This document shows, one piece after another, positions 1 to 45,471 of a DNA stretch of 45,471 bases. The position numbers and the translations under genes are program-made. The stretch spans positions 1-45,471 of the IMG/VR virus record IMGVR_UViG_3300025656_000004. The stretch is one strand, 5' to 3'. Below the pieces are notes generated by a model, which saw only the letters and a list, made by a program, of their open reading frames with translations, made no database searches and was not told the origin of the DNA. The DNA is from a virus. The number at the start of each line of letters is the position of its first letter. Positions within the stretch are counted from its first letter, which is position 1.

Positions 1-72
1 ATTCTTGATAACAAAGATAGTCCCTGTTGTTACCATTCCTACCAGTGTCAAGATTATGTCTGAATATTCCAT
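1..72 (-). CDS. Small membrane protein, cut by the left edge
   Basis: Starts at ATG 72-70 after a good ribosome binding site (GAAGGAACT), 52 bases after the stop of the last tail gene. The 24 visible residues begin MEYSDIILTLVGMVTTG and form one hydrophobic helix followed by a Lys-Asn end. If the molecule is circular, reading on into the right end adds Ser-Thr and a TAG stop, giving 26 residues. The protein is unrecognised. Its place at the end of the late operon beside two other tiny membrane ORFs would suit a holin- or lysis-type role, but that is inference. Confidence 0.5.
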   Translation of the reverse strand, partial: MEYSDIILTLVGMVTTGTIFVIKN

Positions 73-123
73 AGTTCCTTCAAGTTTATTTAATGAGTGC
101 GGGGCATTTCACCCCTACTTGTT

Positions 124-819
124 TTATACTGCTTTAACTTCGGCAGGTGTAGCATCAACTACAGCCTGTGCTTCTGCTCTTTCAAGGTTATCCTGAGTAA
201 TTTCAGGGTTCTCGATAATAGTAGTTACAGGCTCTGCATCAATATCTTCAGGGTATGTTGTAACTTCTACTGTAGCCTCTAAAGGCTCAATAGCAGTCTG
301 AACAATAACCTCTTCCTGAATGAATGTAGGCTCGCCATCAGTTAGCACAAGCATACCCTCAGCATCAACTACGTATTCTGTAGTGTCTTGCATCTCAGTA
401 AGTTCAGGTCTACCATCAGCTAATACATACGCCTCTAGTCTAGCTGTAGCTACTTTGTAGGCTTGTAGTTGCTCTGCGAATAACACCTTAGCAACTTCTT
501 CTTGCACCCAAGCAGGTACAGTAGCAATAGTTGTGCCACCTGTAATAGTCTTAGGGAATCTAGTCTTAACGTCTGCTATGTGAGCATCCCAAGTACCGTC
601 TGTTTGCATACCGAACTGTTCACCTGTAGGGGCATAGCCATCCACACCAGTTCTTAGTGCTACATAATCAGGTTCGATAACATCAGCACCTTCTACGATA
701 GTTAAGCCATTGACTTTAACGTCTTGTAGGAACTGTTGGTAATCTCTGTTGCCTTCAGCTTGTGGGATAGAAGCATTATCAGATAATCTTTGGATTGAGT
801 CTTTGTTTAGTTTATACAT
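124..819 (-). CDS. Tail-fibre-associated protein with IPQAEGNRDYQQFL motif
   Basis: A protein of 231 residues. Its first 40 residues hold SDNASIPQAEGNRDYQQFL, a form of the 'IP-x-(4)-NRDYQ-x-(2)-L' motif common near the N-terminus of phage tail-fibre accessory proteins. The middle (about 80-130) is helical and the last 90 residues are very acidic and rich in E, V, T and P, probably disordered. It is the last large gene of the late operon and follows the tail fibre gene by 12 bases. A role as fibre chaperone or fibre cap is inferred from motif and position; no enzyme motif is seen. Confidence 0.55.
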   Translation of the reverse strand: MYKLNKDSIQRLSDNASIPQAEGNRDYQQFLQDVKVNGLTIVEGADVIEPDYVALRTGVDGYAPTGEQFGMQTDGTWDAHIADVKTRFPKTITGGTTIATVPAWVQEEVAKVLFAEQLQAYKVATARLEAYVLADGRPELTEMQDTTEYVVDAEGMLVLTDGEPTFIQEEVIVQTAIEPLEATVEVTTYPEDIDAEPVTTIIENPEITQDNLERAEAQAVVDATPAEVKAV

Positions 820-831
820 AATAATCTCCTG

Positions 832-1818
832 TTAAAGTTCTGCGTCTGCTAGTATATCCCCACCTAACCCACGTGACGCGCAGGGTCTAAAAGCAGTTAA
901 CCCTGTAAAATTAGCCATAGTTACAAAAGCCCCTCTAGTTGTAGGCGAATATATAATTATGTTGTTCCCCGACTGAGTGTAGTTATTAGCCACATCGTTA
1001 ATAGAAAACGGGGAATCTTGTGCAAGTGACGGGGCTGTCCGCATTTCTACATCAAACCAGATGTAGCCCTCAACACCATTACCTGCGTTATTGCACATTC
1101 CTATAAAGTTCTTTGACCTTGTAAAATACCTCTGACAAAGTGCCAGTTCCTCACCATAACTACGGTGTTCAAAGTCTGTGGCTACTGAGCCTAGTTCTAG
1201 TTGGAAGTTGGTGAACTCTATGAAACTACCAACAACCGCCCCAGTGGTAGTCCATACCTCAGTACGCATTAAGGTGGTGCTTGTAGAGCAGGTGTGTGAT
1301 ACGGTTAGTTTTTCCCAACCTCCTCCTCCAGTATGTGGACTGCTATGAGTTTGACTGACACCATCATATATACCAACGCTAGCACCTGCTTTATTACTCT
1401 TTACCCACACAGATAAAGTAACTGTTTGCCCTTTAAGTTTTGCAAAATCTTCAACAAACTGCTGAGTTGCAGAGTAACCCGTTGCGGTCATAGTCTGTAA
1501 CAAGGTATTAACATATTTGCCATCAACCAACTGACTTATCTTATGGGTATAAGTAAATGCACCACCTAATACAGTTTTAAATCTATCAAGATAGTATGTA
1601 CTCCCAGAGGCTGTTGTTGCAGTAGTGTAATCACCACGCTGACTAACTTGAAAATCACCATTAATAATCAGGTTCTTTCTACCTGCACCGATAAGGCTTC
1701 TTACTTCCTGAGCGGTTTCAGCTTGTAGTATCTCATTACCTTTTAGACCTTTGTTAGTCTCCAGTTCATTCAGCTTCTCACGAAGATTGATTGGTTCTTT
1801 AGTTACTTGGATAGTCAT
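832..1818 (-). CDS. Tail fibre / carbohydrate-binding-like protein
   Basis: A protein of 328 residues. Residues 1-45 look like a short fibre linker. They are followed by RKNLIINGDFQVSQRG, a signature shared by many phage tail fibre proteins and followed by a beta-rich jelly-roll domain (about 50-215) of carbohydrate-binding type ending in FTNFQLELGSVATDFEHRSYGEEL. The C-terminal 100 residues are a second beta domain. It likely forms a distal fibre or receptor-binding tip. The ATG overlaps the end of the HNH-like gene by four bases (ATGA), so the two are translationally coupled. Receptor binding is inferred from the family and position. Confidence 0.7.
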   Translation of the reverse strand: MTIQVTKEPINLREKLNELETNKGLKGNEILQAETAQEVRSLIGAGRKNLIINGDFQVSQRGDYTTATTASGSTYYLDRFKTVLGGAFTYTHKISQLVDGKYVNTLLQTMTATGYSATQQFVEDFAKLKGQTVTLSVWVKSNKAGASVGIYDGVSQTHSSPHTGGGGWEKLTVSHTCSTSTTLMRTEVWTTTGAVVGSFIEFTNFQLELGSVATDFEHRSYGEELALCQRYFTRSKNFIGMCNNAGNGVEGYIWFDVEMRTAPSLAQDSPFSINDVANNYTQSGNNIIIYSPTTRGAFVTMANFTGLTAFRPCASRGLGGDILADAEL

Positions 1819-2453
1819 AAGGTTACTCCTTTAAAATTAACGGGGCGTGTAACAGCATCTACTATATCCCACCCTCGCGCTATTCTACGTTTAATTGTGT
1901 TTATACCACACCCTAGGCGTTTAGCCCAGTCTGTAATTATCATAGATTCGTTGCCAACTTTAATCCAGATATTGTTACTCTTGTTTCTACGTTGAGTAGC
2001 GTCATTAGCCCACCTACAATTAGATGGCTCATAGTTGCCATTATTATTTACCCTGTCAATAGATTCACCTTTCTTAGGCTCACCCATATCTTCAAGGAAG
2101 TTTTCAAAGGACAACCACCTTTTACATACTGAGATTCCTCTACCACCATATCTAGCATAACGATTATTACTAGGTAATGAGCATCTGTTAATCATTCCTG
2201 ACCAAGTATTGTAGACACTAGTACCTTTCATACCGTGAGTAGTAGCATTAGCGGTAGAAACCTCTTTACGTAAACAACCACACGAGGATGTATTGCCATT
2301 TTTAAGCGCACTACCTACTCCTACATATTCATTGCCACAAGTACATTTACATAACCATTGTGGTCTAGGTCTAGCGTGCTGTGAGTATCCTGCGAAAGCA
2401 GTAACAGTCAGTCTGCCATATTTATTGCCAACTATATCTGATACTGTCTTCAC
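1815..2453 (-). CDS. HNH/AP2-type homing endonuclease-like protein
   Basis: A protein of 212 residues with a GTG start that overlaps the preceding fibre gene's stop by one base (TAGTG). Residues 1-65 carry a four-Cys knuckle (CKCTCGN ... SCGCL). Residues 75-160 have the set MINRC, YGGRGISVCKRW, F-x-F-x-x-DMG, SIDRVNNNGNY, NCRWAN, typical of phage HNH-like proteins of free-standing homing endonuclease type. The C-terminal 50 residues contain a likely helix-turn-helix (WAKRLGCGINTIKRRI). It probably nicks or cuts DNA at an intronless target. It is dispensable in appearance and sits between two fibre genes without breaking either. Confidence 0.75.
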   Translation of the reverse strand: MKTVSDIVGNKYGRLTVTAFAGYSQHARPRPQWLCKCTCGNEYVGVGSALKNGNTSSCGCLRKEVSTANATTHGMKGTSVYNTWSGMINRCSLPSNNRYARYGGRGISVCKRWLSFENFLEDMGEPKKGESIDRVNNNGNYEPSNCRWANDATQRRNKSNNIWIKVGNESMIITDWAKRLGCGINTIKRRIARGWDIVDAVTRPVNFKGVTL

Positions 2454-4957
2454 TATGCTTTCTCCGTAATGCGCATACCACCTTGTTGTGATACCTCTGT
2501 GAAATTACCATCTTCTTCGTCAACTCTTGACAAGCCTTTAAAGACAGACAGTCCGCCTGATGTAGCGACAACTAATTCAGAAGTTGAATCATCGTATGCC
2601 AGTGCTGTTACAGCGTCACTAGTGCCGTGTAGTACACACTTTCCGTTCTCTTGGAATAGAGGTTTCTCTGCTTCGTATATCTCTTTGATTTGAGCAGCTG
2701 TTGGAGCTGTAGCTGAGATGCGCCATAGGGCCATTTGCTGTGCAGGCCAAGCTGCAGTACCATTGTATGTACCAACACCTAATAGTAGTACGTCATTGCC
2801 GCCTATAGATGTAACGTCGTGAGTACTTACAGCACTCGCCCTTTGCTCGCCATTTATATACAAGAATAAAACCCCAGAAGCTCTAGTTGCAGTGATAAAA
2901 CTCCAACCAGCACCCGTAAGGGATTGAGGAGTATTGGCATCAGCAGCTCCGACAGTAAAGGATACAATACTGCCACTGGAGTATACTCTGATAGGGTTTC
3001 CTGACCCATAGGTTGGTATCCTATCAGTCTTATTAGCGAATACGTCATCCCCTGATAAAGGGCAATTCACCCAACCCATAATACTAAAATCACCAGTACC
3101 AAAGTCTAAATCAGCGTTGTAAGGCTGTTCAAGATAATTAGAGGTACTAAAGCCACTATAAGCTACAAGGTCTGCACCCGTTGCTACAGCAGTCTTAGTG
3201 ATTGTACCGTTGACTTGAAGACCGTTGCCGTTTACTGAGCGGTCTGCGTCTGCTAGTTTTAATGATAAGTTATCGAATGTGCCTATTAGACCAGTGCTCC
3301 ACGCTCCGATGTATGCTGTGTAAGTGCCAGCAAGAAGGTACGCAGTAAATGAAGCCGTTCCCTGAGTAGATAACACCCCAGTGTTGTCGTTAGTCGTTCC
3401 GTCAACACCAAAAAAGTATGTAGACGCTGATGTATTAACATCTACAGTTATTGTATACCAACCAGTGGCGAGAGTAAAAGATGTGCTTCTTATCTTTATG
3501 CCAGACTGCACGTTACTCGCTACAGCTCCACCACCACTAATAGTCCAACCAGCACCTTTAGTCCAACTAGTGTCACTAGCAAAGTCTCCATTAGTAACCA
3601 ACTCAGTACCAACTACATTAGTATCATCAGTATCAGATAGCCAAGCACCTTTAATATCACCAGTCATATATCCGCTGTTGTAGGTTGAGGTTATGTAGGC
3701 TACTGAGCCGTTGTCAGGGGTTGTTGTGTTCCTTAATAGTCGAGCTAGACCTGTATCACTTCCACCTAAAGTATCATCCGCATATATTATTCGCTGAGAC
3801 GCTAATACTGCACTAGGATATAAGTCTGGGTTACTCGCTACACGTGCTGTATAAAACTCAAGTGATGAACCTTTATCATATCCATTAGCACCAATCAATG
3901 TATCAATAGCAGGGATGGCGTGTACGTGTACGTAGCGACCTGTGTTGCTTACATTGTCCAAAGCAAATATTAAATTATCTTCAGGCGTGAAGTCAACTGA
4001 AGACGCAACTGTGTATATGGTAGTTGTTAAATCAACAACCGTACCATCATCCTTAATAACACTCACACCACCATCAGTAGCTACTGCAATAGTAGGAATG
4101 GGTAAGCCTGTTGCAGAGTCTATAGGAGCATTAGGTAGGACTGTCATTGCTACGTCGTTGATTGTACCATTAACAATCGTTTTGGAGCTATTAGATATAG
4201 TGTCTGCCATTCCGCTATTTCTAACAGCTACACCGCCCGCTAGGGAGTGTAAGCCATCTGTAGATATACGGTAGCAGGCATCATCAATAAAGCTCATATG
4301 CGGTAAACCGCCTGCGCCACGGGGGGTGCATAGCGTTCCGTTAAGCATCACTACAGCGTTAGGGCCACCCCAACCAGTTTGCCCTAAAGCATAAGTGCTG
4401 GGATAAGCACCGCCAGCATTAAACACCATCCACATATCCAAATCGGGTGTATCACCGTCATAAATAGTTACTTTACTAGACTCAGCAACAATCACAGCAA
4501 CACTAGGGAACTCTTTACGAGAACCACGAGTAGATGTGTTTAAAGTTTCATTGTACCAAGAGGTAGCCTGTGTGCGTTTTCTCCAAGCACCACCATCTGA
4601 GTCATTCGAGGTATCATAAATGAATACATCTACTGCGTTACCTGTGATGGCTGAGGCATTACTAATAGCGTCTAAACTTTCATCGTCACCTAAAGCAACG
4701 TCATTCAATATCTCAGCTGTCATACGTAGTTCTACACTCTCACCACTAGCATGAGCGCCTGATGTAGCATCACAAGTAAATGTAGTTCCACTGATAGCTG
4801 TTACTTTAACAACTTCAGAAGTTAGGGATACATAAGTCCAATCACTAGCGCCTAGTGTTGGGAATGTGGAAGCGGATGCTACATTGAAAGAGGTAGCGCC
4901 TGCCGAAGGACTATCTGTTAATGAAGTTACCGCATTGTTACTAAACTTAACAGCCAT
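2453..4957 (-). CDS. Large tail fibre protein with LamG-like lectin domain
   Basis: A protein of 834 residues. The N-terminal 90 residues (FSNNAVTSLTDSPSAGATSF onward) match the attachment region of many phage tail appendage proteins. Residues 200-440 have beta-propeller-like repeats (such as IAVATDGGVSVIKDDGTVVD). A beta-sandwich follows at about 445-570. A concanavalin/LamG-like domain lies at about 600-745 (FGTGDFSIMGWVN, FLYINGEQRASAV). The end returns to a propeller-like strand (ALAYDDSTSELVVATSGGLS). It is likely the main receptor-binding or side fibre. Spacing of 24 bases to the upstream gene includes the RBS AAGGAGGACAGCT. Confidence 0.75.
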   Translation of the reverse strand: MAVKFSNNAVTSLTDSPSAGATSFNVASASTFPTLGASDWTYVSLTSEVVKVTAISGTTFTCDATSGAHASGESVELRMTAEILNDVALGDDESLDAISNASAITGNAVDVFIYDTSNDSDGGAWRKRTQATSWYNETLNTSTRGSRKEFPSVAVIVAESSKVTIYDGDTPDLDMWMVFNAGGAYPSTYALGQTGWGGPNAVVMLNGTLCTPRGAGGLPHMSFIDDACYRISTDGLHSLAGGVAVRNSGMADTISNSSKTIVNGTINDVAMTVLPNAPIDSATGLPIPTIAVATDGGVSVIKDDGTVVDLTTTIYTVASSVDFTPEDNLIFALDNVSNTGRYVHVHAIPAIDTLIGANGYDKGSSLEFYTARVASNPDLYPSAVLASQRIIYADDTLGGSDTGLARLLRNTTTPDNGSVAYITSTYNSGYMTGDIKGAWLSDTDDTNVVGTELVTNGDFASDTSWTKGAGWTISGGGAVASNVQSGIKIRSTSFTLATGWYTITVDVNTSASTYFFGVDGTTNDNTGVLSTQGTASFTAYLLAGTYTAYIGAWSTGLIGTFDNLSLKLADADRSVNGNGLQVNGTITKTAVATGADLVAYSGFSTSNYLEQPYNADLDFGTGDFSIMGWVNCPLSGDDVFANKTDRIPTYGSGNPIRVYSSGSIVSFTVGAADANTPQSLTGAGWSFITATRASGVLFLYINGEQRASAVSTHDVTSIGGNDVLLLGVGTYNGTAAWPAQQMALWRISATAPTAAQIKEIYEAEKPLFQENGKCVLHGTSDAVTALAYDDSTSELVVATSGGLSVFKGLSRVDEEDGNFTEVSQQGGMRITEKA

Positions 4958-4981
4958 AGCTGTCCTCCTTGTATAGTGTTT

Positions 4982-5404
4982 TTACGAAACAGTAATAGTC
5001 CAAGTGATAGTCATAGAGTCTGCTGCGCCTTTGTTCACTACTGAAAATACAGTACGAGCAAGCATATCACCACCTGTTGAAGCATCAAAGATACCTGCTT
5101 CAGTAATAGCACCAGTACCGTCACCTGCTGCCCAAGTACAAGCATACTCAATAGTATTGTTTGTAACTGTTGTGCTTGTTAATGTATTTCTGTCTAGCTG
5201 AGTACCTAGCGCTGTATCGCCAGCTGCTGCTGCCGTTGTGCCTGTACCTACTGCCATGTGAGTCATTACTGTGTTAGCATTGTTCATACGGTCAGCAACC
5301 CATTCTTTACCTGCTGTTACTACAAGGTTATGTGTCTCTTGAACTACTTCGTTGTTTACTGCAATTGTTAAAGCACCTGTTAGTGCAAAGTTATCGTTAA
5401 TCAT
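4982..5404 (-). CDS. Tail fibre / baseplate-type structural protein
   Basis: A protein of 140 residues. It has the recognisable phage pattern MTHMAVGTGTTAAAAGDTALGTQLDR, then EAGIFDASTGGDMLARTVFSVV and a closing ITWTITV strand. This combination is common in short tail proteins that carry or cap side fibres. It is all-beta with no enzyme motif. It lies between the repeat-rich appendage protein and the large fibre, which supports a structural connector role (inferred). Confidence 0.6.
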   Translation of the reverse strand: MINDNFALTGALTIAVNNEVVQETHNLVVTAGKEWVADRMNNANTVMTHMAVGTGTTAAAAGDTALGTQLDRNTLTSTTVTNNTIEYACTWAAGDGTGAITEAGIFDASTGGDMLARTVFSVVNKGAADSMTITWTITVS

Positions 5405-5414
5405 GTCGTTTCTC

Positions 5415-7289
5415 CTAATTAAGTGACATTGTATTCAAAGGTCTCTGACCCACTAAACCACCGTAATAGTAATCTACTGTTACTTGGTCGGAAACCCCTA
5501 CTATATTACCTTTATTACCAAAGTAGTCTTTGTCAATCAAGGCGGAATCATCTAAAGCGAAACCATCTGTAAACGTTTTTTCTAATTGTAAACCATAAAC
5601 GTCTTCAAGTGTGGTTAAATTATTTAATCTTTTACTATGCACAAAGGCTGTTAGTTCGTTGAATGTTAATGACTCAGGTCGACCTAACTCCAAATCTGTA
5701 ACTACTCTATCACCACTTCCGTTTAATAAGCTTTCGTTTAGTCCTAAGCTGTTAAGTGGAGTGTTGAAGTCATCGTACAATGTGAACGTGTCAACAAGCG
5801 TTTTATTTAAGTGTACATCTCTAGTATCGCTTACTGAGTAGCTGTCAGAATACGCTCTTACATATCCAACCGTTCTACTAAAGTTATCACTAAAACCGAA
5901 GCTGTCTGTATATGCTCTATCGTATGATACGGTTCTACTGAATACATCGCTAAAGCTGAATATATTGCCTTTAGTGGAATCTACGTCTTTGTTTACTTGT
6001 GCTGAATCATCAAGCGCAAATCCATCACTCAAGCCTTTCATGATATTACGGATATAAGTATCACTAAAACCAATTGACTCGCTCTTAACTAATTCAGGTT
6101 GTAAAGTGTTTGTATCTGTTACTGTGTATGAATCTTCTACAGGGTGATTTAATATAAATCCTACTAATTCAACTAAAGCAATTCCGTCTGTTAAATCTTT
6201 ACTAGCCTCATAACTTAATACATCACTAAAGGTAAATACGTTTCCTTTGTTACCGAAGTAATCTTTGTCTACTTGTAGTGCGTCATCAAGCGTGAATGCG
6301 TCTGATATTGCCTTATTTAGCGTAGTTCTGTATGTATCTGATAAAGTGGTAGAGTCAGACTTATTTAAGCCTTGTAGGATAGATACTTCATCTAGCTGTG
6401 AAATGCTATCTGTTAATGCTTTTCCGAAGTTATTACCTAATAAATCACTGAAACCGAATATGTTACCTTTATTTCCTGTGAAGTCTTTATTGATTAGCGC
6501 TGAATCATCTAATGTGAACGCATCTTCTATACGTTTAACTAAACCCTTGGCATAAGTCTCAGCTAAACTGATATTTTCGAGCTTTCCTAGGTTTGAATAT
6601 ACTAGGATTTCGTCTGTTGCTGTAACTGTTTCGGTCTTAGAACTAGACACCTCTTTTGAGGTTGTATCAATAACACTAACTTCCTCAGAAGGTGCTTTAT
6701 CGAGAGCATACGAATTTGCATCAGTGACTGAGTAGCTATCAGTGAATGTTCTTACCCAATCTATAGCTAATGTTACTACGTCTGAAACTGTTACTCTTCT
6801 GTCATCTTCAGAGCCATCGTCATTAAGCTCGCCGGAGTTTAAAGTTCCTAGATTTAGTTGGTTTTTATTTGTGAAGTCTTTATGGTAAGTTAGCCCGATA
6901 ATATCAAGCATGAACGCAACATTACCCTTGTTACCATAGAAGTCTTTATCAATTTGACTTAGGTCATCTAGTGTAAAGGCATCAGTAAACGCTCTATTGA
7001 ATGTTACAACCTTTGCGAAACTCTCAACCAATGCCAATGTTTCAGGTGCGTTCTTAGCGTATGACCAGCCTACTACCTCATCAAGCGTTACTGTTTCTGA
7101 TAAGTTTTTCTCTACAAGACTGAACTGTACATCGCTCAGAGTAGCTACCTCATAGAACCACTGATTCTTACTATCAGGATTTACAAATGCTATAGCTTCT
7201 GCGTTGACGTTAGTCGTCTTAGCAGAAAGACTTATATGTTTTGTATCTGCTGATGCCCGAACAACTGTAATTGTCGCTCTGATAGCCAC
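5415..7289 (-). CDS. Repeat-rich tail appendage protein
   Basis: A protein of 624 residues built from at least five degenerate copies of a module of about 90-120 residues. Each copy is marked by D-A/G-F-A/T-LDD, I/V-N/DKD-(x)4-NKGN-I/V-x-x-x-SD. Copies begin near residues 98, 265, 334, 441 and 595. Shorter DSYSV-T/S-D units lie between them. The N-terminal 40 residues (residues IRATITVVRASADTKHISLS) differ and may attach to the tail. No catalytic motif is visible. The regular repeats suggest a long fibrous or beta-helical shaft on the tail tip. It starts one base after the preceding gene. Confidence 0.6.
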   Translation of the reverse strand: MAIRATITVVRASADTKHISLSAKTTNVNAEAIAFVNPDSKNQWFYEVATLSDVQFSLVEKNLSETVTLDEVVGWSYAKNAPETLALVESFAKVVTFNRAFTDAFTLDDLSQIDKDFYGNKGNVAFMLDIIGLTYHKDFTNKNQLNLGTLNSGELNDDGSEDDRRVTVSDVVTLAIDWVRTFTDSYSVTDANSYALDKAPSEEVSVIDTTSKEVSSSKTETVTATDEILVYSNLGKLENISLAETYAKGLVKRIEDAFTLDDSALINKDFTGNKGNIFGFSDLLGNNFGKALTDSISQLDEVSILQGLNKSDSTTLSDTYRTTLNKAISDAFTLDDALQVDKDYFGNKGNVFTFSDVLSYEASKDLTDGIALVELVGFILNHPVEDSYTVTDTNTLQPELVKSESIGFSDTYIRNIMKGLSDGFALDDSAQVNKDVDSTKGNIFSFSDVFSRTVSYDRAYTDSFGFSDNFSRTVGYVRAYSDSYSVSDTRDVHLNKTLVDTFTLYDDFNTPLNSLGLNESLLNGSGDRVVTDLELGRPESLTFNELTAFVHSKRLNNLTTLEDVYGLQLEKTFTDGFALDDSALIDKDYFGNKGNIVGVSDQVTVDYYYGGLVGQRPLNTMSLN

Positions 7290-7290
7290 T

Positions 7291-7671
7291 TTAGAATCCT
7301 GCTCTTACATCAAACTTCAATAGGTCAGGTACAGACATGAATTTACCATTAGAATACTCCAACTCAATCTCGCCTTCATAATCACCACTAATTGAGTCTA
7401 GGTCTGTTAAGCCCCAATTCATAATAACATGACCTTCTGTGTAAGGAGCTACCCTAGTACACCCAATCGTTGCTTTAAGTGTGGTTGAGCCTACCTCTCT
7501 AAACTTTAATCTGACTGCTGATACATTAGTAATATCAATCGGATTCCAAGTTGAAGGGTCTGTAATATCTAAGGTCTTTCCTACTTCGGCTAGGTTGCTA
7601 TCTCGTAGAGTAATATCTAACTCAGGTAGGTCGTCACCTGATACTAATTTAATTGTGTTGTAATATGCCAT
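7291..7671 (-). CDS. BppU-like baseplate protein N-terminal domain
   Basis: A protein of 126 residues. The pattern LVSGDDLPELDITLRDSN, STWNPIDIT, VRLKFREVGSTTLKATI, GDYEGEIELEYSNGK and DLLKFDVR is the usual layout of the BppU N-terminal domain (receptor-binding protein anchor) found as a stand-alone gene in many siphophages. The domain normally links fibres to the distal tail. It lies immediately before the repeat-rich appendage gene, which it may anchor (inferred from order). Confidence 0.7.
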   Translation of the reverse strand: MAYYNTIKLVSGDDLPELDITLRDSNLAEVGKTLDITDPSTWNPIDITNVSAVRLKFREVGSTTLKATIGCTRVAPYTEGHVIMNWGLTDLDSISGDYEGEIELEYSNGKFMSVPDLLKFDVRAGF

Positions 7672-7713
7672 GGTTGTATTCTACCTATAAAATTAATTAA
7701 TTGTCACTGTCTT

Positions 7714-7920
7714 CTAATTGTCTTCTTTTGAGATTTGCGGGTTTTGTTCTGCTTCCTCAGGTATTACCTTTACAGCTGTCATCTTATCTCGACTAACATT
7801 AAAATCACTGCACAACAAGTTTGGGTTATACACTACATCTTCTATAGTGTCAACAGCTATAACTTTATTACCTTGATCGTCTACAAAAGAAAACATAGGT
7901 CTTAACATTGATTCAATCAT
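7714..7920 (-). CDS. Small protein of the tail module, unknown
   Basis: A protein of 68 residues from ATG 7920. An upstream TTG at 7947 is possible, but the ATG is preferred because it lies eight bases inside the end of the previous gene and follows a GGGGCGG stretch. The sequence (MIESMLRPMFSFVDDQGNKV) ends in an acidic tail. There is no recognisable domain. Conserved position suggests a small tail-tip accessory protein. Confidence 0.5.
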   Translation of the reverse strand: MIESMLRPMFSFVDDQGNKVIAVDTIEDVVYNPNLLCSDFNVSRDKMTAVKVIPEEAEQNPQISKEDN

Positions 7921-9019
7921 AATCCGCCCCGTCAATGATATAAGCAAAAAATTGTGCGTCCATAGAACTCCAGTTTATGTGTGAGTTATAACCATAGTAA
8001 TCGCTGGATAACTGTGAAGGTGTATATGACGCATTCAAAGCACACGTATCAAATATACTATGTGTTACGTCAGTACCAAAACCTACTGACATAGGCGCTG
8101 TTGCGGCCCAATCCGCTCTAGTAGTCCCCGTAGGATAACTAGAAGTTTTAAAACCCCACACAAAACCGTCTGATGCTGTAGTTACAGTATTGTGAGCATA
8201 CAAGTGAAAAAAACTATAATAAGGCCAACTTCCAAATGTCATATAACCCCAAAAACCTTTGCCTTCAGGTTGATAAAATATAGCTGGCTTAGATATTCCT
8301 AAAGAACTCCAGGTAGCGCCGCCTGCTAATACCGCCGGTTGCTGTATAGTGTTATAAGAAGACGTAATAGCGTTCGTTCCAATAGTTGCTAAAGTGGCGC
8401 CACTAGCGCTATCTGATAATAAATCACCTGCGGCCCAATTTATTGCTGCGCTATCTCCGGCTACGGACAATATGTTTGTATATGTCTGTTGCATGTAAAC
8501 CGCGTTAGTGCCTTTAGTTTTATTATATATAGTGTCACCAACTGTAAAATTAAGTGCTTCGTTATTACTTACCCATACCCAAAGGAATCTCTTCTGTAAA
8601 AAATAACCTTGAATCTTTGCATGACCATAACCAGTGTCGTATGCTACTTCGTCGTCTGCTTTCTTAATATTGATGCCATAGCCACTTGTAGTTGACGTTG
8701 TTTGACCATCACTAAATAAGTATAACACGATATCGCTAAACGTCATAGCGCTACTACTATCTGGTATATATACGTACACATCGTAATGATTAGTAGATGT
8801 AGTGACAATTCTATTAATAGATGCTGCATAACCAATAGGTACGTGTAAAAAACACATTGGCTTTCCATCACAAATAACAGAAAACTTTAAAAAATCTCCA
8901 TAGTTACTGGTAACCCCTAATGCTGATTCAGTATATTTTCCTATGAATCTAGGTAACACTGTATCTGACCCTATGACTCGTTTACCATTAGAATTATCTA
9001 GTGCTATACCGTAAGGCAT
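7913..9019 (-). CDS. Tail tip / minor tail protein
   Basis: A protein of 368 residues, all-beta in appearance and rich in Ser, Thr and Tyr. It begins MPYGIALDNSNGKRVIGSD, a start seen in minor tail proteins located just after the gpJ-like hub in marine phages (family recall only). There is no signal peptide or enzyme motif. Its start codon overlaps the preceding gene's stop. It probably forms part of the tip complex; exact role is unknown. Confidence 0.5.
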   Translation of the reverse strand: MPYGIALDNSNGKRVIGSDTVLPRFIGKYTESALGVTSNYGDFLKFSVICDGKPMCFLHVPIGYAASINRIVTTSTNHYDVYVYIPDSSSAMTFSDIVLYLFSDGQTTSTTSGYGINIKKADDEVAYDTGYGHAKIQGYFLQKRFLWVWVSNNEALNFTVGDTIYNKTKGTNAVYMQQTYTNILSVAGDSAAINWAAGDLLSDSASGATLATIGTNAITSSYNTIQQPAVLAGGATWSSLGISKPAIFYQPEGKGFWGYMTFGSWPYYSFFHLYAHNTVTTASDGFVWGFKTSSYPTGTTRADWAATAPMSVGFGTDVTHSIFDTCALNASYTPSQLSSDYYGYNSHINWSSMDAQFFAYIIDGADYD

Positions 9020-9525
9020 TATGTACCTCCTACAGCTAGAAAATACATTGTAATTTCTGTATCGTCTTTTAAATTTGTGAACGTGTTAGTACCTGAGAAA
9101 CAGCTATCTGTATCATCTTTACCTATCAAAGTATAGTCAACAGTCCCTTTAAAGTAAGCAAAGTAAGGCGTAGTCGTATTCCATACACCACCTGCTGTAC
9201 CGTTGCAAGTACTCGCTGAAGTAATAGACGAATCATAGTCGCCATTTACTATGCAAACTCCGCTAGTGTTAGTAACAGAACCTTCAAAAGTCACTGTAAT
9301 ATCTGGTACAACGTTTAAATGATATACGGGTTCTGTCGTGTCGCTTGTAGGGGCGTCTGTAATTTGATATTGCCAAGTCATAATGTAATCAGGCGGATTT
9401 TCTAACGGAAATGTAAACTCATAGGTACCTGTACCTATAAAAGTGTCTGTACCGATTAAAGTGTAACCTATATCTGTCTCTGTCCTAGTGTGTTTATCGT
9501 CAACGATCTTGAATCCATACGCCAT
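9019..9525 (-). CDS. Minor tail protein, unknown role
   Basis: A protein of 168 residues. It begins MAYGFKIVDDKHTRTETDIG, resembling in style the start of the next gene's product (MPYGIALDN...), so the two may be related tip proteins. The middle contains GTGTYEFTFPLENPPDYIM, a strand pair rich in aromatic residues, followed by Ser/Thr-rich beta strands. Stop and start codons of neighbours overlap at both ends, so it is cotranslated with the gpJ-like gene. Confidence 0.5.
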   Translation of the reverse strand: MAYGFKIVDDKHTRTETDIGYTLIGTDTFIGTGTYEFTFPLENPPDYIMTWQYQITDAPTSDTTEPVYHLNVVPDITVTFEGSVTNTSGVCIVNGDYDSSITSASTCNGTAGGVWNTTTPYFAYFKGTVDYTLIGKDDTDSCFSGTNTFTNLKDDTEITMYFLAVGGT

Positions 9526-12359
9526 TAACTCAAATCTCCAATGGTGATTCTAGGTGTAGTATTTGTCGCGTCATAAATCTTTATTGTTGTACTTGTAATG
9601 TTCATTCTAGCACCAGTTGTTGCTGATGAACCTACGTTAACGTGGTACGCGGATATATTATTTACATCAATCTCATTACCTGTTATTGTACCTACAGCTA
9701 TTGAAGCTGCTGTGATTGTGTTAGCTACAATTTGAGAGTCTGATATGGCTAGGTCGTTTACAATTTCCCATGTAGTTCCATTACACCTGTAAGGTTTGTT
9801 GTTACCTGTGGTTGTTGTAGTGTCAAACAACAGTGCACCGTCTGTAGAAGAGTCACAAGTTACGTTCGCCAAAGGTTCGTAGTAAGTTTGAATACCACCA
9901 GTTGGTGCTAAACTTGTTGTAGTAGAACCTTCTGTAGATTTATTTAAACCAGATTCGCCAAAGGCGTCATAAGCTGCATAAACAAAGTAAATAGTTTCAT
10001 TACCTATTATAGCTTCCATAGTGCCTGTGTGAGTGCCATCGTCAACTTCGTTAATAATTATTAAATTATCATTACCTTTATAAACTAACTCAGTATCGCT
10101 AGTTGTAACTACTCCAGTCGCCTTTGAAGCCCAAACTTTGTAACCTGTGAAATCTGTGTCCGTTGGGGCGCTAAAGAACATATACATCGTGTTAAATGTA
10201 GCATTGACATTACCTGACGGTACAGCTGGTGCAGGGTTATTAGGGTAAGGATTTGCGCCACTAACTGATGTGCCAATCTTAGCTGAGTTTATACTTAATT
10301 GACCTCTATTTCCTCTTTGTTTAACATTAATTCTTAGTTGCCTTAACGGTGAGCCTGCATTGTCCTCTACATTTTTTTCGTATGTGTACACATACTCAGA
10401 GTCATGCACAGCTTCAGATCTAACTAATGTATTATCTACTTTTCTAATTTCAACAACATAATCTGAAAATAATAGAGGATCTTGAAGCGTAGCGTTAAAA
10501 TCGCTCCAGTTAAACTTTGCGTCTCTACCTGTAAACTCATTCGCAACCGTTGTTGAAGCGTCCACAACGACTAAATTGGTGACGTCAGGCATAACAGGTG
10601 AACCTGTAACCACTACAACTGCAGAAGTTACATAGGCCGACGTAGAACCGATAACATTCTCTGCTTTAACTCTAACTCGATAGTTACCAGGTACTAAGTC
10701 TGTCACTGTCATAAATAACCTATCTAATGAACCTGCTGATGTGTATACAGTCGCCCCAGGGCTTAAGTATTCAACTGTGTATTTAGTAACGAAAGAGTCC
10801 GTTGAAGCCGACCAAGATACATCTAAAGCAGCTGTAGGTAACGATAAGTTCTCTGTTACAACTAAAGACAGTGGCGGACCTACAAAATACGGATTAGGTA
10901 AATTAGTATCTGAATATGAAGGCGCTGTAGGTTTAGTCGACCAAGGGTATATATTATCTTGGTGCTCTAAACAAGTTAAATTAACCGTTCCGTCTAGATT
11001 TAAAGTTAAATTCATAACCCTAAAAGGTTTATTAGCCCAACCTGGTGTCGGGTGCGTCACTTCAATAACGTCACCGACCTGTACTTGAATAGCTTCAGAA
11101 GACGCTCTAAAAGAGCACCTCAAAGCTTCTCTAGATTTACGAGCAAATAACTCTGCAATATCTTTGGCTTGATAGTAATTAGTAATCGTATTTAAACTAA
11201 CTCGTTTTTCTAACTTAAAACCTTGATCTTCAGCTAACCAATCTGTGTATAAAGAACTAGACTCTTCTGGAAATTCAACTGTATCTAATTGCCAGTTTGT
11301 ATCAGGGTTTGGGAATGTTGCTACAACTTTGTTATACCTGTCTCGTTTAGACATGCCGTTAATAGTTATACCACCAATGATTTGGTCTAAGCCAAACTCT
11401 AAGTTTGACGCGGCTTCAGTTGTAGTCTGTAAATCCTCAACGATTAATTTATATTGACCATCAACCCAAGGTAATAAACCTCGCATACCTGATAGTAACG
11501 TTTTAACGTTGTCAATTAACTTTGCATTCGTATCTAAGTTAGCGTTACACCAAAACCTAGGTATTGTGCCTCCAGGTATTGTATTACCTGTTGTATCGTC
11601 ACATTTAGCGGCTGCATCTTGCCAAGACTGGTAATTAGAGTCAAACGCAGTTGTTGGTAAACCCTTACCAAATCTATCATTACGAAGATAGTCTAACAAA
11701 CAGTAAGACGGGTTTTGTGACCAAGTCCAAGTCGACGGTGTACTCTCTCTATGAGGGCCTGACCCGCCTTTAGTCGAGTCTAACTCAGGTTGGTAAACCT
11801 TACGACCTTTAACGATAGCCGTAATTGTAGGTAAAGAAGAGTAAACATCTTTATTCCACTTTAATTTGCATGCCAGATAAGTTACTCCGTTTAAGGTATG
11901 AGTTGATCCCCAACTAGGTGCTTCACTCAATAGCGAATCTGACGTTTGGGTCGTCGTGCCTGTATACTTATTAATCCATAAGTTACTAGCAAACAAAGTT
12001 GTTATAGCGCCACTAGCGTTCATAGCTAACTCATCATCGATGTAAACTTCTTGTATAGAGTCAACTTCTCCTTCACATAAAACTAACGCTATATATAAGA
12101 ACTCGTGTGTTCCTCCAGTTGACGTCTCAACAAAAGCTCTAGTGCCACCTATTTTTCTTGTCCCATAAATCACAGGTATTTGAGCTATATTACTAGATTT
12201 ATTAACTAACGTTCCGCCGTACTGACTCTCTAAATCTGGAATATCTGGTGCAAACCAAGATACGATATCTTCTAGTACGTCTCCAATACCTTCAAATACA
12301 TCACCAATTGCGTCACCAACGTCTTCAAATATATCACCAATAAAACTAAAAAATCCCAT
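9525..12359 (-). CDS. gpJ-like central tail tip (host specificity) protein
   Basis: A protein of 944 residues, the tail hub and central fibre homologue of lambda gpJ. The N-terminus has an amphipathic repeat (IGDIFEDVGDAIGDVFEGIG), then the hub pattern NKSSNIAQIPVIYGTRKIGGTRAFVET with FLYIALVLCEGEVDSIQEVYIDD at about 55-115. Residues 500-595 and about 600-790 hold fibronectin III-like domains (ALDVSWSAS, GNYRVRVKAEN). The C-terminal 100 residues have the AISDSQIVANTITAASIAVGTITG stretch of gpJ-type C-terminal straight fibres in shortened form. It contacts the host surface and closes the tail tube. Confidence 0.85.
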   Translation of the reverse strand: MGFFSFIGDIFEDVGDAIGDVFEGIGDVLEDIVSWFAPDIPDLESQYGGTLVNKSSNIAQIPVIYGTRKIGGTRAFVETSTGGTHEFLYIALVLCEGEVDSIQEVYIDDELAMNASGAITTLFASNLWINKYTGTTTQTSDSLLSEAPSWGSTHTLNGVTYLACKLKWNKDVYSSLPTITAIVKGRKVYQPELDSTKGGSGPHRESTPSTWTWSQNPSYCLLDYLRNDRFGKGLPTTAFDSNYQSWQDAAAKCDDTTGNTIPGGTIPRFWCNANLDTNAKLIDNVKTLLSGMRGLLPWVDGQYKLIVEDLQTTTEAASNLEFGLDQIIGGITINGMSKRDRYNKVVATFPNPDTNWQLDTVEFPEESSSLYTDWLAEDQGFKLEKRVSLNTITNYYQAKDIAELFARKSREALRCSFRASSEAIQVQVGDVIEVTHPTPGWANKPFRVMNLTLNLDGTVNLTCLEHQDNIYPWSTKPTAPSYSDTNLPNPYFVGPPLSLVVTENLSLPTAALDVSWSASTDSFVTKYTVEYLSPGATVYTSAGSLDRLFMTVTDLVPGNYRVRVKAENVIGSTSAYVTSAVVVVTGSPVMPDVTNLVVVDASTTVANEFTGRDAKFNWSDFNATLQDPLLFSDYVVEIRKVDNTLVRSEAVHDSEYVYTYEKNVEDNAGSPLRQLRINVKQRGNRGQLSINSAKIGTSVSGANPYPNNPAPAVPSGNVNATFNTMYMFFSAPTDTDFTGYKVWASKATGVVTTSDTELVYKGNDNLIIINEVDDGTHTGTMEAIIGNETIYFVYAAYDAFGESGLNKSTEGSTTTSLAPTGGIQTYYEPLANVTCDSSTDGALLFDTTTTTGNNKPYRCNGTTWEIVNDLAISDSQIVANTITAASIAVGTITGNEIDVNNISAYHVNVGSSATTGARMNITSTTIKIYDATNTTPRITIGDLS

Positions 12360-12922
12360 TATTCACGACCCCATTTAATGTCTTTAACCGTTGAACTAGC
12401 AAACTCAAATCCATCGTCGCTAGGAAAATACCTGTGTTGATCATTATTATTAGTCCTTCGCCCTGCAACTCTTTCAAAGTCAGCCCAATGACTTGATACG
12501 CTAACTTGTACTACAGATCTATTATCTGATTCACTTAAAGCGTATGTAGATATATTACCCGAGTAAATCGGAAATCCGCCGATTAACGCTCCGTTATCAT
12601 CTATATACACTCTACTAATAACGACAGGTTGACCTATTTGGTTTGCACCCAAAAACATTGTTAAAAATGCTTGATTAACTGCTGACAATGTGATAGAAAT
12701 CTCGCCTACTCTGACGTCAGAAGATTCACTAGGAGATCCTATACCTAGTAAATTACCTGATGGTGAGTAATTCTGTGTGTTATACGTAATTGATTGAGAT
12801 AGATCAGACAAGTAATATGTATTTGTTGCTGATCCATTTGTAAACGTTATGTCTACTATGTGACCAGATTTAAATCTGTCCTTAGATAACTCAGCGACTA
12901 TGGATGCGGGTATATTTCTCAT
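12359..12922 (-). CDS. DUF2163-like distal tail protein
   Basis: A protein of 187 residues. VDITFTNGSATNTYYLSDLSQSI, SDVRVGEISITLSAVNQAF and HRYFPSDDGFEFASSTVKDIKWG match the pattern of phage tail hub proteins (DUF2163/BR0599-like) that lie just before gpJ. It likely builds the ring between distal tail protein and tip. Overlaps with both neighbours (ATGA or one base) show tight coupling. Confidence 0.7.
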   Translation of the reverse strand: MRNIPASIVAELSKDRFKSGHIVDITFTNGSATNTYYLSDLSQSITYNTQNYSPSGNLLGIGSPSESSDVRVGEISITLSAVNQAFLTMFLGANQIGQPVVISRVYIDDNGALIGGFPIYSGNISTYALSESDNRSVVQVSVSSHWADFERVAGRRTNNNDQHRYFPSDDGFEFASSTVKDIKWGRE

Positions 12923-13509
12923 AGTACCTCTACAATATCCACTTCGTATCTAAATAAACCCTCTGTGCCTACTGGAAACTCTTGCTGATCTGAATTCAAA
13001 CTAGCCGTAAAAGGTACATCGTTATACGTTAGCGTAGACGTACCCGTTACACTTTCTACTAATGGAGGTTCAATAGTCATGACATTTGTAGTATTTACCC
13101 AACCAACTATCATGTATACTTTACTATGGTTGGAAAACTTAACGAAGTCGCCTGCTGCTAAATCACCTGAGCCGCCTGTACATGTTATAGAACTAATTCC
13201 GCTTGCATACGTGCCATCTGCTTTCCAACTACCACTTGCTGAGCTTTGTGACGTACTAAGTATAGGTAACTTAACTGTGAATTTACCATATGACCCTCTC
13301 AATTGCATTATAGTCGTCATAATCGGTACAAACTCTGATCTAGTCATAGGTGGGTAAGACAGTGTCATACTCCACTTCTGCGAACCTAGTTGTCTTACTT
13401 GTACTCTACCACTTAGCGACTCAGATTTAACTGTGGGTATGTTCGTCTTAATATTTATAGAGTTAAATTCAGGATTAGATGGTTGTTGAGGCCATGTTAA
13501 TGTTGTCAT
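12919..13509 (-). CDS. Distal tail protein-like
   Basis: A protein of 196 residues. It starts TLTWPQQPSNPEFNSINIKT and continues QVRQLGSQKWSMTLSYPPM, the pattern of distal tail proteins that follow the tape measure gene. An internal beta domain (about 85-155) includes GDFVKFSNHSKVYMIVG, as seen in Dit-like hub insertions. It likely sits as the ring at the tail end that receives the gpJ hub. Function is assigned by pattern and position. Confidence 0.65.
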   Translation of the reverse strand: MTTLTWPQQPSNPEFNSINIKTNIPTVKSESLSGRVQVRQLGSQKWSMTLSYPPMTRSEFVPIMTTIMQLRGSYGKFTVKLPILSTSQSSASGSWKADGTYASGISSITCTGGSGDLAAGDFVKFSNHSKVYMIVGWVNTTNVMTIEPPLVESVTGTSTLTYNDVPFTASLNSDQQEFPVGTEGLFRYEVDIVEVL

Positions 13510-15866
13510 GATGTAACCCCTGTTCTGCCTCTATCATTCATAGCTTGATTAACCATGTTTACTATCATACCGCGTCTTTGTTGTAACAACTGGTCAAATC
13601 CTCTAGAGTCATTTGCATTAATGTTAAAAGAAACATTTACTGTGTCTCCACCGCCACCTAATTTATCATTAGGTATAACCGTTCCAGCGCCCTTAGGGAC
13701 GAATATTTCAGGTCCTGCTTCACCTACAAGTGTAGGACCAGATATTGGTCCACCTTTTTCAGCCATAGGGAGTGAAAGTGCTTTAGCTAAACCAACTGTC
13801 GAAGAAATACCTGTCATTGCTGGCGCTGCGTTAGCTCCAAATGACGCTAATGAAGCCATAGCTGCTGCTGGTGCCCAAGCCGCTGCACTAGCCGCTGCGC
13901 CTGCTACTCCTGCTGCTGTAGTAGCTGCAACAGTCGCTGTACCTAGTATTTGTTGTTTAGCGTAGTTCATAGCCATTTGAACACCTATTTGAACTAAGTT
14001 AGATATAACCTCGTGGATAATAGCTCTACCAACAGCTTTAATTGAATCTTTAAACGAATTCATTTGTAAGATTGAACTTGCAACTGCGTCACCTACGCCT
14101 TTAGAGAATGTGCCGCCTGGTCCAAATATTTCTGCAACTTGTTCACCTATTCTTTGCATAGGCGTTCCAAACTGCTCTGCCATTTCGGCCCATTTATCTC
14201 CAAATGCCACACCATATTCAGTGATTTCACCAATCTTAAGTTTAAACTCATCAGCCTTTTCGATTAACTTCATCATTGAAGCGAAAGCTTGTTCTGAAGC
14301 TCCGCCCATAGGTCCTATAACTAATCCATCACCGAATAAACTAGCACTGTCTATGTTCGCTTTCTCTTTTATCTGATCGAATTCGTCTTTAATCTTTTGT
14401 AGATCTGACTGGAACGTAGGACTAGGTTTTAATTTCTTAAGTTTTCCGTCTAGTCTTGCAACAGCTTGAAATTGATCGTTCCAAAGATGTAAGTACGTAT
14501 CATGATCTCTTTCTGCATTAGACGTTCTTAGCTCATCCGCTGTCATAGTCTTACGAGCGTTTGCGACCCAATCTGATGCGTTTTTAGTTAACTTTGAATT
14601 TTGCTCATCTATTAAACCTAAAGATTTATATAGTTGACCATTAGCCGCCATTAACGTAGATTTAAACCCTACATACTTACTATCATCAAAACCTAAAGCA
14701 GCGCTAGTAACACCAGGTAACTGAGATAAAAAGTCTAGCATACTCATCTTAAGTTTATTGATGTGTAGTTCTAGTTTAGTGAATAACTCTTTTGACGCCG
14801 TACCTATTCGACCAAAAGCAACATGGATTAACTTTATTACTTCCCAAAACTTCTCTTTTAATCCGTCTAAAACACCGTCAGAATTCTCTTTTAAACCTTT
14901 CCAGAATTTCTCTAGGTTAGAACCTTTCCAAGCAAATTTAACTAATCTTTCAAACTCATTGACTAATGGTGTAATCTTACGCATGGCCGAAGCTATGCCT
15001 TCCATAGCATCTGCAACTAATCTCATAAACCCAGCGTCAGCTATAGTTACTTTAAGGTCAAACCAAGCATTTTTTAATCTGTCTACAGCTGCTAAAGGTT
15101 GCGTAGCTGCACTTGCCATAGCAGGTCCAAATTCCTTCTCAATTTGGTCTGTGAACTTAGGCATGAAGTCTTCAGCGATGATACTACCGGTCTTGAGCAT
15201 CTTCTCAAACTCGTCGTCTGTCTTGCCAATTGCTCTTGCTGCGATCTGCATGGCACCTGGGAATCTTTCACCCATCTGCCTACGTAATTCCTCAGACGAT
15301 ACTTTACCTTTTGAAATCATCTGTGTCAATGCGAACATGATCAATCTAAGGTCTTCACCATCAAGACCTAAAACACGAGCCGCTCCTGACACAGCTCTAA
15401 ACGTTCGTCTTAATTCAGAACCTTTGAGAGATGTATTTTTAGCTGCTGCAGCTAGTTTTTGAAAGGATTCGACTGAACCTTCAAATGATATACCCAACTC
15501 TTGGGCATTTGCTTTTAACCATTTGATAGTGTCAGCCGCGTTTTTGGCGCTATCTGTTACAACGGAGAGTGAATTTCTCCACGCCTCCATTTTTGCACCT
15601 GTCTCAAAGATCGACATTGTCGACGCTGCTATAGCGGCTACTGCTGCTACAGATCCTCTGAGACCACTCATCGCGCTAGCGAGTTTACGAGTGTTACCAG
15701 CAGTTTGTTCAATAGCTTTAGAACTATTATCCATAGTTCGCTTAATTAGCGAACCTGAACGTTTAGCTTCTGTACCTACTCCACCAAATGCTGATCGTAT
15801 TTTGGTTAAACCCTTTAACGCTTGTCTGGGGTTTAAGCTTACTCCAATATTGAATTTACTTGGCAC
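13506..15866 (-). CDS. Tape measure protein
   Basis: A protein of 786 residues with a GTG start after RBS AGAGGAAGAAAA. The N-terminal 300 residues match the tape measure N-terminal domain (LGISFEGSVESFQKLAAAAKNTSLKG, KGKVSSEELRRQMGERFPGAMQIAARAIG). A coiled-coil-rich middle follows, then an Ala/Gly-rich hydrophobic segment (about 625-705) and the closing GEAGPEIFVPKGAGTVIP. It sets tail length and is ejected with the DNA. At about 1.5 Å per residue this predicts a tail near 115-120 nm (inference). The start lies inside the GT frameshift extension. Confidence 0.9.
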   Translation of the reverse strand: MPSKFNIGVSLNPRQALKGLTKIRSAFGGVGTEAKRSGSLIKRTMDNSSKAIEQTAGNTRKLASAMSGLRGSVAAVAAIAASTMSIFETGAKMEAWRNSLSVVTDSAKNAADTIKWLKANAQELGISFEGSVESFQKLAAAAKNTSLKGSELRRTFRAVSGAARVLGLDGEDLRLIMFALTQMISKGKVSSEELRRQMGERFPGAMQIAARAIGKTDDEFEKMLKTGSIIAEDFMPKFTDQIEKEFGPAMASAATQPLAAVDRLKNAWFDLKVTIADAGFMRLVADAMEGIASAMRKITPLVNEFERLVKFAWKGSNLEKFWKGLKENSDGVLDGLKEKFWEVIKLIHVAFGRIGTASKELFTKLELHINKLKMSMLDFLSQLPGVTSAALGFDDSKYVGFKSTLMAANGQLYKSLGLIDEQNSKLTKNASDWVANARKTMTADELRTSNAERDHDTYLHLWNDQFQAVARLDGKLKKLKPSPTFQSDLQKIKDEFDQIKEKANIDSASLFGDGLVIGPMGGASEQAFASMMKLIEKADEFKLKIGEITEYGVAFGDKWAEMAEQFGTPMQRIGEQVAEIFGPGGTFSKGVGDAVASSILQMNSFKDSIKAVGRAIIHEVISNLVQIGVQMAMNYAKQQILGTATVAATTAAGVAGAAASAAAWAPAAAMASLASFGANAAPAMTGISSTVGLAKALSLPMAEKGGPISGPTLVGEAGPEIFVPKGAGTVIPNDKLGGGGDTVNVSFNINANDSRGFDQLLQQRRGMIVNMVNQAMNDRGRTGVTS

Positions 15867-16340
15867 CCTTTTCTTCCTCTTGTCGTAACGTTAAATATGC
15901 TATCCACTCATTGAATTCATCAACAGTAAATTTCTCTACTTCAGTTATTGACCTTTGTAACCGATCCGCAAGACCTACGACAGAACGTCTATATGGATCG
16001 GCTCTTAGTTTCCCAAATGATCATCTACTGATGTGGATTGCGTAATATTACTTACTACGTCAGCCAAAACAAACGGGTCAACCTGGTTAAGAATGGTTTG
16101 CTTATCACCTAAGTTAAAGATTTTATTTCCGTCTGCATCTAACGCTTTCATAATCAAAGTGTATGCTAACATATCCATATCATCGTTCTTAGACATGCTA
16201 TATAACTTCTTTTGCTCTGCGAGCGTAAACGGTTTAACAAAAATCTTTAAAGGGCCTTCATCGTCGCCCCATTCTTTAACTTCAATGGTCTTCACTTCCT
16301 GATCTGAGAAGTGAGCCTTCATGTTATCAATAACTGACAT
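15856..16340 (-). CDS. Tail assembly chaperone GT, made by -1 frameshift
   Basis: Predicted product of about 161 residues. The G frame is read to G GGA AAC at 16014-16008, then the ribosome slips back one base and reads 50 further codons (LRADPYRRSVVGLADRL ... VDEFNEWIAYLTLRQEEEK) to TAA at 15858-15856. In the zero frame a stop follows the slippery site at once. The extension has the typical T-domain look, with a 'hx(F/W)xxWIAYL' helix and a charged tail. As in lambda, GT should wrap the tape measure protein and recruit tail tube subunits. Only the frame shift joins the two parts. Confidence 0.85.
16005..16340 (-). CDS. Tail assembly chaperone G
   Basis: A protein of 111 residues between the tail tube gene and the tape measure gene, the classic position of the G chaperone. 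It includes EVKEWGDDEGPLKIFVKPFTLAEQKKLY, common to G-type chaperones, and ends HLGN just after the slippery heptamer. It binds the tape measure protein during tail assembly. The RBS (GGAG) is part of a possible hairpin at 16350-16393. Confidence 0.85.
   Translation of the reverse strand: MSVIDNMKAHFSDQEVKTIEVKEWGDDEGPLKIFVKPFTLAEQKKLYSMSKNDDMDMLAYTLIMKALDADGNKIFNLGDKQTILNQVDPFVLADVVSNITQSTSVDDHLGN
16008..16014 (-). promoter_or_regulatory. Programmed -1 frameshift site GGGAAAC
   Basis: The heptamer G GGA AAC is placed in the zero frame as X XXY YYZ and is followed directly by TAA. It differs in only the last base from the lambda G/GT site (GGGAAAG). The -1 frame stays open for 50 codons with T-domain-like content. 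Confidence 0.85.
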
Positions 16341-16349
16341 AGTAAATCT

Positions 16350-16393
16350 CCGAGTTTAACCCGAGTATAAATTGCTGCAGAAATCGAACTCGG
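16350..16393 (-). promoter_or_regulatory. Hairpin before chaperone G
   Basis: On the minus strand CCGAGTT (16393-16387) pairs perfectly with AACTCGG (16356-16350), and its first six bases could instead pair with ACTCGG (16366-16361). The second arm runs into the G start's RBS. The element lies in the 90-base gap after the highly expressed tail tube gene and could limit chaperone translation or be an RNA processing site. There is no U-run, so it is not a terminator. Confidence 0.45.
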
Positions 16394-16430
16394 AATCGAC
16401 TTTCAGGTAAACCTTATCTACAGCAAACTG

Positions 16431-16838
16431 TTAATTAGTATTTGACTCAGTTAAAGCGCCTGTACCTTGGAAAGTGAAGCTTGCTTCAACCATTCCGTCT
16501 ACAGATGCTGTAAATGATGCACCAGTAATGACTACTGATCCTTCAAATGCTGGGTCAGTTGAACCTACATCACCTGCAGGCCATAACTTAATTTCAGCCG
16601 TGGCACCAACGACAAATATATCTTGACCTGTATCTGTTTCATCGTACCAACAGTCGCAAGAACCTGACCAACTGGTCAAACCTGGTTTGTATGTACGAGC
16701 TGAACTTCCGCCCATTGCTGTATCTTCGATTGTATCCGCTGTAGTCTCAATAGACCACGTTCTTAACTCTGCTACTGCTGTAGTAGCAGATGAAGCGCCG
16801 ACCTTTAATGAGCCAGCTGTTCCAATATGATTAGACAT
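16431..16838 (-). CDS. Major tail (tube) protein
   Basis: A protein of 135 residues. The start GTAGSLKVGASSATTAVAEL, the WSIE-x-TADTIEDTAMG strand and GSCDCWYDETDTGQ are characteristic of siphophage tail tube proteins of the phage_tail_2 type. It polymerises into hexameric rings round the tape measure. It starts eight bases before the end of the small upstream gene and is followed by a structured 90-base gap. Confidence 0.85.
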   Translation of the reverse strand: MSNHIGTAGSLKVGASSATTAVAELRTWSIETTADTIEDTAMGGSSARTYKPGLTSWSGSCDCWYDETDTGQDIFVVGATAEIKLWPAGDVGSTDPAFEGSVVITGASFTASVDGMVEASFTFQGTGALTESNTN

Positions 16839-17016
16839 CTTTAATTACCTCTTCTTCAATTTCAATTTTAGACTCAAGGGAAACCTCTATTGACTCCTCC
16901 ACCGGAGATACTTCAACTTCTTCCCAACCTTTGTTTAAAAACGATGGTAAACTATCGATAGTTACTTCGATAGGTCCAACGTTATTTTTACTTATTTTAA
17001 CTCGTAAAGCACTCAT
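16831..17016 (-). CDS. Small acidic protein before the tail tube gene
   Basis: A protein of 61 residues. The start at ATG 17016 is chosen because it overlaps the upstream stop as ATGA and has the RBS AAAGAGGAGTCACT; a longer frame exists but lacks these. The sequence MSALRVKISKNNVGPIEVTI ends in a strongly acidic tail (ESKIEIEEEVIKDV). No domain is recognised; it may be a small neck or tube accessory protein. Confidence 0.6.
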   Translation of the reverse strand: MSALRVKISKNNVGPIEVTIDSLPSFLNKGWEEVEVSPVEESIEVSLESKIEIEEEVIKDV

Positions 17017-17399
17017 AGTGACTCCTCTTTCCAAAAAGGAATCGATACATTTGTTTGAAACCACCCATTAGACTGTCCTAATCTATTTACAGTTATTTCT
17101 CTGCATCTAATTCCACTAAACTCTTTGTTACGCCAAGTTTTTGTAGTTAAATCTATCAGTTCATTGGACCTCTTTGAACCTTTAAATTCAGGTACAAAAA
17201 TTTGGATTATAATAACTCCAACTTTTCTCATCTTACCCATAGACACGAATTGCTCTTCGCCTGGTACAATAGCTATTCTAACCCATTCTGTGTCATCAGA
17301 AGGATTAAAATCTATATTATCCCAAGCAATGTCAGTTGTATTACCCCAAATCGTCTTAAATCTGGATTCAATTGCTATTCTATCTGTGTCATAACCCAT
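17013..17399 (-). CDS. Tail terminator-like protein
   Basis: A protein of 128 residues. RIAIESRFKTIWGNT at the N-terminus, DTEWVRIAIVPGEEQFVSMG and WFQTNVSIPFW at the end follow the pattern of gpU/DUF4128-type tail terminators. This protein would cap the tail tube and join it to the neck. The gene lies between the gp10-like protein and the tail tube gene, the usual place. Confidence 0.65.
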   Translation of the reverse strand: MGYDTDRIAIESRFKTIWGNTTDIAWDNIDFNPSDDTEWVRIAIVPGEEQFVSMGKMRKVGVIIIQIFVPEFKGSKRSNELIDLTTKTWRNKEFSGIRCREITVNRLGQSNGWFQTNVSIPFWKEESL

Positions 17400-17757
17400 A
17401 CTTAGAATGCACCTCTGCTATAGCTAAATCAACCCAACCTGCTGGTGCTTGCGCTGACCAGCCATCATTCAAAGCAGGTAAATACTTAACGTTATTAGTT
17501 AAATGCATAACCTCTGCTTTTTTAGTTAATAATCTAACGATCATCTTACTCGGTACGTTAGTTTTACTACCTCTAACACTGTTATATGCTCTACCACGTG
17601 TTAAACTCCAATTCATGGACGAAAAACCTGTGTCCACTGGGTTTCTAGTATGTAACTTATCTTGTAGCTCAGTCATTACATCATTCATGTAACCTATTAA
17701 ATCGTCTTCTAAGTCCTTACCTAGTTGAGCTTCAGATTTTGAGATTCGTACTCTCAC
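17389..17757 (-). CDS. HK97 gp10-like neck / tail completion protein
   Basis: A protein of 122 residues. GTG 17757 is the preferred start: it overlaps the upstream stop (GTGA) and follows GTGAGGAACAC, while an ATG 24 bases upstream has no RBS. The pattern RNPVDTGFSSMNWSLTRGRA and VMHLTNNVKYLPALNDGWS-x-QAPAGWVD is that of phage HK97 gp10-like proteins, which complete the head-tail joint. Confidence 0.7.
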   Translation of the reverse strand: MRVRISKSEAQLGKDLEDDLIGYMNDVMTELQDKLHTRNPVDTGFSSMNWSLTRGRAYNSVRGSKTNVPSKMIVRLLTKKAEVMHLTNNVKYLPALNDGWSAQAPAGWVDLAIAEVHSKYGL

Positions 17758-18116
17758 GTGTTCCTCACTTGGATAATCCAAATAGAGTTAACAGGATCTT
17801 GCTCAATATTTATGATTTTATACGTCACATTATCTATGCTGACAGAGTCTGATGTTGAAAAACTACTTGTTATATCTGACTGTTTGATAATGACTTTACT
17901 ATCTGTTGCCAATAGGTTCTCAGATAGCTCAGAATCGCTGTATGACGTAACTATAGCTTTATCTATAGTAATATCTACTGACGATGATTCGAAAGAACCT
18001 AATAGCGTATCATATTCACCTGTTACTAATCTACTAATGACAACTTGTTTAGGAATATCACCTAAAGCTGTAAAAGCTGATGCTATTGAAGACGCTATTG
18101 TCGTTGATAGACTCAT
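17754..18116 (-). CDS. Head-tail stopper-like connector
   Basis: A protein of 120 residues, helix at the N-terminus (ASSIASAFTALGDIPKQVVI), then a beta barrel with TYKIINIEQDPVNSIWIIQV at the end. Layout and position between the DnaT-like adaptor and gp10-like protein fit a stopper protein that holds DNA in the filled head. Assigned by position and fold impression only. Confidence 0.6.
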   Translation of the reverse strand: MSLSTTIASSIASAFTALGDIPKQVVISRLVTGEYDTLLGSFESSSVDITIDKAIVTSYSDSELSENLLATDSKVIIKQSDITSSFSTSDSVSIDNVTYKIINIEQDPVNSIWIIQVRNT

Positions 18117-18616
18117 GATCTAATTACAGCTACTGTGCCGAATTTAGATCTAGAATTAATTGAACCGTAACCTCTAAGCATCTCTATGACAATTTGAGGT
18201 AATACATCTCTAGAATCAGATTTATCGAACTCTAAAGATATAGTGTCAACGTCTAAAGATTTAATACCTTTACCCTCTGTGTCAACGGTTAAATCTGAAT
18301 TAATTAGATGTCTAGCTAATTCAGATGTAGCATTAATGATAGCTTGAGGGATAACTGAAGACGAAATTAAAATGTTATCTTCAGTATATGCATTAGATCT
18401 AGGCCATCTTAAGGCTTGAGTAGTAGCTGCGACAGAACCTGACCAAGAAACCCTCTCATCTAGCAACCTAGTCGCCATTTTTAAAGCTGTTTCTTGTTTC
18501 GAACTTGTTGTAGTCCACGTAGTGGCATACAAATGGTCCGCATGATAAGAATCAGCTTGTGCTACTGTGACATAGCTATCGCTAGATGTTCCACCTATGG
18601 TAGCGTCTATTGCCAT
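18113..18616 (-). CDS. Head-tail adaptor (DnaT-like family)
   Basis: A protein of 167 residues. SDSYVTVAQADSYHADHLYA, KQETALKMATRLLDERVSW and QALRWPRS-x-AY match the putative DnaT-like family that in phages encodes the head-tail adaptor ring. Despite the family name, no replication role is implied. It follows the small Lys-rich gene and begins the connector series. Confidence 0.75.
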   Translation of the reverse strand: MAIDATIGGTSSDSYVTVAQADSYHADHLYATTWTTTSSKQETALKMATRLLDERVSWSGSVAATTQALRWPRSNAYTEDNILISSSVIPQAIINATSELARHLINSDLTVDTEGKGIKSLDVDTISLEFDKSDSRDVLPQIVIEMLRGYGSINSRSKFGTVAVIRS

Positions 18617-18619
18617 GTC

Positions 18620-18853
18620 TTAATCCTCAGTTGATTTAGATTTAAGTTTATTTTTTGTATTAGTAGATTTTTTAGGTTGCGGTTTAGTTTTCGCTTTCGC
18701 TTCACCTCTTACCGCGCCATAATATCTGCAAAGCAATCTTTCCGCTTTATCCGCATCAGATTCTTGTACTTCGCACACGCCATTACTAAAGGTAAAACCA
18801 CCATAGATATCAGTTTTACCTTTATTTGGACCTGTCAATGTAAAAATAGCCAT
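18620..18853 (-). CDS. Small head-region protein with Lys-rich tail
   Basis: A protein of 77 residues starting MAIFTLTGPNKGKTDIYGGF at ATG 18853 after RBS GGAGATAAAA. An in-frame TTG 12 bases upstream lies before the RBS and is rejected. Residues 1-45 form a small beta domain, and the last 30 are a basic Lys/Thr-rich tail. This resembles small proteins found between capsid and adaptor genes, but the role is unknown. Confidence 0.65.
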   Translation of the reverse strand: MAIFTLTGPNKGKTDIYGGFTFSNGVCEVQESDADKAERLLCRYYGAVRGEAKAKTKPQPKKSTNTKNKLKSKSTED

Positions 18854-18862
18854 TTTTATCTC

Positions 18863-18900
18863 CAAAATAAAGAAACCTCTGTTATCTTAACCAGAGGTTT
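18863..18900 (-). terminator. Terminator after the major capsid gene
   Basis: On the minus strand a perfect 9-bp stem, AAACCTCTG (18900-18892) with CAGAGGTTT (18881-18873), loop of ten bases, is followed by TCTTTATTTT. It lies just after the capsid stop at 18912 and just before the RBS of the next gene. The U-run is interrupted, so partial termination (attenuation) is likely. Confidence 0.7.
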
Positions 18901-18911
18901 ACGAGAACTGT

Positions 18912-19832
18912 CTAGTTATTAACGCCAGTTAAGATAGCAAGACCTTTCTCATTGTAGTTAGCAAGACCTGTGTACCACTTAACACGAGTAATAGTCTCGT
19001 CTTTAGTTTCAGATGTACCAACTTCTTCTACACGGATACCAGCTGCATCTGCTGCTGTTAAACCTGAGATACCGTAAGACATTGAACCATCGTCTAGCGT
19101 ACCAGCAAGAATCGAAGTCGCTGCAGACTCAGTACCTTGAGTTTGGTTAGTCGGAATCCAATCGTTACGGAAGATAGGAGTACCACGGTATGCAGGAACT
19201 TGAGCGCCTGAAGGTAACGTAGCTGTATCACCAATAGATGCACCGCCTAGAGCTCTAAGTAACGCGTAGTAAGAACGTAGCGTACGAGAAGGCATCATCA
19301 AGTAATCTACTTGACCATCTTTATCTACAACACCGTCCATCAACTCGTCTAATAGAGCAAACGTAAGAGCTGCGCCATTTGTACCAGAAGATAACGTCTG
19401 TGAAGCAGTTACAAGGCTTAAAAGACCGTCGATTTGGTTTGAAGAACCAGTACCGTTAATCATTTTGTCTTGGAAAGCACGACCAATTGATTTAGCTTTA
19501 GAAGCAACTTGGATTGCTTTTTGGTCATTAATGTTTGAACGAGTAGCTTGGATCAAACCGTTAACTTCAGCGTCGCCTACTAATGTAGTTAAGCTAGAAG
19601 TCACTTGAGTGAAAGTAGCCGCAGCTTTACCAGCTGAGATAGTACCACCAATACCTGCCCATTCCGCAGCGCCTAGAGCGTTTTCACGGTTATAAGCTAG
19701 AGAGTTACCTTCGATGTTTGCAAAAGGCAATACATCGAAAAAATTGTTTACCGTAATGACGTTTTCAATAACGCCAGAAGATAACATGTCTTGAGATAGT
19801 TTTGCTGATTCAGCAAGAGTTACAGAAGCCAT
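18912..19832 (-). CDS. Major capsid protein
   Basis: A protein of 306 residues following portal and scaffold genes. The N-terminus (SVTLAESAKLSQDMLSSGVIE) and the segments FFDVLPFANIEGNSLAYNRE, GLIQATRSNINDQKAIQVAS, KSIGRAFQDKMINGTGSSNQ and the C-terminal VKWYTGLANYNEKGLAILTG follow the HK97-fold capsid family of phages with DUF4055 portals. No protease domain is fused. It has its own promoter and a terminator, which fits high expression. The RBS is TAGGAATAATATT. Confidence 0.88.
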   Translation of the reverse strand: MASVTLAESAKLSQDMLSSGVIENVITVNNFFDVLPFANIEGNSLAYNRENALGAAEWAGIGGTISAGKAAATFTQVTSSLTTLVGDAEVNGLIQATRSNINDQKAIQVASKAKSIGRAFQDKMINGTGSSNQIDGLLSLVTASQTLSSGTNGAALTFALLDELMDGVVDKDGQVDYLMMPSRTLRSYYALLRALGGASIGDTATLPSGAQVPAYRGTPIFRNDWIPTNQTQGTESAATSILAGTLDDGSMSYGISGLTAADAAGIRVEEVGTSETKDETITRVKWYTGLANYNEKGLAILTGVNN

Positions 19833-19926
19833 AATATTATTCCTATAATAAGTTAATTAAAAGTTTTTCATCTAAGTTGATCTTAAACGCCGTTCTTAAT
19901 CAACAATAAGGTGTCCACTGGACAAT

Positions 19927-19964
19927 TTTATATCTGGATTATACCACAAAAATCCAGATATAAA
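19927..19964 (-). promoter_or_regulatory. Capsid promoter inside a perfect 13-bp inverted repeat
   Basis: TTTATATCTGGAT (19964-19952 read on the minus strand) and ATCCAGATATAAA (19939-19927) are perfect inverted repeats separated by 12 bases. The -10 element TGG-TATAAT (19946-19938) overlaps the second arm. A clear -35 box is not seen, so this may be an extended -10 promoter. It lies 106 bases before the capsid ATG, in the only long gap of the head module. A second palindrome, TGTCCA-G-TGGACA, follows at 19912-19924. It could be an operator or, as RNA, a scaffold-gene terminator. Confidence 0.65.
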
Positions 19965-19970
19965 GTTTAT

Positions 19971-20681
19971 TTACGTACCTAAACCCGCTGCAATTTTTTG
20001 CGTCGCAGTCATATTTGCAGAGTTCATTCGACCACCGCTTTTCACAGATCCTGTTGAACCTGATCCTTGACTAGACGTAAATAAATGCGAAGCTGATTGA
20101 GATAAATTCTTTACCCAGTCGTTAACCGACATAGGTGTTGTGCCATCTTTACCATAAACAACGCTTCCTGTTGAGTCGTGTGGCATAGCTTGTCCTTCAA
20201 CAAGTTTAAACGCTGCACGACCACGTAGTAAAACATCATCAACCGCTTCAGAAGTGACACCAGCTTTTGCTGACGCAGATCTTAACTCATTATCGATTAG
20301 TAGAGTCTCTAATTGACGATTAGCAACATCATTTTTTGTCGTTAACTCAGTTACTTGCGTATCATACTCAGCTCTCATAGCTGTAACACGCTCTGTAACC
20401 AACTCATCGACTTTTCCTGCGTCAATCATCTTCTTATCTCGCAATTTCTTAGCTTTAGATTTAAGATCGTTGTACTCGTCCATATCGACTGAGCCAACTT
20501 TCGCTTCAAGATCTGAAATTTGCTTCATTAAGCCTACGTTATTATCTCTAAATTCATTTAACTTGGATTTATCGACTAAACCGTCTACTTCTAGGACATA
20601 TTGTCCATTATTCTCTACATATAAGCCTCTCAGAGACTCATCGATACTGTTAATATCGTCTACTTTTGCTTTTAGTGTCAT
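19971..20681 (-). CDS. Scaffolding protein
   Basis: A protein of 236 residues between portal and capsid genes. It is highly charged with a long coiled coil (about 45-130; ISDLEAKVGSVDMDEYNDLKS). It ends in a Gly/Ser-rich and basic helix (SGGRMNSANMTATQKIAAGL), as in scaffold proteins that bind capsid through their C-terminus. No Ser-protease motif is seen, so it is probably a pure scaffold released or degraded on maturation. Confidence 0.82.
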   Translation of the reverse strand: MTLKAKVDDINSIDESLRGLYVENNGQYVLEVDGLVDKSKLNEFRDNNVGLMKQISDLEAKVGSVDMDEYNDLKSKAKKLRDKKMIDAGKVDELVTERVTAMRAEYDTQVTELTTKNDVANRQLETLLIDNELRSASAKAGVTSEAVDDVLLRGRAAFKLVEGQAMPHDSTGSVVYGKDGTTPMSVNDWVKNLSQSASHLFTSSQGSGSTGSVKSGGRMNSANMTATQKIAAGLGT

Positions 20682-20693
20682 AACAACCTCTGG

Positions 20694-22031
20694 TTATTCG
20701 TTAATAGTCCCTTCTAAGACCCTCTCAGTCGGTAACTTTGCTTTCTCTTCTTCTATTGTTGTATCCGGAGGAAGAAGCTCTCCTTTTTTCATATTATATA
20801 GTAATGTATCTAAAGATATAACCCCTTGCTGATACGCTTGGATTATAGCATTTAAACCTTGATGATCTAGTACATCATCTAAATAATCTTTGTTGACCTC
20901 TACAGACACCTCGTCTGGGTCAAAACCTTCCCAAATAGCTACAGTTTTAAGTATTTTAATCATACCTGTTTCAACTGATTGGGCTATATTTGTTAAGATA
21001 GATGCTTCGCTACTGTGCCTAATTTTCGCTGTGTGAGCTGACTCTACAACTTTAGAATCCTTCTCGAACAACCTTGCAGACAAAATAGCCATCATTTGTT
21101 CTTTATGTTTTAGCGCATTCTCTAACGCAGTCAAACCTTGACCTGTAAACTCTAAGAAACCTGCTTTACTGCCCGCATCAGGTAGTACCCAAGCAGACGA
21201 CGAACCAATCTTTAACTCTGTTTCATTTGGATCTACACCACTCACCCAAGGTGTGGGTAATGCTGTGAAATGTCTTCCGTGCTCTAAATCAGCGCTAGAT
21301 CTATAGTGACTTAAGTTAACGTCTATTAAATCTAATAACGGCGGTCTAGATATATCTTCTGTAACGCCGTCTGGCGTCACCGTAAAAAACGGTATGTTAT
21401 CAATTTGAAGACCTCTATTTGACGGTGTATATGATTTTATGATTGACCACTCAGCGGATTTATCTGTTTGAGACCAAACATTAACTGAGTAACCTTCATC
21501 TGTCAATACGAGTTCTCTGTAAATGTCTACAGGTGAAAACTCATATGGATCGTCTTCAGCTGGCTCTAAAACTGTCTCTAACAACACTTTAGTGTTATCC
21601 CACCAGTTTACGAACGACTCCGTTTGATAACCTACTAAGTAAGGTCTACCACCGTCTTCTGCTCTATCAACAAGAACTGAGTATCTACCTGTTAGTAGCA
21701 CCTCTTGTAGCATTATCTTCATAAATTGATTAATGGACACACCAGTATTTGTGACATCATCTAATAGATGCGCCATACCTTCTGGTACCTTAATCAATGG
21801 TGGTCTCCTCAAGACTGATCCGACTAAACCTGCAAGGGTTCTAGCTGTCGCCCCATAATAAAGTGCTCTGTCTCTATACGAACTATACTCAACAGCCGTT
21901 TGACCGCTGAGTGCTGGTAAATACATTTTACCTTTTGCTTTTACTGTATCAGAGCCTTCATACGTGTCACGAGATCGTGTCCAACGCACAAAATTTGCTG
22001 TATACTCTGGATGAATTGAATTAATTGGCAT
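20694..22031 (-). CDS. Portal protein (DUF4055 family)
   Basis: A protein of 445 residues. It matches the DUF4055 portal family: HPEYTANFVRWTRSRDTYEG, YLPALSGQT, YRDRALYYGATARTLAGLVG, VLRRPPLI-x-VPEG and VLLTGRYSVLVDRAEDGGRPY. The helical stem lies around 340-400 (SVETGMIKILKTVAIWEGFD). It forms the dodecameric DNA gate at one vertex and docks the terminase. Spacing of three bases to TerL. Confidence 0.88.
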   Translation of the reverse strand: MPINSIHPEYTANFVRWTRSRDTYEGSDTVKAKGKMYLPALSGQTAVEYSSYRDRALYYGATARTLAGLVGSVLRRPPLIKVPEGMAHLLDDVTNTGVSINQFMKIMLQEVLLTGRYSVLVDRAEDGGRPYLVGYQTESFVNWWDNTKVLLETVLEPAEDDPYEFSPVDIYRELVLTDEGYSVNVWSQTDKSAEWSIIKSYTPSNRGLQIDNIPFFTVTPDGVTEDISRPPLLDLIDVNLSHYRSSADLEHGRHFTALPTPWVSGVDPNETELKIGSSSAWVLPDAGSKAGFLEFTGQGLTALENALKHKEQMMAILSARLFEKDSKVVESAHTAKIRHSSEASILTNIAQSVETGMIKILKTVAIWEGFDPDEVSVEVNKDYLDDVLDHQGLNAIIQAYQQGVISLDTLLYNMKKGELLPPDTTIEEEKAKLPTERVLEGTINE

Positions 22032-22034
22032 AAT

Positions 22035-23444
22035 TTAAAATCCTACTACTTTAGCTAAAGATAATCGCCTGTCCGCTGACAGAACTCTATATCTTAGCAC
22101 ATCATAATCGTGGTCTACTGCGTTAGTATCAACATCCTCTGGATTTTTCTCTGACCTAGGCAATGCAGGCAAGTTAGTAATTAAATTCCTACAAGTTGAC
22201 GAAACATATAACCCCGCTTCTTCTTGTGGATGTTGTAAACTAGCTTTTAACATCTGCCTAACTCTAGATAGACCATTTATTCTCGAACCTGGTTTTTTAT
22301 CTGACTTAACCCACCTGACCCCTACTCTCTCCATATCTTCTGCAATAGATTGACCATTTTGCACGTCAAATATAGCGTTATCTGCAGGACCTGGTGTTGT
22401 CCTATATTGTAAACCCATTTCTAACTCCGCACGCTTAATTTTTCTAGCTATCTCACCTGCGGTCTCTCTAAGGCCTTCGCCCTTAGCATTTGCGCCATAT
22501 AACTCAGCAATAACAAACACCGTTTTTGGTTGAAAAGACCTAACTATTCCATCTGCCATAACGACATCTGAACCGTCTGACTCCGCGAACCAAAGCACTG
22601 AATATGGACTAGACGAACCCCAATCAAACCCTCTATTTATTTTCCAACTACGAGGAATCTCAAACGGCTCTACTATGTGTACAGCAGGCGACCATATATC
22701 GTCTACGGCACCACCTGCTGTAATCGCCCAGTCGCCATTGAGCATAGCCTCAATTAAGTGGTCTGAACCTAACCCTCGTAACCTATCTGCATAATGCGGG
22801 TCATTCTCAGTTAGAGTCTTATTATCTGATAACTTAGCTGGTACATACTGCCTAATCATACCACCGTCATGCGACTCTGTTCTCCAAGCACTCTCGCCTT
22901 GGTCTACAAAATTCTTTTTCCAAAAATTATGTGCTATACCACCAGGGTTTGAACAAGCTAAAATCCTTGGGAACATGCCAACGTATTCTTTAGGTACCTT
23001 TAATGACCCAAGCCTCACACGAGATCTAAGAAATCTATAAACTTCCTCTGATAAGTGAGTGGATTCATCGACTGCTAAAAACCCGATTTGCGCACCTTGA
23101 TAATTAGTCATATCAGAATCGTGCTGACAATGGGCGAGTGTTATTCGTGATCCATTTTTAAAGTCAATAGAGTTATCTGACCAGTTGATTTTAACTAACC
23201 CATCATCTACAAACTCTTTAAGTAATTCTGGAAAACCACCAGATGTTCTCATATGGTTAGCGATTAACTCTTTATAGGTACGTCTAAAAATATACGTTTG
23301 TAGGCCAGGTATCTGTATTGAATACACAATAGCGGCTACTCTCAACAAATGTGACTTTCCACCACCTGCAGCTCCACCATATAATATTTCAGTCGCACTA
23401 GAATTTAGCGCAGCGTATTGGCGAGGGTGGAGAGTTAAGTTCAT
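22035..23444 (-). CDS. Terminase large subunit
   Basis: A protein of 469 residues. The N-terminal ATPase has Walker A GGAAGGGKS (residues 23-31), preceded by HPRQYAAL, and Walker B FLAVDE (122-127) with STHL following. The nuclease half begins NRGFDWGSSSPYSVLW (Asp of RNase H fold, about 273) and ends AVDHDYDVLRYRVLS, with the second acidic cluster around GPADNAIFDVQNG. It packages DNA through the portal. The gene starts one base after the small upstream gene's stop begins. Confidence 0.92.
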   Translation of the reverse strand: MNLTLHPRQYAALNSSATEILYGGAAGGGKSHLLRVAAIVYSIQIPGLQTYIFRRTYKELIANHMRTSGGFPELLKEFVDDGLVKINWSDNSIDFKNGSRITLAHCQHDSDMTNYQGAQIGFLAVDESTHLSEEVYRFLRSRVRLGSLKVPKEYVGMFPRILACSNPGGIAHNFWKKNFVDQGESAWRTESHDGGMIRQYVPAKLSDNKTLTENDPHYADRLRGLGSDHLIEAMLNGDWAITAGGAVDDIWSPAVHIVEPFEIPRSWKINRGFDWGSSSPYSVLWFAESDGSDVVMADGIVRSFQPKTVFVIAELYGANAKGEGLRETAGEIARKIKRAELEMGLQYRTTPGPADNAIFDVQNGQSIAEDMERVGVRWVKSDKKPGSRINGLSRVRQMLKASLQHPQEEAGLYVSSTCRNLITNLPALPRSEKNPEDVDTNAVDHDYDVLRYRVLSADRRLSLAKVVGF

Positions 23445-23692
23445 TAATCAGACACTTCGTCTGTCAGCATAGACACTTTAAGTATACCAAAGTCTTGGTG
23501 TACGTCTGCTTTAATCTCCATAGATTTAAGTTTTGGTTCTACGTACTCAGCGACTGTTTTATGGCACTGCATTTGTATACCTTTATCCGTCTCTTTATCT
23601 GTGGCTAGTTCAACTAACGCAAGAAGTGGGTGATAACCTGGTGTACGCTCATGAAGCATTTTTAAAATTCTGTTCTCTGTATTAGCTAGCAT
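23444..23692 (-). CDS. TerS-like protein (candidate small terminase)
   Basis: A protein of 82 residues directly before TerL. The pattern HPLLALVELATDKETD, QMQCHKTVAEYVEPKLKSME resembles the short 'xPL-x-x-M-x-x-D-x-E ... AAPY-HP-LAS-E' proteins that serve as small terminase subunits in phages with Terminase_6 large subunits. It is shorter than classic TerS and lacks a visible N-terminal HTH, so DNA recognition could need another protein such as the 24027-24383 product. First gene of the late operon. Confidence 0.6.
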   Translation of the reverse strand: MLANTENRILKMLHERTPGYHPLLALVELATDKETDKGIQMQCHKTVAEYVEPKLKSMEIKADVHQDFGILKVSMLTDEVSD

Positions 23693-23724
23693 AGTTTATA
23701 TTGTATTGCCTAATATTTATCGTG

Positions 23725-23733
23725 ATTATACCA
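23725..23733 (-). promoter_or_regulatory. Late operon promoter, extended -10
   Basis: Minus-strand TGG-TATAAT, the same extended -10 as before the capsid gene, ends 33 bases before the start of the TerS-like gene. No good -35 box is seen upstream. It is the only promoter-like site before the structural operon. Confidence 0.6.
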
Positions 23734-23760
23734 TAAAAGGTAATAAAGCATTGAGATATT

Positions 23761-23864
23761 GATACTTACAGCCCTCGCCTACTTAGATATCTAGATATTA
23801 GATATCTTGATATTAGATATTGGATATCTTGATATTAGATATTGGATACTTACAGCCCTCGCCT
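23761..23864. repeat. Nested direct repeats beside the terminase genes
   Basis: A 20-bp direct repeat, gatacttacagccctcgcct, occurs at 23761-23780 and 23845-23864. Between the copies lies a perfect tandem duplication of 22 bp, gatatcttgatattagatat followed by tg (23801-23822 and 23823-23844), with a degraded third copy before it. This fits a binding array for terminase (pac/cos region) or for a replication protein; the choice is not possible from sequence. Confidence 0.75.
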
Positions 23865-23925
23865 AATATGCGGTTTTAACATATGTGTATAAGTCGGCCC
23901 AGACGAAAAAATTCCGGACCAACAT

Positions 23926-23956
23926 AGGGCGGGCGGCAGGCCTGGCCAGGGCCCCC
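23926..23956. other. GC-rich palindrome cluster, candidate packaging site
   Basis: A stretch of about 30 bases, nearly all G and C, stands out in the AT-rich surroundings. It contains three overlapping palindromes: CAGGCCTG (23937-23944), CTGGCCAG (23942-23949) and GGGCCC (23949-23954). It is non-coding and lies within 300 bases of the terminase genes, so a cos or pac site is a reasonable guess. No experimental signature can be seen here. Confidence 0.4.
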
Positions 23957-23969
23957 AAATATTATACAT

Positions 23970-24000
23970 AAAAAAGCCCGAATTTTTTAGATTCAGGCTT
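23970..24000 (-). terminator. Rho-independent terminator
   Basis: Minus-strand stem AAGCCTGAAT (24000-23991) with ATTCGGGCTT (23983-23974), ten pairs including one G-U, loop CTAAAAA, followed by T residues. It ends the unit for the gene at 24027-24383 and separates it from the late operon promoter. Confidence 0.85.
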
Positions 24001-24026
24001 CAATTTATTTTTTATTTATTTTATTT

Positions 24027-24383
24027 TTAAGCTTCGACTTGAGTTTTTTCCCACTCACGATAGATCGATTTGAAAGTAAATCCCTTGCGAGCCGAATAAA
24101 CTTGGCCGTAAGATAATCCAAGCTCTTTAGCGACAGCATTATGCGATAATTCCCTGTGCTCGCCGATCATCATGTCTCTAGCATCGGCTTCAGTCATTTC
24201 TCTCGTCGATTTTGGCCCGCGATTTCGAACCGGCGCAACTTTCATTGAATTAATTTTTTCGATAATTTCATTCAACTTTTCGGCCACATTTTTAACTGTT
24301 AATTTTGACTCTAAATTTAATAGTTCAATTTGAGCTTCAACTTCATTAACGATTTCATTTACTTCTTGATTTTTATTTGACAT
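24027..24383 (-). CDS. Putative DNA-binding regulator with C-terminal HTH
   Basis: A protein of 118 residues. The first 50 residues form an acidic coiled coil (EIVNEVEAQIELLNLESKL). A basic linker VRNRGPKSTRE follows, then a helix-turn-helix-like segment LSHNAVAKELGLSYGQVYSA (about 81-100). It has its own promoter and terminator and lies between terminase and the repeat region, so it could be a late-gene regulator, an origin-binding protein, or the DNA-recognition partner of terminase. RBS AAGGAGACACTAAT. Confidence 0.6.
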   Translation of the reverse strand: MSNKNQEVNEIVNEVEAQIELLNLESKLTVKNVAEKLNEIIEKINSMKVAPVRNRGPKSTREMTEADARDMMIGEHRELSHNAVAKELGLSYGQVYSARKGFTFKSIYREWEKTQVEA

Positions 24384-24440
24384 ATTAGTGTCTCCTTATT
24401 ATTATTTAAAGTGTGATTCTTTTTATTTGATCACAGTTTT

Positions 24441-24475
24441 ATTATACCGTATTAATAATATATTTGTGAGTTTAT
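24441..24475 (-). promoter_or_regulatory. Phage promoter P1 (TATTATTAATAC-GG-TATAAT type)
   Basis: Read on the minus strand: ATAAACTCACAAAT (24475-24462), then ATTATTAATACGG and TATAAT (24446-24441). The ATAAACYCACAAAT element recurs before two other minus-strand units and the ATTATTAATAC-x-GTATAAT core recurs on the plus strand at 38511-38531. It lies 58 bases before the start of the HTH gene. Confidence 0.65.
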
Positions 24476-24533
24476 TTCATTTAAATTCATAAATACTTTG
24501 CATGGCCAATATAGTTATATGTGAACTGTCTTA

Positions 24534-24614
24534 TACAAGAGTTTTCTAATACATCTATATTAGATTTAGCTAATACAAGAGTTTTCTAATACATCTATAT
24601 TAGATTTAGCTAAT
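24534..24614. repeat. Tandem repeat, 40-bp unit, two copies
   Basis: The unit running from tacaagagttttctaatac through catctatattagatttagc is present twice in tandem with a period of 40 bp and is essentially identical in both copies. Each unit contains the inverted pair taatac..../atctatattagat. It is non-coding, between the HTH gene's promoter and the small membrane gene. Confidence 0.8.
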
Positions 24615-24633
24615 AACCTCAAATCCTTATATT

Positions 24634-24714
24634 CCCATGCTTAAACTCTCGCCCGCATTCGCCCGCATTCGCTAATTCATGAGGACCCATGCTTAAACTC
24701 TCGCCCGCATTCGC
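24634..24714. repeat. Direct repeats with cgcccgcattcgc words
   Basis: A direct repeat of about 28 bp, cccatgcttaaactctcgcc plus cgcattcg, occurs at about 24634-24661 and 24687-24714. The first copy is followed by a second gcccgcattcgc. These are members of a dispersed GGGCGA word family that fills the non-coding region to about 26360. Confidence 0.7.
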
Positions 24715-24861
24715 CTACAAAAAATAACCAATAAGAAAACCGACTGTTAAACCAATTGCGATACCACTTATTAACGTCGCTTTAAATATGTGTACTCTTT
24801 TGCCGTTGATGTAACATCCTGTTATGTTTGACCTTCTATTAAATTCCCCTAAAACATTCAT
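24715..24861 (-). CDS. 48-residue membrane protein
   Basis: ATG 24861 overlaps the upstream stop as ATGA. The product begins MNVLGEFNRRSNITGCYING and ends with one strong transmembrane helix (IAIGLTVGFLIGYFL) after a basic stretch (GKRVHIFKA). This suggests an N-in single-pass inner membrane protein. Function unknown; translational coupling to the acidic 62-residue protein suggests they act together. Confidence 0.6.
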   Translation of the reverse strand: MNVLGEFNRRSNITGCYINGKRVHIFKATLISGIAIGLTVGFLIGYFL

Positions 24862-25046
24862 TGATAAACCTCAATATCTAATTCTTCAGCAAGAGTGTAT
24901 ATCTGATCATCTGTAAGGTCCTCGTTCATCTGATTGAATAACATATCATGGTAACAATCAATTAGTAGTTCACTTGGTGCGTTATCAGACTCTATTTTAG
25001 CAATCTCATGTAACGCTTCATCTTTAGTTAGTTTTGTTTTTGGCAT
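24858..25046 (-). CDS. Small acidic protein, unknown
   Basis: A protein of 62 residues, MPKTKLTKDEALHEIAKIES onward, predicted all-helical with a net negative charge (NQMNEDLTDDQIYTLAEELD). It has a strong RBS (CAGGAGAAACTGAC) and its own promoter 40 bases upstream. No family is recognised. Small size, helical make-up and early-type promoter would fit a host-takeover or anti-defence protein, but nothing in the sequence proves this. Confidence 0.6.
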   Translation of the reverse strand: MPKTKLTKDEALHEIAKIESDNAPSELLIDCYHDMLFNQMNEDLTDDQIYTLAEELDIEVYQ

Positions 25047-25085
25047 GTCAGTTTCTCCTGTTGTTATTTAATTTTTGACAAGGTC

Positions 25086-25104
25086 ATTATATCATATTAT
25101 TAAT
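25086..25104 (-). promoter_or_regulatory. Phage promoter P2
   Basis: Minus strand: ATTAATAATAT (25104-25094) followed two bases on by TATAAT (25091-25086). It belongs to the AT-repeat promoter family seen at four other places and lies 40 bases before the ATG of the 62-residue protein. Confidence 0.6.
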
Positions 25105-25224
25105 ATGGGATGTGATTAAAAACATGGCTCCACTAATTTTAATTTTCACTGTGGTATTACCTACTCTCGCCCACCTATGCGGCGAAACTCATGGAAACCC
25201 AGATGGCGGGTCCACTACCCACCT

Positions 25225-25317
25225 AAGAAGCCTCACATTCGCCCACTCGGGAATTCCTTTAAGAAGCCTCACATTCGCCCACTCGGGAATTCCTTTAAGA
25301 AGCCTCACATTCGCCCA
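25225..25317. repeat. 36-bp tandem repeat, 2.6 copies
   Basis: The unit aagaagcctcacattcgccc plus actcgggaattccttt occurs at 25225-25260 and 25261-25296, with a partial third copy at 25297-25317 that continues into further attcgccc words. There are no spacers between units, so this is not CRISPR. Each unit contains the palindrome GGAATTCC. Confidence 0.85.
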
Positions 25318-25546
25318 CATTCGCCCGCTCGCCTTGGAGGGCTCACATTCGCCTTAACAGACCGCAAAACGATAGAGCGTGATAGAGCTAATAAAATTTG
25401 TCAGCCGATATATTATATGACTAACTAATAAAGCTTTTAATATCAGCTAATTTGACGCACTCAGCTATATGATATGTGTATAGCATGTTTATAACCAATT
25501 GCTGCAGCAAAGGGCGAGTGGGCGCGTTGGTTAGAAATAAGATAAT

Positions 25547-25585
25547 GAGATACTTAGTGTTGAAATGTGAGATACTTAGTGTTGA
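25547..25585. repeat. 17-bp direct repeat
   Basis: gagatacttagtgttga occurs at 25547-25563 and 25569-25585, a period of 22 bp or two helical turns. The same gatactta core occurs in the repeats beside terminase (23761, 23845). Confidence 0.7.
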
Positions 25586-25664
25586 GATATTAAGAGCCCT
25601 CGCCAACTCGGTCCGGCTAATTCTTCTGCCTGCCGCCAGGTGTAAAAAGAGGGCGAGTAGGCGA

Positions 25665-25764
25665 GTTGCTAAAAGTAGAATAAGCGAGGGTTGCTAAAAG
25701 TAGAATAAGCGAGGGTTGCTAAAAGTAAAGAGGTTTAGAGTTGCCAAAAGTAAAGAGGGCGAGT
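25665..25764. repeat. 25-bp iteron-like tandem array, four copies
   Basis: Units start at 25665, 25690, 25715 and 25740. The first two are identical (gttgctaaaagtagaataag followed by cgagg); the last two keep gttgcyaaaagta and diverge after it. Exact 25-bp spacing and conserved left halves are as expected of iterons bound by an initiator protein. Confidence 0.8.
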
Positions 25765-25864
25765 TTCTATTGTCACTATAACTTGCTACCAAGTACAAAA
25801 AGAAGGCGAATTGGCGAGTAACCTCTATTACCACTTATAACCACAAATACTGTGTTTTGTCTTT

Positions 25865-26218
25865 TGTCTACTAAAACTTTCAGTTCACCCGGTTTTTACC
25901 ATATTAATACTAGCCTTTCTTGATCGGAAATAGAGATAATAAAAAGACAAAAGACAGCACTAGCACTTTACCGTTATATATCAATGGTTTACGTTGTCTA
26001 CTAATCGTCTACCAGCTGCGCTTTGGATAGCTGCGACATTTTTCCCTCGATTTAACCTATATTTGGTACTTTCTCAACTTCCCTATTTTTCATCAAAAGA
26101 AGACGATCGTACCATTTTCCTAGTAAAATCAATGACTTACGCTGTCTACTTTTCGTGTCTACTAAATCTTTAATCAGTCCACTTGTAACCACTCAGCCAG
26201 CCCGCACTACTGTCTACT
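25865..26218. repeat. TGTCTACT repeat family
   Basis: TGTCTACT occurs five times in the same direction (25865, 25995, 26143, 26156, 26211), with CGTCTACC at 26006. Two of these lie in longer imperfect copies of about 33 bp starting tcaatg (25981-26013 and 26129-26163). The related word aagacagygctag occurs at 25951 and 26300. Probable protein-binding sites. Confidence 0.65.
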
Positions 26219-26380
26219 TTTTTATTTCCGCATGATTAATACGGTCTCGGACTCACATATTTGATGCCTTTTTTGGCATAAACCCGCAAATCTCAAAAAA
26301 AGACAGTGCTAGAAGACAGCAAAAGAAGACAAAGTAGTTTAAGCTAATATTGGGCGAATTGCAACGCTTTTACGCGCTAA

Positions 26381-26408
26381 AAAGGCCATTAAAAATGACC
26401 TTTGGTTT
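26381..26408. terminator. Terminator after the accessory gene cluster
   Basis: Minus strand: AAAGGTCAT (26403-26395) pairs with ATGGCCTTT (26389-26381), nine pairs with one G-U, followed by TTTT. A short T-run also follows on the plus side (GGTTTTT), so it could work in both directions. It ends the minus-strand cluster at 26434 and shields the repeat region. Confidence 0.75.
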
Positions 26409-26433
26409 TTACTGTTATTTGGTGGTTTTTACG

Positions 26434-26814
26434 CTAGCTAACCTTCGAAACCCTCTTTTTACGAGTAGAATTCTTCAAGAAATTAAAGTCAGATTCCTCT
26501 TCTTTGGTCATCACACAAGTCTCGCTTATCTCTGTTTTTAAACTCTCGAATAATTCTATGTTATCTTGGTTGTCCACCCAAATGTTTGAGCACAAGTCTA
26601 ACCTATCTAAAGTATCATTAACCATCTCTTGTGATGGTTTAAACCGTTCATTGATGTATTTGTAACTAGAGTTTCGCCTAATATCTTGCACTTTACCAGG
26701 TGTTGTCGCGAATAAGCGCGCGACCTGAGTTAGCCCTAGATCTTGGTAATTAAACCGTACTTGCCATACTAGCGGCAACGGGAATCTGCCGTTAATAATT
26801 TTTGGTGTTGTCAT
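26434..26814 (-). CDS. Putative DNA-binding protein with HTH
   Basis: A protein of 126 residues. LGLTQVARLFATTPGKVQDIRRNSSYKYI (two segments of helix-turn-helix type) covers about residues 27-55. The C-terminal 50 residues are charged and end in the basic segment RKKRVS. Similar short HTH proteins occur in many phages, where they may regulate transcription. It is the last gene of the minus accessory cluster and is preceded by a perfect inverted repeat that could be an operator. RBS CGGAGTATATT. Confidence 0.6.
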   Translation of the reverse strand: MTTPKIINGRFPLPLVWQVRFNYQDLGLTQVARLFATTPGKVQDIRRNSSYKYINERFKPSQEMVNDTLDRLDLCSNIWVDNQDNIELFESLKTEISETCVMTKEEESDFNFLKNSTRKKRVSKVS

Positions 26815-26877
26815 AATATACTCCGTATATGTTTTGATGATTTAACGTGTAGTAATTCATCTTTGTTGTTTAAGTAG

Positions 26878-26902
26878 CTCGATAGCTAACCTAGCTATCG
26901 AG
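26878..26902. promoter_or_regulatory. Perfect 11-bp inverted repeat
   Basis: ctcgatagcta (26878-26888) and tagctatcgag (26892-26902) are perfect inverted repeats with a three-base loop, 64 bases before the HTH gene. There is no U-run on either side, so it is more likely an operator or mRNA-stability hairpin than a terminator. An autoregulatory site for the HTH protein is a simple guess. Confidence 0.6.
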
Positions 26903-26933
26903 AGATGGTTGGTACAGTACATCAGGTGTAGCG

Positions 26934-27068
26934 TCAGTGTTTCCAGACTACAGCGACGATTCCGCCTATTATACCGATGGTTAGTAGGATCGGCCATTTT
27001 ACTCCCAAGGCCCACATTATTTGTAAACAGAATAATATAGGGAACCATATAGCCTTAATGAATATCAT
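26934..27068 (-). CDS. 44-residue two-helix membrane protein
   Basis: Starts at ATG 27068, 14 bases inside the end of the preceding gene. The product has two hydrophobic helices (KAIWFPILFCLQIMWALGV and PILLTIGIIGGIVAVVW) with a short Lys-Trp-Pro turn and basic end (KH). No RBS is seen, so expression would rely on coupling. An overlapping frame (26857-27048) is less protein-like. Role unknown; holin-like size but not in a lysis context. Confidence 0.5.
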   Translation of the reverse strand: MIFIKAIWFPILFCLQIMWALGVKWPILLTIGIIGGIVAVVWKH

Positions 27069-27195
27069 TTGTGAACAAGATAATGCAGTCAGGATTGGCG
27101 AGTTTAGCGTCTTCCTTGGTGTCATAGGTTACTATGTTACCAGTTGCCTCGTATACAACAGGTAACATAGTGTCTTTATTTACTGCAACCCACAT
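27055..27195 (-). CDS. 46-residue protein, unknown
   Basis: Start overlaps the upstream stop as TAATG and has RBS AAGAGGTGTGCATA. The product MWVAVNKDTMLPVVYEATGN, then a short YDTKEDAKLANPD segment, looks like a small compact alpha-beta domain of the kind often found in phage accessory clusters. No function can be read. Confidence 0.6.
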   Translation of the reverse strand: MWVAVNKDTMLPVVYEATGNIVTYDTKEDAKLANPDCIILFTNDIH

Positions 27196-27470
27196 TATGC
27201 ACACCTCTTTAGACCAGCTTCATCAAAAGCGTCTTGGTACCAATCATTCCATTCATCTCGATCAGCTAGATCTTCAGCCGCAGGACATTCTGACCAGTCG
27301 CTGTTGCACTCATACACAGTGGGCGAGTCACCTGTACTATATGAGTCTTTAACACACTCACCATGTGCGCAGTTAGCACACCACTCAGATACATCAAAGA
27401 GATTATCGTTGTAGATGTGTTCTTTGATTTGGTTAAATGTTATGTCTATGATTTGTTGTCTATTCGGCAT
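27195..27470 (-). CDS. Small Cys-containing acidic protein
   Basis: A protein of 91 residues from ATG 27470 (RBS GGAGACAAAG; an upstream in-frame start is rejected). It contains CANCAHGEC (a possible metal knuckle) with more Cys at ECNSDWSEC, and an acidic Trp-rich C-terminus (DRDEWNDWYQDAFDEAG). The Cys spacing suggests one bound zinc. Function unknown. Confidence 0.6.
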   Translation of the reverse strand: MPNRQQIIDITFNQIKEHIYNDNLFDVSEWCANCAHGECVKDSYSTGDSPTVYECNSDWSECPAAEDLADRDEWNDWYQDAFDEAGLKRCA

Positions 27471-27906
27471 CTTTGTCTCCAAGTGCATTGTTGATATCTA
27501 TGTATTTGTCTGCAGCTTCTTCTAGCCAGCCGAGCATTACTCTCATGTCTTTGATGTTACCTTTAGCTGTGTTTGGGTATAACTTAAGATCGTTGAGTAG
27601 ATCACTGATAGGCGAGTCTAATAGAGTCTCAGAGATAAACTCTTCTAACTCACTTCGTTCAATAACGATAGGGTCGCTGTAGTCGTCTAGCGATATTGCA
27701 CCTCCGTCAACGTTAGCGTCGTATTCGACGTTGTATTCGATGTCTTGGACAGAGCCGTTCCAAACTCTAAAGCTATCTATGGTAATATCTAAATCTTCTA
27801 GTGAACCGCTATCGACAGCTGCGCTACAATCATTAAAATCCTGAGCGGATGGTAAGTGCTCTTGTATATCTACTAAGTCTAGACTTTTTCTGTTGTTCTC
27901 ATGCAT
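27460..27906 (-). CDS. Acidic protein, unknown
   Basis: A protein of 148 residues from ATG 27906 (RBS AAGGAGAAAAAT). It is strongly acidic and has a central beta-rich part (ITIDSFRVWNGSVQDIEYNV) and a helical C-terminus (RVMLGWLEEAADKYIDINNA). The charge and lack of motifs are like DNA-mimic or host-takeover proteins, but this is only a resemblance. It overlaps the next gene by 11 bases. Confidence 0.6.
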   Translation of the reverse strand: MHENNRKSLDLVDIQEHLPSAQDFNDCSAAVDSGSLEDLDITIDSFRVWNGSVQDIEYNVEYDANVDGGAISLDDYSDPIVIERSELEEFISETLLDSPISDLLNDLKLYPNTAKGNIKDMRVMLGWLEEAADKYIDINNALGDKDAE

Positions 27907-27916
27907 ATTTTTCTCC

Positions 27917-28162
27917 TTAAATCTGATAGTGATCACTATCAGTAAAACAAAATACGTAGCCAGACTGGGTGCCACCAGCGACTAACGTTCCTTTCCATTC
28001 CATCTTCTTACATAACATCTTTGCAGCCTTAGCGTAACAGTCTACGTCAGATAATTCATACGGATATGGTATGGTTACTTTATTGCCTCGTCCATCAGTT
28101 GCTCTAATCTTAGAGCCGCCTGAGTCAGTAGGTCCATAATATTTAGTGTGAATTGCGATCAT
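27917..28162 (-). CDS. Conserved small phage protein
   Basis: A protein of 81 residues, IAIHTKYYGPTDSGGSKIRA followed by GNKVTIPYPYEL and a C-terminal beta hairpin (GTLVAGGTQSGYVFCF). This layout is known from uncharacterised small proteins in many phage accessory regions (recall of style, not a family name). It starts 20 bases inside the end of the preceding microprotein gene. Role unknown. Confidence 0.65.
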   Translation of the reverse strand: MIAIHTKYYGPTDSGGSKIRATDGRGNKVTIPYPYELSDVDCYAKAAKMLCKKMEWKGTLVAGGTQSGYVFCFTDSDHYQI

Positions 28163-28265
28163 TCTTGAGTTCCTCTATTAATTTAGCTTGAGCTCTTACA
28201 GCTTTAATAAGAGCATCTACTTTCTGTTCTAGTTGTCTTATATGAGTCCATGTTAATTCTGACAT
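28143..28265 (-). CDS. 40-residue helical microprotein
   Basis: Its ATG overlaps the upstream stop as TAATG. The product MSELTWTHIRQLEQKVDALI continues as one long amphipathic helix (KAVRAQAKLIEELK), a likely short coiled coil. The upstream gene ends with GGAGGAAGAATA, a strong RBS for it. It overlaps the next gene by 20 bases. Confidence 0.6.
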   Translation of the reverse strand: MSELTWTHIRQLEQKVDALIKAVRAQAKLIEELKNDRNSH

Positions 28266-28423
28266 TATTCTTCCTCCTGTATACCGCAGTGCTCTTTACA
28301 ATCGTTGCAAATGTCTTGGTAGATGATTTCAGCTCCACAACAGTCGCTGACTTCATCTTCAGTCCAAACATTCTCACCTTCATTGGCTCTTTGAGCTAAT
28401 TTTTCATATTGATCTTTAGTCAT
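28265..28423 (-). CDS. 52-residue zinc-ribbon-like protein
   Basis: Starts at ATG 28423, inside the end of the preceding gene. The second half, DCCGAEIIYQDICNDCKEHC, has two CxC/CxxC-type pairs that form a compact zinc-finger pattern common in small phage proteins. The N-terminal half is helical (TKDQYEKLAQRANEG). Likely a small adaptor that binds nucleic acid or protein; not proven. Confidence 0.65.
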   Translation of the reverse strand: MTKDQYEKLAQRANEGENVWTEDEVSDCCGAEIIYQDICNDCKEHCGIQEEE

Positions 28424-28709
28424 CGAACCAATCCTTATTTTTAATCTCAGCAATAAGTACAGCATCAACATCTTGTGGCGCGTAGCCTCTTATTTCGTAG
28501 TTAGTTTCACTAGGGTGTGGTACTAAGTATACAACTACAGGCGGGTAGATTAGTTTCTTGCCCTTACGTCTTTTTGCAAAACACTTGTCAGCGCCTTTTT
28601 GTTTAGCCAAACAAGTCTCTAGATTCTTACTTGTCGCCCAGTTTCCAAATGATGCTGTATAGTAATGCACCGCATTATCTTGTTGGATTTTCTTCCTTAT
28701 CTCGTCCAC
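28416..28709 (-). CDS. Unknown basic protein
   Basis: A protein of 97 residues with a helical start (MDEIRKKIQQDNAVHYYTAS), a Lys/Arg-rich middle (AKRRKGKKLIYPPVVVYLVP) and an acidic end. It is the first gene after promoter P3. No family is recognised; the basic strand could bind nucleic acid. Confidence 0.6.
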   Translation of the reverse strand: MDEIRKKIQQDNAVHYYTASFGNWATSKNLETCLAKQKGADKCFAKRRKGKKLIYPPVVVYLVPHPSETNYEIRGYAPQDVDAVLIAEIKNKDWFDD

Positions 28710-28765
28710 TGTAATCTCCTTTGTAGTTTAAATAATCCTTGTATATTATTAATATATACAGGTAT

Positions 28766-28814
28766 ATTATATAACATATTATTAAACAGTTTAAACTCTA
28801 ATTTGTGGGTTTAT
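28766..28814 (-). promoter_or_regulatory. Phage promoter P3
   Basis: Minus strand: ATAAACCCACAAAT (28814-28801) overlaps the stop of the upstream gene. It is followed by TTAATAATAT (28785-28776) and TATAAT (28771-28766), and a further ATTAATAATATA copy nearer the gene. It belongs to the same promoter family as P1 and P4 and would drive the genes from 28709 leftward. Confidence 0.6.
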
Positions 28815-29329
28815 GACTTTAGTTCGATGTTATTCCAGTGCCAGCGCCAACCATTAGCTAAGAACTCATATTCATTGCCTTCACAATGCTCTTTGAAGTA
28901 CTCAAAAGATCTTTGGAAGTGCATTTCTTTGAGTATGGTTTCAACAGCTTCATCTATAGCATGTAACGCTGCGGCTCGTATGTCTAGGAGGTTATCTACG
29001 TCTATGTAATTCCAGTAGGTAGTCTGTAAAACTTCGTCTAACCAATAACCAGTAAGGAAATCTTTGTCTGAATTAAGCTTTGGTACAACGCTTGATAGTA
29101 GACCTTCAAAGTCGTCATCGTCTAGATCTACATAACTACCTGCGTATAAGTCAAATGAGTAATCTTTAATAGTTTTATTGAAACAGTTAGCGAATGCCTC
29201 GATACTTTTAATATCTTCGTCAAACCCGAAGTATTCATACGCGTCATCTAAGTAGTCTTCATGAGCTTGTTTCTGTTTAGCTTCAGGTAACTCACTTAGT
29301 GAGTATCCGACTATGTTTATTAATCTCAT
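28811..29329 (-). CDS. Uncharacterised phage protein (YSLSEL family type)
   Basis: A protein of 172 residues. It begins with NIVGYSLSELPEAKQKQAHEDYLDD (in parts), a start shared by a group of uncharacterised phage proteins, sometimes labelled antitoxin without evidence. A central acidic run (YVDLDDDDFEG) and a long C-terminal helix ending in Trp-rich NGWRWHWNN are visible. No catalytic motif. Confidence 0.6.
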   Translation of the reverse strand: MRLINIVGYSLSELPEAKQKQAHEDYLDDAYEYFGFDEDIKSIEAFANCFNKTIKDYSFDLYAGSYVDLDDDDFEGLLSSVVPKLNSDKDFLTGYWLDEVLQTTYWNYIDVDNLLDIRAAALHAIDEAVETILKEMHFQRSFEYFKEHCEGNEYEFLANGWRWHWNNIELKS

Positions 29330-29610
29330 AATGCCTCCGTTATATATAGACCATTAACTCGTTTGTCTCGTGAGCTCATGACTTTATAGATTAAGTCTTC
29401 GTCTAAGAGTTTACATATGCTCCGCTTGATGGTACTTAAGCTGTTATGTTCAAAGTAAGGGTGTTTAACAATTTCGGTGATCGACGCCCCGGGATAACAG
29501 CCTATGTAGGCGAGTATATCCTTCTCTGGTTGTAGTAATTCAACGTAATCCTCTTCTAAGAGTCTGACTCTAGTTTTCATGTTCCATATTTGTTTGTATT
29601 TATTTTCCAT
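29326..29610 (-). CDS. Winged-helix DNA-binding protein
   Basis: A protein of 94 residues. Residues 28-92 follow the winged-helix layout of MarR-like regulators: EKDILAYIGCYPGASITEIV, then HNSLSTIKRSICKLLDEDLI (recognition helix) and a wing KVMSSRDKRVNGLYI. It probably regulates early or middle transcription. Both ends overlap neighbouring genes. RBS GAGGCACAGT. Confidence 0.65.
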   Translation of the reverse strand: MENKYKQIWNMKTRVRLLEEDYVELLQPEKDILAYIGCYPGASITEIVKHPYFEHNSLSTIKRSICKLLDEDLIYKVMSSRDKRVNGLYITEAL

Positions 29611-29824
29611 ACTGTGCCTCTGCTATGTCTTGTACATTATCCCACCAACCCTCTACAGATTGGTATTTAGTGACACCCTCAACTTCATCTGGGAAAGCCA
29701 ACCTTAGTTTAGCTCTATTACCTGTATCGCTTTTTGCTATTAGTTTAGCTAAGATGCCTTTAAAAGAATCTCCTAGCATTCCGTATTGCCATTCATAGAC
29801 AAACTGTTCTTCTGTTGTTAACAT
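29600..29824 (-). CDS. Unknown small protein
   Basis: A protein of 74 residues beginning MLTTEEQFVYEWQYGMLGDS. Predicted helical with a basic middle (KLIAKSDTGNRAKLRLAFPD) and a Trp-rich acidic end (GWWDNVQDIAEAQ). This style is common in phage accessory genes. RBS GAGGATTAATT lies in the preceding microprotein gene. Confidence 0.6.
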   Translation of the reverse strand: MLTTEEQFVYEWQYGMLGDSFKGILAKLIAKSDTGNRAKLRLAFPDEVEGVTKYQSVEGWWDNVQDIAEAQYGK

Positions 29825-29826
29825 AA

Positions 29827-29910
29827 TTAATCCTCGTTAAATATCAAATAAAATAAACCTAGTTGGAACAATATAAACGCCCCGATTAAAATTTCGAATG
29901 CGTTATCCAT
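29827..29910 (-). CDS. 27-residue membrane microprotein
   Basis: ATG overlaps the upstream stop as TAATG. The peptide begins MDNAFEILIGAFILFQLG and is almost entirely one membrane helix with acidic ends (D at start, NED at end). Its last codons carry the RBS of the next gene. It could be a real microprotein or a coupling device; its frame is clean and fills the gap exactly. Confidence 0.5.
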   Translation of the reverse strand: MDNAFEILIGAFILFQLGLFYLIFNED

Positions 29911-30149
29911 TAATCGTCTCCATAATCGCTGCCTCTATACTCATCATCGTTTAAACCTTTATGTTCATCGATAACATACTCAAGTTGGTTTAAAACAGAT
30001 AGGCGAGTGCCTTTGAACCCAAATCTCTTTTTGATGAGGCTATAAGTGGTTTGACCTCTTCCTTTCATACCTGCGATCTCTAACTTTAGTCTAGATCTCA
30101 TTACATTAAGGCTATATAGCTCAATTTGTGCTGGTGTGTCTAATATCAT
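29910..30149 (-). CDS. Unknown small basic-acidic protein
   Basis: A protein of 79 residues. The N-terminal 50 residues are basic and helical (NVMRSRLKLEIAGMKGRGQT, KKRFGFKGTRLSVLNQL), the last 20 acidic (DDEYRGSDYGDD). A short DNA-binding helix pair is possible but no classic HTH is clear. It is coupled by ATGA to the previous gene. Confidence 0.6.
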   Translation of the reverse strand: MILDTPAQIELYSLNVMRSRLKLEIAGMKGRGQTTYSLIKKRFGFKGTRLSVLNQLEYVIDEHKGLNDDEYRGSDYGDD

Positions 30150-30355
30150 ATTAATGCTCCTTCTAAGTCAACTTCTAAGTTAGCAGTTTGAAATATAATT
30201 TCGTCGCTTGGTTTAAGGTGTTGCCTAACGTCAGACGCATTAAGGTATGGCCCGTCTATAATCTTAAAGTCTAAGTTTGAACACCAATCAGTGATAACTT
30301 TATCAGCGTTGTCATAAGTACGTCCATACGCACCTTCAATAAATATTCTTAACAT
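30146..30355 (-). CDS. Small alpha-beta protein, unknown
   Basis: A protein of 69 residues, MLRIFIEGAYGRTYDNADKV onward, with a beta-alpha-beta start and an acidic end. It is the first gene after promoter P4, RBS CAGGAGAAA. No family recognised. Confidence 0.6.
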   Translation of the reverse strand: MLRIFIEGAYGRTYDNADKVITDWCSNLDFKIIDGPYLNASDVRQHLKPSDEIIFQTANLEVDLEGALI

Positions 30356-30406
30356 GTTTTCTCCTGTGTAGTTTTAAAGTATGAATTTTTTATTTTTCAT
30401 ATGGAT

Positions 30407-30455
30407 ATTATATATTATTAATATGATAAATGTGAAGCATAATTTGTGAGTTTAT
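30407..30455 (-). promoter_or_regulatory. Phage promoter P4
   Basis: Minus strand: ATAAACTCACAAAT (30455-30442), a 17-base spacer region ending in TATCAT, then ATATTAATAATAT (30424-30412) running into TATAAT (30412-30407). The 14-bp ATAAACYCACAAAT element is shared with P1 and P3. It lies 52 bases before the first gene of the 28.8-30.4 kb unit. Confidence 0.6.
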
Positions 30456-30513
30456 GATTTTAAATTAGAGGCCCATTTTTACAAATAGATATCGCGCGGA
30501 GGCGTGCGTACAA

Positions 30514-30547
30514 CACTAATTAACGCCGTTGTGAGCTCTAATTAGTG
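30514..30547. repeat. 9-bp perfect inverted repeat in a 230-base gap
   Basis: cactaatta (30514-30522) and taattagtg (30539-30547) are perfect inverted repeats with a 16-base loop. A second pairing, agacc.../ggtttagtct, lies at 30554-30575. The gap from 30356 to 30589 otherwise holds only promoter P4. No U-run is seen, so termination here would not be classic. Confidence 0.5.
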
Positions 30548-30589
30548 GTTCTTAGACCGTGATAAGGTTTAGTCTGAAGCTTAGAAGGG

Positions 30590-31069
30590 TTACGTAGAGA
30601 ACAGCGAGTCCACGGTTGTGGTAGGTACGTCTTGCACTCGCTCTAAGCATTCGCTAGCGTTCGCTTCGTTGGCGTTCGCTTCGTTGGCGTTCGCTTTTTT
30701 ACCTACGAATACAATACGCTGGTTTTTAAGTGTGACTTCGTAAGCGTTCGCTTCGAACATGTGTAACCATGTCGTCCACTCAGATGGAGCTATTATAACC
30801 TTACTAAAAGCTTCTTTATGCAGGTATACGTACTTAAATAATAGCTCTAACTCTTTGTCTGTAGCTATAATCCAGTCATAAGGCAGCTCTGTGCAGTTGT
30901 AATCCCAAGAGAAATAGTACCAACTATTTTTTATGGTATACTCAACATCATTGACGTGCAAAAGCTTAAGCAATTCACGCTGGAACGCTTTAGTTTTATA
31001 CCAGTTACCAGTTTCATGCTTAGCATATAACCTAAGGTATAGGAAAAGTAATTTAGCCTCGATACCCAT
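30590..31069 (-). CDS. Unknown early protein with ANANE tandem repeat
   Basis: A protein of 159 residues if started at ATG 31069 (a GTG 18 bases upstream is also possible; neither has a clear RBS). The N-terminus is helical and basic (GIEAKLLFLYLRLYAKHETG), the middle rich in Trp and Tyr (NSWYYFSWDYNCTELPYDW). Near the end KKANANEANANEANASE encodes a 5-residue repeat from a 15-bp DNA repeat. It is the first minus-strand gene at the divergent promoter region, opposite the primase, so probably early. Function unknown. Confidence 0.55.
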   Translation of the reverse strand: MGIEAKLLFLYLRLYAKHETGNWYKTKAFQRELLKLLHVNDVEYTIKNSWYYFSWDYNCTELPYDWIIATDKELELLFKYVYLHKEAFSKVIIAPSEWTTWLHMFEANAYEVTLKNQRIVFVGKKANANEANANEANASECLERVQDVPTTTVDSLFST

Positions 31070-31138
31070 ATTAGTCCATTCTAACACAAAACACTAATTA
31101 AAGTTAACATTTATTTTATGTAGATTATTTGGTTGAGT

Positions 31139-31144
31139 TATAAT
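31139..31144 (+). promoter_or_regulatory. -10 box of the replication operon promoter
   Basis: TATAAT in the divergent intergenic region, 137 bases before the primase-helicase start. No matching -35 box lies at the usual spacing (TTATGT at 31116 is poor), so the site may need an activator. A second AT-rich candidate, TATAAA, lies near 31161. Confidence 0.45.
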
Positions 31145-31206
31145 ACTTTTTGTTAGATGATATAAACTTAAACAAGTTTCTATCTCCTAGATAATCATCT
31201 ATCACT

Positions 31207-31280
31207 AGCAAATTGTTGAACTCGTCCTTAGCGATTTGCTTTTTAACTCATTCGGGAAGGACGAAAACTTGAGGACGAGC
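31207..31280 (+). promoter_or_regulatory. Structured leader with anti-Shine-Dalgarno
   Basis: CTCGTCCT at 31221-31228 is an exact complement of AGGACGAG at 31272-31279, the ribosome binding site of the primase-helicase gene; with G-U pairs the helix reaches 11 pairs. The same element can instead pair with AAGGACGA at 31257-31264. AGCAAAT (31208-31214) and ATTTGCT (31234-31240) could form a third helix. Two mutually exclusive helices, one of which hides the start site, suggest translational control. Confidence 0.5.
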
Positions 31281-33515
31281 ATGTCAAGTAACATAACAAA
31301 TTTATTTGAATTTACAAAACCATTTTTAGACAAAGAGCTTAGATTATTTCCGACAAAGGATGGGCACATGCCCAAAGAGTGGCCGGTTAAGGCTACAAAC
31401 AATAAACTAAAGTTAGCTGAATGGTTTAAAGAATTCGATGCAAATGGTTATGGCGTCAACCCAGGTAATAAAGCAATTATCATCGATGTAGATGTTAAAG
31501 ACGGCAAAGAAGGTAAGACCAGTCTAGCTTATTTAGTCAACACTTATGGTTTAACTTTAGATACATTCACTGTCAGGTCTAAATCTGGTGGCGTTCATCT
31601 TTATTACCAGTACCCAAAACATATACCAGATAATAAGTACGTGCTGTCAACAGCGCCTATGAAATTAGTTAATAAGTTAATACACGGAGTAGACGTTAGA
31701 GGTAATAAAGGCCAGTGTGTTGGGCCAACTGCAGACAACAATTACAAGTTAATAAAAGATCTCCCATTAGCTGAATTACCAAAAGAATTAGCCATTGAAA
31801 TACCTACTGGTGACACCCAGTCTGTTGCGATAGATATAACATCTGCAGAAGCTTTGATTTATGATGACCCTTCACTTAAAGGCGTCATACCGGATTCAAT
31901 CGACCACCCACGGCATCAAACACTTTTATCTCTAACCGCGTCGTGGGCTAGGAAAGTACCACTAGATACTGCAAGAGTTTTACTCAAAGAAGCAATTGGG
32001 CGAGTTACTAAGTATAAAGGTGATACAGACGACTTCTCTTATGAAGCTTACTTGCCTAGACTTGAAGACGCATATAAAAAGTTTTCACCTGTTACTAATG
32101 ATAAACTACAGTACTTAGTAGATCATTTAGTCTATGTAACACACGGTGATAAAGTGTTTAGGTTAGATAAACCACGTAACATCGCTAGTATTAAGATGCC
32201 TAATGCTAGATCTGAATATGCTAACTGGACTTATTGGGCAGAAAATGCAAACGGCAATCCAGTTGAACGAAAAGCGTTCGCTGAATGGTTGAAACATCCT
32301 GATAGACGATACGTACACAACACAGGTTATAAACCTGTAAAAAGTTTATACTACAATTGCCCCATACAGGGTTGTGAAGTTATTAATACTTTTAGAGCGC
32401 CAAATAATGTTTTAGAGGGTACAACAGTTACAGATAAATCTGTCCAGCCATTCTTAGATTTAATGAGCTTCTTATGGGCAGAACACGCAGATCATATGAT
32501 TGATTGGTGTGCACACTTACTACAAAATCCAACTAAGAAAGTTCTATGGGCGCCTATTCTTATTACACCTGTCGAAGGTATGGGTAAGAACTTAATGTTT
32601 ACCATAGTCTCGAAGTTATTAGGCGAGTGGAATACAAGTCAGATTCAAGCGTCTTTGTTTAAGAAATCGTTTAATACGTTTTTGGTACAAAACCAGTTAA
32701 CACTTGTGAATGAAGTACAAGATCTTAACAAACAAGAGCGTAGGCAAATGCTAGGTCAAATGAAGACCTATATAACAGATTCAGTACAATCTATTGAAGG
32801 CAAAGGCGCAGATGTATACCAAACAGAGATTTACACTAATTTCTTGTTTTTCTCAAATGAAGCAGACTCAATCGAAGTAGAAAAGAAATCGCGTAGATTT
32901 TTTGTGCACATAAATAAAAACCCTAGACAAGAAGATAAATTCTACATAGATATCGTCAAGTGGATGGGAAGCGAAATAGGCGCAAATAACTTAAGACAGT
33001 GGTTATTTAATAGAGACATAACTAAGTTTGGTTGGGATAGACATGCTATTGAGACAAAGTCTAAATTAGAAGTCACGGAGAGTAATAAGTCAGCTGAACT
33101 ACAGACTTTAGAAGAACACATACAAGTCGGTTACTCTATTTTCGCATCAGATATTATCACTAAAGATTCTTGGAATTTCTATCTTAAATACATGTTCCCT
33201 AACGGGCGTCGTATATCAGCAGCACACGCTAGATTTTTGTTTAAAGAGGTTACTCAATCTGTTAAGATGGACTATGCTGGAGAGCTAAAGTCTAGACAGC
33301 TTAGATTACAATCAATAGTAGGTTCAGACGACCCAGATCTACTATATAAATCTAACAGTATAAAAACCACAGCGTTTACGATTCGTAATCATGGTGGTTA
33401 TGATACGGCTAAAACAGAAAAAATTAAAAACGAATACGACAAAGCATTACTCGCAGCTAAACAACCAATAAAGAAGTTAGTAGATACAGACGTGCTAACA
33501 CTTAAGGAGGCATGA
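31281..33515 (+). CDS. Primase-polymerase / D5-like helicase
   Basis: A protein of 744 residues from ATG 31281 (RBS GAGGACGAGC; upstream in-frame codons are rejected). Residues 1-170 form a prim-pol domain: IIIDVDVKDG (66-75, metal-binding Asp pair), SKSGGVHLYY (100-109), VDVRGNKGQCVGP (about 137-149). Residues 380-620 form a DUF5906/D5-type SF3 helicase: Walker A TPVEGMGKN (429-437), then NEVQDLNKQERRQMLG and FFSNEADSIEVEKKSRRFFV. It should prime and unwind at the fork. The first gene of the plus operon. Confidence 0.88.
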   Translation: MSSNITNLFEFTKPFLDKELRLFPTKDGHMPKEWPVKATNNKLKLAEWFKEFDANGYGVNPGNKAIIIDVDVKDGKEGKTSLAYLVNTYGLTLDTFTVRSKSGGVHLYYQYPKHIPDNKYVLSTAPMKLVNKLIHGVDVRGNKGQCVGPTADNNYKLIKDLPLAELPKELAIEIPTGDTQSVAIDITSAEALIYDDPSLKGVIPDSIDHPRHQTLLSLTASWARKVPLDTARVLLKEAIGRVTKYKGDTDDFSYEAYLPRLEDAYKKFSPVTNDKLQYLVDHLVYVTHGDKVFRLDKPRNIASIKMPNARSEYANWTYWAENANGNPVERKAFAEWLKHPDRRYVHNTGYKPVKSLYYNCPIQGCEVINTFRAPNNVLEGTTVTDKSVQPFLDLMSFLWAEHADHMIDWCAHLLQNPTKKVLWAPILITPVEGMGKNLMFTIVSKLLGEWNTSQIQASLFKKSFNTFLVQNQLTLVNEVQDLNKQERRQMLGQMKTYITDSVQSIEGKGADVYQTEIYTNFLFFSNEADSIEVEKKSRRFFVHINKNPRQEDKFYIDIVKWMGSEIGANNLRQWLFNRDITKFGWDRHAIETKSKLEVTESNKSAELQTLEEHIQVGYSIFASDIITKDSWNFYLKYMFPNGRRISAAHARFLFKEVTQSVKMDYAGELKSRQLRLQSIVGSDDPDLLYKSNSIKTTAFTIRNHGGYDTAKTEKIKNEYDKALLAAKQPIKKLVDTDVLTLKEA

Positions 33516-35362
33516 TGTACTCATTAGACGTAGAGACTTCAGCTATTAATGGTGGTGATGCAGACGCATTTGGTTTAGAACCATGGCGTGTTTATCAAGG
33601 TACAGCAACAATTACAGTTATATCTGTAGCTGGACCTGACGGTTACCAAAAAATACTAAAGGATTTAGACGAGCTACCAAATCTACTAAAAGAACTAGCA
33701 GGTAAAAGGGTTTTCGCACATAACGCGAAGTTTGATGCGGCGTGGCTAATAGCTCATACTGACTATGACTTAGTAAACGCGATTAAATGGGAAGACACAA
33801 GTCTTTTAGCTAAATGGGTTATGAATTCACAAATGACTGAGAAGAGAACTTGGTCATACTCACTTAAACATTTGGTTGGCCATTTTTTACCTGACGATCC
33901 TATGACTGAAGAGTTCTTAGACGTAAAAACAGATGTGCACGTACCAGGTCAAGACCAAGATTATTGGGATAAGCGAGTAGTTATGGACGCTGTGTTAACT
34001 TTAAAGCTAGCTCACCACTTACTTGGGTTACTACCTGAATCGATGGTTAGAGGTTACACTATTGAACAAAGATGTATTGCGTCTGTAGCCAGATCTTGGT
34101 TAGACGGCATCTTATTAGACGGTGATCAAGCTCAGTCTATGACGCCAGACATTAGAGAAGGTCAAGCTAAGATACTTAAAAAATTAGATTTACCGTCAAC
34201 AGTTATAACTTCGCCTAAACAATTAGGCGAGTACATGTTTAACACATTAGGTCTACAACCTAAAAACTTCTCTAGTAAGACTGGTGCGCCTTCAACCGCT
34301 CAAGATGACATTAAATTACTGCACTCAGATCTTGCACTAACAAATCAAACAGAGTTAGCTGGAAAGCTAGAAGCTATTTTAGAGTTTAAACACTTGAAGA
34401 CGCTAGAGACTAAGTTTATTAAAGGCGTTGTTACATCAGCGGAGTATAACTTAGACGGGACGACTCATCCTAGCCCAAACATGTTTGGTACATATACAAG
34501 TCGTTTCACTTACTCAGCTAAAAACCTTAAAAAATACCCTACAGGTGTAGCTATTCACCAAATGCCTAGAAAAGGACCTGTTCGTACGTTTATTAAACCA
34601 TTACCTGGTTATAAGCTAGCAGAATTTGACGCCGCAGGTCAAGAATCTAGACTTATGGCTATTATGTCAGGTGATGAGAACATGTTAAAAGTATTTGAAG
34701 ACGGTTTAGATTTTCACTCCATGACAGGGTCTAGAATTTCAGGTATCGAGTATAGCGAATTCGTTGAGCGATTTCATCAAGGCGATAAGGACGTAGTTAA
34801 CCATAGATATAATGGTAAATTTGTTAACTTATCTTGTAACTACAGAATTGGTAACCAAGCCTTAGCTAGAAAAGCTTTCACTCAATATGGTTTATCTATT
34901 GATGTGGCAACAGCTGCACAATGGAATAACGTATTTAAGACTTCATATCCTGGCGTAGTTAAATATTGGGATAGAATAGTTACCAGAAGTAAAAGACTTG
35001 GTTACACAGAAACACTAGCAGGTAAACGATACTATTTAGATGAATGGGGTCAACATGAGTGGGTTACTAGCTCATCAGCTATTAACTTCCCTATTCAAGG
35101 TTCAGGTTCAGATATGAAAGAGTTAGCTATTGCAATGGTAGCGCAGAAATTTCCTAAAGCTCATTTCGCTTTTGACGTTCATGACGCACTATTCATGTAT
35201 TTACCAGATAATGATGGCGTAGTTGACTTAGCTACAGATATTAAACGTTGCCTCAATAATTTACCTTATGCAGAAGCTTGGCAAAGAGATATACCTATAC
35301 CTTTACTTTGGGACGCAGCTTTAGGCACTAGTTGGGGCGATATGAAAGAGATTGACTACTAA
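33512..35362 (+). CDS. DNA polymerase I (family A) with 3'-5' exonuclease
   Basis: A protein of 616 residues; start ATG 33512 or the adjacent 33515, after AAGGAGGC. The exonuclease domain has D6 and E8 (LDVETS), FAHNAKFDAAWL (68-79) and D159 (KRVVMDA). The polymerase motif A is FDAAGQESR (372-380), like T7 DASGLELR. Motif B spans R432, K436, L440, Y444, so the E. coli Phe762 position is Leu. Motif C is DVHDA (555-559), where the usual Glu after HD is Ala. It replicates the phage genome. Confidence 0.92.
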   Translation: MMYSLDVETSAINGGDADAFGLEPWRVYQGTATITVISVAGPDGYQKILKDLDELPNLLKELAGKRVFAHNAKFDAAWLIAHTDYDLVNAIKWEDTSLLAKWVMNSQMTEKRTWSYSLKHLVGHFLPDDPMTEEFLDVKTDVHVPGQDQDYWDKRVVMDAVLTLKLAHHLLGLLPESMVRGYTIEQRCIASVARSWLDGILLDGDQAQSMTPDIREGQAKILKKLDLPSTVITSPKQLGEYMFNTLGLQPKNFSSKTGAPSTAQDDIKLLHSDLALTNQTELAGKLEAILEFKHLKTLETKFIKGVVTSAEYNLDGTTHPSPNMFGTYTSRFTYSAKNLKKYPTGVAIHQMPRKGPVRTFIKPLPGYKLAEFDAAGQESRLMAIMSGDENMLKVFEDGLDFHSMTGSRISGIEYSEFVERFHQGDKDVVNHRYNGKFVNLSCNYRIGNQALARKAFTQYGLSIDVATAAQWNNVFKTSYPGVVKYWDRIVTRSKRLGYTETLAGKRYYLDEWGQHEWVTSSSAINFPIQGSGSDMKELAIAMVAQKFPKAHFAFDVHDALFMYLPDNDGVVDLATDIKRCLNNLPYAEAWQRDIPIPLLWDAALGTSWGDMKEIDY

Positions 35363-35538
35363 TGAGTTGGCATTGCCAAATGGTAGGATTAGAAAGAAGA
35401 TGTATAGAATGGTCTGTATACACAAAAACAGGTTGGGATATTAACCAATCATTTGTCGTCACACAAATTGACGGCGTATTTAAAAAACTAGAGGAGGAAT
35501 GTGTTACACACAGCAGAACAACTAATAAAAAAGGCTAG
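35362..35538 (+). CDS. 58-residue protein, unknown
   Basis: ATG overlaps the polymerase stop as TAATG. The product begins MSWHCQMVGLERRCIEWSVY and is basic. Its 3' end overlaps the next gene's start by 38 bases, so it could be a coupling frame. The clean start and composition support a real small gene, at moderate certainty. Confidence 0.45.
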   Translation: MSWHCQMVGLERRCIEWSVYTKTGWDINQSFVVTQIDGVFKKLEEECVTHSRTTNKKG

Positions 35539-35707
35539 ATGTTTAGCCAAAATGATACTTAAATTAAAAACTGATGGCGAACACGATTGCCACGAAATTG
35601 ATCAACTAGCTCAAGAAGCTAGTTATATAGAATATGAAACGCGGGGAATAAATGAAAAAGAAATTAAGCGAACTAGCAAGACTAGTTTTAATAAAGACAA
35701 TATGTAA
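35501..35707 (+). CDS. Small helical protein, unknown
   Basis: A protein of 68 residues with GTG start after a strong RBS (GAGGAGGAAT). Helical throughout (HTAEQLIKKARCLAKMILKL), basic, with HDCHEID and a Lys-rich end. It overlaps both neighbours. No family recognised. Confidence 0.55.
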   Translation: MLHTAEQLIKKARCLAKMILKLKTDGEHDCHEIDQLAQEASYIEYETRGINEKEIKRTSKTSFNKDNM

Positions 35708-35912
35708 AGGCGAATACACTTTTGAAACAGGTAAAGACAACTGCGGCACATATGGCGAAGAAGAATTTGAAGCTGCTAATGAGTTAAGACGTAAAGGTCT
35801 TATAGATATTACGTATAGATACTTCGATTTAGTTGTAGGCTATGTAAAAGTAGTTCGCTGTAAAAAATGTAAAAAAATATTACAACAAAAAGGAAAACTA
35901 ATAGAAAAATGA
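35652..35912 (+). CDS. Small protein with C-terminal CxxC motif
   Basis: A protein of 86 residues beginning MKKKLSELARLVLIKTICKG. It ends with VVRCKKCKKIL, a CxxC pair in a basic tail, and has another Cys at DNCG; these could bind one metal. The helical N-terminus and ELRRKGLI segment are winged-helix-like. It overlaps the RecB-like nuclease start by four bases. Confidence 0.6.
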   Translation: MKKKLSELARLVLIKTICKGEYTFETGKDNCGTYGEEEFEAANELRRKGLIDITYRYFDLVVGYVKVVRCKKCKKILQQKGKLIEK

Positions 35913-36583
35913 TAGCACTCTCATACTCAAAACTAAATAACTTCAAACAATGCCCAAGAAAATTCAGACTACAATACTTAGATAAAGTCGAAGAGTTTAA
36001 ATACGTCGAATCACCTGCAGCTGCAAGAGGTACAAAATTACACGCTCAATTAGAAGATTGGGTTAAAGCTAAAATTGAATCAAAACCAAGCGTTAAGTTG
36101 TCTAAAGAATGTGAATCTGCGATACCTATCGTAGAAAAACTAGTTGACCAATATGAAAACGTTTACCCAGAGCAAAAAGTATCGATTAACTTAGACCATA
36201 AAGAAGTAAGTTGGTTTGATAGGTCTACGTATTATAGAGGTATTATTGATTTAATGGTTACAGATGGTGATAAAGCAGTAGTTATTGATTACAAATCAGG
36301 TAAAGTTAGAGACTATGATGGATTTGGTGGTCAACTACATCTAATGGCTATGATAGTGTTTAGCATAAGACCTGAGATTAATAAAGTCACTGCAGCTTAT
36401 CTATTTTTAGATCACAAACAAACTACTACTGTAGAGTTTACTAGAGATGATATGAGCGCGTTGATGAAATACTATAAGAAGCAATTTGATTTGGTTAATG
36501 CTGAGACTGAGTTTAAACCAACTGTTAATAGATACTGCCATTGGTGCACAGCGACTAACGAACAATGTGAAATGAAAAAATGA
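35909..36583 (+). CDS. PD-(D/E)XK exonuclease (RecB/Cas4-like) with Fe-S cysteines
   Basis: A protein of 224 residues. SYSKLNNFKQCPRKFRLQYL at the N-terminus, RGTKLHAQLE with H45, D114 (GIIDL), D127-Y-K129 (VIDYKSGK) and Q142 (GQLHLMAM) are the motifs of the PDDEXK_1 family. C15, C210, C213 and C220 are spaced as the Fe-S cluster of Cas4 and AddB nucleases. Likely a recombination or end-processing nuclease acting with the polymerase and helicases. Confidence 0.88.
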   Translation: MIALSYSKLNNFKQCPRKFRLQYLDKVEEFKYVESPAAARGTKLHAQLEDWVKAKIESKPSVKLSKECESAIPIVEKLVDQYENVYPEQKVSINLDHKEVSWFDRSTYYRGIIDLMVTDGDKAVVIDYKSGKVRDYDGFGGQLHLMAMIVFSIRPEINKVTAAYLFLDHKQTTTVEFTRDDMSALMKYYKKQFDLVNAETEFKPTVNRYCHWCTATNEQCEMKK

Positions 36584-36765
36584 AGCAACATAAACACGCA
36601 GAATTAATCCATAAGTGGGCAGAAGGGTACGAGATACAGAAACTAGCACGACTATGTTGTGATAAATCTTTCGCTCATTGGGAAGACATGGGAGATACTT
36701 CGCCTGCTTGGCATGAAGATGAAGAGTACAGAGTTAAACCATTAGAAAATAATGTCACAACTTAA
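36580..36765 (+). CDS. Conserved small phage protein
   Basis: A protein of 61 residues. HAELIHKWAEGYEIQ, then HWEDMG, PAWHEDEEYRVKP, a pattern widely found in small phage proteins of unknown role. ATGA overlap with the nuclease gene. Confidence 0.7.
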   Translation: MKQHKHAELIHKWAEGYEIQKLARLCCDKSFAHWEDMGDTSPAWHEDEEYRVKPLENNVTT

Positions 36766-36868
36766 AGCATTGCCAAAAGCTTATTGGGAAAGACAAATTA
36801 AATTCAGAGAATCTACTAAAAAGTTAAAGGAGAGATTAAATGGCACAAACACCAGAAAAGAAAGTTAA
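36752..36868 (+). CDS. 38-residue basic microprotein, uncertain
   Basis: ATG 36752 lies inside the end of the previous gene and the frame runs 29 bases into the next. The product MSQLKALPKAYWERQIKFRE continues basic and helical and carries the AAGGAG RBS of the next gene within its codons. No RBS of its own is clear; it may be a coupling frame. Confidence 0.35.
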   Translation: MSQLKALPKAYWERQIKFRESTKKLKERLNGTNTRKES

Positions 36869-37136
36869 AGATTGGGTGTGCAAATGGTTAGATAAAACTT
36901 ACCCTGATCACTATAGATATATGCCAGTACCAACAGGTTTTGGTAGGCGAGGTGTAGCAGATATAGTGTGTAGCATTAAAGGTAAATGGGTATCGATTGA
37001 AGTGAAAACAGATAAAGGTAAACCAACTAAGTTACAAGAGATTGACCAAAGCAAAGTAATAGCATCTGGCGGGGTGGCTATTATCATATATGGCAAAGAT
37101 CAAAACGCTTTAGACGAGTTATATGAAGTTCTCTGA
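36840..37136 (+). CDS. VRR-NUC domain nuclease
   Basis: A protein of 98 residues, all VRR-NUC: PTGFGRRGVADIV with D41, SIEVKTDKGKPTKLQ with E54, K56 and Q66, then SGGVAIIIYG. The stand-alone form is frequent beside phage SNF2-like helicases, and a structure-specific (branched DNA) nuclease role is likely. It overlaps the helicase start by 14 bases. Confidence 0.88.
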   Translation: MAQTPEKKVKDWVCKWLDKTYPDHYRYMPVPTGFGRRGVADIVCSIKGKWVSIEVKTDKGKPTKLQEIDQSKVIASGGVAIIIYGKDQNALDELYEVL

Positions 37137-38487
37137 TTACACGTTTCCATCTAAGTACGACAAACCTTTCGAACATCAAGTAGAGACTGTTGAGTTTCTA
37201 CTTAAGAGTCCTAGAGCGTTCGTCTTATCAGACATGGGCTGTGGAAAAACATTATCCGTATTGTGGGCTCTAGATTTCTTAATGATTAATAAGAAGATTA
37301 ACAAAGTTCTTATTATTGCACCATTATCAACATTAAGAACAGTGTGGGCGAATGAAATATTTATGAGTTTACCTCATAGACGAAGTCAAGTCATACATGG
37401 ATCTAAACCACAACGACTAAAAAGACTTGGTTATAGACACGACTTCGCCATTATTAATTTTGACGGTATTGGCACAGTCGCTGATCAACTATATAAAAAA
37501 TACGACGTAATAGTTATAGATGAGGCCACAGCATATAAAACAGCTTCAACAAAGAGATTTAAAGATTTAAAACCAATTGTGGACGCAGCAAAAGGCGTGT
37601 GGGCAATGACTGGATCTCCTACGCCTAACTCACCTATTGAATCATTTGGGTTAGCTAAAATAACCAATCCAACTAACCCGGATTTACCTAAGTATTTCAC
37701 CAAATTTAGAGAGTCGCTAATGGTGCAGATTAATCAATTTACTTGGATACCGAGAGATGGTTGGGAAGATATTGTAGCTAAAGTATTAAGTCCAGGTATT
37801 CGCCATAAAAGAGATGACGTAATAGATTTACCACCTGTGACTTATGAAGATCGTGAAGTACCTATGAGCCCAGATCAAGCTAAAGTATATAACTCTATGT
37901 TTGATCAATTTGTAGCTGAATATGAGGACGGTTTGATTACAGCTGCTAACTCTGCAGTTAAAGCTATTAAGCTCCTACAAATAGCAACTGGAACGGTCTA
38001 TAACGAAGATCGTGAAGTACAAATATTCGACGTAAAACCTAGGCTTAACGAAATATACGATATTTACCAACAAGATGGTAAAGGTAAATTAATCGTATTT
38101 ACACCTTTTAAAGCCTCAGTAGATATGTTACTTGAATTCTTAAGCGCTAAAGGTTTAGCAGTTAGTAAAGTAACAGGCGATGTAGCGAGTCAGCAAAGAT
38201 CAGATATATTTCATAGCTTCCAACATGGTGATTTAAATGTAATTGTTGCTATCCCCCAAGCTATGAGTCATGGTCTAACTCTAACTGCAGCAGCTACTAT
38301 GATATGGTCAGGACCAGTTGCTTCAGGTGAGGTTTACCAACAAGCTTGTGCTAGGATTACCAGACCAGGCCAGATACACAACCAACTGATCGTTCACTTA
38401 TATTCGTCTAAAATAGAAAATAAGATTTTCAAAGCTTTGAAAAACAAAGAAAGGATGGCAGATGCGTTACTATCGTTATATTCATAG
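37123..38487 (+). CDS. SNF2-like superfamily 2 helicase
   Basis: A protein of 454 residues. Motif I SDMGCGKT (36-43), motif II VIDEATA (near 127), motif III MTGSPTPNS, then the second RecA lobe with KLIVFTPFKASVDMLLEFL, VIVAIPQAMSHGLTLTAAAT and motif VI QACARITRPGQ. This is the compact phage SNF2/DEAD helicase usually paired with VRR-NUC. It probably remodels branched DNA or displaced protein. The operon pauses after it: a 234-base gap follows. Confidence 0.9.
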   Translation: MKFSDYTFPSKYDKPFEHQVETVEFLLKSPRAFVLSDMGCGKTLSVLWALDFLMINKKINKVLIIAPLSTLRTVWANEIFMSLPHRRSQVIHGSKPQRLKRLGYRHDFAIINFDGIGTVADQLYKKYDVIVIDEATAYKTASTKRFKDLKPIVDAAKGVWAMTGSPTPNSPIESFGLAKITNPTNPDLPKYFTKFRESLMVQINQFTWIPRDGWEDIVAKVLSPGIRHKRDDVIDLPPVTYEDREVPMSPDQAKVYNSMFDQFVAEYEDGLITAANSAVKAIKLLQIATGTVYNEDREVQIFDVKPRLNEIYDIYQQDGKGKLIVFTPFKASVDMLLEFLSAKGLAVSKVTGDVASQQRSDIFHSFQHGDLNVIVAIPQAMSHGLTLTAAATMIWSGPVASGEVYQQACARITRPGQIHNQLIVHLYSSKIENKIFKALKNKERMADALLSLYS

Positions 38488-38577
38488 ACCCCAAATTATA
38501 GCGATAAATAATATTATTAATACAGTATAATAACTATAAGTTAAATAAAAACACGCTAAAGAGTAAGTTTTCTTCAT
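38482..38577 (-). CDS. 31-residue membrane microprotein, uncertain
   Basis: Opposite strand to its surroundings. ATG 38577 follows a strong RBS (AAGGAGATAAGTACA). The product starts MKKTYSLACFYLTYSYY and continues as a hydrophobic helix (VLIILFIAIIWGL). Its frame contains the plus-strand promoter P5, and AT-rich DNA often encodes hydrophobic peptides by chance, so the RBS is the main evidence. Confidence 0.35.
   Translation of the reverse strand: MKKTYSLACFYLTYSYYTVLIILFIAIIWGL
38511..38531 (+). promoter_or_regulatory. Phage promoter P5
   Basis: ATATTATTAATAC (38511-38523), AG, then TATAAT (38526-38531), nearly the same as minus-strand P1. It lies 190 bases before the gene at 38722 and would drive the ssDNA-binding and modification genes separately from the primase operon. 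Confidence 0.65.
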
Positions 38578-38606
38578 TGTACTTATCTCCTTATTATTAG
38601 CCAGTC

Positions 38607-38635
38607 TGAGGGTACTGGTGTGTGCAGAACCCTCA
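38607..38635 (+). promoter_or_regulatory. Hairpin in the leader of the middle operon
   Basis: TGAGGGT (38607-38613) and ACCCTCA (38629-38635) are perfect inverted repeats with a 15-base loop. No U-run follows, so it is a leader structure between P5 and the next start rather than a terminator. A smaller inverted pair, actac/gtagt, lies near 38677. Confidence 0.45.
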
Positions 38636-38721
38636 CCTAATTTAACGGAGTTAGCACTCATTAAAATACTCGATTAACTACCGTAAGTAGTACTTCAATC
38701 AAAAATACAAGGAGCACAAAG

Positions 38722-39108
38722 ATGGCAACAATAGACGAAGTAATCGAGAAATATGTAAATCTTAGAGATGAGTTAGATACATCACGAAGAGATTTTAAAG
38801 CGATCGAGAACGACTTAAAAGAAAAGATGACCACACTATCGTTATGGTTAAGAGAACAATCAGACGAATTAGGTGTTGACTCATTCAAAACACATCACGG
38901 TACAGCATACAGAGTCACAAAAGATTTTGTAAGAGTTGGCAACTGGCAAAAAACGTTAGACTTTATTAAAGAAACAGAGAATTGGCAATTTCTTGAGAAG
39001 AGATTAGGCAAAATCGCTGTTAAAGAGTACATGTCTGAAAACGGAGGTGTACCGCCAGGTGTTGAATACTCAACAGAGATCGAATTCCAAATTAGAAAAC
39101 CAAATTAA
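38722..39108 (+). CDS. Conserved ssDNA-module protein, unknown
   Basis: A protein of 128 residues. Coiled coil at 5-45, then LGVDSFKTHHGTAYRVTKDF, NWQFLEKRLGKIAVKEYMSE and GVPPGVEYSTEIEFQIRKP. This layout is shared by phage proteins found directly before the ssDNA-binding protein; a role as its partner or as a recombination mediator is inferred. RBS AAGGAGCACAAAG. Confidence 0.7.
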   Translation: MATIDEVIEKYVNLRDELDTSRRDFKAIENDLKEKMTTLSLWLREQSDELGVDSFKTHHGTAYRVTKDFVRVGNWQKTLDFIKETENWQFLEKRLGKIAVKEYMSENGGVPPGVEYSTEIEFQIRKPN

Positions 39109-39126
39109 ATTATATAGGAGCATACA

Positions 39127-39918
39127 ATGCCAACAGAAATCCAATTACCAGACTACTTAAAATCAATGGTTGATTCGTCTTTAGCAGACGCTACAGCTGG
39201 ATTAATTACAACAGCAGATAAGAAACCAAGAATCTCAACTAAAGGTAGAAAGTTTAGAATCATCGAAGATGGCGAAGAGGTTGCAGCAAGTGAAGGTCCG
39301 CTTCATATTACTATTTTAGCTGCAGAACCTGAAAAAGGTCTAGCTAAAGCTTACTATGAATCAACATATGTGGGCGGGGCGGCTAAACCACCTAGTTGTT
39401 CATCAAGAGATGGTATTTCACCGGACACTTGGGTAGAAAAACCGCTAAGTGATGCATGTATGACATGTGAAAAGAACGCTTGGGGTTCAGCCACGTCAGC
39501 CGCAGGAAAACCTGCTAAAGCGTGTAAAGACTCTAAAAAATTGCTTGTAGCGCGACCAGATAATATTGAAGGTAACGTGTATGAATTGTCTGTGGCAGCT
39601 AGTTCGCTTAAGAAGTTGTCTGATTATGGTAAAACACTAGCGTCAAATCATGTGCCTATGGCTGCAGCGATTACATCAATTAGCTTTGCAGATGCTGAAT
39701 ACCCTTTACTAGACTTCGAATTTAATGGTATTTTAAAAGAAGATGTTGGTCAAAAAGCACTTCAAAGAGCTGAATCTAAAGACTTTGAAGGCGATGCGCC
39801 AGCTTTATCTGCTCCAAAAACAGATGTAAAAGAAGATAAACCTAAACCAAAAAAGAAAGCAACTAAAAAAGCTGACGAGTCAGATAGCGTAGATGATCTT
39901 CTAGGTAGTTGGGGTTAA
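39127..39918 (+). CDS. ssDNA-binding-type protein
   Basis: A protein of 263 residues. The core (about 35-215) is beta-rich with Cys at CSSRDG, CMTCEKNAWG and AKACKDSKKLLVA, a pattern resembling the zinc ribbon of phage ssDNA-binding proteins. The C-terminus is a Lys-rich linker followed by the acidic, hydrophobic tip DSVDDLLGSWG, as used by SSBs to contact partners. It likely coats replication intermediates. Identity rests on layout, so moderate certainty. Confidence 0.65.
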   Translation: MPTEIQLPDYLKSMVDSSLADATAGLITTADKKPRISTKGRKFRIIEDGEEVAASEGPLHITILAAEPEKGLAKAYYESTYVGGAAKPPSCSSRDGISPDTWVEKPLSDACMTCEKNAWGSATSAAGKPAKACKDSKKLLVARPDNIEGNVYELSVAASSLKKLSDYGKTLASNHVPMAAAITSISFADAEYPLLDFEFNGILKEDVGQKALQRAESKDFEGDAPALSAPKTDVKEDKPKPKKKATKKADESDSVDDLLGSWG

Positions 39919-39925
39919 TCCAACG

Positions 39926-41611
39926 ATGAGATATTTATTATTAACTTTAGGACACAATTCGTCAGCTGTATTAGTTGGCGAAGAAGGTCAAGTACTCTGT
40001 GGTTACGAAGAAGAGCGCTTAACAAAAGTAAAAGCTGATTCATCTTTTCCATATAATTCAATCCAAGAAATTCAAAAATATTTTGATATACCTAATGATG
40101 TAACCATTTACATCAGTCATTGGTTTATTAATGGGTCACTCCCAACAACGCCAAATAAGTGGTATGATCAAAAGTATTTATACAAAAACTTTAAGGATTG
40201 TCAAGTTATTTCACTTAGCGCTGACTTTACACACCATGATGCTCACGCTTATTCAGCTTTAGCGTTTTGTGGAAAAAAGGTCAGCAAATCTAAGACGCTA
40301 GTGGTTGTAGCAGACGGCTTCGGTAATTATGGCGAAACTATGTCAATTTATTGGCGAGATGATAACCCTACTACACCTGACATTAAGCTACACCATAGGT
40401 CATTTGGGTTTTCGTCTTCTTTAGGTTTGCTGTTTCAGTACGCCACGTCTTTTCTAGGTTTAAAAGAAAATCAAGATGAGTATAAACTACTTGGTTATGA
40501 AGCGCATATAACAGATATAGTAACTATAGAGCAAATAAATACGTTAAACGATACAGCTGTTAGATGGACTAAGAAGCAATTTAAGGACATCGGTAATTAT
40601 GATGTTAAAGATAGGTACGATCCATTGTGCTCAATTGACGCTTTACCGGCTTTAAAACTTAACTATAGAGAGCACTTTAAAACGGTTTTAGACAGTGTTA
40701 ATGCAAAAGGTATTGCATTTGATAGTTGGGATAGTAGAGTTATTATTGCTTACTATGTACAAAAGCGTATCGAATTAGCTATGAGAGCTATTCTAACCGC
40801 TTATGCGCCGTTCAATGTAATAGCAGTTGGCGGATTATTTATGAATGTAAAACTAAATAATTCAATAGCAAAGTTACTACCTCCAAAAGGTAAGTTATCA
40901 ATTATGCCGTTATCTGGTGATCAAGGCGCAGCTATTGGTATATACCACTCCATCCATAAGAACTTTAAGTTCGATAATTTATATTATGGTAAACGTGATC
41001 TATCTAAGATAGTGTCAGAACCATTTTATAAAGCGGACAATAATTTGATTATCACCAATAGTGAATTACATGCTAGATCGCTAGTATTAGATAAACTTAA
41101 GAAAAATGAAATTGTGAATGTAGTAAGAGGTGCTATGGAGTTTGGCTCAAGAGCTTTATGTCACACAACGACACTAGCTTTACCAACACTTGAAAATATT
41201 CAATACATTAATAAGTTAAATGGCCGGTCGACTATCATGCCAATGGCCCCAGTTATTAGAGATAAAGACGTTGAGTACTTCTTTAAAGGTGGTAATAAGA
41301 TTGTTGAGTCGCTTAAATATATGATCACGACGTTAGACTTTAACAAAGTAACGGATGATATTATTGGCGCAGCTCATAAGATGCCTTTAGAAGATGTGCA
41401 TACTGGCCGACCTCAAACCATCTCGCGAGATGATGAGTTTATGTGGTACATCTTAACAAACCTTAATCCTAGAATGTTGATTAATACGTCGTTCAATATA
41501 CATGGAAAACCGATTGTGTTTGATGGGAAAGACGTATTAATTCATCACAACGGTCAAATGGAAGCAGCGACAGATCGTAAACCATACACAATAGTTATCG
41601 TAGGAGAATAA
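39926..41611 (+). CDS. Carbamoyltransferase (NodU/TobZ family)
   Basis: A protein of 561 residues, usual family length. The N-terminal ASKHA-type domain has LTLGHNSSAVLV (7-18), EEERLTKVK (28-36) and the metal-site motif THHDAHA (102-108). VVVADGFGNYGETMS, VIAVGGLFMNVKLNNSI and MPLSGDQGAAIGIY follow. The C-terminal domain has VRGAMEFGSRALCH (the GPRALG region) and LINTSFNIHGKPIVFDG. The family transfers carbamoyl from carbamoyl phosphate to a hydroxyl with ATP. Beside a dCMP hydroxymethylase the likely substrate is 5-hydroxymethylcytosine in DNA (inference). First of five modification-linked genes. Confidence 0.92.
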   Translation: MRYLLLTLGHNSSAVLVGEEGQVLCGYEEERLTKVKADSSFPYNSIQEIQKYFDIPNDVTIYISHWFINGSLPTTPNKWYDQKYLYKNFKDCQVISLSADFTHHDAHAYSALAFCGKKVSKSKTLVVVADGFGNYGETMSIYWRDDNPTTPDIKLHHRSFGFSSSLGLLFQYATSFLGLKENQDEYKLLGYEAHITDIVTIEQINTLNDTAVRWTKKQFKDIGNYDVKDRYDPLCSIDALPALKLNYREHFKTVLDSVNAKGIAFDSWDSRVIIAYYVQKRIELAMRAILTAYAPFNVIAVGGLFMNVKLNNSIAKLLPPKGKLSIMPLSGDQGAAIGIYHSIHKNFKFDNLYYGKRDLSKIVSEPFYKADNNLIITNSELHARSLVLDKLKKNEIVNVVRGAMEFGSRALCHTTTLALPTLENIQYINKLNGRSTIMPMAPVIRDKDVEYFFKGGNKIVESLKYMITTLDFNKVTDDIIGAAHKMPLEDVHTGRPQTISRDDEFMWYILTNLNPRMLINTSFNIHGKPIVFDGKDVLIHHNGQMEAATDRKPYTIVIVGE

Positions 41612-41914
41612 ATGGACACACTAGTAGAAAAAATCGTTAAATGGGGGAGTGATAGAAAGATCACTACAAATGGGAAACCGATTACACAGGCAATTAAAAC
41701 TCTTGAGGAGACTCACGAATTATTAGAGGCAGTTAACACCAATAATAAAGCTGAGATTCAAGACGCAATTGGTGATATCGTAGTTACGTTGATTATGCAG
41801 ACAGAGTTACAAGGTATGTCATTTAAACAATGTATCAGATCAGCTTATGAAGAGATCAAAGATCGTAAAGGCTACCTAAATGAAGTCGGTGATTTTATTA
41901 AGGAGGTCAAATAA
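41612..41914 (+). CDS. MazG-like nucleotide pyrophosphohydrolase
   Basis: A protein of 100 residues. The metal-binding motif E32-E33-x-x-E36 (LEETHELLEA) and E48-x-x-D51-x-x-x-D55 (EIQDAIGDIV) mark the MazG-type all-alpha NTP pyrophosphatases. In a phage with modified cytosine, dCTP (kept out of DNA) is a logical substrate; MazG proteins may otherwise act on ppGpp or aberrant NTPs. It starts directly after the carbamoyltransferase stop with RBS TAGGAGAATAA. Confidence 0.85.
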   Translation: MDTLVEKIVKWGSDRKITTNGKPITQAIKTLEETHELLEAVNTNNKAEIQDAIGDIVVTLIMQTELQGMSFKQCIRSAYEEIKDRKGYLNEVGDFIKEVK

Positions 41915-42489
41915 TGGCTATTATCTTAGAGGGTTTTGATAATTCAGGTAAGTCAACTTTAGCTAATTACCTATCTGAAAAACTTAAGATGCCTATTTAT
42001 CATCCAGGCGGGCCGCCTAAAGACGATGAAGCAGCTTTTAAATGTTTGCTTGAACAACAACAGTTGGCGAGTAAGCCAGTTATTATTGACCGAGTAACAT
42101 CAATCAGTCGTCAATGTTACGAACCAGATACGCTTAATAGTCACGAACTGTGTGTAGCGCTAGATAAACTTTTAAGTAGTAAGAGAGTTATTCTCGTTTA
42201 TTGTAGACCACCAAATAGCGTACTACACGACTGGAAAGGTCATGAAACAAAGGACTATGACTCAACAGATCACATTGAGTTTATCATGGACCAAGCAGAC
42301 AGCATTATTAATAACTACGATAAACTAATGACTCAATTTGCACATATTTCATACGATTGGACTCAAGACGCTGATAGCTTAGATTGGCTTAGCGACAGGT
42401 TACTGCTAACTCAGCATATAACAGGTTATAACAAAATTCTGTTAGATGAGTTAGCGCTCACGTTCAACAAAACTAAAGCTAGCGCTTAG
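41914..42489 (+). CDS. P-loop (deoxy)nucleoside monophosphate kinase
   Basis: A protein of 191 residues. P-loop GFDNSGKST (7-15) preceded by MAIILE, as in thymidylate kinases, and D59-R60 (VIIDRVTSISRQ) in the place of the DR(Y/F) motif. VILVYCRPP follows and TSISR suggests a nucleotide-binding loop. In this cassette it probably phosphorylates 5-hydroxymethyl-dCMP to the diphosphate; kinase action on hydroxymethyl groups in DNA is an alternative. One-base overlap with MazG (TAATG). Confidence 0.82.
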   Translation: MAIILEGFDNSGKSTLANYLSEKLKMPIYHPGGPPKDDEAAFKCLLEQQQLASKPVIIDRVTSISRQCYEPDTLNSHELCVALDKLLSSKRVILVYCRPPNSVLHDWKGHETKDYDSTDHIEFIMDQADSIINNYDKLMTQFAHISYDWTQDADSLDWLSDRLLLTQHITGYNKILLDELALTFNKTKASA

Positions 42490-42510
42490 TTACTAACTAA
42501 AGGAGACAGA

Positions 42511-43320
42511 ATGCGCACCACAAACGCAATATACTACAACCATTTAAGAAATATTATGAATGATGGTTTAGACTCAGCTTCACCAAGAGGTTTAGCTATT
42601 AAAGAGAAGTTAGCACATCAATATAGATTTGACATGACCACACCTGCTATCACTATACCAGAGAGAAAGATTGGTTACAAGTTTATGGCAGCAGAAGCAG
42701 CTTGGATCTTATCTGGTAACAACAGAGTAGATCAAATTGAGAAGTACTCAAAGTACATATGGGAGTTTAGCGATAATGGTATATTCTACTTTGGCTCATA
42801 TGGCCCAAAGATTATTGATCAATTGTCATATATCTTAGACAGCTTAAAGAAAGACAGAGATTCTAGACAAGCTGTAATCAACATATGGCGAGAGAATCCG
42901 TATCCAACTAAAGACATGCCTTGTAGCACAACGTGTCAATTCTTAATTAGAGATAACAAGTTAAATATTATCTGGAATATGCGTTCGTCTGACGGAGTAC
43001 TTGGTGTTGTATATGACCAATTCAATATAGCTATGCTAGCAGGTTATGTTTTATTATTACTCAATGAAGTTAGCGATGACTTTAAAGACGTAACATTAGG
43101 CGAAGGGATTATTAACATGGGTTCTGCACATATTTATGAGACGAACTTTGGTAAAGTAGCTGAAATATTAAATTCAGAGAGTGCGCCAAAGTTTACTTAT
43201 GAACCATTTGACCCACTTAATCAGTTTAAATCTTACAAAGATTTAATAGATCACCTTTGGGCAATAGCTGAAGGTAAAAATTCAGGCCTATCTGATTTCT
43301 TTATAGAGGCTATAAGATGA
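42511..43320 (+). CDS. dCMP hydroxymethylase (thymidylate synthase fold)
   Basis: A protein of 269 residues with the thymidylate synthase plan: R26 (SPRGLAIKE), DSRQAVI with R119, catalytic C138 (MPCSTTCQF), R158-S-S-D161, H207-x-Y209. The residue 31 positions after the catalytic Cys is Asp169 (GVVYDQFNIA), whereas dUMP-using synthases have Asn there (C146 and N177 in E. coli). The Asn-to-Asp change is the known mark of dCMP hydroxymethylases such as T4 gp42. The enzyme should add a hydroxymethyl group to dCMP using methylene-tetrahydrofolate. Confidence 0.82.
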   Translation: MRTTNAIYYNHLRNIMNDGLDSASPRGLAIKEKLAHQYRFDMTTPAITIPERKIGYKFMAAEAAWILSGNNRVDQIEKYSKYIWEFSDNGIFYFGSYGPKIIDQLSYILDSLKKDRDSRQAVINIWRENPYPTKDMPCSTTCQFLIRDNKLNIIWNMRSSDGVLGVVYDQFNIAMLAGYVLLLLNEVSDDFKDVTLGEGIINMGSAHIYETNFGKVAEILNSESAPKFTYEPFDPLNQFKSYKDLIDHLWAIAEGKNSGLSDFFIEAIR

Positions 43321-43850
43321 TGGGTCGAGTATCAGGTGTCCCTTATCAAGTTGAATTACCAGGTATTTTTACCGGCTCAACACTCAGGCCGGCCACAGAT
43401 CAGATGTTTATGTCAATTGCGTTAGTGGCTTCTACACGAGCCACCTGCGTTCGCCGTAGAGTTGGTTGCGTGCTAGTTAACAATAAAAACCATATTTTAA
43501 GTCTTGGATATAACGGCCAACCGTCTGGTTTTGAACATTGTATAGATAACCCGTGTGGCGGGTCATGTAACGCATCAGGAGAAGGTTTAGATGAGTGTGA
43601 AGCAATTCACGCTGAGGCTAATGCTATAACAAGATTAAAAGAACCAGATAACGTACATACTTGCTATGTGACTACTGCGCCGTGTGTGTCTTGCCTTAAA
43701 TTATTGTTAGCTACGTCTTGTCAGCGAATTGTATACTTACACGATTATCCTCAAGGAGGTAATTTTGATTTATGGGCAAAAGCAGGTAGACTATGGGAAC
43801 ACTATGACCCATTAGATTATAAATTTAACATGGTAGAGGTTATGAAATGA
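43317..43850 (+). CDS. dCMP deaminase
   Basis: A protein of 177 residues with zinc-binding H98-A-E100 (IHAEANAI) and P-C123-x-x-C126 (APCVSCLKLL), plus RVGCVLVNNKNHILSLGYNG and NPCGGSC typical of dCMP deaminases. The first 27 residues (VSGVPYQVELPGIFTG) are an extra N-terminal segment. It turns dCMP into dUMP, feeding thymidylate and lowering dCMP that escapes hydroxymethylation. ATGA overlap with the hydroxymethylase gene. Confidence 0.9.
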   Translation: MMGRVSGVPYQVELPGIFTGSTLRPATDQMFMSIALVASTRATCVRRRVGCVLVNNKNHILSLGYNGQPSGFEHCIDNPCGGSCNASGEGLDECEAIHAEANAITRLKEPDNVHTCYVTTAPCVSCLKLLLATSCQRIVYLHDYPQGGNFDLWAKAGRLWEHYDPLDYKFNMVEVMK

Positions 43851-43972
43851 GTAAATTTTTTATAGAAGTGGCGACGATAGTTATTATTTTCGCCTTAATT
43901 TTTTCAGCTGTTTTTGCATCTATTGCACTCGCTGTTAACACTTACGAACTATTTATAAAGGCAATATTATGA
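43847..43972 (+). CDS. 41-residue membrane protein
   Basis: ATG overlaps the deaminase stop (ATGA), RBS AGAGGTTATGAA. Starts MSKFFIEVATIVIIFALIFS, one long membrane helix to about residue 30, then a short polar end (NTYELFIKAIL). Its stop overlaps the next start (ATGA). Unknown role. Confidence 0.65.
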   Translation: MSKFFIEVATIVIIFALIFSAVFASIALAVNTYELFIKAIL

Positions 43973-44184
43973 GAAAAGAAACGACACACTGTTTTATATC
44001 CGCAGTACAGATTACAGCATTAAAAGACATTATCGAAGGCATTCGTTTAGATGAAGACGAATTTCACGCATTAACTTTGAATAGTTTACTAGATAAGGAT
44101 TTAGTTAGAGTTAACAGCAATCAAGTTAAGATGACCAGTTTTGGTAACCAATTTATTAAAAACTTTAAGTTAATAGGAGAGTAA
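43969..44184 (+). CDS. Small HTH-like protein
   Basis: A protein of 71 residues. HALTLNSLLDKDLVRVNSNQ plus a short strand pair looks like the end of a winged-helix domain (recognition helix and wing). Possibly a small regulator. Coupled to its neighbours. Confidence 0.55.
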   Translation: MRKETTHCFISAVQITALKDIIEGIRLDEDEFHALTLNSLLDKDLVRVNSNQVKMTSFGNQFIKNFKLIGE

Positions 44185-44185
44185 G

Positions 44186-44479
44186 ATGGTAGAAAACACA
44201 TTATTTTTTATGGCTGGGTTAACTGTAGGTGCAACTAGTGTGTATCTACACAAGTGTAAATGCGATAAAGCTAGGTTAAGAAGTAGAATGGCTAATGATA
44301 AAACCCAAACAGCTGTAATTTTAGATCATTTAGAGCGCGGTAAAACCATCACAGTAGATGAAGCTAAATCGTTATATAACATTAGCAACTTAGGATCAGT
44401 TTTACATGCTCTGAGAAGAGCTGGAGCTACAATAGAGACTACTATAGTCAATAAGAAAGGTATCTACAAGCTTAAATGA
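44186..44479 (+). CDS. Membrane-anchored winged-helix-like protein
   Basis: A protein of 97 residues from ATG 44186 (RBS GGAGAGTAAG). Residues 4-21 (NTLFFMAGLTVGATSVYL) form a membrane helix, then a Cys/Lys/Arg-rich link. Residues 38-97 form a helix-turn-helix-type domain (TAVILDHLERGKTITVDEAK, SVLHALRRAGATIETTIV) known from phage accessory proteins. An internal ATG at residue 35 could give the soluble domain alone, but it lacks a good RBS. Unusual arrangement. Confidence 0.6.
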   Translation: MVENTLFFMAGLTVGATSVYLHKCKCDKARLRSRMANDKTQTAVILDHLERGKTITVDEAKSLYNISNLGSVLHALRRAGATIETTIVNKKGIYKLK

Positions 44480-44805
44480 ATACATACTTCAAAGACAATC
44501 GTGAGTGGGTGTCGTATAAACATCGTCGACCTGAAAGAGTTTATACGTTAGATGATGGTACTAAACTTACAGCTAGAATGTTAGTGGACGCTTTAAATTT
44601 AAAGCGACCCGCTGCTACATACCGGTTAAACAATTACACTAACCCTGAAGTGATATTCTCTAAAAAAGGTTCTAAATGTAAAAACGTAGAACCTAAAAAG
44701 ATAAGTATAAACCAATCAACGCGTGGTTCAGTTAAAGTTAGCGCAGCTGCGTCAAAAAGAAACTTTTTTGACCCAATGAGTAGGTTATTTCTAAAGATGG
44801 CATAG
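44476..44805 (+). CDS. Basic DNA-binding-like protein, unknown
   Basis: A protein of 109 residues, strongly basic. An HTH-like segment lies at about 30-52 (KLTARMLVDALNLKRPAATY), in the style of phage regulators that read TLDDG-x-x-T. The tail is Ser/Lys-rich and ends in a hydrophobic MSRLFLKMA. Probable nucleic-acid-binding protein; overlaps the upstream gene by four bases. Confidence 0.55.
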   Translation: MNTYFKDNREWVSYKHRRPERVYTLDDGTKLTARMLVDALNLKRPAATYRLNNYTNPEVIFSKKGSKCKNVEPKKISINQSTRGSVKVSAAASKRNFFDPMSRLFLKMA

Positions 44806-44815
44806 GAGAATGAAG

Positions 44816-45028
44816 ATGAGTGAAGCACTTGAAACATATATGCACTATCACATCTCACAGGTCAGAGACTTAGATGTAGACACTGCTAAGTTGTGGGCTG
44901 AAGGACAAGACCAGTGGTGTATGAAGCATCACGGTATGTCTAGTGTAGATTACTACAATAAGTTAGACGCTAAGCGTAACGATAAGATGATTAATGAGTG
45001 GCGTAAACAGGAGAATGAAGATGAGTAA
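44816..45028 (+). CDS. Small acidic protein, unknown
   Basis: A protein of 70 residues. ATG 44816 is chosen over 44810 because AGGAG lies seven bases before it. The product MSEALETYMHYHISQVRDLD is helical and His/Trp-rich. Its 3' end includes the RBS of the next gene. No family. Confidence 0.6.
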   Translation: MSEALETYMHYHISQVRDLDVDTAKLWAEGQDQWCMKHHGMSSVDYYNKLDAKRNDKMINEWRKQENEDE

Positions 45029-45170
45029 ATCAGAGATTATGAGAGTGTTACTTTGTTTGTCACGCATTGAAGGTAAGGTTGCTATGGACTTAGATGACTA
45101 CCTGAGTGATGAGCTAACTGAGGTTGTTGATATGTTGGCTAAGAAGATACTAAGGGAGAATAAGCCGTAA
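45021..45170 (+). CDS. 49-residue helical protein
   Basis: ATG lies inside the end of the preceding gene with RBS AGGAGAATGAAG. The product MSKSEIMRVLLCLSRIEGKV is a two-helix protein with an acidic middle (DLDDYLSDELTE). Last gene of the plus-strand operon, facing the minus-strand small genes. Unknown role. Confidence 0.65.
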   Translation: MSKSEIMRVLLCLSRIEGKVAMDLDDYLSDELTEVVDMLAKKILRENKP

Positions 45171-45195
45171 TTAAACCGAGTCGAAATCGACCCCT

Positions 45196-45366
45196 TTACT
45201 TAGTCAAGGAACAATTACAGTCGCAAGGCTTATCTTGTCCTTGCATCATTGTACTACCCATCATCATTGCCTTACTTGGCATCTGCATCATTTGTCCAAA
45301 AAAGGCTAAAGATGATACGGTTATCGTAATACCTATTAAAAACGCTGTTATTGAACATTTATTCAT
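45196..45366 (-). CDS. Met- and Cys-rich small exported/membrane protein
   Basis: A protein of 56 residues, RBS GAGGAAGATATT. Residues 5-24 (SITAFLIGITITVSSLAFFG) form a signal-anchor helix. The exported part is Met-rich (MMQMP, MMMGSTMMQ) and ends PCDCNC, with three Cys in five positions. Met-rich plus CxCxC stretches can bind soft metals such as copper, but a lysis or membrane role is as likely given its place at the end of the late operon. Convergent with the plus operon 26 bases away. Confidence 0.6.
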   Translation of the reverse strand: MNKCSITAFLIGITITVSSLAFFGQMMQMPSKAMMMGSTMMQGQDKPCDCNCSLTK

Positions 45367-45384
45367 AATATCTTCCTCGGGTCT

Positions 45385-45453
45385 TTAACCATAGTTTAAG
45401 GTTAAGACTAGCATTAAAACTATGAATAAACTAATCTGTAGTTCTATCTTCAT
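45385..45453 (-). CDS. 22-residue membrane microprotein
   Basis: ATG 45453, AGGATGAAGAA upstream. Peptide begins MKIELQISLFIVLMLVLTL, a nearly pure membrane helix. It lies 19 bases before the Met-rich protein gene and, on a circular map, directly after the membrane ORF at the left edge. Very short; may be leader or microprotein. Confidence 0.4.
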   Translation of the reverse strand: MKIELQISLFIVLMLVLTLNYG

Positions 45454-45471
45454 TTCTTCATCCTATGTTGA

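Follow-up and report, generated by a model that had tools for sequence, protein, structure and literature searches.

A repeat-rich gap beside the terminase genes of a marine phage is a candidate inner part of a packaging-end locus

RESULTS

A candidate packaging-end junction in the window

The repeat-rich gap at 25.1-26.4 kb of the marine phage genome analysed in this study (a linear virus record of 45,471 bp, the whole of which is referred to as the window) belongs to a junction that Xp15/Effie-like siphoviruses conserve between their early and terminase genes, and it has, by our estimate, an even chance of forming the inner portion of a locus for cutting and packaging of the virion genome. 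As judged from the sequence, the packaging-end locus would be centred at 23.76-24.0 kb and the gap would lie just inside its terminal repeat, a placement for and against which we see equal weight. It follows from the likeness of the junction to the pac region of SPP1 and from locating the end through relatives, in the manner used for cobaviruses.

The features on which this reading is based are listed in Table 1. The gene at 23444-23692 is presumably the terminase small subunit, a role that is assigned from its position alone. The interval 25047-26433 is the widest gap between likely genes in the window; the first-pass annotation had called it the largest gene-free stretch, and ORFs within it that reach 60 aa do score as noncoding (-0.2 to -0.4 bits/codon by the codon usage of this phage, under which the large assigned genes reach +0.15 bits/codon or higher). 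The ORFs at 25112-25697 were accordingly ruled out as coding by codon usage, and the frame of the ORF at 25476-25697 is in addition altered by a 25-bp copy change in the near-identical contig L006. A promoter-like site at approximately 25.08-25.11 kb belongs with the small gene at the left of the gap. No tRNA was found, and searches for RNA families returned sub-threshold matches only. The gap is flanked by two gene blocks, as the annotation stated, but because both blocks run leftward, the region is not divergent. The AT-rich tracts that it reported were not recovered, since the GC content at 25.0-26.5 kb is approximately 39-40%, the same as that of the rest of the genome; a stretch of 80% AT is located at 24.4-24.5 kb.

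Two further repeats were seen elsewhere in the window. An AT-rich palindrome, TATTATTAATA, is intergenic at 24460, 25095, 28744, 30413, and 38512, and TATAAT adjoins it in at least three of these five places, as if it were a shared promoter feature of the phage. The 15-mer GCGTTCGCTTCGTTG is present in 2.7 exact copies at 30657-30696, within the gene at 30590-31087.

Table 1. Positions of genes, repeats, and sequence elements in the window
Feature	Position	Strand or direction	Remarks
Remote copy of 26283-26320	7707-7744	-	Two TGTCTTCT boxes and GAGATTTGCGGGTTT; late region
Late genes	from 23.7 kb	leftward	TerL, portal, capsid, tape measure
Portal	20694-22031	leftward	
Terminase large subunit (TerL)	22035-23444	-	
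terS-position gene	23444-23692	-	Directly before TerL; adjoins the junction in most relatives
YTCGCC-rich domain	23765-25818		22 copies at 23.7-25.85 kb vs 2.2 expected
22-mer tandem array	23783-23848		2.8 copies, with TACTTACAGCCCTCGCC repeats on its flanks; terminase side of the element
Terminus element, GGGGCCC-N-CGGAATTTTTTC	23904-23957	-	Predicted genome end/packaging cut
Gene A	24027-24383	-	Helix-turn-helix protein, 118 aa
40-mer tandem array	24532-24615		2.1 copies; early-side array
Small gene within the junction	24858-25046	-	62 aa; coding score, +0.34 bits/codon
36-mer tandem array with CATTCGCC words	25224-25331		Two exact copies and a partial one
GGGCGAG words	25511, 25650, 25803		
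GAGATACTTAGTGTTGA repeat	25546-25588		Two copies; spacing, 22 bp
25-mer tandem array	25663-25758		About four copies
TGTCTWYT box cluster	25858-26331		11 strict (13 relaxed) boxes in both orientations; origin candidate
Gene B	26434-26814	-	Helix-turn-helix protein, 126 aa; early side of the interval
Small early genes	26.4-31.1 kb	leftward	
Replication genes	from 31.2 kb	rightward	Prim-Pol/DUF5906, PolA, exonuclease, helicase, carbamoyltransferase, thymidylate synthase

Extent and composition of the repeat block

Four direct-repeat families had been annotated within 25105-26380, and the presence of direct-repeat families there was confirmed. Repeated 10-mers cover 332 bases of this region, compared with a window median of 46 and with 17.9 +/- 18.9 bases (maximum, 80; n = 200) in dinucleotide shuffles. 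The repeat complexity is therefore far above chance, as had been claimed with respect to the rest of the genome, but the repeats are denser still to the left: the density peaks in 1.3-kb segments beginning at 24.3-24.6 kb, and the true extent of the block, approximately 23.76-26.34 kb, is larger than that originally marked. The block is composed of two motif systems, i.e., YTCGCC words with tandem arrays at 23.76-25.82 kb, several of the words being spaced 8 or 10 bp apart, and TGTCTWYT boxes at 25.86-26.33 kb, where GTCTAC and AAGACA words are found at 25858-26331. Within the window, the motifs of 25105-26380 occur only in the repeat block and at 7.7 kb.

Near-identical DNA is present in five IMG/VR contigs. 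One of them, L006, covers the region with a single mismatch over 5.4 kb apart from differences in copy number; it is without one 36-mer copy and one 25-mer copy, and its terminus element, its TGTCTWYT block, and its two remaining arrays are identical to those of the window. The window DNA has no nucleotide matches to phages or plasmids. The 36-mer core has an exact match among the viral_contigs only in L010, which is the same as L006, and none in genome_contigs, so that sharing of the 36-mer with a host was rejected.

Genes A and B and their relatives

Proteins A and B are probably DNA binding, as indicated by fold prediction. The model of protein A is helical (pLDDT = 81) with a well-predicted helix-turn-helix, and that of protein B is helical with a helix-turn-helix (pLDDT = 77.6); neither predicted fold has a significant match to solved structures, and a PDB sequence match of gene B to a haemagglutinin was rejected as chance. 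No gene A was found in bacterial genomes. Among 50,697 phage records, homologues of A and B are restricted to the Xanthomonas phage Xp15 and the Acinetobacter phages Effie, HHU4, and MD-2021a (two records), while the IMG/VR loci comprise 15 with gene A and 13 with gene B, including L006 and Xp15 itself. In the four named phages, A and B are approximately 1.0-1.5 kb apart, in sparsely coding DNA that has early genes on one side and the terminase on the other. The window has the same arrangement, in which A and B flank a sparse interval beside the terminase as in the junction of the Xp15/Effie type. No description of this junction was found in the literature searched. In a separate block, that of replication and nucleotide genes, the window carries a NodU-type carbamoyltransferase gene (39926-41611), and Xp15 and MD-2021a have one too.

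The junction is the maximum of repeat density in Xp15 and MD-2021a and ranks third in Effie, and the main repeat peak falls within approximately 1 kb of the start of gene A in most of the IMG/VR loci with that gene. Repeats inside the interval between B and A are found in Xp15, Effie, and L108 and not in every relative. The array units are unrelated in sequence between phages; a dyad, GATAATNATTATC, is present in several of them.

A conserved element next to the terminase genes

Between gene A and the terminase genes, 1.2 kb outside the region 25105-26380, lies an element of approximately 54 bp with the form GGGGCCC-(about 25 mostly G/C)-CAGTTTCCGGGGAATTTTTTC, the length of which is almost invariant across the aligned sites. 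GGGCCC is located between gene A and the late operon in Effie, HHU4, MD-2021a, Xp15, and the window, where this is its single occurrence; it is found near gene A in 11 of 14 loci (2.6 expected) and is the most over-represented of the 64 six-base palindromes. The Effie record contains an exact direct terminal repeat of 3,598 bp with genes A and B both inside, and the right edge of this repeat (...GAGG/CCAGTTTC..., with the slash at the edge) falls within the homologue of the element. Effie is the only relative with recorded genome ends, which were taken as deposited; no terminal repeat is present in the records of the window and Xp15.

A sequence-only model of the element, trained without the window, recovers its training loci plus HHU4 (E = 2.9e-6), L114 (E = 4.5e-10), and L117 (E = 4.6e-6); HHU4 and L114 have close relatives in the training set, and L117 is the more independent case. 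Its best match in the window, with filters off, is the syntenic site at 23957-23904, with a modest score of 10.1 bits and an E value of 0.057, and with default filters the window gives no match. A two-box weight matrix scores 24.3 bits at 23904-23957, compared with 13.9 +/- 2.2 bits (maximum, 19.6) in 60 Markov simulations. The element model has no match in L103 and L110 and only weak ones in L107, L109, and L119. A hairpin in the element was rejected because shuffled sequences do as well, and GGTCCGG was rejected as a packaging signal of the portal relatives because it is not general among them. In Effie and MD-2021a, another element of approximately 85 bp with an inverted CCGCTCTGATTT/AAATCAGAGCGCTA pair is located just beyond the terminus element and recurs at several further sites in the genome; it is seen at 3772-3861 of L086, and copies are found in L086, L087, L097, L095, and L096.

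In most relatives, tandem arrays are placed at similar distances around the terminus element. Early-side arrays lie at -343 to 0 from it in L098, L099, L101, Xp15, L105, L106, L114, and L117, and terminase-side arrays lie at +87 to +194 in L105, L106, L117, and HHU4. The window has arrays on both sides, namely, the 22-mer array, at +109 to +174, and the 40-mer array. Gene A is reversed in the window and in L108, and in both of them the early-side array is beyond gene A, with offsets of -576 to -658 and -585 to -702, respectively. In L117, the order B, A, arrays, element, array, terS-position gene, and TerL is found in a row. Immediately ahead of its terminase genes, a more distant portal relative, L038, has a 30/60-mer array (7250-7680, with the 30-mer in about 13 copies) and poly-T/poly-C runs (7771-7815). 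Shared contig ends in the L038 group were considered as termini and rejected, because L038 has the poly-T/poly-C there and the ends look like assembly breaks.

These offsets bear on whether the repeats have a function at all. Tandem repeats that grow and shrink in a tolerant gap, as slippage-prone filler without a function of their own, would explain why the array units of different phages are unrelated and why the copy number varies, both between the window and L006 (36-mer and 25-mer) and between the near-identical contigs L099 and L100, which differ by one 54-mer. The copy-number differences may, however, be assembly effects, the TGTCTWYT boxes do not form a simple tandem array, and in distant phages the arrays recur at matching distances from a conserved element; we regard filler as the least probable of the explanations considered.

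In the packaging mechanism that we propose, the arrays would be bound by the terminase small subunit, by proteins A and B, or by both, and direct terminal repeats would arise when the terminase cuts concatemers at the element. The 25.1-26.4 kb region would lie inside such a repeat and serve as accessory protein-binding DNA. Binding of the arrays by protein A or B could instead form a regulatory switch, with the arrays as operators for early-to-late transcription and for the gene of the binding protein itself. Such a switch would suit the arrays' frequent position between the gene A start and that of the late operon, the dyad GATAATNATTATC in several phages, and the promoter-like sites at the junction. 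It is nonetheless improbable, though somewhat less so than filler: in the 5-16 kb examined per relative, the dyads are restricted to the surroundings of gene A and are absent from other promoters, and in the window the motifs of 25105-26380 are confined to the block and the 7.7-kb site, while other promoters carry a different, AT-rich palindrome.

The TGTCTWYT boxes and replication initiation

The first-pass annotation had proposed a replication origin in the gap, and the evidence for one is concentrated in the TGTCTWYT block. The 11 strict boxes, against 0.07 expected, are clustered direct repeats of one motif, and several are 11-13 bp apart. A duplicated unit, ATCAATGRYTTACGYTGTCTACT, at 25979 and 26127 of the block fits the IHF consensus as well; the window has five IHF-consensus matches, two of them within the block. 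The second site with the same repeats, at 7707-7744, is 90% identical to 26283-26320 over 40 columns and is located upstream of a late gene. An origin would account for these features if an initiator (the protein of gene B, that of gene A, or the Prim-Pol/DUF5906 helicase) bound the boxes at 25858-26331 and 7.7 kb were a secondary, origin-like site; direct repeats are common to oriL and oriR of SPP1 (PMC6316719), and the relatives L042 and L043 have an iteron-like gap directly after a DUF5906 primase gene. We nevertheless consider an origin only a tentative possibility and a weaker reading than a packaging end. An AT-rich unwinding region is absent, as the block has a GC content of approximately 39-40%, like the genome, and no marked AT-rich tract. 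No recognised initiator adjoins the block, A and B being DNA binding by fold prediction but matching none, and the primase gene is 5 kb distant. Xp15, Effie, and MD-2021a have no comparable box cluster or second site.

No DnaA box was found in 25105-26380. The GC skew has its minimum at approximately 30-31.5 kb, but because it follows gene orientation, it is uninformative on the origin. GTCTAC was rejected as a box conserved in the relatives, since HHU4 and MD-2021a each have only three copies in a cluster, which is a weak signal. The gaps of L042 (2261-2891) and L043 (4226-4856) contain five copies of CCAACCGCATA and four of CTTCTTGATTCAAGAAG, which makes an origin candidate there.

DISCUSSION

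The packaging and origin readings could also be combined. An undescribed packaging-end system with the element of approximately 54 bp, hypervariable arrays at fixed offsets from it, two helix-turn-helix proteins, and, in addition, an origin inside the terminal repeat is unlikely in our view; if it did exist, the formation of DNA ends and the initiation of replication would be coupled. For uncultured phages, genome ends and packaging signals are seldom established, and an element that contains the recorded end in one relative would make the termini of the whole phage group predictable from sequence and testable. A repeat-rich gap of this kind, which is readily taken for an origin, may mark packaging instead.

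In SPP1, TerS binds pacL and pacR, beside the pac cut site (PMC6316719), and gp38 binds oriL and oriR. The pac region (pacL-pacC-pacR) resembles the junction of the window in that the cut site is beside terS and has binding regions on its flanks (PMC6316719). On the other hand, the pac site of SPP1 lies partly within gene 1 and initiates headful packaging, whereas the element of the window is intergenic and Effie has fixed terminal repeats. The oriL and oriR sites, like the repeats of the window, are direct repeats at two distant sites, one of which is in the late region (PMC6316719); the window differs in having no AT-rich unwinding element or known initiator, and its origin function is putative.

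In cobaviruses, an ORF-free region between modules was assigned as the terminal repeat by way of relatives and has a conserved G+C-rich end (PMC6775973). The window likewise has a gene-poor stretch between two gene modules, which relatives place in a predicted terminal repeat, and a conserved G+C-rich candidate end (PMC6775973 for the cobavirus/T7-type arrangement), but these phages, unlike that of the window, are podoviruses with different genes and with repeats of 159-173 bp in the measured isolates.

The closest counterparts are the junctions of the relatives themselves. The Xp15 junction (55.2 kb to 1.7 kb, NC_007024) shares genes A and B with the window; it has 27-mer and 31-mer repeats between A and B, and ahead of its late genes come an AT-rich array and the element. 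Its repeats are unrelated in sequence to those of the window. In Effie (MW176033), gene A runs in the opposite direction and the array sequences are unrelated, and the terminal repeat is recorded there while that of the window is predicted; the two phages nevertheless have in common the two helix-turn-helix genes, the position of the junction, the terminus element, and a short array on the terminase side.

Follow-up and report, generated by a model that had tools for sequence, protein, structure and literature searches.

A phage gene cassette predicted to make 5-carbamoyloxymethylcytosine, an example of a published system

The DNA analysed here (the window) is the complete IMG/VR virus record IMGVR_UViG_3300025656_000004 of 45,471 bases, from a phage known solely as a metagenomic record, and the five consecutive genes at 39926-43850 raise the question of which modified base, if any, they serve to make. 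The original prediction read them as a pathway to carbamoylated hydroxymethylcytosine. With a probability of about 0.88, the predicted enzymes would make 5-carbamoyloxymethyl-dC in the phage genome DNA, where cytosines are very probably replaced by 5-hydroxymethylcytosine capped with a carbamoyl group; that the window phage's own DNA bears this base, and how far it replaces cytosine, we infer from the gene content. The pathway is well supported, and as its chemistry and gene set were already published in 2021 (Yang et al. 2021, eLife 10:e70021; PMC8670742) and the cassette occurs in cultured phages, the locus is an example rather than a discovery.

In the half of the genome on the minus strand lie the genes for the head and the tail (terminase, portal, major head protein, tape measure and tail fibre), and the tape measure together with a central tail fibre J is consistent with the earlier label of a siphovirus. 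The plus-strand half carries the replication genes, namely primase, family A DNA polymerase and helicase. Direct DNA similarity gave no match between positions 30000-45471 and the phage records compared, and a scan of bacterial genomes gave five loci, weak or metagenome-derived, from which a host was not assigned. All five open reading frames claimed for the cassette are present on the plus strand in the order carbamoyltransferase (CT), MazG-like protein, P-loop (d)NMP kinase, thymidylate synthase (TS)-family enzyme and dCMP deaminase, and their families are borne out by Pfam, PHROG and motifs. The intergenic gaps of 0, -1, 21 and -4 bases amount to operon-like packing. The features concerned are as follows.

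33512-35362, plus strand: family A polymerase, in the replication half.
39127..39918, plus strand: conserved cassette-associated protein with a putative role, 263 aa (conservation, position).
39926..41611, plus strand: predicted 5-hydroxymethylcytosine carbamoyltransferase (NodU/TobZ-type O-carbamoyltransferase), 561 aa (Pfam, identity, tree, motifs).
41612..41914, plus strand: MazG-like nucleotide pyrophosphohydrolase, 100 aa, proposed to deplete dCTP as its putative substrate (Pfam, PHROG).
41914..42489, plus strand: P-loop deoxynucleoside monophosphate kinase, 191 aa, a proposed hm-dCMP kinase with a putative substrate (Walker A, PHROG, fold).
42511..43320, plus strand: predicted dCMP hydroxymethylase of the thymidylate synthase family, 269 aa (Pfam Thymidylat_synt 3e-28; Asp169).
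43317..43850, plus strand: dCMP deaminase, 177 aa (Pfam dCMP_cyt_deam_1 1.2e-18; zinc motifs).

Whether such a pathway would start from dCMP or from dUMP turns on the TS-family enzyme. A TS with Asn at E. coli position 177 is selective for dUMP, one with Asp for dCMP (work cited in PMC8670742), and positions 177 and 147 are those that separate modified from unmodified contigs (PMC8670742). Relative to E. coli ThyA, the window enzyme has the catalytic Cys138, Ser139 at the position of His147 and Asp169 at that of Asn177, and it thus lacks the Asn of a canonical thymidylate synthase. The claim that it carries the dCMP-hydroxymethylase residue holds, as Asp169 aligns with both ThyA Asn177 and the Asp of T4 gp42, which has Asp and Thr at positions 177 and 147, respectively. 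In the MAFFT alignment position 177 is Asp in 65 of 65 phage rows, a count that includes a few duplicates (the window, T4, Xp15 and one contig twice), and Asn only in E. coli ThyA. Position 147 is more variable across the 66 rows (Thr in 61, Ser in three, Asn in one and His in ThyA), and the window Ser139 departs from the usual Thr. A gapped HMMER alignment to ordinary thymidylate synthases would place Asn ('FN') at position 177 by means of a three-residue insertion; this placement was rejected because Asp169 takes that position both in the MAFFT alignment, which includes relatives and T4 gp42, and in a comparison with the CMP hydroxymethylase 5b6d that runs across the Asp169 motif without gaps.

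The competing possibility is that the TS-family enzyme uses dUMP, either as an ordinary thymidylate synthase or as a dUMP hydroxymethylase, and that the cassette feeds only dTTP or hydroxymethyluracil. Thymidylate synthase or deoxyuridylate hydroxymethyltransferase is the annotation given to relatives, the authors of the phage AXL3 study interpreted its module as thymidylate synthesis (PMC7504290), and the dCMP deaminase produces dUMP, all of which would fit. However, the dCMP-selecting Asp at 177 (PMC8670742) is present in every relative, the purified CT showed no reaction with 5hmdUTP (PMC8670742), and AXL3 DNA resists enzymes with G/C in their sites: of a panel of 37, only two cut it, and the sites of these two are A/T-only (PMC7504290). 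We therefore consider a dUMP-based pathway highly improbable. Several 'thymidylate synthase' annotations near CT genes or the module are probably dCMP hydroxymethylases, to judge from this residue. The Asp of dCMP type is present in the genes of the Pelagibacter phage HTVC200P (L005:4962-5780) and of the phages at L006 and L007, whose annotation as thymidylate synthase or deoxyuridylate hydroxymethyltransferase is probably wrong.

The enzymes flanking the predicted dCMP hydroxymethylase are those of nucleotide metabolism. The MazG-like protein matches Pfam MazG (3.3e-7) and PRA-PH (3.1e-6) above the cut-off, as well as PHROG MazG-like (4.7e-28). The kinase has the Walker A motif GFDNSGKS at residues 7-14; it showed no match above the cut-off in Pfam and matched 'thymidylate kinase' in PHROG (4.7e-15), while its predicted model (mean pLDDT 88.6) resembles YorR, thymidylate kinases and deoxynucleoside kinases (best Foldseek E 2.1e-7). 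The kinase gene is conserved in the cassette across loci. The deaminase has the zinc motifs HAE (98-100) and PCVSC (122-126; PCxxC) and also matches MafB19-deam. The five Pfam families of the neighbourhood described in PMC8670742 are all matched by window genes, MafB19-deam of the deaminase included.

That study selected phage contigs for modified cytosine and found TS, PRA-PH, dCMP deaminase and MafB19-like deaminase to be the commonest CT neighbours (PMC8670742). Its purified CT, which originates from a metagenomic contig, forms 5-carbamoyloxymethylcytosine with either 5hmdC in DNA or 5hmdCTP as substrate, but accepts neither 5mdCTP nor 5hmdUTP; it prefers single-stranded DNA, being several-fold weaker on double-stranded DNA (PMC8670742). 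The original prediction mentions that this base has been reported from environmental phage DNA; in that study it was shown by means of the enzyme from a metagenomic contig (PMC8670742). The window system shares with it a homologous CT in one supported branch, the TS, PRA-PH/MazG and dCMP deaminase neighbours and an Asp-type TS; it differs in that the window CT is 36% identical to the purified enzyme and its chemistry is a predicted one. The neighbour list at the level of the abstract of that paper does not name a kinase, and the window cassette has one.

The window CT matches Carbam_trans_C (3.1e-23) and Carbam_trans_N (2.2e-15) above the Pfam cut-off, and its metal-binding-histidine motif THHDAH (residues 102-107) is invariant with the purified enzyme of PMC8670742. 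In a maximum-likelihood tree, a branch with 100/100 support (56 rows) unites the window CT, the purified hmC carbamoyltransferase and 54 others; on its other side are five 'Nol-like' phage control CTs, whose branches are long and whose placement among themselves is left uninterpreted. Within the branch, the window CT groups with those of loci L011, L012 and L027 (100/99), outside the immediate group of the purified enzyme. The published study singled out residues differing at TobZ W408, G421 and R423 (PMC8670742). Judged by motif spacing, window residues V399, C412 and T414, which are as in its branch, would correspond to these, so that the TobZ numbering is putative. The window CT has a cysteine/threonine signature in common with the purified enzyme. 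All 56 branch members, the purified enzyme included, have Thr at the T414 position, and all five controls have Arg there, where the motif reads RALGNRS in place of the branch version RALC/GxT. The window CT also has Ser408 in place of the usual Pro of the FGPRAL motif, and the acceptor may have changed, given that identity to the purified enzyme is only 36%.

A related question is whether the CT might modify a sugar, an antibiotic-like metabolite or a surface glycan, with its nucleotide-gene neighbours a coincidence. In PHROG the family goes by the name Nol-like, and further CTs of the superfamily in phages sit among glycosyltransferase or structural genes, which would suit such a role. Nevertheless, the window CT is separated from those CTs at 100/100 and differs from them at the diagnostic T414 position, and members of its branch nearly always have an Asp-type TS nearby, making action on a sugar or metabolite very unlikely indeed. 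A search with the CT found 55 IMG/VR loci. Among 43 loci, counted without de-duplication, in which the sequence extends 4 kb or more to each side of the CT, a TS lies within 6.5 kb of the CT in 41, a kinase in 28, a deaminase in 26 and MazG in 24; the 8 kb around each of the five control CTs contained no TS, kinase or deaminase. A profile seeded with the window MazG recovered six loci, and wider seeds (Xp15, Effie and AXL3) recovered 31, so MazG is divergent rather than absent.

The contiguous order CT-MazG-kinase-TS-deaminase was found in 21 distinct other loci when the same five-gene neighbourhood was searched for in other phages, as the original prediction had proposed, and with this recurrence the arrangement is not one of chance. 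Cultured phages among these loci are Xp15 (gp39-gp35), Effie and HHU4. In Xanthomonas phage Xp15 the five genes are ordered as in the window and accompanied by counterparts of its upstream gene (gp40) and its helicase, and the CT, gp39, is 41% identical to that of the window; Xp15 is a distinct phage of 55.8 kb, with a kinase annotated as 'putative DNA polymerase subunit'. Acinetobacter phages also carry this compact gene set. The compactness of the set, which was the ground given for interest in this locus, is consequently not peculiar to it, the same set being known from PMC8670742, Xp15, Acinetobacter phages and the 21 loci. Bacteroides phage BF486P2 represents a variant in which a pair of Asp-type TS genes accompanies the CT and the other cassette genes are missing. 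Two different Asp-type TS-family genes near a single CT were seen in BF486P2 (L004) and in the related contigs L025, L040 and L041.

In the pathway proposed here, the TS-family enzyme would hydroxymethylate dCMP to hm-dCMP, as its residues suggest, and the kinase, together with a host NDP kinase, would convert hm-dCMP to hm-dCTP. If the analogy with T4 holds, competing dCTP and dCMP would be kept low by the MazG-like enzyme together with the dCMP deaminase, the latter additionally supplying dUMP for dTTP, and the phage family A polymerase would incorporate the modified nucleotide. The likely benefit is protection from bacterial restriction enzymes. The T4 pathway (gp42, gp56, gp1, deaminase and glucosyltransferases) follows the same logic: hm-dCMP is made and phosphorylated, dCTP is removed and the hydroxymethyl group is capped. 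Here gp56 and gp1 would be the counterparts for dCTP removal and the kinase, and gp42 agrees with the window TS in its Asp and Cys residues. In T4, however, the cap is glucose and is added to DNA, and the genes are scattered over a 169 kb genome.

The CT would transfer the carbamoyl group from carbamoyl phosphate via carbamoyl-AMP to the hydroxymethyl oxygen, a reaction demonstrated for its relative, and the point of transfer may be hm-dCTP before incorporation or single-stranded DNA at the fork. Of the pathway as originally proposed, the gene families, the dCMP-type residue, the CT branch and the 2021 paper speak for it; the final step needs a qualification, since a purified relative also converts 5hmdCTP and carbamoylation need not follow incorporation. 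It is possible, if less favoured, that the CT of this same cassette acts on free hm-dCTP only. The polymerase would then take up 5-carbamoyloxymethyl-dCTP already made, and capping would precede replication, in contrast to glucosylation in T4. With the purified relative, conversion of 5hmdCTP reached about 60% and no sequence preference was seen, and the study itself raises this possibility (PMC8670742); the CT gene also lies inside the nucleotide-metabolism operon. On the other hand, with a single-stranded oligo conversion by the same purified enzyme was close to 100% (PMC8670742), and the gene directly upstream of the CT possibly encodes a single-stranded-DNA-binding protein. Homologues of this 39127-39918 gene lie directly upstream of the CT in 16 distinct other loci, and the protein family has invariant cysteines and a conserved C-terminal Trp; the model of the window protein is of low confidence (pLDDT 65) and gave no significant match in a PDB fold search.

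Phages AXL3 and PW916 have the arrangement methyltransferase-MazG-kinase-TS(Asp)-deaminase, and together with ct3Et533 they share the MazG-kinase-TS-deaminase order of the window, with the TS Asp in AXL3 and PW916. They differ in having a Methyltransf_23-type enzyme at the CT position, and the final base of this variant therefore probably differs from that of the window; the enzyme may cap hydroxymethylcytosine with a methyl group. The Asp residue of the AXL3 TS suggests that the AXL3 module serves hydroxymethylcytosine synthesis, not the thymidylate synthesis read by its authors. Its restriction resistance supports only the hm-dC part of our reading and not the carbamoyl part, because a methyltransferase stands in place of the CT. 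A more speculative and rather unlikely extension is an interchangeable module, in which an hm-dCTP core (MazG, kinase, Asp-type TS and deaminase) is combined with a swappable upstream 'decorator' (CT or Methyltransf_23-type), decoration would occur on the nucleotide before replication, and all cytosines would enter DNA already capped. Methyltransf_23-type genes at the CT position were seen at L007:2590-3414 (AXL3), L006:934-1758 (PW916), L078:3799-4548 and L079:3942-4838, and within the phage collection such an enzyme upstream of the module was found only in these phages.

Among the papers covered by the literature search there was no second one on 5-carbamoyloxymethylcytosine, no report of this base in the DNA of a phage isolate and no virion-DNA chemistry for any isolate with the cassette. 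The main value of the present survey is that it names isolates that can be examined directly for the base, namely Xp15, Effie and HHU4 with the whole cassette and BF486P2 with the variant.

In addition to the cassette, the replication half of the window contains a Cas4/RecB-like exonuclease gene at 35909-36583. The restriction-resistant phage AXL3 also has a Cas4-like nuclease, which was remarked on by its authors (PMC7504290).
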